In this document: piece by piece, positions 1-64,000 of the stretch
Position numbering within the stretch: the first letter of the stretch is position 1
Layout of the letters: the number at the start of each line of letters is the position of its first letter
Source of the DNA: Lytechinus variegatus
Taxonomy: Eukaryota; Echinodermata; Echinoidea; Temnopleuroida; Toxopneustidae
DNA: 64,000 bases
Assembly: GCF_018143015.1 (NCBI RefSeq)
Contig: NC_054750.1
Span: 5,448,501-5,512,500, forward strand
Direction: 5' to 3'
Made by a program: the position numbers and the translations under genes
Notes under the pieces: generated by a model
Seen by the model: only the letters and a program-made list of their open reading frames with translations
What the model was told of the DNA's origin: nothing
Databases searched by the model: none

Positions 1-1
1 G

Positions 2-1182
2 GAGTCTGCCAGTGTAGATGCTGATATCCAGAGGGAGTATAGCCGACAGAGGAAACATCTAGAGCAGAGCGTAGCATCACTTCGTAAGAAACTCACCAAG
101 GATACAGAGATCCATAGAGCAGATAATGTCAGAATCATGCAGGTAAGTCAGATCGTTCCTTCATTTTCTCCACAATAGTAATATATGTATTTTTTTTAAT
201 ATTAAAATAGGTGTTTTTTGTTGTTCAGACTTATTTCCCATGTAGATATGACATGAATGAGAAGTGAATAGAATTCTGCTTGAAATTGTAAAAAGCGATG
301 TGTGTATTAAGAAATTAATTATTCTCAATTGATTGACCATGGGTTAAGTTATTAATTTGCCAAGAATGAATAGATTGATTATGCTAATTATCATATTAAT
401 GATAGGCACTTATAAAGTGAGTGCCATCTGTGTTAAAATAATGTATTCCATGATAGATAGAATAAGAGAGTTTAACTTCTCGAATATCTGTAAAGGTTCA
501 GAATTGTAGGAAATTATATTAAAAATGTTTTAAGTTAAGAAATATGCTTTAATTTTGTATTTAAACTAATAATAATTTGAGACATAAAGAAGTTAACTTT
601 TCACTATGATGATGCTCTTTTTACTTTTATCATTTTCACAAAAGCTATTTTAAAGTGATATATGACATAGGTTCCTTATACAGGATTGTTCATGGATTGG
701 CAGGTCAATTGTCATAATGTAGAAAACATTTTGTTTTCAAGTCATAATGTAGAAAACATTTTGTTTTCAAGTCATAATGTAGAAAACATTTTGTTTTCAA
801 TGAAGTTTTGTGGGATATGATACAACTTTGTGTAATCACTTTTTTTTTCTTTTTTAACCAACAGGAAAATGTTTCACTCATCAAAGAGATCAATGATTTG
901 AGGAGAGAACTAAAGATCGCTCGTACCCAGGTCCATGACCTCGAGGCCGCCCTCGGTATCAAGAAAAACAAGACCCCCACCCAAGATCTAACCTCCATCC
1001 CCAACGGATCCGTCACCTCCGGCCTCGCCTCGAGGGAGGGTCGCAACGAGGAGAATGTTAAGATCATCGAGATGCAGCGAGAAGAGATCCGCAAGCTGAG
1101 GACGGCACTTATGGACGCCGAACAGTTTGCAACGCAAAGACCGCCGTCGGGTGCAAGGCTTCCTCCCGTGCTTGCACAATAA
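2..1182 (+). CDS. CFAP57: CFAP57 (WDR65) C-terminal exons, 5' partial
   Basis: Two coding exons, 2-142 and 865-1182, joined in phase 0 (donor CAG|gtaagt at 142/143; acceptor aaccaacag before 865; stop TAA 1180-1182). The visible 152 residues are almost wholly charged coiled coil: SLRKKLTKD, NVRIMQ | ENVSLIKEINDLRRELK, then VHDLEAALGIKK, as I recall the C-terminus of the ciliary WD40/coiled-coil protein CFAP57. After this comes a short tail with a second helix (KIIEMQREEIRKLRTAL). In the family this protein is an axonemal component linked to inner dynein arm assembly. The WD40 half lies upstream of the window. The protein ends QRPPSGARLPPVLAQ. Family assignment is from memory of the coiled-coil sequence. 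The exon structure is well supported, the name somewhat less so. Confidence 0.8.
711..800. repeat. Minisatellite, 3 perfect 30-bp copies
   Basis: Three head-to-tail identical 30-bp units, each starting gtcataatgtag and ending ttgttttcaa, lie in the last CFAP57 intron and end 64 bp before the exon at 865. Each unit contains an imperfect palindrome around gaaaacattttgttttc. Perfect identity implies recent expansion. Confidence 0.95.
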
Positions 1183-1551
1183 TTTATGCCACTTGTATGT
1201 ACAGTAGAGTATATTTCAGACTTTATCATATGTTCCTCAGAATATTTTTGAGGTGTGAAGTGCTAGTTTTTCACCGAATGAATTTTTAAATGTCACCTGG
1301 CTTGCGTATCAGCTCACAGAGAAAACTTAATCTCTAATCTTAAACACAAAGAAACATTCTTGGCAGTGCTCGCCTTTGGTTAATTACCAAAAGACTATAT
1401 ATCAGCAAAGAGTTACATTGTGCTTTCAATTTTGCAGACCAATTTGTCATATCACCTTGTCAATATCTCAAATGACTTTCCAAATATTTCATCTTTTTTA
1501 TATTGATCAAGAAGCCTTCCAAGTTTTCTCCATATAGCCTACTTGTATGGA

Positions 1552-1736
1552 CAGTGGCGGAACCAGGAGTTTGAAATAGAGGGTGGGGGTGCAAATAGCA
1601 AAAATTGAAATAGAGGGGGCGCAGATGACAATTTTCTTAGAATTAGATATAATGATATGTATTCTTAATGGGCATTTCTTAAGATATAGAGGGGCATGTA
1701 CCCCTTGCGCCTCCCCCCCCCCTGAATCCGCCACTG
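1552..1736. mobile_element. hAT-like MITE, 185 bp
   Basis: The ends are inverted: left cagtggcgga, right tccgccactg. CAGTGGCGGA is a terminal sequence of the kind commonly seen on hAT transposons. The body is short, non-coding and G/C-tract bearing. No clean 8-bp target duplication could be recognised, so the insertion is probably old. Confidence 0.75.
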
Positions 1737-2397
1737 CAATTCTATATCACACCTTGAAACAGAATGCAACCATCTGTGCCTGAATGTATCGTTAAGATGA
1801 CAGTTCGCACTGCAGTTCACACATTAGCACAATTTTCACCTTGATGTTGCCCATGCAGACAAGATTATCGATGTCGCCTTTAAGGAAGGAATTAAAGACA
1901 GGTGTCAAGGACACAATGATGCATTGTCTTTGCCAACGCTTCATAACCTTTTGATTTGTTTTGAAAGGGCTGCGTCTCGTGATGTGAGTCACAAGATCAA
2001 ACCATGCAAGAGAAGTGTAAACATTATCACCAAGTAAAAATGAAAGTCTATCAAACTCTATTTGGGGTTCATATTCTCAGCTCCCATATAATGAGATTGT
2101 TTGCACATTTTGAAACAGACGTTATGACTAGTCAGACAGTGGGTTGGTGAAAAGCTGAATTCACAATAGAAGTGATATGCGTGTATGCCATGTCCTCAGC
2201 CAATTCGCCCAGACCTATATGTGTGTGTGTGTTTATTTGGGTGTTTCTATATTGAACTTAATTCTTCTGAGATAATTAATTGAGTGGAGCAGATTTTCAA
2301 ATGGGAGTTCCAATCAAAAAGAAACAACCGTCAAAACCCTTAACATCAAATGTGAATATGCTTATGTAATTGCAGTGAGGTTAATGGGGAGCTGCAG

Positions 2398-2575
2398 ATC
2401 GGACCTGTAAGGATTCTTTCCTTGAAATACCTTGTGGACTGTAAAAGGTTATTGGACTGGAGCCGGGGTAATAATATCCAGGTCCTATGGATGTGCATAG
2501 AGACTAATTCATATGATAATGTGATATATGCTGTACAAGAAATATTGATTATTATTGTGTAGGTCAATAATTATC
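2398..2575 (+). mobile_element. tRNA-SINE fragment (3' body only)
   Basis: The segment aligns by eye with the 3' half of the full SINE at 51926-52205: an agccgg..taat.atatcca block, then gcatagaga, ataatgtgat, gtacaaga and an ATT-rich tail. The tRNA-like head is absent, as expected for a 5'-truncated copy. Confidence 0.6.
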
Positions 2576-3051
2576 ATTAAAGTGAGTCCATAGGACTAGG
2601 TATTTACTCAAGCGATCACTGTTATCGCTTGCAGCATCGGCTGTAAGGTGAGGAGCATCTTTAAACCTTGAGCAACCCATGCCCTTTGCCCCATTCAGTG
2701 TAGGTTCCAGTCAGGTCTCAAGAGCTCGTAAGATGATCCTCAAGGTATGCGGGTATCGCTTCATAGGCAGGGCTGCCTCCTACAAGATTGACCCCACTGA
2801 GCTGTTCCTTCAAATGAATGCCTTTCAGCATTGATGCCTTGACTGATAGATTAGGACAAGTTTTGAAACTTTAATGGCTTCCAAAAGGAGTGAAATTGAT
2901 TGCAAATTCACTCAAAATAATACCTGTCTTTCAAACTGCCTTATTTGTAAATTTCCACATTGGATAGAAATTGATGGATTACAAAATTGTTATGAAGTAA
3001 GGTGAATGGTTTTTAAGGCCCCCCTCTCTCTCTTTTTTGAAGACATTATTT

Positions 3052-3255
3052 CCGGGGGGGGGGGGGGGCAGTTAAAATTTGTTTAGGGGTCATATCCTGG
3101 CGACAACTTGTTTAGGGGCCAAAATGTGTCAATGAAGCCAGCAAAAACTTTTTTAGGGCATTATTTTGCACATAGAGAAAAACTCGTTTAGTGGGTGTTT
3201 GGAAATAATTTGGTAAAGCATGTGTACAGCAATACATCTGGCTGCCCCCCCCTGG
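3052..3255. mobile_element. hAT-like poly-G-ended MITE, 204 bp
   Basis: The inverted ends are a ccggg...gggcag run on the left and ctgccccccccctgg on the right. They are bounded by attattt at 3045-3051 and 3256-3262. One more base gives an 8-bp duplication with one mismatch (cattattt/gattattt), consistent with hAT. The interior has repeated 'cttgtttaggggc'-like phrases shared in style with the element at 21094-21663. Confidence 0.65.
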
Positions 3256-3903
3256 ATTATTTTCTTGCACTTCAAGGCCTATATTCTAATGTACAGTTTA
3301 GATAGGCCATGGTTATCCATTGTTATTAACCACAACAGATGACATAGTTATTAACCACAACAATTCCAAGTTCAGAAGATGGGCCTAGAATTTAAAGTTA
3401 GTTATTGAATTTTAAGTCCTTCATGCCAATGATAATAGATTGAGAGGGATTGGGGGAGGAAGGAAGGAATTCAAATAAACTCCACTTCAGAAAGAAAGTC
3501 ATTGGACTTGCAACATGCAATGTTGTTTGGCTTGAGAACTTACAAGTAATTGCGTAACCGGTCATGTGACTCTCATATGATCTAAAACGGATTTGAAAGA
3601 AACCGAACATATCAACACTGCATTTAGGGCGGCAACGAAGGGCACTGCACTGTTGCCAGCTTTGTTGTGTGCTTTGCATTGAGCTTTTCATGATGTTGCA
3701 GGATCAGAAGTTGGGAACAAAACAATGGATCCCCAAATTAATTATGAGCCCAGCTGTGAGTCATGCCCAGCAAAGTTGCTAATTGATAACTTCCTTTCTA
3801 TGTGGTTAGAAATGGCGAGTCTGTTACTCACTTGTATCATAAAAGAAATGAGGTAGAGGGAGAAGGAGAGAGAATCAGAGAGAGGGAGAAAGAGAGGGGG
3901 TAG

Positions 3904-4108
3904 CAGAGCTGCCAAGTAGTACTGATTTTCCGTATTTAGTACTGAAAATAGAGAAGAATACTGATGGTTTCATGCAAAATACTGATTTCTTAAGTTTCAG
4001 TTTATGTGTTGTCCTATGGTATTCCTGTGAAAATACTAATTTCCTCACCAAAATATTGATTTTCAGCCTTGAAAATACTGAAATATTCTTGTTCAGGTTG
4101 GCAGCTAA
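3904..4108. repeat. Putative short TIR element
   Basis: Inverted ends agctgccaa (left) and ttggcagct (right) enclose about 200 bp with repeated 'aatactgattt' phrases. No open reading frame or clear target duplication. It may be a degenerate MITE. Confidence 0.45.
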
Positions 4109-5939
4109 GGCCGGTAGAGAGAGAACGGGAAAACAACAGTTTTCATCAAGACCTCAGCATGAGAGAATGTGAAACTTAAGTACATTGCATTCCAAAAATA
4201 TTCTTGTACATGTCAGCTTGTCATCCAGATAACTTTTCCTGAATGAAATCTGCACTGAAACTATTTCATTCAGTTATTATCTGTGGTATGCATGTACACC
4301 AATCATCACTACTCTCATCTATCCGTACACACTTCGATGTTTGGGGAGAGAGGGGGGCGGGGCATCTCTTCTTTTTTGTGTGTATGGCAATTAATAGCCA
4401 GCTCACCACTGCACATTATTTTTGAATGGGTCTATTTACTGTTGTGTACTCATGGAATGATTTTTTCTAGACTCATTAAGTTAATGCTCTTTTCTGGAGA
4501 TTTTTGAAAAATTTAACATTGTATCTTCATCACTGGAAATACAAGTGTTACATCTGTCGCATTATATTTGCAAGCAAGAGGATGGAAAAATGCAGTGCCA
4601 ATGGCATGTTTTATGATCAGCACTGGATATGAGAACAAATTAATGATTGATATGTTCACATGGACATTTTTTTCTGACATAATTCTTTAAGATTTCTTCA
4701 AGTAGATGAATCTCTGAAGCTGTTACTATGTAACACAATCTGTGTAATGCAGATATCCACTTGAACATTGAGTATGTTAAGTTCCTATGCATGTATAATG
4801 TGAGCTCTGTGATTAATATTGAGTGTGTGAATGTATACAGTTATTCAACATGGGTATGTTCACATTGAAAAAAAAAATATTTGACAACTTAATATCATGA
4901 GATACACAAAATTTTCAAAGGTATTGAAATTCTGAATTTATGACAGACATGTATTCAAGAACAACCTACTTGAGCCTTGACTTCGTTAGATTACCATCTC
5001 CCACGAATAATGATCTTTGGCTCACTTTCCAAGCCAAACTGGGGCCCGAGGCATTCCACCATCTCTTCCATATGGAGATCATGATGATTCTGTGAGCATT
5101 GCAATGATCTGGGTTACATGTTATCATGCATTAATGTGCAAGGAAATGTGGCATGTTAAGGGAAAGCAGGACATTCCTTTGTTTTGAGTCATACCTGGGC
5201 TTCCTGCCTGAAGTATGAGTCAAGTTTGAAGGCTGGAGCAAAGTTATGAGAGGGTCTAGGGGTTCAATACCCCTTTCCCAACCCCTCAAACTTTATCATT
5301 TTCTTATGGTTTACTCTTAAAAAGAGTGACTCTCCATTGAATGGTGATTTGCTCTATTATTTTACCTTTCTCATTTTGCCACAAAAAGTAAATTGATCTG
5401 TAATTATGCTGCATTACTGTAGAGTGTTTAGATATTTCTGATAAAGTGTTAAGTGCTATATAAGCAAGTATAATTATCACTCCTCCCTCCAAATCTCAAA
5501 CTATGTGTTGGTTTTATAGCAGGGTGACAGTTGGGTCCATTTTGCATTAAAGCATTGATCTTCATCACCAGGCCCTTGGATAGGATGTAGAACTATTGGT
5601 CCTATAGAGTTGCTCACATTGTAAGAGATGTATGTACCCCTGCTTCCTTGGCAGTCTGGGTAAACCAATCGAGCATCTTGGCTATCCCCATGAGGATATG
5701 ACTGTACTCTAAATGTAGATCATTTTATGAGCTAGAGAAAGGAGGTGGTGATCGAAAGGGGGTGGGGGGGTAGGCTTAGACAGAAAGGAATGTGTCAATG
5801 AGAGTCAGTCAGTCAAGGTCTAAGCAAACCCCCCTTCCAAGGATATATCTCGTACATGTATATTTCCACAGAATATAACAGCCATGTGGAGGAGAGGAGG
5901 GGGGTATTAAGAAATAATCTTTTTCCAAGGGTCAATATC

Positions 5940-6075
5940 CTCACTACCCCTGCAGGTTTAGCTCGAGCTGCCTTCCCAGCGCTCAGTGCATATTCAAAGG
6001 ATTAATCCTGCTGGGTACCCATTCACCTCACCGGGTTGAGTGCAGCACAATGTGGGTAAATTTCTTGCTGATAGG
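5940..6075 (-). mobile_element. tRNA-SINE fragment, minus orientation
   Basis: Read on the minus strand, cagcaagaaatttaccca, cattgtgctgcactc and ggtgaatgggtacc match the middle of the SINE copies at 36132-36427 and 51926-52205. The tRNA-like head is not recognisable here. Confidence 0.6.
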
Positions 6076-6628
6076 AAATCACACTACCCCAAATATTAAA
6101 AAAACTGGCCAAATTTCTAATCAATTCCAATGGAAGTGACCCTGTCTTGTGAATGTACATCATGCCTGTACTCAACATGGGGGGGGGGGTTAGGGGTAAA
6201 GAAATGGAATGTAGTATAATACAGCAATGAATCCCCAATCAAGGTCTAGGTCTAGGCAAGCCTATGAATGGAAGGAATTCCAACCAGCCACGGGACTTTC
6301 AGACTAGAGCAAACTCGCGTAAACGACAGTACATGTATTAGAAAACATCATAGTTTGCCGAAGGATACAAACATCATCTTTTATAGGATGAGCGCCAATT
6401 AGCTGACCAAATGTGCTTACATAATATGATATGCCAAATCTATTTACATTGTATCTGTATGATATCGGTGCCTATCACTTTATTCTTTGCCAATAATTTG
6501 TATGTGGATCCAAATCAATCTTCCAACATTCTCTTCAACCATATTTGCAAATAATCTTGTATAGACCCGGGGGTTGATTGATAACAACTGAAATTAATTT
6601 CAAATAAGACAAATCAATTCTATGGCAT

Positions 6629-6810
6629 TAGATTGGTCCATGGATTGCATGTGTTATAATTAATTTTAGCGGTTTGTAAATCACTCCCATCATACCATAC
6701 AGAAACCACTAAAATCAATTTTAAGTCAGATGATAACAATTTTTTTTAAACGTTTGATTGGTCCGTGGATTGTTAAAATCAATTTTAGCTGTTATATTGT
6801 ATCACTCCTT
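6629..6810. repeat. Diverged direct repeat, two copies about 125 bp apart
   Basis: The phrase attggtcc(a/g)tggattg, followed by taattttagc(g/t)gttt and atcactcc, occurs near 6632-6690 and again near 6759-6808. This indicates an old tandem duplication in the spacer. No coding content. Confidence 0.55.
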
Positions 6811-9800
6811 AATAGTCCTTTCATACATATTTGTCTGTGATACTCTGGTACAAGGCTGTCTGATGGCATGAATACATGCCGGGTGAACTCCACTGAAGTT
6901 GGACGAGTCTTGAATGTCACATGCTGTGGAGTGGAAGTTAGTGGAAGATGATGCGTTGAGTGGATGCATCGAGTCGTACAACAATCAAATAGGAAGGGGT
7001 ACCGCATGCTTGATGTACGGTCGCAGGGAAATGGAATCAATGTGTAGCCCGGCCTGTAGGCTGGGATTTTCTTCGCTTCTGTAAGCATGCATGACCTAGG
7101 TCGATAGACAATCATATATAGTGATGCTTAAAGGTATCAGTTACACTCTCATTTACTGACACCAGTGAAAAATGAACAGAGGGTTTGAAATTGGTGAAAA
7201 TTAAACATTCTGCATTCATAAAATATCTTTTCTATATGTAAGGGCCTAATTTTAGGATTAGGCTTAATTGATAAATGTACATGTATTTTGCTACAATTTT
7301 CACATTAATGGACTCTCTGCTGATGTCAAAGAAACATATTTTGGTGAATTCTGTTTAAAAGGTGTCTTTTATCTGATTTGTACCTTGATTGAATTAATAA
7401 ATAAACAGATAACTTTTATGCAAACTTGAATTATCATTATATCTTTATATATCTTTATATATTTACACTACATGTTTGTTCACGCCTCGGTAAAAATTGT
7501 GTTTTCTTCCATTCTGCCTTCTTTATCAATGTACTTTACACAACATAGGTATATTTGGATGTACCAGTACTTTCAATTTCATGAATATTCATATGATCCG
7601 TCCATACAGATGATGTCACATATGCATTCTGAATGTTCAATGTTTTCAATAAAGTAGTTATTACTGTCTGTTGTCATGGGGCCATTTTCATACTGTAATC
7701 CAAATTTATATGATTTATCCATTGCAAAGTGCCTGGATAGAAATTTTTAAAATTAAAATCCTATTCATCCTTGTCTAATCGCTGTAATTTGATTGAATAT
7801 AAACATCTATGACTGAGAAACATGATACTAAGAGGATGTGCATTACTGTGTACTAATCAATGAGATTGCGTGTTAACTATCATGTGAGTGTCAGCACTAA
7901 GTCACACTCAACTCTTTGTGAAAACACCCCCCTCCCTGGTTGTCGACTATGAATTAATTTGTATTTATTATGAAAATGGCCTCTTAGAAACAAGAACTGC
8001 TTTCTTGTTATAGAAATAATACTTCTGTATATTCATGTAATGGCCTTCCATTAAATTGAGAGATCTTTTTTCAATGATATCACCTTGTCAATCTTATAAA
8101 ACCTTGATCCAAATCATTAATGATTTATAACAATGTATTGTATACCATTTATTTTACACAATAGAGCTATTGGCCTGCCAGCCAATTTGTATTAATACCA
8201 TCAAGGCCTATATAAGCCGGGGGCATGATGAATAGTGTTCAAGAAGGATTTTGGCTAGCTTTGTTGTAATAATGAGGTATTAAAGTGTATTAGTGTAATA
8301 TATATATATATACTTGGTCATGTGAGATCATGTATTGTATGATAGAACACTGTATTATATGTAATATATATGCAATACACTGTAATGTAATATAGACTAA
8401 TAGTATTGCGTCCATCCGCCATTATTGTTATTACTCAAAGGAGTGGATATTTCTGTACTTGTTTCTTCTGTTTAATATTAATGAATTTCTCTGAAAATGA
8501 GTTATTGTGAAAGAGAAACATTCATACTATATACAACTGTAGTTACGTGCTAGCCTATCATTACTATAACTCATTTATTGATAGCTTGGATGAATAAATT
8601 GTCTATTCAGGAATGATTTAGATGTAAAGAAAACATACACACAGTTGCTTGAATTAAAACAACCTTTTTTTCTAATTACCAGCTGCTGGTGAAAATCTTA
8701 TTCGTTAGGATGCGTCACCGAAAGGGGGTCTGGTGAAATTATGAGGACATGTTGGGAATTAAACAGGGATGTATTTGGATTAAATGTGGCCCCAATATCT
8801 GCCCTCTACCTAATCTTAATCTGTAGGATAGCTAATCTAGATCCATGCTGACTGATTAGGGTGTAGCCCTAATTGAGCTTTCTTTAAGCTCTCCTAAATA
8901 TCCATGTACATAATACCATAACTCAATTTAATATTCCATTCCATTTGATTTGAATTGTATTTTCGAAGAGCATACATGTATATTATCACATGCATGTGTA
9001 ATTGTACATAATGAAGAATAAATTTATTTGTTGTTTAAACTATAAATACATCTGGCTAAGATTTACTTTTGTTATATTGTCCTTGTGTTGTATAATTCTA
9101 AAGGAGTTTGATAAAATCACACCACAGGAATATCACTACAACACAAGGTCACAAATGTGGTGAAAAAATAAATATTTGGGTTTGGTGATGCAAATAATCA
9201 AGAGTAGATATTCTGTGATATATAAACATATGGCACAGAAGGACATTGGTCAAATGCAAATTTACCAGTATATTGTTATGGTATTCTTTCCAAACATGTG
9301 GAATTCAATAACCTCATCTGAGGTCTATTGAAATTAACTTGTACTACATTTAACAACAATTATTCCCCAAAATAACAAATTCAAACAATCATGAAATTCA
9401 ACATCACTTTCTTCGATAAAATGTCTGTTTTTTCCAGTGAGTTTTATTCCACCTTTCCAGTACATTTCTTGGATGATACAACAGTCATACACAGATAAGT
9501 ATTATGCATGTAAATTGCATTATTTGATACTGAAAAACATATGCAAAAAAATATATAAACCGTATCTGCGACCCAAAGAGTTTTTCTCAAATGAAATTAA
9601 GAAGATTTTGGAAACACTTCCAAACCTTCTCTTTCCAAAACATTTCCTTTTGATCTATAATTTCATTGAACGTTTCTCTTACATTATGCAAGGGGCTAGT
9701 CTTACAAGGGATTGTAATTGATCAAATGAATCTCAACCCTAATCAATCCTAACTATTGCAGGCCAGTGATATCACCAAGAGTGGATACACCTTTTCAAAA

Positions 9801-10841
9801 TCATCTCCTTTGTTTATTATTTTGGCATATATAAGCATGATCCTTCTCAGTTGCCAACAAATAATTTGGTCATTATGGTGCTGCTGGACTTCCATAGTTA
9901 AGATTAACTCGATCAGTCACATTCCTTAGATATCCCTTGCCCCCAAATGTAACTTATTCACTGAATCTTTGCAATTCAAAACTGTAATTAGCAAGTTAAC
10001 AGATTAATTACGAACAAATCGACAGATAACATCAAGAATCATTCATTAATTTCACATTTGTTATTCTTTTTATTTCAATACAACATAATTAAAATTTGCA
10101 TGTAAAGTATTACGAATCTCTTTTACATAACTAAATCATTTCCTTGTTTGTCACCAACGGTTTATATTTCCCTCTACAGTATATCATTCAGTTTGTTAGA
10201 AAAGAGTGTTTTTCATTCTCATATATTATAAAAACAATTCAATATCAACCAGACAGACATTGAGACTTTTGTAGTCTCTTTTTCAGTCCTTCATAAGATA
10301 AAAATCATATCTGTAAGTTTTTGTAAAATACAAATTCATATACACTCATAAATGGGCCAATGCCCAATGGTCCAAAATAAAATGAAAAGATGTATTATAC
10401 CTGTAAGTAATCATTGTAAAAAAGTATAAAGGCATCTGTTCATTCTAAACTTTGACTACACTTTAAGTCAAATTGATTATATGCTGGCAAAGAGGCTATT
10501 TCCTTCAGCATTTACCAATGCCCCCCCCCCTATATCAAACAGCAAAAAATTCAGTACTGTCAAAAGCCTGGCATTAATTATCTAATATATTTTGTGTTTT
10601 GGGACATAAATCACATGTTTACATTGTAAAATTTGAGTATTTTCCTGCAATAGATGCATGAATGGAAAACAAAAATACATAAACTCTCGGAATCATTTTC
10701 CAATCATTGAAGGCAATGCTTAAAACGGAAGCCAATGCGTAAACAGGTGTTTACTTTGTGTATTTAGTCAATAATCCATCTAATTCTTCATATTTCATCA
10801 AACAAAGATCAACATACTCTTCGTTCTATATCTGTTCCTTC

Positions 10842-11075
10842 CTATATCATTTCTAAATCCGGAAAACAGGCCGGCTCCAATTCTTTACCCCCCCCCCGGA
10901 CTTTGAACAAACTCCTAACATCACTCCATACCTCTTCTCTGGACCTCTTTTTAAAAAAAATCTTAAAAAACACATCCGTATAAAAAAATCGTAACTTGTC
11001 ATTAACAGTGCTTTGTTCCCTCTGAAAAAAGTGCTGTATAAATCCAACTATTATTATTATTATCATCATTAAATA
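10842..11075 (+). mobile_element. LINE 3'-end fragment (CR1/L2-like)
   Basis: The plus strand shows a degenerate reading resembling the extreme C-terminus of LINE ORF2 (TLNKLLTSLHTSSLDLFLKK), where intact elements carry WNSLP...SLxxFKxxLKxxLF. It is followed by gtgctgtataaatccaac and an (ATT)n/(ATC)n tail, a common 3' terminus of invertebrate LINEs. Strong 5' truncation; no RT or endonuclease remains. Confidence 0.6.
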
Positions 11076-11474
11076 ATTTAAATATAACTACATAGCTAAA
11101 TCTGCATGGATAGACTACATGAACTTCCTCAACTCACCTTGCGTTCATACATTAGTCACAATGAATAAAGACATGGTGTAATTTATTGTGATATGTCACT
11201 GAGTCACTACACCTCTTTTATTCTTTTCTCTCAGAAATCGACCTTATTTTGATAGTAGATATTTCTGACCTCAAAATGGCAGTTCAAAAAAGCGTATGGC
11301 GTGCAATTTCATTCATGTAGAATTGGCAGCTGTGATATTTTCCTCTTTTTTTTCATTCAAAATTTCTTTGTTCCTCTATACCTGACAGACATCGAGTAAG
11401 AAAAAATGTTTGAGCATTCTGTTATTTGACAGGATTTAATTTCTTCCTGTTTAGTAAAAAAAGAAAAACACATT

Positions 11475-11745
11475 AAAAATGACATAATTTCATTCTTCTT
11501 TATCATACATTCGGTTATTCAACGTTTTGATAATTTCTTCCATTTTAGCAAAAAACACTCAACATAATTTCATTTTGCATCATCATACATTCCTTCATTT
11601 AAGATGTTTTGAAAATTCTAGCACAAACACATTCAACTTACATAACTACATTTTTCAATCATACATTGTTATTTAGCATGTTTTGATAATTTCTTCAATT
11701 TTTTCGCAAAATATACATTAAACATATATATTTCATTTTTATTTT
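11475..11745. repeat. Degenerate tandem repeat, about 77-bp period, 3 copies
   Basis: The phrase catacatt..(n)..atg/acgttttgataatttcttc recurs near 11505, 11582 and 11660 with drift between copies. The region is AT-rich and lies in the presumed 3' flank of DNAJB. Confidence 0.55.
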
Positions 11746-14428
11746 CTTAACTGCAATCAGTAATCTTTTCTCAATCAAAACTTCTTTTCACATTCTTTAA
11801 GATACTGGTAATCTACAGTTCCCTGTATATTTGCAACTAATTTCCACAAGATAATAGTCTAATAGGACGTAGAAATAAACTTGCAATCAGTTGATCCAAA
11901 AATCAATCACAAGTCTTAATTGATTGCAAAGTTATAAATGATTGCTGGTCTGCTTTATGCATCAACAAAATAAATTGATTTACTTTACTTCAAAGTGATC
12001 TATCACTTACAAGTGAATAATTTTGCAAATCAAATTTGCAATTGATTTACACCTGAGAACTAATTTCATGAGAAATCATCAAAAATCAAAACACCAACAT
12101 AACACCAGCATTTGATTTCATCTAGAGAATGTTTTCTACAAGCCTTGATTTTTATCCCTTTAAATTTATTCTGAATTACCATACAAAATTAGATCACAGC
12201 CCAAAATTTAAGTCAATGCAAAATGTTCAGAAAAATAAACTTTTAAACAAATTTTGCAGGAGTAAAAATCAGCTTACCATGACATTTGCTTTTCAGTTTG
12301 CAAATCTTACCTGGTATGTGAGAATGATTTTTCTTGTGAATTAAAGAAAACTGAAGATTACACCTTCAAAACAGATCCTTAATGTATCCTCACTCACAAT
12401 ACAGACACACAGCCTTTCAAAACCATTTCACACAATACTCATCATGCTTCACCAAACAAAAAGCATACATATTGTTTAGAATTATCCTTGATTTCATTCT
12501 ATTATATATCCTTATTTATATCTCCTTCGTCATTTTAATCTGGTGTGGCATTGAAAATGTTACACAACAGATTAAAAAAATACAGGAGCAATGCATGTTT
12601 TGCCACAAATTTGTTTTTTAGATATAAAGGGATTTGTGGATATTGCAAAATATCATCTTTGAATACTGGCTTTAATGCAAAATCATATTAACAATCATTG
12701 TACATGTAAAAAGAACATTCACTTTTATACAAAATGTCCTACATATGACATGAAGATACCACAGCCAATCATTTAAAAACAGGTGCAAAACCATAGACTA
12801 TGCAGATTCTTTTTTTACCGCACTTCTCTTTTAGTGCCTTTTCACCAAAAAAGCACACATTTAATTGGATTTGTCCATTTTTGTACACAATGAACTAAGC
12901 AATAATTATGTACAAAAATATGCACATTCTATGGTTGGTACCATAGTACAATTGAAACCTCTTTTGAGAAAACCGGCCAGGAAGTCTCATCTTAATTTGA
13001 TATGAAAAAGCATGGAAATTATCCTGAATTCCCAATGCAATATTTTTTCATTTTTCCATGGACCACAATCTCACATGTTTTCTAGCTATGTATTCACGTT
13101 ACCATTTTTATTATTTTTCAACAAATGATTACAATGCTATAACACACAATCTTATTTTTCAAATAAAAGCACAAAACTTTATTATTTCAACTGACCTCAC
13201 CGTTTCAATAAAACATAATATAATCTTTTGTACAATAAATACTTTTATATACAGACATGTACTCAGTTGTTTTAAAACTTTCACTAAAATTTACAACATA
13301 TCATATGATTTTAAGAAATTAGAAATATGTATGGGTCTATTAGTAGGCCTACCACTTGAAAAAATAAAATATTTCTTTTATTAAACTCATTATGATCATT
13401 TCTCATTTATGAACATACAATATACAACCCCAACAGAAGAAAATTTAATAAAAAGCGTTGGAAATAACTTTTTGATTCTTTTGAAAATGAAAGTGAAATT
13501 TGCAATAACTGAAATTAAGAAAAAGAATTGAATTGAATATATTTATAGACAGCCAGTTTAAGGCTGAAATAACACTATATGTTTTGGCAGCTTGTACATA
13601 TATTTTGATTCAATCCCAAACTGACTATCACAGTTAAGGATTGTTATTGTCATAGATTTTCACAATGATGCCAAGTTTTCCTATTCACTATGTCTAATGC
13701 TCTAGAATTTTTTTCCAATTTCTGTTTGATCATCAAGGACACTGTACAATTTCTTGTTACTTTGTTGATTACAAAGGAAAGAAAAGTCTCCACTAAAGTC
13801 ACAGACAATAAAATGGTGATTCACTGACACATGTATAAAGAACTCAGGCAGGATATCATTTTTGTCTTTATAAAAATAGTTCAACAATAAAATGAAAGAA
13901 TTTCAGACTTTTTGAAAGTAACACAATAAATACCAATATACACCTCTGTACTATATCAAACAGAATACCCTTTAATAAAGTGATTAGCAATCAACTCTAT
14001 GTATATAATCGTAATGTTATAAAATTAATGATGCATAATATGTTAGCTGGCTTTCTTTAAAATTGCATATGTTTGAGAAATCTGGCATAAATCCACATGA
14101 TATTTTTTCTGCTATACAGTGTACATGAAGGACACCACCAGATTCTTCTTCGTGTGTAAGCAGATCTAGAAGATACAGTTCGCTCGTAGATTTGTTGGTC
14201 TTCATAATCCTGGCGGCAGACATAGATACATCCTCCTAGCTTTCATTTCATTCAAGCTCATTTCACCACACCTTGCTCAGAGAGGCCCTCCCACATAATC
14301 CTTGTAGTCATTCATTCCATTCAGAGAGACCATACCATGTCTCTTGCGATGACGAGTTTGATGGCATCGTGACGAGGGATAAACCCTGATGCAAAAGAGG
14401 CCTCACAAACATTCCAGGGAACAACTCA

Positions 14429-17400
14429 TCATGACGACGACGCCGGGAGGCAGTCGGCCAGGATTTCCTTGGTGGTGCTCGGTAGATGGTCGGGAAATAC
14501 AATGTCAAAGGTGATGAGGAGGTCGCCACGGCGACTGGGCTGTTTGGGGTACGGGAGTCCCTCGCCCGTCACCCGCTTCCTGGAGTTGGGCTTGATGACT
14601 TCTTTGCAGGGGACTGTTATCGTTCGCCCTTCGATGGTCGGTACTTTCAAGCTGGTCCCTACCAGGGCCTGGAAAATGAAAGAAGAAAAATGCACAAAAA
14701 TACAGAAGATTAAAAATTATGTGAAAACAGGAAAGATAAAAAGAGTTTTCTTCATCTGAATGAGAGTAAAATGTTAGGTAGATACAGACTACAGTATACT
14801 GGGTAGGAAATAATATTTATTTGGGGGGCTTTTCTTTCAATTTAAGGGCTACTTTTTAGGGGCAACAAGCAAATTATGCAGTAAATCCAAATAACATTAT
14901 TCTGCCATAGTTAGAATATTGATTTCTAATCTAATCTTGAATATCTGTTGTGACGAATCTTGGGGCAACTCTACAAAGAAAGGTTGCCCCAAAGCATGCA
15001 TTTTGGGGGAATTTTACGGGTGATTTGAGCTGTCATGAGGGTGAAATTGCCCGTCAACCTCATGGATTTCCCACAATTTAGATACATATGTATAATACAT
15101 GTGTGTATGGTTGTACATGTAACTTGAAGATTATTCAATTTGTCATGTTTTCAAATCTGTGTCCCATTGCAAAAAAAGTGCCATTATGGGATATGAATAC
15201 AAAATTTCCATGGTAACAGGAATATGCAGCTGAGCCCATCCAAATTGTGTTTTCCAGTTCCATGGTAAATTACCATAATGTCAAAGATATGAAAGTTTTT
15301 AAAGGCACTAGGAAACACACTGCGACCCATTTATAGTAAAATCACAGTACCGTATCAAATTAGAGACATTTATGTGGAGACAAATATGGCAGAAGAAAAG
15401 TGAAATGTTTTTTCTATCCAATAACAGAGGGATAACATCATAACAACAATCGCTTGCCAAATACTCTGCATGTTTACAGACATGTATATATTCAAAATGT
15501 GGGTGACTAATGGAGATCCCTGATTGTAAATTCTTAGCATTTTGAGAATCCAGAAAGCCAACATGTCTGCTTGCTGAGCTCATCACCAGGCTTATGACTG
15601 TCACCTTTGCTAATCAAAACACAGGGGATATCACGCACATAGCGGTCTTGTTATTGAATTGTCTGATTTTTCCACGATGGCCCTCATGCCTTATCACATA
15701 TTGACATAAGTTAACTTATCAATTCTTTATAATAGCTCTTCAGTGATAACCAAGCACAGCTTTCCAAGTAATGAGCATGGTGATTCAGTCAGTGACCCCA
15801 TTTTCCCCCTATCATATCCCACAATGCATTCTGCGGACTTGGCCCGAGGCCTCTATTCATTGACATGTACATGTAGGTTAAGGTCACGGTTTAAATCGCC
15901 TGCAGGAGGTACAAACTGCTGCAGTTTTTACACATTAACGTCAAAGATTAACAACTGGGGTTTATGAGCCAGGTTGATGAAGAGGCGGGCAAGCGGCGCC
16001 ACTGTGGCATGGGGGCAGCTAAGTTGATGATGCTACGGGGTGTCCCACATGACAGCGACCTATAAATACCATGTGACCCCCTGACTGTGACAAATACCAA
16101 AGTAGGCCAAGTGTTTGCGAGATGTTAGCTATGAGGCAGAGAGAGAGGAATGTCTGGCAGCAAGCTCTGCTCTACATTGATGTAGAAACTCAACCAGGAG
16201 CAAGCGGCGGCGCTCAGTCTGACATCAAAGTCAGTCTCATGCAATGAAATATATACTGGTATCGTAATAGGCTTATTTATTATCATAGGTCTTAATTTAA
16301 ATCTGAAATTAATACAGGTGCAGTGCAAAGGATGATGAATGCACTACTTGTCTATTGTTTAATGATCTTTGGATTCAGCCATCACGAACTGACTATGCAT
16401 GAAATTGTTTAGAATGCCAAGATATCTAGGACCATGCAACTACCAATCAGGCGTTGTAATAATGTACATTAAATTACTATGCATGTACATGTACATGTAT
16501 ATGAAAGCATTGGCCCTCCTCGGTTGCCTGACCTATCAGTAAACTTTATTCAAGGAAGAGAGGAAATGATTTGATACTCCCCTAATGAACAGTGAAAGAA
16601 TGCGTAGCTTCCACCACAATGTGAACTGGTGGCTATTTAATGAAGAAAAGTGCGACTTTTTAAATTAAGTGTCACACTGAAATTTCAGTTGCATACAGTG
16701 GATGCACCCCCAGCGCATTGGTCAGATCATGCGCAAGAAACACGCACAATCGCATAGCCATCAATCAGATTACACATTTAAGTAACATATATACACATTG
16801 ACATGAAGCATGGGGCATTGCAAAAAACTTGCGATCAATTACACGTCTGTTCTTAGTCCCCACTCCCCACATCAATCATATGTCTTGCAATTAATTGTAA
16901 ATTCGTGATTGTTGATTTGCTTCTTTCAAGGAGAGTAATCCACTACTAATTTGGGTCTACACTCTAGAACACAAATTGTGTTTACTAGGAATAGCGACAT
17001 CAGCAGTCGCAAGAAATATACAATGCCCAGCAGGTGATGGGTTTGTTGTTTTGATTTTGACTCATCAGCTACTAACACTCAGAAGTCATGCTGTTGTGTA
17101 TCATGTTTTTTTCTGAACGATACCTTTCACCAACATCGGGACAGAGAGTGACTGAAGGTACAACTGAACAAGATTTAAAGGGATGGTCCAGGCTGAAATA
17201 TGTATATCTTAATAAATAGAGTAGAATTCACTGAGCAAAATGCTGAAAATTTTATCAAAATCGGATAACAAATAACAAAGTTATTGAATTTTGAAGTTAA
17301 GCAATATTTTTTGAAAAAAGTCGTCATGAATATTTATTAGGTGGGCTGATGATGTCACATCTCCAATTGTTCTTTTGTATTTTATTATATGAAATTAGGT

Positions 17401-20400
17401 TTATTCAATTTTTTTCCACCAAGAACTACAAAAATTGGATTGACAACTGATTTAGTGCATTAGATATTTTTTTGCTGCAGCTTATTTCATTATAAGGGAG
17501 ACTATTATTCACACAAGTATGAAATAATGAAAAAAATATGATTTTTATGTCATAACATTAGAAAACGGAAAGTGGAGGTGTGACATCATCAGCCCACCTA
17601 ATGAATATTCATGACGACTATTTCACAAAATATCGCTAAACTTTAAACTTCAATAACTTTTTTATTTGTTATCTGATATTGATGAAATCTTCAGCATTTT
17701 GCTCAGTGAATTCTACTCTACATTATGAATTAAGATATAAATATTTTTAGCCCGGACCATCCCTTTAAAAGATCATGCCCTTCTGCTTTTGGGCAAATTT
17801 ACATCTCACCTTGGTACTTTGTAAGAATCATAGTCATAAATAACCTTAACTATTCTTAAAAGTTTTCCTGCTCAAACCTGTTTACACTACAGCTCTACAC
17901 TGCTTCCAAATTTGATGAATTTTTCTAAAGCTATGCTATAATGCTTAAAGGAATGGGTTTTTTTACAGAGTAAAAAAAATGTAAGGTCTACATGAAGCAT
18001 GGAGCTGACACTCCATGCATGTAGTATACATGTAGATGTATTAACGAGAATTGGAATCATGCCCTGTGCAATTATGGCAAAAAAATCTTGGCCATTAATT
18101 TCATTTGACAGAAATGAAAAGTATACTAAGAAGTAGTCAGTCAATCTAATGTGCATAGTAACTTAATCAATTAAACTTGAACTTAAAATTGAAAGACCAC
18201 CAAAATATGAATAAACTTAAGCCCCCTCCCCTCCGCAAGCATATAAAAATTGTCATGACTTTTTTGTGAAACAGAGATTCTAAGCAAACATGAAAATGAA
18301 GAACTTATAAATTTATTTTTTGCTTTCATAGAATTACTAGTAGACATGAATGGTAACTCTTTCCAAAGATGTCTCTAACCTATTCAAATACTTTTTTAAA
18401 GAGATCTGTACCTTGAAAACTTCATCCAGATGTAATTCTTTTAGAAATATATAGGCCTACAGTATTGAAAATGTACTTGTAATTTCAAAGTAGGCCTATG
18501 TTCTAATCAATCTAATGTACATATACATGTAGGGTGACTTGGGACTAATATGCAAGCCTCAGGTCACCCTTCACTATGAAGACAAAAAATAAAATAATGA
18601 TAAAAATTCTTGGTGACTATGTACACAACCCACTGATTCATCTACATGTAACTTCAAAAAAATATATTTAGATCAAAATCAAACACAAAGAAAGAAAAAC
18701 AAACTAGATTGATCAGTGAAAGTTTGAAAAATCAAGGAATGGGTTTCAGTTGTTAGGAAAGTAGGAATGAGATCATTTATACTATATAAATTTCAAACTG
18801 GCAATCTAGTGAGTGAGTGGATTGTGATAAGTGGTAAAAGGATAACTTTCATATTTTCCATACGTAGATCTACTTGATTGTAAAAAATTATCGGCTTTCT
18901 CCATTCTCCAAAGTCCAAAGCAATGTTATCTTCATAGTGGTTGTTTTATGTCATCATAAAGAATTTTCTTTTCAGTTATAACAAATTTCAGCTTTTTTTC
19001 AATCAGGAAAAATTAGTTGTCAGTTACCTTAATATAAAGAGTACCGTACATCACAATGAAATCTCCAGTAATATTACCATAATCACACCTTTCTAGAAAT
19101 TTTTTTAAGTTCATTTTTTTATTGTCTGATTTTGATTAATCTGCCTCCATAGAGTGTCTGGTCCTGGGGTGGAATTTCCCTTAGAAAAAAAATTGATAGA
19201 ATCAAACCTACATGTATATTAAAGATAAATTCCAGTATTGGTAACGATCTCAAAATGACTTTTTACATTCTAATATAATGACCACCCAAGTGTCTGTTTG
19301 TATGAATAAAAAATATGTGCCAAAGGATTCTGGAAGAAATTGTGTAATTGCTGAGAAATAAGCAAAATAAGCGCGGATTCGGTCACTTCCGTCGGTCTTT
19401 ATTCCAGCAATAATAATACACTGTCCCACGTGTGCCTATCTGTGTTGGTGATCTTCAGTGTGAACATTTTTCAGCATAGATTTCAAGATTTCACAAAGTT
19501 CAGTTTATAAAAACTTAACCAGATCTAGATCCTCGATGATATACTGACAATTAAGCCTTGTTTTACAGACTTTCTCATGAAATCAGTGTTTACTGCAACT
19601 ACTGGAATTTCTCTTTAAAGCTTGTTAAGATACTTACATCTCTAAGTGGAATTCTTGCTTTGTAGACTAAATTACTCCCATCTCTGTTGAAAACTGAATG
19701 TGGTATGTCTTTGAGGGTGAACACAATATCTGCAGGAGTTTTCTTTGGACCTTGGTCTCCTTCTTTGGGAAATGTGATTTTGGTGCCTTCCTTCCATCCA
19801 GGTTTCACATTAATTTCAAGGATTTTGTCCTCAGTCCTCGTCGTTCGGCCATCTTCATTCAACACTCGACGGTTGATTTTCATTTTCTTTGTGCACCCAC
19901 GGAAGATGTCCTCGAGTGTGACCCTTAGGTCATGGTGTACTGGTGGATCTTGGCGCTTCCTTTGACTGTTGCTTCGCTGTTGGTGGACTCCCGGGAACCC
20001 ACCAAATCCAAAGTCGTCATCAACGTCCATTGCTTCGGGTTGGCCACCGGAGAAGTTAAAACGAGTGTTCTGCTGGCCGCCCATTCCACCAACATTAAAA
20101 AACATTTCAAATGGGTTGCTATTTCCAAAGAAGCTTGTGAAGGTTGCATTTGGATCGCCATGGAATGACCAAGAGTAGTTCTCTCCTTGTTCTCCTTGCG
20201 GGGCACCTGCACCTCCCTTCAGTCCTTCCTCTCCATATTTATCATAAATTTTCTTCTTTTTCTTGTCACTTAAAACTTCATAAGCTTCTGCTATTTCTTT
20301 GAACTTTTCTTCTGCTCCTTTGCTTTTATTCTTGTCCGGATGGTACTTCAGTGCCATCTTCCGATAGCCTTTCTTGATTTCATCATCGGAGGCATCCTTG

Positions 20401-20435
20401 GATACCCCGAGCACCTTGTAATAATCTTTCCCCAT
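14429..20435 (-). CDS. DNAJB1: DNAJB1/4/5-type HSP40 co-chaperone
   Basis: Two coding exons on the minus strand: 20435-19638 and 14668-14429 (stop TGA 14431-14429), about 345 aa, close to human DNAJB1 (340). J domain at residues 1-70 with HPD at 32-34 (LKYHPDKN). A G/F-rich linker follows (GDPNATF, GGMGGQQ), with no zinc-finger repeats, so type II. The C-terminal substrate-binding domains include [39 protein letters not shown] and, in exon 2, [14 protein letters not shown] and [12 protein letters not shown]. The donor is GAT|gtaagt, the acceptor ttccag|GCC, phase 0. MGKDYYK is taken as the start because its context (accaaaATGG) is stronger than the ATG nine bases upstream and matches the family N-terminus. 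The product stimulates HSP70 ATPase and delivers clients in cytosol and nucleus. The symbol stands for the whole DNAJB1/4/5 group. A 5 kb intron separates the exons. Confidence 0.93.
17179..17764. mobile_element. TTAA-flanked MITE, 586 bp (family 1, source arm)
   Basis: TTAA at 17175-17178 and 17765-17768 flank an element starting agggatggtcc and ending ggaccatccct. Terminal inverted repeats extend about 180 bp and include gtagaattcactgagcaaaa and its complement near the other end. There is no coding content. TTAA plus 5'-AGG ends suggest a Kolobok- or piggyBac-related origin. A TA duplication (Tc1/mariner style) cannot be excluded. Confidence 0.85.
19223..19614. mobile_element. TTAA-flanked MITE, 392 bp (family 2, source arm)
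   Basis: The ends are agataaattccagta (left) and actggaatttctct (right), flanked by TTAA at 19219-19222 and 19615-19618. It sits 19 bp into the DNAJB intron, just inside the donor. Further copies are at 24753-25144 (duplicate arm) and about 55541-55928 (independent insertion). Confidence 0.85.
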
Positions 20436-20899
20436 TTTGGTCATAGGTGACGGCTATCTTTGTCTCCTCAAACAGATATGAAATATTCTTCACCTTCACA
20501 AATAACAAGGAAGATGTTCGTCCTTAAAGTTAAAATGGCTCCTCTTTAATTAAATATCTGTATGTAACAGCTGGGAGAACAGGGTAGAAAATGAGTATTG
20601 CAAAGCCAAAGGTTCGAACTACTAGTATAGTATTAAACGTTGATACCAAATCCAAGGCAAGTTCGTTGATGACGTTGATCGATGTTGCACAAAATAAGAG
20701 AGAAACAATGTTCTTCACACGTTAGTGTTTGGTAGCAAACCTCGAGATTTCGACTGCTCAATCGTTTCACTTGAACTCGAGCAAGCTCTTGACGGCATTA
20801 ACGAAAAATTTCTGAATCTTTCGCTTTTCAACCAGCTCATGACTCTCCGCAGCTGCGCCGCATAAGGATAATGATGATCTGGCCAGGGATAGCCCGGCG

Positions 20900-20948
20900 A
20901 CGTCACGTAATCCCGTATGAAATCGAATGTACACGAATATTCTCGAAG
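20900..20948. promoter_or_regulatory. DNAJB heat-shock element and CRE-like site
   Basis: The bases cGAAtaTTCtcGAAg at 20934-20948 form a perfect three-pentamer heat-shock element (nGAAnnTTCnnGAAn), about 0.5 kb upstream of the DNAJB start. A CRE-like gacgtcacg lies near 20900. No clear TATA box was seen on the minus strand. An HSF1-responsive promoter is expected for this gene class. Confidence 0.75.
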
Positions 20949-21093
20949 CATCGCGATGTAAACAAGGCAAACAAGGCGCGCGCGCGAACCCAGGCTTGAA
21001 CACTTGTGTATACGGTAAGTCGCCCATTTTGGCTATTTGATTTTTACCCCCTTGAGTTATACACAGGGCTGTCAACATTTGGCGTGTTCCTGA

Positions 21094-21663
21094 CCCGGGG
21101 GGGGGGGGGCACTTACATTGACAAGTGGATACCATGCGCGACCAAAAAAACACGTAAAAAGGATGTCTTTTTCACGATAGGACACGTTACGTACGTAACG
21201 TGATAAGGGTGTCAAAAACACAAAAATAATGAAAAAAGCGTATCTATTTCCCTTGGAAAATTACGTGTTTAGGGTCAAATTTGTGGGGATGATAAAACAA
21301 AATCAAAATGTTTTATAAAGGATGTCCTTTTTCCCCCAACACTTCGTGTTTAGAGTCCGATTTGCGCGAGATGTAGAATATGGGAATATGGGTTCGTACT
21401 AAACCAAATGAGGTAAAGCAGACGACCGAAGGACCCGTAACAATAAAACATTCCTGTACTTGTTTAGGGGTTCATTTCAGGGAATATTTGCCAAGAGTAT
21501 CGTTTTGTTTCCAATACTTGTTAAGGGTAGGGTTTCACACGCCAGTACTTGTTAAGGGGTGCATTTTCAGAATATGGAAATTACGTGTTTAGGGTGCTTT
21601 TCGGGACCCCATGGTCGCGCATGGTATCCACTCGTGAATGGAAGTGGGCCCCCCCCCCCGGGG
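21094..21663. mobile_element. hAT-like MITE, 570 bp, with 8-bp target duplication
   Basis: A perfect 8-bp direct repeat, gttcctga, flanks the element at 21086-21093 and 21664-21671. The ends are inverted: cccggg then a G run, and a C run then cccgggg. Inside these is gtggataccatgcgcgacc on the left, matched by ggtcgcgcatggtatccac near 21611-21631. The interior repeats the phrase 'acttgtt(t/a)aggg'. No transposase frame, so it is non-autonomous. Confidence 0.88.
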
Positions 21664-21849
21664 GTTCCTGAGCAAAAATGGCTTGTTTCCCGCCGCACCG
21701 GGCTTCATTTCGGTTGGGGGAAACACCCATTTTGCTGCTTGCTTGCCATCCACAAAACATTGAAAAGTGGGAACAGCTCCGGCATTTCAGGCAAATACTA
21801 TTTTGACGGGGATTCGTTTTGGCAATGTTTCCAGTCACACAAAAGTAAT

Positions 21850-22140
21850 AGCTCTTTATAAAGAGGATATACCCCTCCCCGCCGTTTTATCGTTAATCCC
21901 CCCCCAAAAAAAAAAAAGTTCAAAAAGTAAAAAAAAATAGAACAGCATAAAAGAAGAGTGAATAAAAGGAGACCTACCTCCCAAACTTTTATTTCTCACG
22001 TAGTCAAGCTCACATTGCTAAATGAAAAAAAAAGTTTTCAAAAGTGCCATAGGCCCTCATAGCGCTTTATAGAGAGGATGATCCTCTCCCCACCGGCCCG
22101 ACCGGTAATCGCCACCCCCCCCCCCCCCCCCTTAAAAAAA
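21850..22140. repeat. Two diverged direct copies of a C-tract repeat
   Basis: The motif ctttata(a/g)agaggat, followed by ctcccc, cgg..ttaat/gtaatc, a C run and an A run, occurs at about 21852-21920 and 22064-22140. This looks like a local duplication, or two insertions, of a homopolymer-ended repeat. Confidence 0.5.
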
Positions 22141-22449
22141 ACATACACACACACGGTCATATTTAGGGCTAGGTATGATAGTTCGGCATAAACACAACCA
22201 TGATATGATACTGCTTTCGAGAGAGTCCTGTACATATAACAATAATAATAAAATGGTGAACATTTACAGAATTAATTAAAAAGAAAAATTACATACAGTA
22301 CAAAAGAAATGAAATTCAAAAGCATACATACAAAATTTACAATACATAATAGATACATAGAGTGATCACAATGTAACAATACAATTATAATATAATTATC
22401 ATAATTATCATAATCCAAACGAGAAGTCGAAAAACAGTATACCCAGTTG

Positions 22450-22677
22450 TTGTGTATCCGGACGGGTTGTGTGTCCGGACGATCAATTTTAGAATCATTT
22501 GGAAAAATTTACAAGCGAAGTTTCATCAATTTTTAGTGCAAAATGTTAGGAAATATTATAGAGAACAAAATAGAAGATGATTACCTCAATTGAATTCGTA
22601 TTTTTAGTGTAATCCAAAGACAAAAAAGAAGGCTTCAAAAATATAAACTTTAATAAAGTGTCCGGACACCCGACCCC
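22450..22677. repeat. Putative TIR element with GTCCGGAC ends
   Basis: The left end carries gggttgtgtgtccggac (about 22464-22480) and the right end gtccggacacccgaccc (about 22660-22677), an imperfect inverted repeat around AT-rich filler. Target duplication not resolved. Confidence 0.45.
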
Positions 22678-22804
22678 CATCCTACAGTAATTCAGATCTA
22701 TGCATCGATACCAAGGATTCATATACTGGTATATTTAGTCAGTGTGAAAAGGCCCCGCTCTATTTATAAACACTGCGTAAATTATGCACGCTACGAGTAT
22801 ACAC

Positions 22805-22866
22805 GAGAAGCTTCTCAAACTAGAAGCTTCTCCGCTTTTACCGAAGCTGGCGCATGTGCTATAAAA
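22805..22866 (+). promoter_or_regulatory. HSP70 promoter: paired heat-shock elements and TATA box
   Basis: Two GAAnnTTC dimers, gagaagcttctc (GAA 22807, TTC 22812) and agaagcttctcc (GAA 22823, TTC 22828), sit 30-50 bp upstream of TATAAAA (22860-22866). This implies transcription start near 22890 and a 5' UTR of about 220 bp to the ATG at 23111. It is a textbook heat-inducible layout. The core promoter itself looks undamaged although the gene downstream is broken. Confidence 0.85.
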
Positions 22867-23184
22867 TCAGCCACCTCGCTTGGAGAGTTTCAATTTCAAA
22901 ACTCGACATCTCGGAGTGCGCACAGAATATCAGAGAGACAGTCTTCTCGAATCCTCAAGTATTTCAACAGGAATACCTGGATCATCATTTGCGTTTCAAC
23001 TTGAGAAAATATTTATACAGAAACATTTGAGAAATAAGGTTGAACCTGTATATATTTCCACAAACGAATTATCCTTTTCAGGAATCCTTTGTAAACAATT
23101 TTTATTTAACATGGCACCAAGGAAAGCACCAGCGATTGGAATTGATCTGGGTACCACCTATTCTTGTGTAGGTGTATTTCAGAA

Positions 23185-23957
23185 GGCAGTGTATACAGCC
23201 ACACGCGTGTGTCTTTACCATCCAGCCACACGCGTGTGGTTATATCCAGAACACCTATCTGTGGATACCGCCACACGCCGCAAGTAATAACAGTAAAACA
23301 CGTATGTAGGTCTGACCGTCTATATCACGATCAAAATAACCTCATTTCTTCATTAAATTCTTACATTCTAAACCCCTTTGATATCCTTAGATCATTTCAT
23401 TCTCACCGTCTTCTCTCCTTGCTTTTCTTGTCTTGTTACAAACGGTCGTCTGTTTAACAGCAAATTCTCTTTTTCTACTTGTGTCGATTCTGGCTTCCTT
23501 CGCGGTACGGTGGCAGACCCATACAGGGTTAGCGCAGCGCAGTAGACATACACAGTTTGGGTTACGTTTACGTTTGGTACGAATAATTTTCATACCAAGC
23601 GTTAAGCATGCACGAATCCCGAGTTTCGTACGTACGCACGTACACGCACATAGCCTAGAGTCAGTAGAGAATCGACACAAGTAGAAAAAGTGTGGAAATT
23701 TGCTATTTAACAGGCGGCCTTTTGTAACAAGACAAGAAAAGCAAGGAAAGAAGACGGTGAGAATGAAATTGAAACGATTTAAAGAAATCAGAGTGGTTTA
23801 GAATGTAAGAATTTAATGAAGAAATGAGGTTATTTTGATCGTGATATAGACGGTCAGACCTACATACGCGTTTTACTGTTATTACTGGCGGCGTGTGGCG
23901 GTATCCACAGATAGGTGTTCTGGATATAACCACACGCGTGTGGCTGTATACACTGCC
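23185..23957. mobile_element. Mutator-like (MULE-type) non-autonomous element, 773 bp
   Basis: Perfect 9-bp duplications atttcagaa flank it at 23176-23184 and 23958-23966; removing one restores an HSP70 reading through VFQNGKVE. Termini are ggcagtgtatacagccacac and its complement. The inverted arms are about 290-305 bp (23185-23491; 23667-23957), the left one carrying one extra 27-bp unit around cacacgcgtgtg. The central 175 bp is unique. A 9-bp target duplication with long TIRs is the hallmark of the Mutator superfamily. No transposase is present. High arm similarity and a perfect duplication suggest a recent insertion. Confidence 0.9.
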
Positions 23958-24131
23958 ATTTCAGAATGGAAAGGTGGAGATCATTGCTAACGATCAAGGA
24001 AATAGGACCACACCCAGCTATGTCGCCTTCACAGATACAGAAAGATTGATTGGAGATGCAGCTAAGAATCAAGTGGCAATGTAAGTAAAGTTTCTCTCTT
24101 TATAATCATACCTTATTGCTTCATCACAATC

Positions 24132-24768
24132 TGGAGAGGAAGGACTGAAGGGAGGTGCAGGTGCCCCGCAAGGAGAACAAGGAGAGAACTACTCTTGGTC
24201 ATTCCATGGCGATCCAAATGCAACCTTCACAAGCTTCTTTGGAAATAGCAACCCATTTGAAATGTTTTTTAATGTTGGTGGAATGGGCGGCCAGCAGAAC
24301 ACTCGTTTTAACTTCTCCGGTGGCCAACCCGAAGCAATGGACGTTGATGACGACTTTGGATTTGGTGGGTTCCCGGGAGTCCACCAACAGCGAAGCAACA
24401 GTCAAAGGAAGCGCCAAGATCCACCAGTACACCATGACCTAAGGGTCACACTCGAGGACATCTTCCGTGGGTGCACAAAGAAAATGAAAATCAACCGTCG
24501 AGTGTTGAATGAAGATGGCCGAACGACGAGGACTGAGGACAAAATCCTTGAAATTAATGTGAAACCTGGATGGAAGGAAGGCACCAAAATCACATTTCCC
24601 AAAGAAGGAGACCAAGGTCCAAAGAAAACTCCTGCAGATATTGTGTTCACCCTCAAAGACATACCACATTCAGTTTTCAACAGAGATGGGAGTAATTTAG
24701 TCTACAAAGCAAGAATTCCACTTAGAGATGTAAGTATCTTAACAAGCTTTAAAGAGAAATTCCAGTAG
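24132..24768 (+). pseudogene. Truncated DNAJB exon 1 copy inside HSP70
   Basis: This is a copy of DNAJB exon 1 from codon about 68 ([10 protein letters not shown]) to the exon end (IPLRD), then the donor gtaagtatctt. Read through, the frame stops at 24766-24768. The whole J domain including HPD is missing, and exon 2 is absent from the duplicated arm, so no working co-chaperone is encoded. It lies in the same orientation as HSP70. Without an acceptor just upstream it is not an obvious HSP70 fusion exon. Confidence 0.88.
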
Positions 24769-25144
24769 TTGCAGTAAACACTGATTTCATGAGAAAGTCT
24801 GTAAAACAAGGCTTAATTGTCAGTATATCATCGAGGATCTAGATCTGGTTAAGTTTTTATAAACTGAACTTTGTGAAATCTTGAAATCTATGCTGAAAAA
24901 TGTTCACACTGAAGATCACCAACACAGATAGGCACACGTGGGACAGTGTATTATTATTTCTGGAATAAAGACCGACGGAAGTGACCGAATCCGCGCTTAT
25001 TTTGCTTATTTCTCAGCAATTACACAATTTCTTCCAGAATCCTTTGGCACATATTTTTTATTCATACAAACAGACACTTGGGTGGTCATTATATTAGAAT
25101 GTAAAAAGTCATTTTGAGATCGTTACCAATACTGGAATTTATCT
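24753..25144. mobile_element. MITE family 2, copy in right arm
   Basis: Carried along in the duplication: TTAA at 24749-24752 and 25145-25148, with the same ends as 19223-19614 in reverse. Confidence 0.85.
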
Positions 25145-26593
25145 TTAATATACATGTAGGTTTGATTCTATCAATTTTTTTTCTAAGGGAAATTCCACCC
25201 CAGGACCAGACACTCTATGGAGGCAGATTAATCAAAATCAGACAATAAAAAAATGAACTTAAAAAAATTTCTAGAAAGGTGTGATTATGGTAATATTACT
25301 GGAGATTTCATTGTGATGTACGGTACTCTTTATATTAAGGTAACTGACAACTAATTTTTCCTGATTGAAAAAAAGCTGAAATTTGTTATAACTGAAAAGA
25401 AAATTCTTTATGATGACATAAAACAACCACTATGAAGATAACATTGCTTTGGACTTTGGAGAATGGAGAAAGCCGATAATTTTTTACAATCAAGTAGATC
25501 TACGTATGGAAAATGTGAAAGTTATCCTTTTACCACTTATCACAATCCACTCACTAGATTGCCAGTTTGAAATTTATTTAGTATAAATGATCTCATTCCT
25601 ACTTTCCTAACAACTGAAACTTATTCCTTGATTTTTCAAACTTTCACTGATCAATCTAGTTTGTTTTTCTTTCTTTGTGTTTGATTTTGATCTAAATATA
25701 TTTTTTTGAAGTTACATGTAGATGAATCAGTGGGTTGTGTACATAGTCACCAAGAATTTTCATTATTTTATTTTTTGTCTTCATAGTGAAGGGTGACCTG
25801 AGGCTTGCATATTAGTCCCAAGTCACCCTACATGTATATGTACATTAGATTGATTAGAACATAGGCCTACTTTGAAATTACAAGTACATTTTCAATACTG
25901 TAGGCCTATATATTTCTAAAAGAATTACATCTGGATGAAGTTTTCAAGGTACAGATCTCTTTAAAAAAGTATTTGAATAGGTTGGAGACATCTTTGGAAA
26001 GAGTTACCATTCATGTCTACTAGTAATTCTATGAAAGCAAAAAATAAATTTATAAGTTCTTCATTTTCATGTTTGCTTAGAATCTCTGTTTCACAAAAAA
26101 GTCATGACAATTTTTATATGCTTGGGGGAGGGGAGGGGGCTTAATTTTATTCATATTTTGGTGGTCTTTCAATTTTAAGTTCAAGTTTAATTGATTAAGT
26201 TACTATGCACATTAGATTGACTGACTACTTCTTAGTATACTTTTCATTTCTGTCAAATGAAATTAATGGCCAAGATTTTTTTGCCATAATTGCACAGGGC
26301 ATGATTCCAATTCTCGTTAATACATCTATACTACATGCATGGAGTGTCAGCTCCATGCTTCATGTAGACCTTATCCTTTTTTTTACTCTGTAAAAAAACA
26401 TTCCTTTAAGCATTATAGCATAGCTTTAGAAAAATTCATCAAATTTGGAAGCAGTGTAGAGCTGTAGTGTGAACAGGTTTGAGCAGGAAAACTTTTAAGA
26501 ATAGTTAAGGTTATTTATGACTATGAGTTTACAATTGTAAGTACCAAGGTGAGATGTAAATTTGCCCAAAAGCAGAAGGGCATGATCTTTTAA

Positions 26594-27178
26594 AGGGATG
26601 GTCCGGGCTAAAAATATTTATATCTTAATTCATAATGTAGAGTAGAATTCACTGAGCAAAATGCTGAAGATTTCATCAATATCAGATAACAAATAAAAAA
26701 GTTATTGAAGTTTAAAGTTTAGCGATATTTTGTGAAATAGTCGTCATGAATATTCATTAGGTGGGCTGATGATGTCACACCTCCACTTTCCGTTTTCTAA
26801 TGTTATGACATAAAATCATATTTTTTTCATTATTTCATACTTGTGTGAATAATAGTCTCCCTTATAATGAAATAAGCTGCAGCAAAAAAATATCTAATGC
26901 ACTAAATCAGTTGTCAATCCAATTTTTGTAGTTCTTGGTGGAAAAAAATTGAATAAACCTAATTTCATATAATAAAATACAAAAGAACAATTGGAGATGT
27001 GACATCATCAGCCCACCTAATAAATATTCATGACGACTTTTTTCAAAAAATATTGCTTAACTTCAAAATTCAATAACTTTGTTATTTGTTATCCGATTTT
27101 GATAAAATTTTCAGCATTTTGCTCAGTGAATTCTACTCTATTTATTAAGATATACATATTTCAGCCTGGACCATCCCT
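26594..27178. mobile_element. MITE family 1, copy in right arm
   Basis: Carried along in the duplication: TTAA at 26590-26593 and 27179-27182, with the same agggatggtcc ends as 17179-17764. Confidence 0.85.
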
Positions 27179-29073
27179 TTAAATCTTGTTCAGTTGTACC
27201 TTCAGTCACTCTCTGTCCCGATGTTGGTGAAAGGTATCGTTCAGAAAAAAACATGATACACAACAGCATGACTTCTGAGTGTTAGTAGCTGATGAGTCAA
27301 AATCAAAACAACAAACCCATCACCTGCTGGGCATTGTATATTTCTTGCGACTGCTGATGTCGCTATTCCTAGTAAACACAATTTGTGTTCTAGAGTGTAG
27401 ATGCAAATTAGTAGTGGATTACTCTCCTTGAAAGAAGCAAATCAACAGTCACAAATTTACAATTAATTGCAAGACATATGATTGATGTGGGGAGTGGGGA
27501 CTAAGAATAGACGTGTAATTGATCGCAAGTTTTTTGCAATGCCCCATGCTTCATGTCAATGCGTATATATGTTACTTAAATGTGTAATCTGATTGATGGC
27601 TATGCAGTAGTGCGTGTTTCTTGCGCATGATCTGACCAATGCGCTGGGGGTGCATCCACTGTATGCAACTGAAATTTCAGTGTGACACTTAATTTAAAAA
27701 GTCGCACTTTTCTTCATTAAATAGCCACCAGTTCACATTGTGGTGGAAGCTACGCATTCTTTCACTGTTCATTAGGGGAGTATCAAATCATTTCCTCTCT
27801 TCCTTGAATAAAGTTTACTGATAGGTCAGGCAACCGATGAACCGAGGAGGGCCAATGCTTTCATATACATGTACATGCATAGTAATTTAATGTACATTAT
27901 TACAACGCCTGATTGGTAGTTGCATGGTCCTAGATATCTTGGCATTCTAAACAATTTCATGCATAGTCAGTTCGTGATGGCTGAATCCATAGATCATTAA
28001 ACAATAGACAAGTAGTGCATTCATCATCCTTTGCAATGCACCTGTATTAAGTTCAGATTTCAGATTTAAATTAAGACCTATGATAATAAATAAGCCTATT
28101 ACGATACCAGTATATATTTCATTGCATGAGACTGACTTTGATGTCAGACTGAGCGCCGCCGCTTGCTCCTGGTTGAGTTTCTACATCAATGTAGAGCAGA
28201 GCTTGCTGCCAGACATTCCTCTCTCTCTGCCTCATAGCTAACATCTCGCAAACACTTGGCCTACTTTGGTATTTGTCACAGTCAGGGGGTCACATGGTAT
28301 TTATAGGTCGCTGTCATGTGGGACACCCCGTAGCATCATCAACTTAGCTGCCCCCATGCCACAGTGGCGCCGCTTGCCCGCCTCTTCATCAACCTGGCTC
28401 ATAAACCCCAGTTGTTAATCTTTGACGTTAATGTGTAAAAACTGCAGCAGTTTGTACCTCCTGCAGGCGATTTAAACCGTGACCTTAACCTACATGTACA
28501 TGTCAATGAATAGAGGCCTCGGGCCAAGTCCGCAGAATGCATTGTGGGATATGATAGGGGGAAAATGGGGTCACTGACTGAATCACCATGCTCATTACTT
28601 GGAAAGCTGTGCTTGGTTATCACTGAAGAGCTATTATAAAGAATTGATAAGTTAACTTATGTCAGTATGTGATAAGGCATGAGGGCCATCGCGGAAGGCT
28701 CTCGAAAGACGATATCGATCGTATGGTCAACGATGCCGAGAGATTCAAGGCCGAGGATGATGCCCAGCGTGAACGAATCGCCGCCAGGAACCAACTCGAG
28801 AGCTATGCCTTCAATGTCAAGTCTGCCGTCAACGACCCATCAGCCGATTCCAAGCTCAGTCCCAATGACAAGGAAGTTGTGACCAAAGCGGTTGATGATG
28901 TCATCAGTTGGATGGAAAACAACACTCTAGCGGACAAGGAAGAGTTGTCCTACAAACTCGAGGAGCTGCAGAAGACATGTTCTCCGATCATGTCTAAGTT
29001 GCACGCCGGACCTCAGGGACCTCAGGCATCGTCATCGTGCGGCGGAGGACCCACCGTTGAGGAGATGGATTAA

Positions 29074-31290
29074 GTTTCTTTTTTTTAATGAACAATAATA
29101 CTGCATACTGATGATTGGACTTTTATAATTTTAGAGGTAAACAAGAGACACAGACATATTTTTGTTTTATTGTAGATCTCTTTTAAATATCTCCACAGTT
29201 TTGTCGCCGTCAAATTGACGGAATATGCATATTTGTGTGCATGATGCTAACATTGCGTCTTACAGCTCAATGATTTTATATTGACATCGTAAACATAATG
29301 TGATTCTTTAGTCATACTAAAATGTTGATCTATTATTGTTAGACATTTACTTTGATATCGCGTAGAAAAGAAACGCACGATTATACAAAAGATATGTCTT
29401 TTCAAATAATTGAGTTCTAGACTTTGTCTTCATTATTTTGTCACCGTCAAATTGAAGTGATTTGAAGATAAAAAAAAATACCTAGAGTTATCGTAAACAC
29501 AACTACACAAGTTTGTCATTGTATAAACTGCAAAAGCAGTATTGAAATCTGCTAGCACAAATTTTCTAAACATAAATATTAGGCCTATTTACAAGAAAGA
29601 GTTATAATTTTGTAAGACGGTAATTTCATTTTATCAAGAGATCCAGTGAGTTCTTGGGCTTTTTTTTTTCTTTTTTTTTTAATTATGCTGCTGTCAAACT
29701 GACTATATAAATTTCATTTTTCAAATTTGTTCTTGATTTCATTATATCCGTTAAAAAAGATATGTTACTAACTATAATGATTCAAACATTTCATAAATTT
29801 CAAAACAAACGATAAATTGAAAATAAGTAATTATGTAAAATACAAACGGAGAGATGCTATACGAACTATATTTCTTTTGTTATTTCAAATTGCATTTTGA
29901 GTTTTAAAAGTTTATTCGTGATAAATAATAATCATTGTTCAATTGACAGAAATATTTTCAGGCGATATTCATATCGATATCGTTGATCATCTAAAAAAAC
30001 AACAACCTAGACTGCCATGCACAGGCAGTGCATGCCCAGCTGCTCTCAAAATCTTTAATCATTCTTTTTTTACGCTGAGGGACTGATATGTTGTTGGAAG
30101 TTTATTGTATAATAATGTTAAAAATAAGACATTGGAAGCATAATTATAGATAGTTATACGCATTCGTCGCAAAGGGATTGATATAATTATATTTGAAGTT
30201 TATTGTAAAAAAAAATAAAATATTGAAGTACATTACGCATCCATGATTTTGTTCTTAACTAAGACATTGGGAGTATAATGATCATTAATCAATCTTGTTG
30301 TCACTAAATGATCGATATTTATAATTACGTTGGAGGTTTTTTGTATAAACTATAGGATATCGGAAGTTTGTATATAGATCATTATTCTTCTTGTTCGTAA
30401 AGGTATGGATATGATTATGCATGGATGTTGGAAGTTTAGTGTATGTTGATGTTAAAAGAAGACATTGGAAGTATTAAGCAATATTGATGTTCACAAAGGC
30501 TTTGATATTTATATAACTATGTTGGAAGGTTTTTTTGCATGATAAAAAACGCAAAGATTAAGATCATTATAGCATTCTGAATCTTGCTCGAAAATGATTG
30601 TTATGATTATAATGTTGGAAGTCTATTGTATGTTAATTTTCAAAAAGCAAGATATTGGAAGTATATAGATCATAATTTATTTGAAAAGTGACTTTTCATA
30701 TCGTATACAAACTTACGAGATTATTTATTTACTCGATACCCATTCTGATATTTTTCAACATTGCAAATATTAAACGTTATTTTGACTGAAAGATATGCTT
30801 AATTATTGATTAGAACATAACTGTTGGTTGTCGACTTGAGGAAGCTATGTTACAATAATTGTTTCATCAAAGTTTATATGGGTTAGTTTTGTATTTGTTC
30901 AAGATTTTGGTTCAACATTGTTTTCTATATATCATAAAAATTTATGTGCATGGGTTTTAAGAACAATTGAGTTCTGGACTACATGTATTATCTTTATGTC
31001 AAAGCCAGAATATATTTTCATATGTTTTTTTTTTACTGCTCTGCATGTATTATGATGAAAGGCTATAGAATGTGCCAACGCACTCTAAACGTATCGTACA
31101 TAATTAGAGTTAAACGTAAACGTATTATTGTACAGTACTGATGGAAATATAGCAGGTCTTATTTTCGTTTTTACTTATAGTACATGTATTTCAGATTTAT
31201 TTGTTGTACACTTTGAAAAGTTTTGTTGTGTATACATCTTGTTTCAAAAAGTTCAGAAGTTGAAATAAAGTAAGTAACAATAACCGTTCT
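29074..31290 (+). other. HSP70 3' flank / probable long 3' UTR
   Basis: About 2.2 kb of AT-rich DNA without coding content follows the HSP70 stop. A candidate polyadenylation signal, aataaa, lies at about 31264. Internal degenerate repeats include the phrase gtc(g/a)ccgtcaaattga at about 29202 and 29442, and the array at 30075-30690. Confidence 0.55.
30075..30690. repeat. Degenerate tandem array, about 95-100-bp period, about 6 copies
   Basis: A unit of the form gatat-(n)-ttggaagttt(a)ttgta-(n)-atgttaaaa-(n)-acattggaagtata-(n)-gatcat-(n)-cttgttc recurs about six times with heavy drift. It lies downstream of the HSP70 stop and shows no coding potential. Confidence 0.65.
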
Positions 31291-31761
31291 TATCCCTTTC
31301 CCTTTTATGCCGTGTATGTGGTGTGTTTATCATGAGATAGAGCTCAGGAGGAAGGAGTGGGGTGGGTGATATGATAATTGTTAACTTGCATGATCATGAA
31401 ACCACTTTCGCTTGCATTATCAAACATTCTACTCAGATTCGAATAAACTTTTAATAGGGTCCCTTAGTAAATTTTTATCTAAAATGACAAACATTCTGTA
31501 ATTGTCCTTTTTTTAGATTATGCCTTTGAAAAGGAAAATCATTTTGAAACCGAAACTTACAGTGCTGTTCTGAGAATGAAAATATTGAATATTTTAAATT
31601 TGATTGGATTGTCTTCAGAGTGTAAAAAACAAGCAGAGATTGGAAACATATCATGCCTATCTGAAAAGCTGTTGTACAATTATTCTAAGATAAATAAAAT
31701 GAAAAATATCCTGTTCAGTGTTTGCCTAGTACTCTTTCTTCATGCTGAATTGGATGGCTTG

Positions 31762-31984
31762 CACAGTAAAAACGCTGTTTAATTTTTTTATACAACGCTG
31801 TTTACTATATGAACCTTACAGTAATTGTTTAAACAGCTTAAACAAGTGTTTAAATCTTAAACAACACAGTTTAATTTTCAATATCTAATCTTCAATAAAT
31901 CAAACATGATTGTTTAAACTGTTAAACAACTACTGTAAGGTTCATATAGTAAACAGCGTTGTATATAACAGCGTTGTTACTGTG
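31762..31984. mobile_element. Short TIR MITE, 223 bp
   Basis: Inverted ends of about 70 bp: cacagtaaaaacgctgttta and acgctgtttactatatgaac on the left, with gttcatatagtaaacagcgt and ttactgtg on the right. The loop is rich in gtttaaac motifs. The target duplication is not clear. Confidence 0.75.
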
Positions 31985-33533
31985 TGCTGTATAGAAATTA
32001 TCTACAATAAATCTCTGAACAGCTATACACACAACCTTTAATATTCTCAATTTGCCTATTAATATCCCTGTTGATTATGAATCTCATTGTAAAGAGGAAC
32101 CCGGCCTCTCACGACCAACCGAATAGATTTTCAACTATATCTATTAGGAAATATTCACGTAACTTTTATTATCCGTGTGAAAAAAGCTTTGAATAGTGAG
32201 CAGTTGTCTCTATCACTCATATAGGGCAACTCCTATAGATAGTTATTGAAAAAAATCATAATTTCGAAAGATAATACTGTCAATGATAAGTTTGGTTAAG
32301 ATGATGAGAGGGATGGGTGAGAGAGATAGAAGAGCTAGGAGAGGGAGAGAGAAAGGGGGAGAAGAAAAAAGATAGGAAGCTCGGGATCGGAGGGGTGGGG
32401 ATGCATAGAGGGGCACTCGTGGTGTATGATTTCTGAACTTAGGGCGCAAAAAGTAGTTCAATTTCTAACGTTAAACATATCTGTAACATCAGTTATGTTT
32501 CCTTTGTACCCAGCTCCCCCCCCCCCCCATAAATGGGTGGTTGGTTTACACTATCAGACCAGGATTACCCGTGTGCGCGTCAACATCAACAAAAATATAA
32601 TAAAGGAAATTCACGCTACATAAATCATAAGAATGATTGTCCGATTGACGGGTATATGTTTATCACGATGAATGTATTTGTTACAAGAGGTGGGAATTTC
32701 TCCAGCATCACGTTATTTCCATCATATTTATCATTTGGACAGGTGAGCAAACCCTACATCTATTCAAACTGTTCAGTGAAAATAATTATACGATCCAGTC
32801 CCGGAAATTGAGGACGATCGACTCCCCCGCCCCACTCGGTCGTGTTCGTTATATTAGAAAGTGCTTAAAATATCCCATTTTCTGGACTAAAATATTTCAA
32901 CTTCCTCTCTACGCTCACTATTAAGGACTTTTATAATCTAAGGACTATCTTATCAAATCATACAAATTCTAGCTGTTGATATGAATATATATGAAAATGG
33001 GAAAAAAGTGTCTCGCATTCTATATTTTGGTGATAAAGATACATTTTGTATTTATCTTGTTTTGAGTCACTTTGCCCCGGGTTTCATCATTTTCGACCAA
33101 ATTCTCGTGTTTATATTTCTGCATTTATGTTTGATTGTGAGATTACCGGGTATCTATATTTCTGTATTCATACTGCATCAGGAGTTCTTATAGGTTTCAT
33201 TTTCTGCATTTTAAAAATTATTTTTAACCTTTTCATATTTATCAAATAACTTCGGTTTACCCTTTTGGCTGCCCATACCGCACCTATGGCAGTGAAACTT
33301 TTACAGGAATCATTCAAAGAGATAATATATGTTGGGAATAGAATGGAAAATAAGAATAAAATTTAAAAGATGTCACGTTATGAGAAGAATTTTATTATTT
33401 ACAGAATCACATGTTTATAATGTACGGTAATTAGAATACTTCTCTCTGACGCGTGACTCCCTGTTAGCTTACCATAGTTGTTATCGTGGGGTTTTGCAAC
33501 AAAGTTGGACGGAGGACGAAAACGACTAAGAAA
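31985..33533. other. Intergenic spacer upstream of TECR
   Basis: No gene recognised. It contains a purine-rich low-complexity stretch (32300-32410) and a C run near 32517. The last 80 bp before 33534 is taken as TECR 5' UTR or proximal promoter. No TATA box was evident. Confidence 0.5.
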
Positions 33534-36500
33534 ATGGATGTAAGTTCTATTTGAGCTATATTTACCATGTTTATTGAAGTTATTGGAATGCACTGATAAA
33601 TCTGGAATGTGTTGAATGCTATTATGATATTGTAGCGTGAGTAAATACGCAGTGTTAGACAATTTATGATTTGTCCCGTGCAATTGGGAGCGCCAGCTCC
33701 GCACTTGCGCAGCTGGTCGCCTATAAATGTGATTCCACAGTCCACACGCGCGCTGCGATGCGACAATCTGGCCCTCGAGCTCGCCTCGGCTTGCCGCATC
33801 TGCTGGCCTGGCACAGTGCACGGCGGCCACGAGAGGAGCTAACGTGACATAAAACATAGATGATGGTGATGATGTCGATGATGCATGATGATGATGATGA
33901 TGGTGATGATGGTGATGATAATGATAAGAAATGTATTGATGCAAACATTTAGAAAAAATAAAAAATAGGCCTAGAAGAAAATAATGATTTAATTTGTTGT
34001 TCATTTATCAATCAACTGGACATACTTTTACATCTTTTTCAATCAAATTGAATGGGATGATTTCATCAAATTTGAACAGAATTTGTACTCGGAGAAATCC
34101 TTTTCATATTTTTAATTTCTTATTTCATAAAAAAACTCTTGAAAATTGTTTTATGAAATATTGAATGCATCGCAGCCTGACAGTGACAGCTAATGTCAAC
34201 ATGTCAACTTATTTCACAAGCTAAGGTACGCCACCGCAGCTACTAGCACAGCTCACACTCACAGTCAATCATCACTGCAATGCAGGCGGGTATGAAATTG
34301 CAATAGCGCCATTAAATGTATATACTCTGGCACTGACTGCCACTCACCAAAAATTAGGGCTGAAAATACTAATTTCGCCCTTCAAGTTGCGGGATACGCG
34401 CCATATTTCCAGAGGACCTGGTTGCTTAGTTCAGATTTAAAAAGTGGGGTCGCAAAAAAATACGCTAAAACGAAAAAAAATCTGTGATTTTGTTCTGAGT
34501 TCATGGACTTTATTTTGTAGCAAATTTAGAATGGTATCTTCAAACACAATAAAATAGATGTCGTGCAGCGTTTTGAAAAATCGTACTGGGGGGATATCAG
34601 TGTGTCAGTGAACTGAATACGCATTTTCTGAAGCGCCACACCCGTGATTCTAAAAAGTCCCCTCAGTTACAAATCCGAAAGCGACAATGCATGGAAGTAG
34701 ATACTGCAGCTGCGCTGGCCTGGTTACTATGCAGGCATGGATGGGAGACTGGATGGGTGCAGACGGGAGCAATTTTTATATTGGGAGTCACTCCATACTT
34801 AGCAGTTTTAGGCAGTTTTGAGAGCTATTCAAAAACACACAAGAGCGGAATCACTCGTCACTTCCGTCTATTTTCAACCCTGGATTCTAAACATGATTAC
34901 GTGTGGAATTAGAATGAGAAACACATACAACATATTTATACAGTTGTCAAAGGTGCTAACACATGGCTAGTCTCTCTTCACCACAAGTTTATATTTTTCT
35001 TAAACATTAATCAAGATTGAACTATTTTCATTTTCTCCAGGTCAAGGTCATTAATGCTAAATCTGGCAAGGAGTTGCTGACCCTCCATAATGTAAGTATG
35101 TGGGGTTTTTAGAAAATATTTTGTTGGAGTTGGAAAAGCACAGAAAAGAGTGAGGAAAGGAGGTAGTGTAAAGGAATATAGAGAAATAGGTTACAAGGTT
35201 TTGAAATAATGCTGCACAATATGCTGAGGATATCAAAATACGATTGTGTGTTAGAAATCATTGAAAGTAGAAGGAAATGAAATTGCAACTATTTTATTGT
35301 TCACCTAGCTCCTGGAAATGTTTATTTTAAATAATACAACTTCTTCATCTCATGTATTGTTGTACTGGTGAAGTGCAGTGTGCAAGTGTATGTACATTGT
35401 CCAATAATGCCTGAAATTATCAATCAGTCAAATAAAGCTTCTAATGATCTGGACACAAGATGGCGTTACCCCCCCCCCCCCCCTTAAATTCACCCTCTAC
35501 CATCGCCACTTCCAGTTAAATCCAATATTAGGATATGTTGAAAACAATCAACATAGTACCAACTATCTCACCAGGTGGGTGTTTCATAAAGCTGTTTGTA
35601 AAGACTAAAGTTATGAATGACTTTAACGCATGACTTGAACATGTTCTCGGGTCATATCTCAATTACATAGAGATATCACATAGTACAAGAAAGGATCACT
35701 AGTCCTTCTTATCTTATGAATAGCTTTATGAAACACCCACCTGGCTCCAAGAATGGAATTCCGGATATTTTCACATTTATTATGGGGGAAACTCTCTACA
35801 ACACACCAATTTAAAATTGCAAGTCAAATCACAATGGAGAGTTGAGGGGCTTTTGTTGAAAGTTGGTGGACCGGGACAGCATTGGAATCTCTTGACTCTG
35901 GACAACAATCTTTTGCAATTGTTCGGCCGGAGCAAATCTTCGGATGATCTACTGTCCCAGTGTCACCAACTTTCGACAAAAGCCTCTCAGCTCTCCATTG
36001 TGATTTTAATTGCATTTTAGAAGGAATGGATATTGTAGAGAGTTTTCCCCGGAGTAAATGCGAAAACTGCCCGTTATAAACTTACTTACACAATTAAGAA
36101 TGTACTTCAGCTGAGGGTTTCCTTGTAGTCAGCTTAATAATAATATCAACATGCTTCAAAATATAGTGCATATCACTGCCAAATGCGATCCTATGTGCTC
36201 AATTGGATATTATTACCCTGGATTTAGCCCCGCAGCCTTTTACATGCGGTGGCATTTCAAGGAATAAATTCCTGCCAGGTACCCATTTACCTCACCTTGG
36301 TTGAGTGCAACGCAATGTAGATAAATTTCTTGCCACATGAAATTATGCAATGGCTGTTATTTGAACCCACCACCCTCTGTTTCAAAGTGAGTTCTAGACT
36401 AATCCACTGAGCCACAATGCTCCACATTTAAAGCTTAGAAATATACCCCACTTTAAATATTCGGAAGTAACAGGACACTGAATGAAATGCAAACTAGTAT

Positions 36501-39500
36501 GCCTGCAGAAATATAATTTACAATCGCTGATTTGTGTTTTTCTTGCCTTTTTCATCTATCATTTTAAAATATTTTGTTCATTTGATAATAGTTTAGGGTA
36601 TTTACATGAATATTGCATGTCAAGTATCCACCTTGCGTTCAAGGTGCTCCTAATTTTTTTTTTTAATCATTTTGTTTCTTGCCTCTTTCAGCTTAACAAA
36701 GGAGTGACCATTGATGATGTCAAGGAGGGTTTCTATCAGAAGAGTGAGTTATTGATTTATTCTGAAGTCCATGATTGCATTTATGATGAAATCCACAGAG
36801 ATTATGATCACCACTATTAAATGAACAACTTAGTAAAATAAAGATTGATAATGATTTGAGACATTTAAATAAAATATAAAAAGCAATAGAGTTATTTTAT
36901 CTATAAAAAAAAGTTTCATTAAATGTTCATTCGTATTCATCCTAGATATTATTATACTATAACTTATTATTTTTTTTATTCAGCTTTCAAACAAACAGAC
37001 ATTGACAGAAATACAAACAGAAAAGAGAGGTTAAAAAGTTATCTTCTTGATGAAAAAAAAACCTTTGTCTGTGAGAAGAAATTGATGTTTGATTTTCTGA
37101 AAAAGGTTATTTGAAACTTCTTTCAGTTTATTGTTGCATGAGTTTGATGAAATTGAACAAATAATTGTTACTGGTGATTTCAATGGTTAGAGTGCTTTTC
37201 CATTTAGAACAATGGTCTTTTCCATTTCTGAGAACCTTTAATTCTGTTTCAAAATTGATCACAAAGGGAAATACCATTTTGTCATAGAAGCTTTACACAG
37301 CAAAATTATCAATTCCATTTTGCAAAGGGTGAATTGAATGAATGTTCACATGGAAAGTAAAGAACGAAAGTGGATTCCTGTTTTTATTAACTGGTAAAAA
37401 AGAAATCTCTATCCCTAAATGATGAGTAATGTGTCTTCTGGTCCAACTTGACTTGTGTGTTGACTGGAATGAAGTGTTCTTCTAAACTCAGTTGTCCCAA
37501 TATGAATTTTCAATTCTTCCTATTTAACCCAGGTCCATATGAATATTTTTACTGTATTTTCAGGGTTTTTTTTTGGGGGGGATGGGCTGTTTTCAATAAT
37601 TCTCATTTAATCTATTATTTTGGGAAATGTGTTTGTTTTACAGATAGGAAGTTTTACCCTGATAGACAGTCATTCAGGACAGAGCCAAGTAAGTCTTTAC
37701 AAATGATTATGTAAGGGTTGAATTTTGCCTTGTTTAATGTAATTGTTTATTTCACCGTTTGCTTTCCATAGTTCTCTTCACTTCCCATTTCTTTACCATT
37801 GTTACACACCTGTTTCTCTCATTCCTTAGTTTCTACATCACATCATTCTATTGCCATTCCAACTCCATACAGCTTCACATGTTTCTTTTGTCCTTTTCTC
37901 ATTCTCATTCAGAACATTCTTCTTCATTCATATCATCCTATCTCATCCTCATTGGTTCACCTTTCACCCTTGGTTCTTCCACTTTTCTGGGTTCTTCCAT
38001 TCTTTCTTTCTCTATTGGTTGAATTTATCATGTGACACTATTTTTGAATATATAACTTGTAAAGGCAATGCCTAGTGTGGTCTGGATTTCAGGCCAATGA
38101 ATCAGAGCATCACTGGACTTCATTTTGGTCGACATCTTTATTTTGAGTTTAGTTCAATATAATATAATTTGAGTTTGCTCGTTTATGACTGATTTTGTGA
38201 GATGGATCTTAAAATAAAAGTAGTTCATATAAAGTGAGATTGGAAAGAACTTTGATACAAAAACTTGACAAATGATAATCAAAGGAAGTAATAGCATACA
38301 TTGCACAGTCACAAAACTTCCAAGAAATAATCTCTCTTCATGTTTTTAACCCTAACAACCTGTAATATTGCAGTCAGATCAAACGGGTCATATCCCTGAA
38401 GAAGACTGAAGTGTTCAGTCAAAAATTTGGAGGTAGATCAGTTTTACACATTCCAATTTGCGTTTGGATCTAAAGTTTTATTTTGTGGATGTTTCACTAG
38501 TGAAGTTTGACTCTCATTTGATGATGCATCTGTATCATATTTTGAATTATATTTCAAAGAATACACACTTGTAATTATAACTAAATTTCTAATTACTTAT
38601 TCAGAGGCGTTTGTTATGAATAACATTCAAAAGGTGTTATTCAAGCAACATATGTTTCGAAAATGTGCGAGTTAATTACCAGTACTATTCAATGTAAAGA
38701 ATGGTTGGAAAATAGAGGTAGGATGTACATGTACAGAAAGGTTGATTATTTTATTTTTTTCACTAATCTAACCATCTAACCTTGTTTTCTTTAAAGGAGA
38801 AATATATTGATTATGAATGTGGTCTTATTATATATCAATGGAAAGGTAATGATGTGGGGATCATCAGTGGGTCATTCAAAAATACCGAAAATAATACAAA
38901 AAGGTGAAAATCGCCGATTAAAAAACGCTAAAATGCCCCTCCGAAATATGCCTCGCATCGGTCTCTGAATTGACTGGAATTTGATGACGTCACTGTCTGT
39001 ACGAGAGGCGTGATTGGCTCTCCCACGTGAAGCTCCACTTGCATGCAAAACCTGTTGCGTGGGTACTTTTTCTCCACACTGTCACTGAATACTTCTATCA
39101 CGAAATGAAAGAAAACCCAGAATTTTATCTAGATTTGGATTTTCAAATTGATGATTTTAAAGATGAAGAGAATGATGATGAAGTGAACAACACAGTGAGG
39201 TAGTTGGAGGTAAATAATGGGGGAACAATGCTGATGATTATGATGAAAATTCAACTTGCCTGACGATCACAAGTAAAGTCATGTACATGCCGATTCGCTA
39301 CCAACTCATGAAGCTGCTGCTACAAGTGGTAGCTATACGTACACCGCGCGGGCCCAATTTAATCCATGAAAATGAATAACCACATCCAGAGAGAGTCTAT
39401 AGAGTCTATCATAAGAAGGAAAATAATGATATAACTGTACTTACAAACAAGTGAATAATCCGAATTAACCTGAAAGCAAATCAACTCAACGAATAGCAGC

Positions 39501-42500
39501 AGACGATATGCACCGACGATAAACTTCATGTGGCTGGGATAGATTGTCACTCGTTCTGTTTGTAATTTGTAACTCATTAATTTGACAAAATTACGAAACT
39601 CGGGGAATTATTTATATCTATAAAAATATAGTAACATCTCTTATTATTTTTTGTATTACGATAAAACCTCTTTTGAAGGAAAACGTTGAGATAAACTAAA
39701 ATTACTTTTAAATCCCCCCCAACATGCGTAGCTTGTATGTCATTGCAAACAAACCATCGCAAACATGCACGTATTCCTTTCCTTGCTGATTGAGAGCTGT
39801 GCAACACGTGCATAGATCTATTCTCTCAGTCTCAGCCAAGGCGAGCAAACAATACGGCATGTGTTGTTGTGATGGTTTGTTTACGATCACATAATGCTAC
39901 GCATGATGGGATGATCTTTTACATCTAATTTTAATTTACCTCAACGTTTTCCTTTAAAACAGGTTTTATCGTAATTCAAAAAATGATAAGAGATGTTACT
40001 ATATTTTTATATAGAATAATAATTCCCCGAGTTTCGTAATTTTGTCAAATTAATGAGATAAAAGTTACATCTAACAGAACGAGTGACAATCTATCCAGCC
40101 ACATGAAGTTTATCGTCAGTGCATATGCCATATCGATATTCGTTGAGTTGATTTGCCTTCAGGTTCGGATTATTCACTTGTTTGTAAGTACAGTTATATC
40201 ATTTTCCTTCTTATGATAGACTGTCTGGATGTGGTTATTCATGTTCAGCATGAATTCAATTTGGCCCGCGCGGTGTAGCTAGCACTTCCAGCAGCATGAA
40301 TTGGTAGCGAATCGGTATTTACATGACTTTACTTGTGATTGTGTTGCAAGTTGAATTTTCATCATCATCATCATCGGCGTAATTCCCCCAATTTACCTCC
40401 AACTACCTCACTGTGTTGTTTCACTTCATCATCATTCTCTTCATCTCAAAATCATCAATTTGAAAATCCAAATCTAGATAAAATTCTGGGTTTTCTTTCG
40501 ATCATTTCGGGATCGAAGTATTCAGTGACAATGTGGAGAAAATGTACCCTTGCAACAGGTTTTGCATGCAAGTGGAGCTTCACGTGGGAGAGCCAATCAC
40601 GCCTCTCGTACAGACAGTGACGTCATAAAAAATCCCCAATTTCGCGGACGTAATTCTGCGTGTTTGAAGCATTCAGAGAGAGAACTTTAAACTATCAATT
40701 AACTGAGTTTCATCCGTCTCCATGATAAATGATGTACACCATCGTGTTCTCCTTATTTTCTCCTTTATTGTGATATATGATTCTCCAGTTTTACGATTTT
40801 CAATATATTTCTACTTTAAACCTGAATTCAGAGGGTAAATCTTTGAAGGGAGATGCAACTTTAGGATCCCTGGGTATCACTCATGGTGATAGTCTTTACT
40901 TCAAGGATCTAGGCCCTCAGGTTGGATGGACTACGGTGAGTATACAACCATGAAAAGGTTTCCAAATGAGTTTGGTGTTTTATATACACCATAAAAGGGG
41001 TTTACAAATAAGTGTTTCATGATTTGTGTTACACACATCTTTACGCATTAGTGATCCTGACCTATTTGAAATCTGTGTATCGATATTATTGTTTGTTGGG
41101 TTGCAAGGCCCCCGAAGTATTGGAATACTAAAACCTCTGATGCTTTTTTTTTTCTTTTTTAATCAAACCAAGTAAAAGAAGTGAATTGGTAAATAAATTG
41201 AAATAAATGTAAATGTCTCTTGCGGTAATTATCTCAAAATGGGTCCAAACATAATAAAATTAGATGGCTACTAAGCTTTATCTGCCAGAAGGTTTTCGCA
41301 GAAAATGTGCAATTGGCTAATAGAAATGAGCAACATATATAAGCATGGCATTCAAGCTTTGTGTAGGGTCTTTTTTAAAAGCAAAAAGAACACACTGTCC
41401 CACATATTTATACATGTGTGTTGGCAATCTTTGGGGTAATTGTCTTTTAACTTCAATTTCATTATTTTACCATTTGAGGTATATGTTAATGTACCAGATC
41501 CCAATGAACCTTGATTAATAGATGATTACTGCAACTACGTTGTTAATATTCAAGTTCATTCCGTTCACCATAAATTGATGCTACATATACATTTCTGTTT
41601 CTGTTTATCCATGTTTTTGTAAATGTTGTTACAACCGATAATGTCGCACCAACGCATAATGTTGCAGCAACGCATAATGTCGCAATCTGCGACATTATGC
41701 CAAGAGCGTCCGACGCATAATGTCGCAGTCAACGCATAATGTCGTAGTTTTTCTAACGCATAATGTCACATGTCGCAACGCATAATGTCGCAGCAAATCG
41801 TTAACGCATAATGTCACATGTCGCAACGCATAATGTCACAGCGGTATTTTCTTCAGGACTTGAGCTACAGATAAGATATAAAACATGCTTTTACTTAGTA
41901 TTTTGAGACACGAATAAGAGAATGAAATTATTTTGAAATCAGGATTACTCTTTGTATGGATATTTGTCGCTTTATTGCCATTTCGTCTACTGCCTTTTCC
42001 CCACTATCGCATGGTCTGATATCATTTCGTCTACCATTAGTTAGTCAACTATCAACATAGTCCAATAACCATTTCGTCTAATTACCATCTCGTCTAATAG
42101 CCAGTTGGTTTAATAGCCGTTGTGTTTATTATCATTTAGTCTAATTGTATTTTTTTCAGTTGGTCCAATATCCATTTTGTCCAATATCATTACGTCTATT
42201 ACCTTTTGGTCTAATAGCCAATTGGTCTAATAACCACTTGGTGTACTCTCATTTTCGTCCATGTTCCATTTGGTCTAACTTCAGTTGGTTCGCTATCACT
42301 TTGTCTAAATCCATTTCGGCTAATACTCATTTGGTATCGTTGCCACGGGTCCAATCACCAATAGGTCCAATCATTGGTTCTAGGACAATTACCCCACGGA
42401 CAATCACCCTTCCGGACAACTAATCCCTGACAATTTTAGCCACCCGAGGACAATTACCCCCTGAGGACAATTACCCCCCGAGGACAATTACCCCCTGAGG

Positions 42501-45500
42501 ACAATTACACCCCGGACAATTACCCCCCTAGACAATTACTCCCGGACAACTGCCCCCTGTAGTACTACCCCGAGGACGATTACCCCCTGAGGACAATTAC
42601 ACTCCGGATAACTACCCCCTAGGGCAATTTCCCCCCGGACAATTACCCCCTGGACAACTACCCCCGATGACAATTACCCCCGGACAACTACCCCCGGACA
42701 ATTACCCCTTTGGACAATCCCCCCCCCGAGGACAATTACCCCCGGATAATAACCCCAGAGGACAATTACCAACGGAAACAATTACCCTGCCCCGGGGACA
42801 AAGAGAGTGCACAGAGTTAGGGCCTAAATAGTAAAATTACAAGGCGTTCTTGTGTATGTTATCTTTGCATATTTTTTTTGCTTACTGTATTAAAACTAAA
42901 GCCACATCTTAATCTGGAATGTGCACAAATTGTTTCATAATTCTTAGCTTCTTGTTAGATGAATTGTTTTAAAATAACAGATTTATAGGTTCTTCTTGTC
43001 AATAGTAGTGTTGATGGTTTGCGTTACCGACTTTCAATATTTCTACCCGTGAAGGTGTCTTTTTAATGTTTTATCTATTTTCCTGATTTTTTCCTGGAAT
43101 TAAACCCCAAATAAATCAAGAAAAATCAGATCAGTTGGAATCAGAGAAATTAGGCATTTGTGATTATTATGTCTAATGGTGTCTTTTCATGAATGTTCAA
43201 TTGTTGTATGAAAACTTTACACATTTTCTGATGTACATGTGCGTAGCTATATAGCGCAAGCCCCCACCCCCATTTTTCATGATGCAGAAGGCATTGCTAA
43301 ACAAAAAAAGAAAAAAGGCGGAAAAGGGAGAAAAAATGAAAAGGAAGAAAATGAGAGAGGGGGAGCGAGAAAAAGGGAGAGAGAGCGATATAAGAGAGAA
43401 AGTTATTAACATAAGATAAAGTAGAAAATATATTGAAAACCTGTGCCACCGACCCAGACCATTATAATGGATCACGCCCGGGGGGGGGGAACTCAGTATA
43501 TAATAATGTGCAGCGGAGGGGACCCCCAATTTGACACTCATATTTCCGTTCCAAGGCATAGCATCTTTGTCTTATTGAGAAAAAGAACAAATAAAGCCGC
43601 TCCAAGGCAAAACATTTTCTTCTTATCGAGAAAAAAGAAGAAAGAAATCCGCTCCAAAGCTTGTCATATTTTTCGTTACGCCGTTCCGGTTACATTGATC
43701 TGCTACAATGAGCTGCAGTTTTGGTGAAATGCGGCCGCAGAGCGCTGTCCGACCATCACCTCTGCGCGAGCGCACCCGGCGGACGTGCCGCCGGGCGAGC
43801 TACATCATGCACGCATGTCCGTTCCACAGGGATGCATCAGCACTGACACGCTAGCGATCCGTTCCAAGGACCCCGTTTTTTGTCTCGCCCGCGGCACACC
43901 CTTATACCACTTTTTTGGTCGAGTGTCCCCTCCCCCCCTGGTGTCACGCTTGATTCGATGCCAGAGAGAAGGTGGGGGGGGGGGGATTTTCCGGGGGTAA
44001 TTGTTTGGCGGTAACTGTCTGGGGAATCATTGTCCTCGGGGGCATTTGCTAGGGGGGTAATTGTCTGTGAAGTAATTGTCCAGGGGATGATTGTCCGGGG
44101 GTAATTGTCCTCGGGGGTAATTGTCCGGGGGGGGGTAATTGTCCTCGGAGGCTAAATGTTAAGAGGTGGTTGTCCGGAAGGTGATTTTCTGGGGGGTAAT
44201 TGTCCTAGAACCGGTGATAGGACCTAATGGTGATTGGACCCATGGCAACTATACCAAATGATTGTTAGCCGAAATGGGTTTAGACAAAGTGATAGCGAAC
44301 CAACTGAAGTTAGACCAAATGGAACATGGACGAAAATGAGAGTACACCAAGTGGTTATTAGACCAATTGGCCATTAGACCAAAAGGTAATAGACGTAATG
44401 ATATTGGACAAAATGGATATTGGACCAACTGAAAAAAAATACAATTAGACTAAATGATAATAAACACAACGGCTATTAGACCAACTGGCTATTAGACGAG
44501 ATGGTAATTAGACTAAATGGTTATTGGACTATGTTGATAGTTGACTAACTAATGGTAGACGAAATGATATCAGACCATGCGACTGAGGAAAAGGCAGTAG
44601 ACGAAATGGCAATAAAGCGACAAATATCCATACAAAGAGTAATCCTGATTTCAAAATAATTTCATTCTCTTATTCGTGTCTCAACATACTAAGTAAAAGC
44701 ATGTTTTATATCTTATCTGTAGCTCAAGTCCTGAAGAAAATACCGCTGTGACATTATGCGTTGCGACATGTGACATTATGCGTTAACGATTTGCTGCGAC
44801 ATTATGCGTTGCGACATGTGACATTATGCGTTAGAAAAACTACGACATTATGCGTTGACTGCGACATTATGCGTCGGACGCTCTTGGCATAATGTCGCAG
44901 ATTGCGACATTATGCGTTGCTGCGACATTATGCGTTGGTGCGACATTATCGGTTCATGAGTAACAAATGTGATGATGTGTACTATGTATTGTTTGCATAT
45001 TAATAAGGCTCTAATATATATGCACATGATATGCATAATGCCAACAAAACAAATGTAATGTTGCTGAAATAACATAAGAGCCAATGTAGACAACAGATAT
45101 AGTGAAATCAAGTCTCGACTCTTTGAGTTCCGTTTAATGTCTGATTCAATGTTGTACATTTAGGTGTGGCTCGCTCAAGCACGATAGTCAATTCAATAGC
45201 TCAACTTAAACTTGTAAGATTACAATGTATGCAGTAAATAACCAGGTGGTGACCTGAATATCTTAATTGTTCATGCACAACATTACTTTGAATAAACTAT
45301 AGTTGCATCAATGATTGTATACACAACAACAAATTTCCATTTGGACAAATAAATTTAATCTGAATGGTAATATTCCTGCTTGTTTTGAAGGTGTTTCTGA
45401 CGGAATATTCAGGTCCTCTCTTTGTCTATCTCCTGTTTTACTTGAGACCTTCAATCATCTATGGATCTGATGCATCACAGCCTCGTACTCTTGTGGCAAA

Positions 45501-48500
45501 GTAAGTAGCCGATATCTGTTTAAGTGACATGACATTTGCTCCTGCGACAATTGCTCGGGGCATTATTTCATCTATAGTGCTAGGGTTACAGTAGGTTTTT
45601 ATTTTAGGTTTAGTCTTTAGCAGGATAGGGTATAGTGCTTAATCCAGGGTTGAAGTTGGTGATTCCGTTAGCGTATGGAGTTCACAGCAGAGCAAATGTC
45701 ATGGAACTATTTTTTTTTCAATTCAATTGAATTCAATTTTATTTCCACATCTGATTAAAAACACAAGTACAAATTCATATGCAAATAGATATATGCAATA
45801 AAAAAACATTAAAATGAAACATATTCAGTTCGGAATCATAATGTGGTGGGAATTGACAAAGGCCTATCGGTTATTCCCAAAGGTAATAAAAAATTTACAT
45901 AAAATGTTTCTTAAATATATACAAAGTAAAACACAAAACAATAGAAAAAGTAGGAAAAAAAGAAGAGAAAAAAATAGAAAAATCTAAATTAAAATCTCCG
46001 ATTAGGACACATTCTTTGTTTTCTTTAGATATTTTATGAAGTAGTACTTCCAGTTCACTTAAAAAACATGGCACTGATTGAGTAGGTGGTCTATCACACA
46101 CAGCAAAGATAGTACTTGAATATGTAGTATAAACTTCTATGAAGAGAATCTCAATAATGTCATGAAAAAAATCAAGTTCTAAACGTCTTCTGAATTTCAA
46201 TCCAGTTTTTAAATAAAAACCTACTCCACCACCATGTCTGTCATTTCTCCCTTTTCCGACAAATTGATAACCATCAATTTGAACATATTCCTCATTTTTT
46301 AACCAGGTTTCCGATACTGCTATTATAGAAAATGAGCATTTGGTTTCAGATATTACATATTCAAGACTGTCAATATTCTTAGTCAAACTTCTACAGTTAA
46401 AATGAGCAATGGTTAAGAACTTATCCACACAATTTGTATTTGAAATTTCTTTATTGTATTCAGGTAAAGTATAGTAATGAGTATTTGGACCAAAATCATC
46501 TTCTAGAGCCCGTAATGAATCTAAGTGATCTTCACAAGCTAGACAAGTTAGATTATTTATATTAGAAATTTGCCTTTCACAAACCACACAAGCAAAATTA
46601 TGTGACATTAACTAACACAAAGGGTACAATGATAAAATAAATGAGTAAATACAACTAATCAAACGAGATAAAAAGGTGACAATGAGTTCACAACAACGTT
46701 TGCAACCAGAGACATATATCATTGATTTATTCAAAGTCATGATCGGCAGAAGGGTCAGGACCCTCATAATAAGGATCATAGAGATCGGAGATCAAGCTCA
46801 CTTCCGATGAGTTTAGTTACTTTTTTCCCACCGCTAGCTTTCACTAGAGCTATTATTTTCCCATCGTGTGTCCAGGCGGACTCTACATTGGACGACTGGT
46901 AGGTTTTCTTGTACAGACTAGCGTTCCGGGGAGTTAGATCCTCTTGTATCGTTACTCCTGTGTTTTTCAACATTTTGCGTGCTTTGATGACTTTTTCGCG
47001 TTTTCGATAGCTCCGAAATTTGACAATCAAAAACCGCGGATGCTGTCCAGTGCACTTCCCAATGCGATGAGAACGATCAATGTCATCACGCGTTACGGAC
47101 ACATGAAGTTTTGTATTGCTGATATCGCAGATCAGCTGATCCTTGTTTTAATTTGCATTCTCCTTTACACCAAAGATACGCAACGATGAGCGTCTTGAGT
47201 ACTGGTCCAGATTATTTGTTGCCATCTCTAAGTCCTGAAGTTTGTTTTCATTCTTTTGATTGATTGATTGATTGATTGATTGGCCGATATGGCCTTTTAT
47301 TTGCACCCAAGATAAAATCACACATTTAACATGATAAAACAATATTTACAAATATTATAATTCTTCCTCTACCTTCTTTAATCTTTGTTCCTTATTTTCT
47401 ACAGTTACTGCCAGGTCATGTATCTTGCTTTCATTCATCTCAATCATTTGTTATAATTTCCCAAATGTTTGTTCAGCAATTTCCATTGCAATAGATTCAG
47501 CGATTTCTTCGATCTGTTGTAAGAATCTATCTGACTGAAACAGTTCAATGATGATGTCACTCACATTTGTTGTGCCGACAGAATTGGAACGGGTTGAAGG
47601 CATTGCAAGGGAGTGATTGGAAGAATGGACAAACAGTTGGCAAGAAACTATTTGGTTTAGGGATTCGATGAACAGCAACAGTGTTAGGTCTGGATTTGTA
47701 TATTGACACAGTCCATGCTTTGAAATGTTAATCAATTCGAAAAGTAATATGTGACGTGGTATAAGAAGTTTGAAAGTCTGCAGAAGGCGAATACATGTAC
47801 TTATAGCTTATGATGTTTCACTAACACAGATATGCAGCGATGGGACTGTGTCAATAATCCAGCACAGTAGGTCCCTCGAAGCAGAAACAATTCAGCGGTT
47901 CATCAATAAAAATGTTGTCTAGTGTTGCGTACATAGATCTTGTTGAACTGCTTTCCTTGAGCGGCGGTGCCCCTTTCTAGTTCTCTCCGAGCATCTACCT
48001 CCTCTCACTACTCGTTGTTTTAAGCGAACTAACGGACGGATCTCGGCATCATTATGCTGCTTCAAATGCGGCTCACATATCGAGCTCTTATGCTTCGTTC
48101 GAAGCTTACACCTCGTACTCTGTGAATCAGTCCAAAAGTGACAAAAGTGATCTCTCGCAAATCAATCCAAATTCTCTCGCAAATCAATCTCTGTGAATCA
48201 ATCCAAAATCCGATAACGTGACATAAATGTATTTGTTCATGTAATACTCTTGAATTGATCGTATGGAATTGAACTTCTAACCAAATCTTACTCTCTAGGA
48301 TACATCTAATTGATTAGTTAAGCATGCCTAAAATTGAAGGTAGTTACCCCCTCTCCTCTTCCTCTTTCTGTGACTAGTCTATTTTGTTATGCTGCTAATT
48401 TAGAGCAGTCCATGCATTAGAGACATTACACATCTATGTACTCAAGAAGATCAAACATTTTGACTGAACAACTATTGGGAACTCATGATAGAAACATGTA

Positions 48501-50540
48501 GTATGTAGGGTATTCTATGTTGCTTTAACTGACATTTCATTTCCAATGTACATGTAATGTTCGCTGCATGACATAACATCCTTCAGGAAAACATGTCCCT
48601 TTTGGTTTAACCAGACTCTTTCTTGATTGTTCATATTGGCATACTAAAGAAAACTAGCCTTTATGTCTATAGGCTTGTAAAATAAGTAACCCTCATAACA
48701 CTTTTCCTTTGATAAAATCTATTCAAATACGAATTTAGAGAATAATTGTTATATTTTGACACCTCATGTGCATAAAACTTTTCTTATCCCCAAAAATCGT
48801 AAGGGGAACAGGCCTTTGCTCACGACAGGGCCTACCCTGTGGAATCTGCATCCAATAACAATCCAGACATCAGGGACAACCTGAAGATGTACCTTTACAT
48901 AAGAGTGCCTTTTGAGAGACAAACATTTAAGCATTCATCATTAAAGTTTTTAACCTGCAACATATTTTTTCCTGTAATTTGGTCTTAAGTGCCTTGAGCA
49001 GCTAATCCAGATGAATATTGTGCTGTATAAATCTTATTTATACTAATCATTAGTATTATGATGATTGTCATCTATATCATGTAGCCTTGCTATGGGATGT
49101 TGGACCCTTCACTACGCCAAGAGACTTCTTGAGACGGTCTTTGTTCATCGCTTCTCTCACGCCACTATGCCTATCACCAATATTTTCAAGGTATGACATT
49201 GTTGGTCTTGTTGCTTTCATACCATCGTGTGGTTTTAGACATCCCATAAAAATGTGGTTTAATTACATTTAATTATACGTTATAGGATGTTCAATGGGAA
49301 AGACTAATGATAGATTTGAAAATCATGGTTCAACCTTATTCAGAATTCACAACCACTTCAGATAATATATTATATTGCATGTTTTTGCTTTTATTCCCTT
49401 GAAGCAATAGGAAATATCTATTTATAGTGCTAATATTGGAATCACTTTCTCCATCCATTTGACTTTTGGTCAAATTATGAAATAAAAAGAACTCATATTA
49501 ACTGTACTCCTAATTTCTACAGCCAGATGCTTAAGAATCAATCATCAGACTATTCTTGTGATTTTTTGCAGACTTTAATTTCCATTCCCCCCCAACTCTC
49601 TGCCAAGAGCCTCCAGGATCTGAAAGACATACTACTTTTAAGCTACACATATCAACCATATGTAGCGTAAAATAAACACTTTAAATTGCAAGAAGTTATA
49701 TTGTGTTACTAAATGCTTTTTCAATGTGTTATTCTAGGATTAACACGATTATACTTATATATAACAATGCGCTAACAGATGCTCTGTTACAACCACTTAG
49801 TGTGGCAGCAATGCTTTAATGCATTACTTGAACATTGAAATAAATGTTTTGACTTCACAATCCAAAAGATGTGACTGGGCTTACTGTTAGCACTCTGTTA
49901 GGCTAACAACGTTTCTGTGTGGCCGACACTGATAACTTGAATTAAAATTTGTTTTTTTAGAATTCTATATACTACTGGGGTTTTGCAGCCTTTGTTGCTT
50001 ACTTCATGAACCACCCATTGTACACACCACCTAGTAAGTAAAGAGATGTCAAATCCTATAATAAAATTGAGATATGCATTGTACAGTGTAATTATACAGT
50101 GGATTCTACATGCTGAACTTCTGATAGATGTAAAAAATCTGATAGCAAATAAGAAATTTTAAGTTTGTTATAGAATGTCAAATTTTGAATCGGAAGTCAT
50201 TAGAAATAGAAATGGTATAGGAGATTGTGTCAATTCTATTGGTGGAAATGCATCAAATACCAATATCAAAAATCTTCTATTTTAAAGCAAAGTATCAATT
50301 TTTATTCATTTTATACTGATGATCTTGCTCCTAATTTGATACATTGAGCTGTTGAATAAAGATTTATACTTTTTATCAGCATTAAAATGTGAATCACAAA
50401 TGTACAAAACTTTTTTTTATCATATTCTCATTTAATTAAACCTTTGTTCTTTTCAGCTTTTGGAGATGGTCAAGTCTACTTTGGGCTCTTTATGTTCTTG
50501 GTGAGTGTTTGGTTTATGAAGTTATGAAGATAAGCAAGAC

Positions 50541-50573
<33 letters not shown>

Positions 50574-52540
50574 GGTGGTGGTGGTGATGATGATGGTGGT
50601 GATAATGATGATGATGATAATAGTCCAATTTAATGAAAATCTGATGAGATGATAACGTCAACTTGGACATTGGGGATTTTAATGATGATGTTAATGATAG
50701 TTCAATTTACTGAAAGTCTGATGAGATACTCAACTCTGTGAATGAATTAGTTGTTGTATTTTTCCTATTCAAAACTTATTTCCATTCACTTTACTTACAG
50801 CTATGCGAATATGGCAACTTCTGCATCCACATTGCCCTGCGTGACCTTCGACCCCCTGGCACCAGGGAACGACGTATCCCGTACCCAACTGGTAACCCGA
50901 TGACCCAGATGTTCCGGTTCGTCAGCTGTCCTAACTACACCTACGAGACACTAGCATGGATCAGTTTTGCTATCATGACACAGTGTCTACCAGGTAAGAT
51001 CCAGGCAAAAAAAATAATGCTCTATTTTTGGGTTCTATTTTTCACAACTTGCTGCTTAAATCTTCAACATTGTATTTGCTTTAATATTGCACTGATTGAG
51101 GATTTTCCTTGGCGCTGTTGCATTAAATTTACTATTATGGTAATACTGCCATCCTGTGGTATCTTTCATGGAATCCTAGATTTTGATTGGCTGATGAGCA
51201 TTGTTGCCAAGTTACCATTGGATGGCAAAGTGACCATAATAGTAACTATGCTATGGTGACCAGGGCTGTTTTTACCATACTTTCTATCATTATCCACGAA
51301 CTCACCTGTCACTGTTTAACTTTGCAACCCCTCCCTCAGCAACACCGGTATCACTCTACGATGCACTGATGTGTTGTTGGAAGGGCGCGCGGTGGTGAAA
51401 GAGGAAGTGACGAGGGATGTAGGTCACAAGGTGGCCCCTGACGGGTTGCACGCTGTACGTGCCAGGAGCGTGCATAAATTATGTGGGAGATCTTTGTGTT
51501 GTTGAGGGTGGGGTGAATAGTAATGTTTAACAGGGACAGGTGAGTATGCCTCATTCGTAAATAAGACACTCACTGACTGAGTGTCGTTTTCAGGGGACAA
51601 ACTCGCCCCCGAGCCCCCATGTGATTTGTTGTCCTTGGTAAGATCTAGGGAACATTTCAGGAAACAAGTTGTCAGTGATTTTCACTGATAACTGTTATGA
51701 GCTACTAAAATCCTTGCATCTGATTGGCTCAAACCAGATTAGAAAGTGATAAAATCACTATTTGCTGGTGGCAACACTCCCCGGTGTGTGGTATTTGTGA
51801 GTGCTGTTTCCTAATTCTGCTTGTAATTTATGCACAACTTGACGCATGACTGGTGATCATTTCTTTTGCGTAACGATATACCCCAATTTTTCCCAGTTAA
51901 ATGGGAGCGAGTGTAAAAAAGGCTGCAGAACGTTGTGGCCCAGTGGATTAGTATCCACACTTTGAAACATAAGGTTGTGGGTTTGAATCCCAGCCATTTC
52001 CTTCAGCAAGAAATTGATCCACATTGTGCTGCACTCGACCCAGGTGAAGTGAATTGTACCTGGCAGGAATTTATTTTTTGAAATGCCACCGCGTTGTAAA
52101 TAACAGCTGCCTGGCTAAAGCCGGTAATGATATTCAAGTCCTTTAGAAGCGCATAGAGATGTTATATCATAATGTGATTTGCATTGTACAAGAATGATCA
52201 TTATTATCATCATAATCATCGTTATCATCATCACTGTCATCATCATCGTCATCATTGTCATCATCATTAACATCGTCATCATCATCAATCATTGATTCTT
52301 TCCTTCTGTTTTCTCGTAGTACTTCTATTCTGCCTGACAGTTTTGAAGTGTAGCCCTGTAATGAGCATGAAAGCCTTATCAATCAATGTTTCTTTCCTTC
52401 TCTTTCTTGCAGTACTTCTATTCTGCCTGGCTGGGTTTGGTCAGATGGCTATCTGGGCTGGTGGAAAGCATCGTAACTACAAGAAAGAATTCAAGGAATA
52501 TCCAAGGGGACGGAAAACCATTCTTCCATTCCTTCTCTAA
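33534..52540 (+). CDS. TECR: TECR, trans-2,3-enoyl-CoA reductase
   Basis: Coding exons: 33534-33539 (tentative), 35041-35091, 36692-36743, 37644-37688, 40832-40935, 45391-45500, 49085-49190, 49961-50033, 50457-50500, 50801-50993, 52413-52540. The lengths sum to 912 nt, 303 aa (human 308), with all phases agreeing. The enzyme does the last step of very-long-chain fatty acid elongation (reducing trans-2-enoyl-CoA with NADPH) in the ER membrane. An N-terminal ubiquitin-like region ([34 protein letters not shown], residues 1-85) precedes a multi-pass SRD5A-type domain: [65 protein letters not shown], then [14 protein letters not shown] and the IPFLL C-terminus. The start exon is the weak point: ATGGAT followed by gtaagt, chosen for its aaaATGG context and phase. 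Confidence 0.92.
33861..33930. repeat. GAT/GGT trinucleotide microsatellite
   Basis: Imperfect (gat)n/(ggt)n run in TECR intron 1. The histidine-rich frame on the minus strand is a by-product of this repeat. Confidence 0.9.
34705..34775 (+). repeat. 5S-rRNA-like fragment (tentative)
   Basis: The bases ggcctggtta at about 34716 and tggatgggagac at about 34738 match, in order, the box C part of eukaryotic 5S rRNA (GGCCTGGTTAGTACTTGGATGGGAGAC). A 6-base insertion separates them and ggtgc follows. It is only the 3' half; no convincing box A was found. It could be a 5S-derived SINE head or chance. Confidence 0.35.
35571..35744. mobile_element. Short hairpin MITE, 174 bp (tttcataaagct family)
   Basis: Inverted ends ccaggtgggtgtttcataaa and tttatgaaacacccacctgg are perfect over 20 bp. 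The interior has no frame. It is related to the copy at 60433-60608. Confidence 0.85.
35784..36051. mobile_element. TIR MITE, 268 bp
   Basis: Inverted arms of about 110 bp: ggggaaactctctacaa ... cacaatggagagttgag on the left, with ctcagctctccattgtg ... ttgtagagagttttcccc on the right. It shows matching short frames on both strands because it is palindromic. Confidence 0.8.
36132..36427 (-). mobile_element. tRNA-derived SINE, minus orientation
   Basis: On the minus strand the head reads gcattgtggctcagtggatt (A-box-like) and gtgggttcaaat (B-box-like), a tRNA-type pol III promoter. It is followed by the shared SINE body (cttgc..caagaaatttatc, ggtaaatgggtacctggcag) and an ATT-rich tail toward 36132. 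It is near full length. Confidence 0.8.
38795..40815. mobile_element. 2.0 kb near-perfect hairpin transposon, TTAA-flanked (family 3)
   Basis: TTAA at 38791-38794 and 40816-40819. Ends aggagaaatatattga and caatatatttctact. The two halves are reverse complements of each other almost to the centre (about 39805), giving arms near 1 kb with hardly a loop. Matching landmarks include cacgtgaagctccacttgca with its complement, and the aaacccagaattttatctag stretch. No intact transposase. TTAA and 5'-AG ends are compatible with a Kolobok-like origin. It lies in TECR intron 4 and its right end is 12 nt from the exon at 40832. Confidence 0.88.
41633..44954. mobile_element. 3.3 kb TU-like foldback element with modular repeat arms
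   Basis: Termini aaccgataatgtcgcacc and its complement. Each arm has layered domains. The outer domain of about 210 bp is made of aacgcataatgtcgc units (15-mer). Next come about 115 bp of unique sequence. Then a block of 'catttcgtctaatagcca'-type units (about 41965-42380; mirror 44210-44600). An inner block of ggacaattaccccc units follows (about 42380-42795; mirror 43985-44200), longer on the left. The 1.2 kb core has no transposase frame. The design matches the modular foldback TU elements described in sea urchin and Drosophila FB. No target duplication was recognised. It lies in TECR intron 5. Confidence 0.85.
45524..45707. mobile_element. TIR MITE, about 184 bp (gacatttgctc family, copy 1)
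   Basis: Left end gacatgacatttgctcctgc; right end gagcaaatgtcatggaac. The centre has 'tagggtta' phrases. A second copy is at 56874-57066. It begins about 23 bp after a TECR donor and ends next to the LINE tail. Confidence 0.75.
45712..47760 (-). mobile_element. LINE with ORF1 and endonuclease start but no reverse transcriptase
   Basis: Minus strand, 5' end at the right. ORF1 starts at 47603 ([20 protein letters not shown]), is broken by a stop near 47451 and by a nested insertion, and resumes with a coiled coil and [13 protein letters not shown]. An L1-ORF1-like domain follows ([33 protein letters not shown]), ending at 46776. ORF2 starts at 46608 with a CxxC zinc-like head (CVVCERQ..CLACEDH), then AP-endonuclease motifs: [39 protein letters not shown]. 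Homology stops near 46000. The rest of the endonuclease and all of RT are absent, then a 3' UTR-like stretch ends near 45712 in an A/T-rich tail. A 5' UTR may reach about 48130. Confidence 0.82.
47256..47345 (-). mobile_element. Nested LINE 3'-end fragment with (AATC)n tail
   Basis: The run gattgattgatt at 47256-47282 (minus: AATC repeats) is the microsatellite tail of a short LINE 3' piece (minus: ggtgcaaataaaaggccata). It sits within ORF1 of the larger LINE. Short matching attctt at each flank may be a target duplication. CR1/L2-like by tail style. Confidence 0.6.
48795..49045 (+). mobile_element. LINE 3'-end fragment, plus orientation
   Basis: It reads [20 protein letters not shown], resembling the LINE ORF2 C-terminal phrase (fxxxGPxLWNSLP), then [13 protein letters not shown] and a 3' end gtgctgtataaatcttattt. 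Frames are broken. It ends about 40 bp before the TECR exon at 49085. Confidence 0.6.
50539..50625. repeat. (GAT)n(GGT)n microsatellite
   Basis: A long imperfect gat/ggt run in the TECR intron starting at 50501, followed by two near-identical phrases agt(c/t)caattta(a/c)tgaaa (about 50622 and 50699). The His-rich frame on the minus strand is an artefact. Confidence 0.9.
51108..51265. mobile_element. Short hairpin MITE, tentative
   Basis: Inverted parts tactattatggtaatactgc and ccataatagtaact surround a central gattttgattggctgatgag, giving a roughly 155-bp palindromic unit like others listed in this window. Confidence 0.5.
51648..51790. mobile_element. Short hairpin MITE with CCAATCAGA core (inverted)
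   Basis: It begins near gggaacatttcaggaaacaa and contains gctactaaaatccttgcatc tgattggctc, the reverse complement of the core seen at 58131. The right end is poorly defined. Confidence 0.5.
51926..52205 (+). mobile_element. tRNA-derived SINE, full-length copy
   Basis: Head cgttgtggcccagtggatta (A-box-like) and gtgggtttgaatcccag (B-box-like). The body contains cattgtgctgcactcgaccc and gaattgtacctggcagga, and the 3' end gcattgtacaagaatgatca runs into an (ATC)n tail. It is the most complete of four copies in the window (also 2398, 5940, 36132). The 3' end loosely resembles the local LINE ends, which may be its retrotransposition partner. Confidence 0.85.
52196..52291. repeat. (ATC)n microsatellite
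   Basis: Imperfect atc/gtc repeats directly after the SINE tail, in the last TECR intron. The Asp-rich frame on the minus strand is a by-product. Confidence 0.85.
52289..52434 (+). promoter_or_regulatory. Duplicated 3' splice site of the last TECR exon
   Basis: A segment of about 56 bp (pyrimidine tract, AG, and the first exon bases tacttctattctgcctg) occurs twice, with acceptors at 52319 and 52412. The distance is exactly 93 nt and the frame stays open between them. Use of the upstream acceptor would add 31 residues ([20 protein letters not shown] to LLFLA) and repeat the VLLFCL start. The downstream acceptor gives the family-like protein. Confidence 0.85.
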
Positions 52541-55540
52541 GCTCCTCCCCCTCTCCCATTACCCCCTTCTTTCTCTCAAATACCATTTTGAATCATTCAA
52601 ATTATCAATGACTGTGTTGAGTTTCAGGTACTACACTGTATACATAATTTGAGATCTTTTTTCGAATGTGTCAGGCATGTTGGGTTGTTTGGGTTTTTTT
52701 TACTGATTTAATGACAAAGATCAATGCCAGATTGAAAAAAAATTATTATTTCAATCAAATTGAATGATCAAGTTTATAGTTTGCCTTTGAAAATTGTTTT
52801 TCATGGGAGATTTGCTTTCTGAATTGATGAAAATCAGTATTGCAAGAAATGTAAAACAGACCTTCATGTATGGGTGTTAGATAATTTTGATATAACTCAT
52901 TTTCAAGAAAATAGTTGTCATGATAAAATCTAATTTTGATTGAGAAATTGCAGGAAAGATTTAAATGGCATTCCATTTTGCAGATGAAATTAATTTATCA
53001 TTTATGTCTTCTCCATGATAGATAATTATGTAATATGGAAGTAATTTTGAATCATTTTCAGTACAAAACCAAATCATTTTTGCTGTTGAAAGGATTAATA
53101 TGAAAAGCATGTAGTATTACCAGGAAGTATTAAAACAGTTTTTTTAAAAGAAAAATGGTATTGAAAATATCCTTATCATCCTCATTTAATTGTTGCCAAA
53201 TTGATTTATGTTGGAAGTATTCAGTATTTTATTATTAATTTATTGATACCTTTCTCATATCTTCATTACACAGTGTTATTGAGATAGACATTTTTTTCCC
53301 TTTAGATTCCTTTTTAATGATTTATCATATTTTGAAGGGGAAATGCATGGATATATTTTTACTACATAATGCTATTGAGAAGGGCATTTTGTGTAATTTT
53401 CTTTCCTTTTTTATGATTTATCATATTGGATATATTTAAATTTGATGGGGAAAATGCTTGGATATGTGTTCATTACACATTTGTACCAAGGACATTTTGT
53501 GCCACTGTTTTTTTTTTTTTAAGATTCTTCATGGCGGATATATTGAAATTTGAAGGGGGAAAATGCTTGGATGTTTGGTATTGATAAAGTGTATTATTCA
53601 TTACACATGAAGTTCCTGGATATGATTTTATGAATTCCATATCAGTTTAAATGATATTTACTTGCAGCATATATAATTTTGTTAGTGCAACATTTGCAAA
53701 ATGAATATTACTACACATATCTATGCATGTGATGATTGAATGTGTGTACATATATGATAACATTTTTTACATGAATATACCTGCTTTAAACATTCTTTGT
53801 GTGTTTTTAATTGACATTTTTCATGCTATCCCCTGGCAACTCATGGCCCATGGAATTGACCTAAATGTAATGGGGGAGGGACTGGAATTGTCATGACGGT
53901 TGAGTGAACTTCTTCCTCAGCCTTGATATACATTCGTCTTGAAGTGAAGGGTGCAAGGCACATAATTTGAGTGTCAGAAATTGTGTTGCGATGGTAATAT
54001 CATATAATGGCATTACTGCATAATTATATATTCACCTTTTTACTATTTCCATGGTCGTAGTTTCAAGATTAGGTTTTTATTAAATCGAGCATTTGAGTTT
54101 ATTCTGAATCTCTCAATCCAAAAGTGGAAGGAACATATTATTTGTATACAGTAGTGTCTGTAACATGTTTACTTCCACAAATTTTATTTCTGAATCTTGA
54201 TAGAAAGTGCCTTGGTAATTGTTCATGCAAACACGTGAAAATGCTGTCGTAAGCTGACAGGAGTGCAAGGCAATTTAAAAAAAATCACTTCATATAAAAA
54301 GTTTAAAACCTAACCACCTAACCAGTAATTTAGGGAAATTTTGAAGGTGGCTAGGAAATTGCAGCAAGGCAACCTTGATTGTGCAGAAGTGCATATTACT
54401 ATTTTCAGCAGTCATAGAGAAATTATAAGTGATTTTAAAACATTGAAATTTAAGAAAATTCCAATGTATGAAAGTACATCAGTTATTATTCTGTGGAATG
54501 ACAAAGAATTTTATCCCAAGTCTACATAAGGTATACCTGGTACCTGACTTTCAACATTTTCCCCCAATATTATTAAAGAATTTTTTTCTTGCTTACAGGG
54601 TATACTCATAAAAGCCCATAATTTAATTTGTAATTATCTTTTTGGCTCCTCACTTTCTCTCTCTCTTAACCCCATCTGTTACTCTCCCCCTCTTCTTTCT
54701 GTAACTGATGTCTTTTTTAATATTAATATTTAATATACTATGTTTTGAGTGACATAAATGTGCTCACACATTGAGTGATTGTATAAAATGGCATTGGTTA
54801 CAATTCAAATTGAAATGTAATAAATTATGTGATTTTGCAGCTAATAATTACATTCTCTTGTGTTGTCATTCTAATTGTAGTTAATTAGTTTATTCACGGT
54901 ATGTGATACCACAAAAACTTGGGTGTCAAATCTGTCGATCAGTATTCATGGTTGATTTTACATACCAGTAAAAGCAGAAAAATTAGAAAAAATATCGGTC
55001 GATGGTTTGATGAAATCCATCAAACAAAAAGTGAGTTATGACTGTTTAATAGTTCTTAATATGTGACATATGAGAGCATTTCCCCCAATCATTACTACCA
55101 TCGGCATAGTCATCATCTTCTACTCATGATATTCATCATAATGTTCTACCAATAACTATTTGGGAAAGGTAATACAGGCCACCCCCACCACTGAATTACT
55201 GGGGGGATTGGAGGTGCATCCCCCTACCCAATCAACACTAATGCACATGAAGAAACAATGGCTCCATACACAGAGACATTAGCGATTTCGTTCACTTTAT
55301 TTTTCAAAGAATAAACTTGCATGCATTCAGTCAAAGTATTTTGACCAGTTATTTGACGAAAGCAATGGAAATAAGATGAAGCATGTAGCACATTGAGAAC
55401 ACTTCGGCCACGTAACACAACTGAATGGATTCATTGTCATCCGCAACACTTAGCAATTGCTCATGGGGGCTGATTTTATGACCGAATCACTGTATTGAAC
55501 ATAATAATCAATCGATGATACAAATCAACCTGTATGTTTA

Positions 55541-55928
55541 GGAGAAATGCCAGTAGTTGCAGTTAACACTGATTTCATGAGAAAGTCTGTAAAACAAGGC
55601 TTAATTGTCAGTACATAATCAAGGATCTAAATCTGGTAGTTAAATAAACTGAACTTTGTGAAATCTTGAAATCTACGCTGATAAATGTTCACACTGAAGA
55701 TCACCAACAGAGATAAGCGCACGTGGGACAGTGTATTATTATTGCTTTGAATGTCGGGCCCGACGCTTGACCCGAATCCCGTGCTTATTTGCTGATTTCT
55801 CAGCAATTACACAATTTCTTCCAGAATCCTTTGGCACATATGTTTTATTTAACAGACACTTTGGTGGTCATTTCATTGGATTCTGTACGAACTCATTTTG
55901 ATATCGTTACCACTACTGGCATTTACCT
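55541..55928. mobile_element. MITE family 2, independent copy
   Basis: Ends ggagaaatgccagtagt (left) and actactggcatttacct (right, then ttaa at 55929-55932). It shares the body with 19223-19614, including aaagtctgtaaaacaaggct and cacgtgggacagtgtattat, but is clearly more diverged, so it is an old separate insertion. Confidence 0.8.
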
Positions 55929-56492
55929 TTAATCACTGGTCTGTGAAACTGGCCCTTGGTTCACACTACATAAAGCTTGTCACCACTGACAAGCACTTTA
56001 ACTGTCATCGAGTGACAACTTGTTCATGATGACAAATTAAACATCCATTATGAAATATGTAAATTTCACCTACAGTTCCCTGATGAAATAAACCCGGATT
56101 TCCTCCTTTCAGAGGGAAAAAATATAATTGTCAAATGAACAGTTATCATGACTCTTGATATTACTGTTTTAATAAATCAACAAAGTCCAAACAAATTTCC
56201 TCTCAATATCCTCTCTTTATTTCAATACAAATAGGCAATTGTTTAAGAATTTGCTGTATACCACCTTAATAATTATTAATACGATTTCTAACACCATCGA
56301 AATAACAATACAATGTAAATTGAAATACCAGTAAATATACCCCATCAGAACAAATATTTATAAAATATGAAATTAAATACATTTGAGGCAGCACACTTCA
56401 TGGACAAATATGCTCAAGGTGAAAAATGTGAAATACAGGTTACTCATAAAGTGAGGCAAGTTAGGTAAGTCGACTACAAAGTAATACTGAAA

Positions 56493-56720
56493 TCTTGATT
56501 TTTCTGAAATCATCTTATAACAAATCTTACATCCGATTCTAATTTACGAGTCACTTTTTCGGCATCAAATATATTCCCTGATATAAATTACTGAAAACGG
56601 CTTTTGAAGAATTGTTATCTTGATTTTTCTGAAATCATTATCTTACAACAAATCTTACATCCGATTCTAATTTACGAGTCACTTTTTCGGCATCAAATAT
56701 ATTCCCTGATATAAATTACA
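56493..56720. repeat. Tandem duplication, about 125-bp period, two copies
   Basis: The stretch from cttgatttttctgaaatcat to ccctgatataaattac occurs at 56494-56590 and 56619-56719, nearly identical, separated by a short spacer. Recent; non-coding. Confidence 0.9.
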
Positions 56721-56873
56721 ATCGTTTGATTATATATTTTAATATCTGTATTCAGAGAAGAAAAAATAACATTTACCTCCTAACGTGTATTCAAGATGAT
56801 AAAAGTTAATACTATTTTGCAATATCCACTTAGCAGACACAGATCTAGCTGGATGAGACACAATAGTTGTGAG

Positions 56874-57066
56874 GGTGACACAACATATGCTCCTGCGACA
56901 TTTGCACCGATCTTAATATCTCAGAGGGCATAGGGTTAGAGTTAGGATGTATAATGTAAAGATAAGGATTAGGGTTTATTTAGTTCTGATGGTTAGGTTG
57001 TATATTTAGCTTAACATGCAGAATATCCATCAGAGCAATTGTCGCCAGAGCAAATGTCATGGAACC
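56874..57066. mobile_element. TIR MITE, about 190 bp (gacatttgctc family, copy 2)
   Basis: Left gctcctgcgacatttgc; right gtcgccagagcaaatgtcat ggaac. The same layout as 45524-45707, with tagggtta phrases in the middle. Confidence 0.7.
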
Positions 57067-57298
57067 GTTTTGAGAGGCCGACTATTGTGCAAAAATACAA
57101 TATGGCCCCTGAAATGGTATTGTGTCTAAACCGGCTGGATCCATGTGCCTGCCACTCAGATTCAACTTATTAATGGAAAGCAGGAAAGCTTCATCTCTTA
57201 GAACCAGAAAGACTACGAAACAAATATGGTTTTCCATTTCCAGAGGCCTAGAGAATGTGACTTTGGTTTCTTTGCATCCATTATGTAGAGTGAAACTG

Positions 57299-60200
57299 CT
57301 AGCCTTGTGCTCCTGAAAACAAAAGAAAACATGAAAGAGCTAGCTAGAGATACGTATAGGAAGAGCAGAAAACACTCATCTAGTCCTTTGAAGAGAATAT
57401 AGGCGTGTCTCACTTTGCATGTGTTTAAATAAATTTGACAGTTTTTATCCTTTAAGCCCCCATCACACTTATTCGGAATCAAGCAGAAGCTGGAAGGAAA
57501 AAAATACTTTTAAAATCTAGAAATGTTTTGTGAGCAACTTATGAATTCACCAAATGGAGTTGAAAATCAGTAAATTGACAAGGTGAATCATCATACACTA
57601 GTTAAAATGAGCCGCAATGGAGTCAGATTGATAATTTGTGCTAATTTCTTGGACATTCTAAATATTCTGACTGCATTCGAAATATTTTTGTCATTTCTTT
57701 TGGCCATCCCGAAGGTTTTGGTCAAGTTCAAAACATTTGAGGGGTATTTTCGAAGGGTGTTAGAGGTAGATTTAAATGACCAACTGGTGGTCAAACAATA
57801 GTCCTTTCATTCCGGCCAATTCTGCTTGATTCAGAATAAGTGTGATGGGGGCTTTAGAATTTATACAACTAAAAAGTCTAGTCATGAAATATTTATAGAA
57901 AGTTTAGGAATCATCACAAATCGCCAACTTACAATGAGCATTCCATTAGTAATACTTTTAAAAATTTCCCATCAATCAAATTACACCCAGCTATGATGAC
58001 AAAATATCTTTTAAATAATAATTTACACGGCACTAATTTCAATCAAACCAAGGCACTCTAATATCACTCTGGGAGTGTTTCATAGGAAGTTTTGTCAGGG
58101 ATTTTCAATGGCAAACTTGCTCTAAGCCAATCAGATGCAAGGATTACAGTAGCTTTCAATAATAATCACTTATAATCACTGACAAACTTTGTTATGAAAC
58201 TCTTCCGAGACTAATGAGACTTCCAATGTTAGTGCTCTCAGCTGCATTCAAAGAATTGCTTCTTCGACAGAGACCACTTACCGCCATCATTAGCCGGATT
58301 AGCAGGGATTTTCAATACCTTGAACAAACTACACAAAAGAGCTGATTATGACGTCTCAAGAACTCAACTCACTTGCATTATCATGCCTTGTTATACTTTA
58401 TTTCATTTATTATAGAATAAACCGAAAGACACCGAAATTTACTTTTAAATTTACTGAATTGAACTCCCCGACTGGGTGGAAAGTGGCAAATGTAAATGAA
58501 TGACTTACCTTCAACACTAACTCTTGTAACAAGCGTTGACATTGCTTCTCCAATCCGATTAGCAGCTGAAAATAGGTCACCACTCCCTCGCCTACTTCCT
58601 CCTAATAAAGGAAATTAAATACATAAATGCAACATAAAATAAAAGAGATTATTTTAAGAAATAAAATTCCAGAAATATTCATACACCCTCTTTTCATTCC
58701 TTTATGTGTTTTATTTTGTGTATATCATTATCATGGTTTTTTTCTTGGAATTCCTTTCCCTTTTTCCCTCTAATTTTCTTGTTTTCCTAGGCAGGGTTTA
58801 TTACCACATTTTTGATTTACTGAAGTTTGATGTTATAAACATAATGTGTAAGAATACAAAATATAAATATAGCTATGCACTGTATATTTTTCAAATCACT
58901 ACTTAAATTACCATTCCTCAACAGTCATATTGTAAACACATATCAGTTGGTAATCTGAAGAAATAAAGAAATGCATATTCAATGTGACAAGATAAAAATA
59001 CACCTATTGTTTTAAATGAAAAGGTAATTTTCCATTTCTCAACTCTTTGCATGCCAAATCCTGATTTAAAATGATGTAAAGCAATACCAAAGGCCTAAAC
59101 CATCTTGCTATTTTGAGGTCCTGAATTTAAAGACCTAACCCCATATTCTTGGGTTCAATTCAAACTCTGGTCCAAACTCGTTGTCATAACTATGGATAGC
59201 CAATTGTGACAGGTATCTCAAACAGTTCAAGTTCAATTTGCCAGCTCATTTGACATTCAAATCATTCATATGTGACTGGGAATAATCACTGAAATAATTC
59301 TATTCATAATTGAAACATGAAGAAAAGTGCCAAGTAAAGATATGAAACATACAATGTAAACAGAAATTTTGACATTTTTGGCTTGCCATACTTTTAATAC
59401 CAACTTAGATCATGGCCTCGGCTATTAACCAGACTTCAGGGTCCCGTTTCATGAAGAATTGTTATAATAACAAATTAAAATTTCTATAATACATTTACTA
59501 TCAGCCAATTAGATTGAAGGATTTCAGTAGCTTTTAACTGTTATTGTAAATTTGTTATTATAACAAGTTTCATGGAACAGACCCCACAATACCGGCAATA
59601 GAGTACATACTTGATCTCCTTGGTCTTGGTTGAAGGAATTCTTCCATTGTCATGACAGGCACATGTGGTTCAGCTGAATTTTGACAAAGGAAAAAAAAGA
59701 AAAACCTTAGTCCAAATACAGAATTAAGCTTGATTCATTGAAAGTAGGGGGGGGTCACTTTGAAGTTCATTTATTATGACATTTTCTTAAGGCTAAGTTT
59801 ATCACTTTGCCATAATTTCATTAGTTATTTCTTTGAATTATGAATACTCAAATCATAATCATATCACATTGAAATGTATCACAGAGAAATGTAATGTCCA
59901 GTGACATTGACACATCTTTCAATTCAAGCCTTATGTGAAGAAATATGCGACAAATGAGTTAGAAAACACTGAAAATAAGGAAATTCCTGAATTACCTAAC
60001 ATAACTGCAGATAGATTTTTCACAAACAGACACAGTAGTCAAAAGTAAAATTACTTTTACCTTCTCCCCCATTAATTAAGGACCATCTCTCATCAAACAG
60101 GAATCTTACAAAGAGTTGCGACTGATGCAATCAATCTCAGTTATGGAAAGCCAGCAACCCCAATATCTAAGATGCACATAATCTCTTAAATATGTTTTCT

Positions 60201-63200
60201 AAATGCAATGTACATTCATGCATGCATCATTGTCTGGACAAATCAGTGTGCTCAAAAGGGTACTGTACGAATTTGGTGGTGCGCTACTTATTGGCTGCAG
60301 TGGACATTCCGAAATTCGCAATGCCTCATGGGGAAAAAAGTTGGCATCTGTTGCGCGTGCTATTGCATACATGCCAGAATGCTGTGCTTGCCAATGCAGC
60401 TTGGCCAGATTGCATATGCTGTTTATCAGGGTCCAGGTTGGTGTTTCATAAAGCTGTTCGTAAGATACGAATGACTTTACGCACAACTGGTGATCCTTTC
60501 TTGTGCTGTGTGATATCCCTGTGTAATTGAGTTCTGACCTAAGAACATGTTCCAGTCGTGCGTAAAGTTACGCACAACTTTACGCACAGCTTTATGAAAC
60601 ACCCCCCAAGAGGTAAGAGAAGAATTCGCTGCATGTTTCTTTGTAAAATTTAGACAATTTTCGGTAAATTCTTCCTCCGCTTCATATGGTTTTCATTTTT
60701 GAAGCATCCGAGTCACATTACAGTACACTGGCAATGTGCGCTGCCTACGCCTGCGCACGATGTTGACCCCGGGGTTAGAAATTGACCCGTCTGCTGCAGC
60801 CGATTGATGGTGCACCATACCGTGAATCCACTGAATTAACTGCAAAAGGAATCATGATATTGATGGATTTCTGTAGTCGAGATTGATTGGATCACTCATA
60901 ACTCTTTGCAAGAAAGACAGGGGAGTATTTTATGAAAGGACTTGTCAGACATTTTATCCGACAAGTACTGTTTTATCTGACAGTTACTATGGTAGCAGTG
61001 CTTCTCAGCCAATCACAACCAAAGAAAGTTGTCAGACCTGACAACTTGTCGGACGAAAATGTTGATGAAACGCTACCCTGGTATACATTGGTAGGGTATC
61101 ATCATGGCAACCCATCTAAATACCCACCTGGAGGAGGAGAGGGGCTGTCATGGAGAGGGAAAGCATCAGTCATTCTCTGAATCAACTCATCCAATTCAGC
61201 TTCCTCTGATGGATAAGCCATGGATACACCTGTCGTTGGAAAGTGAACCGTCGATTGGTCGTTGATGTTGGGCAGGAATCGCTCCAGATCCAACACGCTC
61301 TCTAAGGCACGTGACTTGTTCATTTGAAATGCAGCAGGGATTGACTGGTCAGTTCGGAACCTGGATGGGTGTGACTGGTCCGTTTGAAATCCAGATAGAT
61401 GTGACTGGTCAGTTTGAAATCTTGATGCATGTGATTGATCCATTTGAAATCGGGATGCATGTGATTGGTCCGTTTGAAACCCAGACGGATGTGATTGGTC
61501 GATTTGGAATCCGACGTGATGGGACTGATCCAGGCGAGAAGGATGTTGGCTACTGAATGGAATGTCTGTGGAATGCGATAAACTGGTCTGATAGCCTTGG
61601 CTGTTGTCGTGGTGCGGGGCAATAGCACTCTGACTCCTGGGAGGGTACACACCACCCACACTAACTTGATGCACTGGTGATGCATCACTCTGTAAACCAT
61701 AAGATCTGTGTGCACCATCTCCACTACCCTGAAGCGGAGCTGGTGCTGAAGTCTGTAGAGCATGAGTAATCACCGGTGGAGCTAAGGCAGAAGGATCCAT
61801 ATTCCCAGGGTAAGGTGGAGCAGGTGGCAGCATCCGAAAGCTCCCAGTCGAAACCTTTGATAGATCAGCCATTTGATGCTGATGGAGAGCTCCACTCGGG
61901 TTTCCCTGACCATAACCATGTCCATTAACATGTTGACCTACCCCCACTGGGAGTGCTTGACTGGTATACAGGGGTGGGGGACTACGCCCATGGTCGCCAC
62001 GCCCATCTGGGTAGTCCTTCCCCATCATGACAAACCGTGGTCTAACCGCCGATGCACCAGACGACCCTGATGAATGGTCCGCGATGGTGTCTAGAGCGGG
62101 GTGGGATTGTCCATAGGGGGGCAGTCGCTCGCCCGTCCGGTCATACCCGCTACTGGCCTGGTATCCTGAACTGTGATTAGAGGTGTGGTTCATGGATCCT
62201 TGATGGTGGTAGATGGCGTTGCTTGGTTGGTATGAAGGACTGTGGTTGAGGGAAGCAGATCTTGGTGAGTGATCAGACCTTCCTTGGCTTGTCTCCTTCT
62301 GTCAATGGGAGAGTAGGAAGATAAATTTTAATAACACTAATAATATTCTTCTTTTATGAAATAGCACTTAATAAATCTAAATGACATCTCTAAGCATTTT
62401 ACAGATATATTATCAGATCCTTGCTTGCTCACACAATTTGTATGGTTTTTCTCCACTCCCTGGGGAGCATTCCAACAAGAGTTTCAAAAGTCAATTGCTA
62501 GGCATATTTTAGGCATTTGTATCATATGAGATACCCATTTAAATACCTGGATGGAAAGTGAGGATTGATGCAACGGACGCAAAGCAATGAGATTCAAACA
62601 AATAAACCTCTGCTTAAAAGTTGCACAGTAATGTTAGAAAACATGTTTGATGAGCTAGTGATATTGTGGAAAAGTAGGAAATACAAAATTATATTCAACC
62701 CCATCACCAATCCATTCAAAAAACATTTGAGATTGGACAAAAAAAAAGGTGTGTTTGTACATTTTTCAAAGTTATGTATAAGAAAAATAATATTGATTTG
62801 TATTCATTCAATTTAAAATACACTTAAATAAATTATTTGAAGGTTGGACAAAAACTGATTGTGTTTGCAATAATTACAACATTATAATCATAACTTCAGC
62901 TGCATGGCTACACATCTGGGTTCGGGGTTCAACAATTTTACTTTAAATGAAGTTGCTAATTGGCACCACATAATTAAAATCAAATCCACAGAGCTACATA
63001 TAAACTTTCTCATCTTGTTTAGAATTAATACTGTGAATAGGAGAATTTAATACTGCAAATTATTGAGTTTAATAAAATCCCACTGGCCCTGTGAAACAAT
63101 TTAAAGGGGAAAAAAAGTGAAATCAGGTATGCTTACCCTATGTATCATGGTTCTGAAGTTTTTTAGCTGCTCTTCTAATTTCTTGTTATGTTCTTCCAGG

Positions 63201-64000
63201 ACTTCATAGCGAGCGAAGACTTCATTTCGCTGCTCCACTAGTCTTGTCCGGTCATGAGGAGATGGTTCACGTTCCCTTGGTTCAGAGTCCGTCTCAGATG
63301 ATGATGATGATGAGGTGGAGTCTTGGACATGCAGGCCTAAACGTTCAAGATCATCCATAAGCTCACTTTTCAAAAAAGATGAAAGAGGGATAAAGTGTTT
63401 ATTAAACCACATTAAGGGGTTTATGAAGATGCTAAAAATTATTTCCATTTGTTCATTCCTTTAATCTTGGGATTTTGTGGAAAAAATCTCATGAATTTAG
63501 CAGCATTAATCAAACCTTACTGGCCAATTCCACACCTACAGCAAGTTCAATGAAATCAATAGAAAGAGAAAAATCAAATAAGCTAACTAGTATTGGATGG
63601 AAAAGATTTTGTAATTTTTTTTACAATAATTTCTCAATAAAGTTATAACCTCAACATAGGACTTGCAAATGAGACATGATAAGAAAATAGAGCTTTTATT
63701 TGTGAAAATATACTTTAAAAAATATACATGTACAAATATGCTGTGTACAGAGTAATATGTGGAGAAGACACGGTGTACTATTAACAATTCTTGGAGGAAA
63801 TAAGTCAATATCAGGGTAAAAAAAAACTAATTCAGTTGTTTTTTTTCATTTGCTATATATGTATTTTCTTGTTCTTGTATCAGTTCTAATAAAGATAATA
63901 CTTGTCTACATACTCATTCTCTCTTTCTAATTCATCTATAAGATTCTCCAGCTCTCGTCGCTCTTGATATCTACTCTCATCAGTGGTTGTCGTGCCAATA
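57299..64000 (-). CDS. DMD: Dystrophin-family protein, C-terminal exons (5' partial)
   Basis: Minus-strand exons: 64000-63914 (partial), 63365-63137, 62298-61128, 59673-59611, 58601-58509, 57312-57299 (stop TAG 57301-57299), with all phases agreeing. The first two encode the paired C-terminal coiled coils of dystrophin/utrophin: RRELENLIDELEREN-DELMDD compares with human GELERILADLEEEN, and RYEVLEEHNKKLEEQLKNFR with [20 protein letters not shown]. A 390-residue Ser/Gly/Pro/His-rich linker with a decapeptide repeat follows. Then comes a distal motif EAELDELIQRMTDAFP, like human GLEEVMEQLNNSFP, and a tail MTMEEFLQPRPRR, GDLFSAANRIGEAMSTLVTRV. In the family this region binds dystrobrevin and syntrophins at the membrane-linked glycoprotein complex. 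Sea urchins are reported to have a single dystrophin-like gene. The linker and tail have no obvious human match. The symbol covers the dystrophin/utrophin/DRP2 group. Confidence 0.85.
57455..57853. mobile_element. TIR MITE, 399 bp, TTA-flanked (PIF/Harbinger-like)
   Basis: TTA at 57452-57454 and 57854-57856. Ends agcccccatcacacttattc and gaataagtgtgatgggggct, with arms of about 34 bp (next gcagaa/ttctgc). A 3-bp TTA duplication fits PIF/Harbinger. The overlapping 60-70-codon frames on both strands inside it show no family motif. It lies in the last dystrophin intron. Confidence 0.8.
58071..58207. mobile_element. Short hairpin MITE with CCAATCAGA core
   Basis: Ends gggagtgtttcataggaagt and gttatgaaactcttcc. 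The core is agccaatcagatgcaaggat tacagtagc. About 137 bp. Confidence 0.7.
59439..59585. mobile_element. Short hairpin MITE with CCAATTAGA core
   Basis: Ends gggtcccgtttcatgaagaa and gtttcatggaacagacccc. The inner arms are ttgttataataacaaatt with its complement. The core is agccaattagattgaaggat ttcagtagc. Confidence 0.75.
60433..60608. mobile_element. Short hairpin MITE (tttcataaagct family, copy 2)
   Basis: Left ggtgtttcataaagctgttc; right cagctttatgaaacaccccc. Same ends as 35571-35744. The interior repeats ctttacgcacaac-like phrases. Confidence 0.75.
60921..61078. mobile_element. Short hairpin MITE with GTCAGAC/GTCGGAC arms
   Basis: gggagtattttatgaaagga and acttgtcagac on the left are mirrored by gacaacttgtcgga and gatgaaacgctaccc on the right. 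A central cagccaatcacaacc is seen. It lies about 50 bp downstream of the 61128 exon end. Confidence 0.65.
61305..61540 (-). repeat. 30-bp coding minisatellite in the dystrophin-like linker
   Basis: About eight tandem 10-residue units of the form F-Q-x-D-Q-S-H-x-S-x are encoded by the minus strand (for example FQTDQSHPSG, FQMDQSHASR). Unit drift at the DNA level is moderate and concentrated in the three variable positions. Confidence 0.9.

Follow-up and report, generated by a model that had tools for sequence, protein, structure and literature searches.

How did part of a DNAJB gene come to lie, in inverted orientation, inside the neighbouring HSP70 gene of the sea urchin Lytechinus variegatus, and does this arrangement record an event in the genome or one in its assembly? 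We analysed the 64,000-nt stretch of DNA that carries the locus (hereafter the window) together with the whole assembly, which totals 869,567,369 bases in 33 contigs. With a probability of about 0.75, we consider the structure to be a templated inverted insertion with deletion, of the MMBIR type, that arose recently in the germline at a divergent DNAJB-HSP70 pair. The arms of the duplication, their boundaries, the lost codons and an inserted transposon can all be read directly from the sequence, and we infer the template-switch route, the germline origin and the presence of the junctions in the animal.

Self-BLAST of the window revealed an inverted repeat between positions 15670-20239 and 24128-28696, which is 98.476% identical over 4,592 columns, and global alignment paired 15670 with 28696 and 20235 with 24132. 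The 13 kb inverted duplication and the arm coordinates of the original prediction were confirmed within 2 bases. The left arm (15671-20235, minus strand) is the source; it comprises the part of DNAJB exon 1 that follows residue ~70, up to the exon end, and ~3.97 kb of intron 1. The right arm (24132-28695, plus strand) is derived from it as an inverted copy, in which the DNAJB sense runs on the plus strand and which contains neither the J domain nor the last exon. This similarity is far beyond chance. The arms had been said not to be identical, and this was borne out by the global alignment, in which they differed by substitutions and indels of 1-8 bases. Over their whole length, the arms show 28 substitutions at 4,543 sites, and 11 gap events. 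The inner 560 coding bases (19676-20235, a slice that leaves out the last 38 bases of the exon) carried no substitution. The remainder, which is mostly intron and thus includes these 38 coding bases, carried 28 substitutions at 3,982 sites (0.7%) and, on realignment, 12 gap events; a 1-base gap in the comparison of the coding slices is a product of their unequal lengths. The arms are without any difference from 19409 to 20235, that is, over 827 bp at the inner end, which take in all 598 coding bases of the arm. There is no N anywhere in the window, the junctions included, and contig ends closed by gap filling would not show in this count.

The DNAJB gene was modelled on the minus strand with exon 1 at 20444-19638, a GTAAGT donor, an intron of ~5 kb and exon 2 at 14668-14429, giving a protein of 348 aa. 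Exon 1 encodes the J domain (PF00226, E 3.8e-29) together with the beginning of DnaJ_C (PF01556, E 5.3e-24), and exon 2, which lies outside the arm, encodes the rest of DnaJ_C as judged from the domain match. The left gene thus combines the J domain with DnaJ_C as a type II DnaJ/Hsp40 (DNAJB) does, whereas the right copy has the DnaJ_C part only (E 1.5e-24). It was inexact to describe the left arm as an intact DNAJB gene, because the arm begins just past the J domain and ends within intron 1, and so holds the middle of the gene, with the start codon in the spacer and exon 2 beyond the arm. The gene itself is whole and was left untouched by the rearrangement. As the right copy is without both gene ends while the left one has the full 348 aa model, the left copy is the source.

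The HSP70 gene, which is encoded on the plus strand, survives in two pieces. Exon 1 (residues 1-63) extends from the ATG at 23111 to 24080, is split by the transposon and is followed by a GTAAGT donor at 24081, and the 3′ part of exon 2 occupies 28693-29073, where it spans residue ~510 through the EEMD end, with the stop codon. The same two-exon plan is found in intact HSP70 genes on C15. In exon 2 of one of these paralogues, L012, the match to the window began only at residue 447 of that exon (28693-29070, 77% identity), and HSP70 residues 64 to ~509 are therefore missing together with most of intron 1. This agrees with the deletion of residues ~64-508 proposed in the original prediction, and its placement of the right arm between HSP70 intron 1 and the middle of an HSP70 exon likewise stood in the junction and paralogue alignments. 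The pieces lie in order with the core missing and, judged from its sequence, the gene is dead, its core deleted and its exon 1 also split by the transposon. HSP70 loci with open second exons of 591-627 codons are present elsewhere, two on C15 and two on C8, of which the latter two are perhaps one gene assembled twice.

Comparison of the tail with the C15 genes over 125 codons gave dN of 0.115-0.123 and dS of 1.65-2.02, and with the C8 genes dN was 0.33 and dS was not computable. The low dN and high dS, each averaged over the two lineages, suggest that the gene was long under purifying selection until it was damaged. In exon 1, dS to the C15 genes was 0.32-0.37 with a dN of 0 (50 codons). This dS is far below that of the tail, which suggests that the 5′ part of HSP70 underwent gene conversion in the past.

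The transposon in HSP70 exon 1, absent from the original prediction, is a 773 bp inverted-repeat element at 23185-23957, which we take to be MULE-like. It is flanked by a 9 bp target duplication, ATTTCAGAA, and the codons beside it read FQ and NGK, matching the uninterrupted HSP70 genes on C15. We fetched seven further copies of the element. The 9 bp duplication was exact in three (L002, L004 and L006), matched at 7 of 9 bases in two (L003 and L008) and absent in L005; in L007, the left end did not match the motif and the duplication could not be scored. The nearest of the seven copies differs at 2 of 765 bases, and the insertion is therefore recent.

Between the arms lies a single-copy spacer (20240-24127), which contains the DNAJB start, the divergent promoters, HSP70 exon 1 with its transposon and 47 bp of HSP70 intron 1. 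The claim that this 3.9 kb holds both promoters held for the divergent promoter region but was incomplete, as the DNAJB J domain, HSP70 exon 1 and the 773 bp transposon are there as well. When the whole spacer was used as a probe, one match was found in the assembly and the other matches were to repeats within the spacer, among the 40 of 5,035 candidates scored. We searched for heat-shock elements by one rule in the 2,676 bp between the two ATGs, with 48,000 bases of the window as control. Runs of at least four units with two mismatches each were found at two sites between the ATGs and nowhere in the control bases. One has five units and lies upstream of DNAJB (~20934-20958), and the other has four units and lies on the plus strand upstream of HSP70 (~22943-22962), where TATA-like sequences also occur at 22860 and 23013. 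Conversely, three-unit runs with at most one mismatch numbered seven in the control and none in the spacer. As matches to a consensus rather than a test of function, these putative promoter motifs fit a divergent pair of heat-shock genes. No similarity was found between the DNAJB-HSP70 spacer and an HSP70 intergenic stretch on C15 (L041).

At the outer junction (28685-28697), the sequence is CATCGTGGAAAAATC in the DNAJB intron, CATCGCGGAAGGCTC in the chimera and ACAGTGGAAGACTC in the HSP70 paralogue L012. GGAA is common to all three sequences, and GTGGAA to the intron and L012. The paralogues vary at this point: L012 has GTGGAAG, L009 has AGGGAAG and L011 has GTGGGAG, which is without GGAA. 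The junction thus probably formed at a microhomology of ~4 bp, as judged from L012 in place of the pre-event HSP70 sequence. The inner junction, where the HSP70 intron passes into DNAJB exon 1, was placed at 24126-24133 by the global alignment and a comparison of the HSP70 intron (...CACAATC / TGGAGAGG) with DNAJB (...ATAAATA / TGGAGAGG). AAT is common to both beside the join in this comparison of sequences from the rearranged allele.

A single repair or replication event probably produced this arrangement from a divergent pair with DNAJB on the minus strand and HSP70 on the plus strand. The strand being copied would have passed the promoter region common to both genes and entered HSP70 intron 1. 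There, at a first switch, it would have taken the opposite strand of DNAJB exon 1 as its template, followed by extension over 4.57 kb. A second switch, from DNAJB intron 1 to HSP70 exon 2 at about residue 510, may have been made through a few bases of microhomology. The outcome would be an inverted duplication around a spacer that stays single-copy, with the HSP70 core deleted, so that two switches would give the whole structure at once. Among the features of MMBIR/FoSTeS, the locus has an inverted copy of a nearby sequence with its source intact, loss of sequence at the insertion site and, as judged from L012, a microhomology of a few bases at the outer junction.

The original prediction had offered two options, a duplication-inversion-deletion by template switching and a join of two haplotypes in the assembly. 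The former is the better supported, through the outer microhomology judged from L012, the lack of a third place for the unique arm sequence and of a second haplotig of the flanks among the candidates scored, and an arm divergence (0.7%) below the heterozygosity reported for the species; the latter is weakened. In such a join, the right arm would be the other DNAJB allele, misoriented and spliced into an HSP70 allele. The assembly does contain other near-allelic pairs on the same chromosome, which may be misplaced haplotigs. On C8, two 4.65 kb loci at 11.3 and 12.4 Mb are inverted, ~1.07 Mb apart and 95.4% identical by BLAST, with a non-exon divergence of 4.5% (K2P 4.6%); the stretches flanking both sides of these loci align too, but a probe ~42 kb from the locus did not match the 9 kb taken as its partner, and a search of the assembly with this probe was filled by matches to a transposon. 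The pair is either a haplotig or a true inverted duplication. The C4 pair is inverted, ~3.35 Mb apart and 95.3% identical by BLAST, and that on C3 is in direct order ~2 Mb apart, with 93.7% and 95.9% identity in its two largest pieces. Outside the inner coding part, the divergence of the arms is well below the values of the C8 pair, the C3 pair (4.9%) and the heterozygosity of ~3% given for L. variegatus in the excerpted text of PMC11310861, but close to the substitution divergence of the C4 pair (1.06%). We found no second haplotig of the right flank in the assembly with all six candidates scored, and none of the left flank among 40 of 815 candidates, where repeats could hide a match. Nor did the arm and spacer probes reveal a second haplotype of the locus among the candidates scored (40 of 9,236 and 40 of 5,035, respectively). 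Moreover, a haplotype join needs two misjoins, one of them at a point of microhomology within an HSP70 exon, and the junctions are free of N. We therefore regard such a join as unlikely. A fold-back (hairpin) sequencing read made into a contig would also give arms of the expected inverted shape, but not the 28 substitutions and 11 gap events between them, nor a 3.9 kb spacer, nor an outer end that runs on into HSP70 coding sequence; this artefact was rejected because the arms differ, and its probability is minimal.

Two readings of the locus as a genuine but different structure were also considered. The arms could be the long terminal inverted repeats of a mobile element, as two further inverted repeats in the window (38980-40630 and 41633-44954) belong to dispersed families with at least 30 other places each. 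In contrast to these, the unique arm sequence had no third place in the 869.6 Mb assembly among the 40 of 9,236 candidates scored, in which repeats could hide a match and the other arm matches listed fell to one dispersed repeat of ~600 bp inside the arm. The arms are also composed of a DNAJB exon and intron. The transposon reading was rejected on copy number among the candidates scored and has next to no probability. Alternatively, an older duplication may have been held similar by gene conversion between the arms, in favour of which stand the 827 bp without difference at the inner end, the 598 coding bases among them. However, with 27 merged events, a longest run of this kind is unremarkable (P 0.13). 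The identity of the coding bases was assessed over 606 bases, slightly more than the arm contains. If only the right copy had been drifting, ~2 coding changes would be expected and the probability of none is 0.12; if both copies had been drifting, the probability of no coding change is 0.014. The coding identity of the arms is weak evidence in either direction, and we consider maintenance by gene conversion improbable.

The templated insertion that we favour resembles rearrangements described in other organisms. In the excerpted text of PMC2621351, MMBIR/FoSTeS yields duplications in either orientation mixed with deletions, with microhomologies of 2-5 bp, and a second inverted switch restores a viable chromosome. 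With these, the present locus would share an inverted and duplicated segment accompanied by a deletion, a short microhomology at one junction, and a second switch in inverted orientation. The cases in that text span tens to hundreds of kb, compared with 4.6 kb here, and they concern patients, whereas here the mechanism is deduced from one allele in a reference assembly. A single-copy spacer between the non-inverted and inverted copies is likewise a feature of the fold-back inverted duplications with disomic spacer described in part of PMC3907307. That text portrays them with terminal deletions, translocations or rings; the duplication here is interstitial and leads back into the same gene, with no terminal deletion, translocation or ring. 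Past the outer junction, the sequence returns to HSP70 and continues. An hsp70 pseudogene is also on record from the fly Oxycera pardalina. As reported in the excerpt of PMC3071340, its coding region is broken by a 306 bp deletion and a 677 bp inversion, and retroposition was proposed. Both genes were thus disrupted by a deletion and an inverted piece, but the inversion in O. pardalina lies within hsp70 itself, as far as that excerpt describes it (PMC3071340), whereas the inverted piece here is a copy of the neighbouring DNAJB. Among the papers listed for sea urchin HSP70/DNAJB, Hsp70/Hsp40 head-to-head promoters, and the L. variegatus assembly or haplotigs, we recognised none on this locus. 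The locus is a new, well-preserved instance of a known and ordinary type of rearrangement.

It provides a clean and recent case in which an inverted copy of the adjacent gene has destroyed a gene, and in which both junctions and the source are readable. Automated annotation of the locus may yield an HSP70 gene or a second DNAJB gene that does not function. Should sequencing reads bear out the junctions, the locus would lend itself to the question of whether genes paired head to head are liable to rearrangements of this sort, and would raise the questions of whether the allele segregates and whether the 3.9 kb spacer flips by recombination between the 4.6 kb arms. The HSP70 promoter would drive transcription of the DNAJB copy in the sense direction, and an antisense effect is therefore not to be expected. 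The C-terminal domain region of DNAJB proteins binds clients and the EEVD tail of HSP70, and a hybrid gene driven by the heat-shock promoter of HSP70 might fuse this region to the HSP70 EEMD tail. On paper, the copied DNAJB donor at 24730 and a cryptic acceptor AG after 28665 (or 28683) join in frame to the tail, giving up to 291 aa from an internal ATG at 24262 (156 + 135 codons). The pyrimidine tract of the cryptic acceptor is poor, and we hold such a fusion protein to be very unlikely because the first ATG of the transcript opens a peptide of 58 aa that stops inside the transposon.

The surviving parts of the HSP70 gene have diverged unequally from the two HSP70 paralogues on C15, another contig of the same assembly. 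Exon 1 (23111-24080, forward strand) differs from them by a dS of 0.32-0.37, far below the 1.65-2.02 obtained for the tail (28693-29073, forward strand), which suggests that the 5′ part of the gene may have undergone an older gene conversion. The C15 paralogues are intact and arranged head-to-head (C15:12559244-12569761), and they are 95.7% alike over 1,769 compared bases that include exon 2.

Exon 1 is split by an inverted-repeat transposon of 773 bp (23185-23957). The assembly search, in which the best 40 of 5,035 candidates were scored, found at least 39 other places matching it almost over its full length, and the nearest of seven fetched copies differs from it at 2 of 765 bases. This insertion is recent.

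An HSP70 gene and its surroundings occur twice, in inverted orientation, on contig C8 (11.31-11.335 and 12.391-12.416 Mb). The two occurrences are separated by ~1.07 Mb and their longer pieces are 93-98% alike, and the pair represents either a misplaced haplotig or a large inverted duplication. Near-allelic sequences were also found within C4 (5072168 and 8425487; inverted, ~3.35 Mb apart) and within C3 (near 44.2, 45.2, 46.2 and 47.2 Mb; direct, ~2 Mb apart), and these are possibly retained haplotigs.

Self-comparison of the window revealed two further inverted repeats. A nearly complete palindrome of 1651 bp (38980-40630) is 84.5% identical to its own reverse complement and has at least 39 other places in the assembly (best 40 of 517 candidates scored); it is a dispersed foldback-type element. 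The other, a 3.3 kb element (41633-44954), carries inverted ends of ~920 bp that are 94.2% alike, and a matching piece of >2 kb was found in at least 31 other places (best 40 of 5,120 candidates scored).
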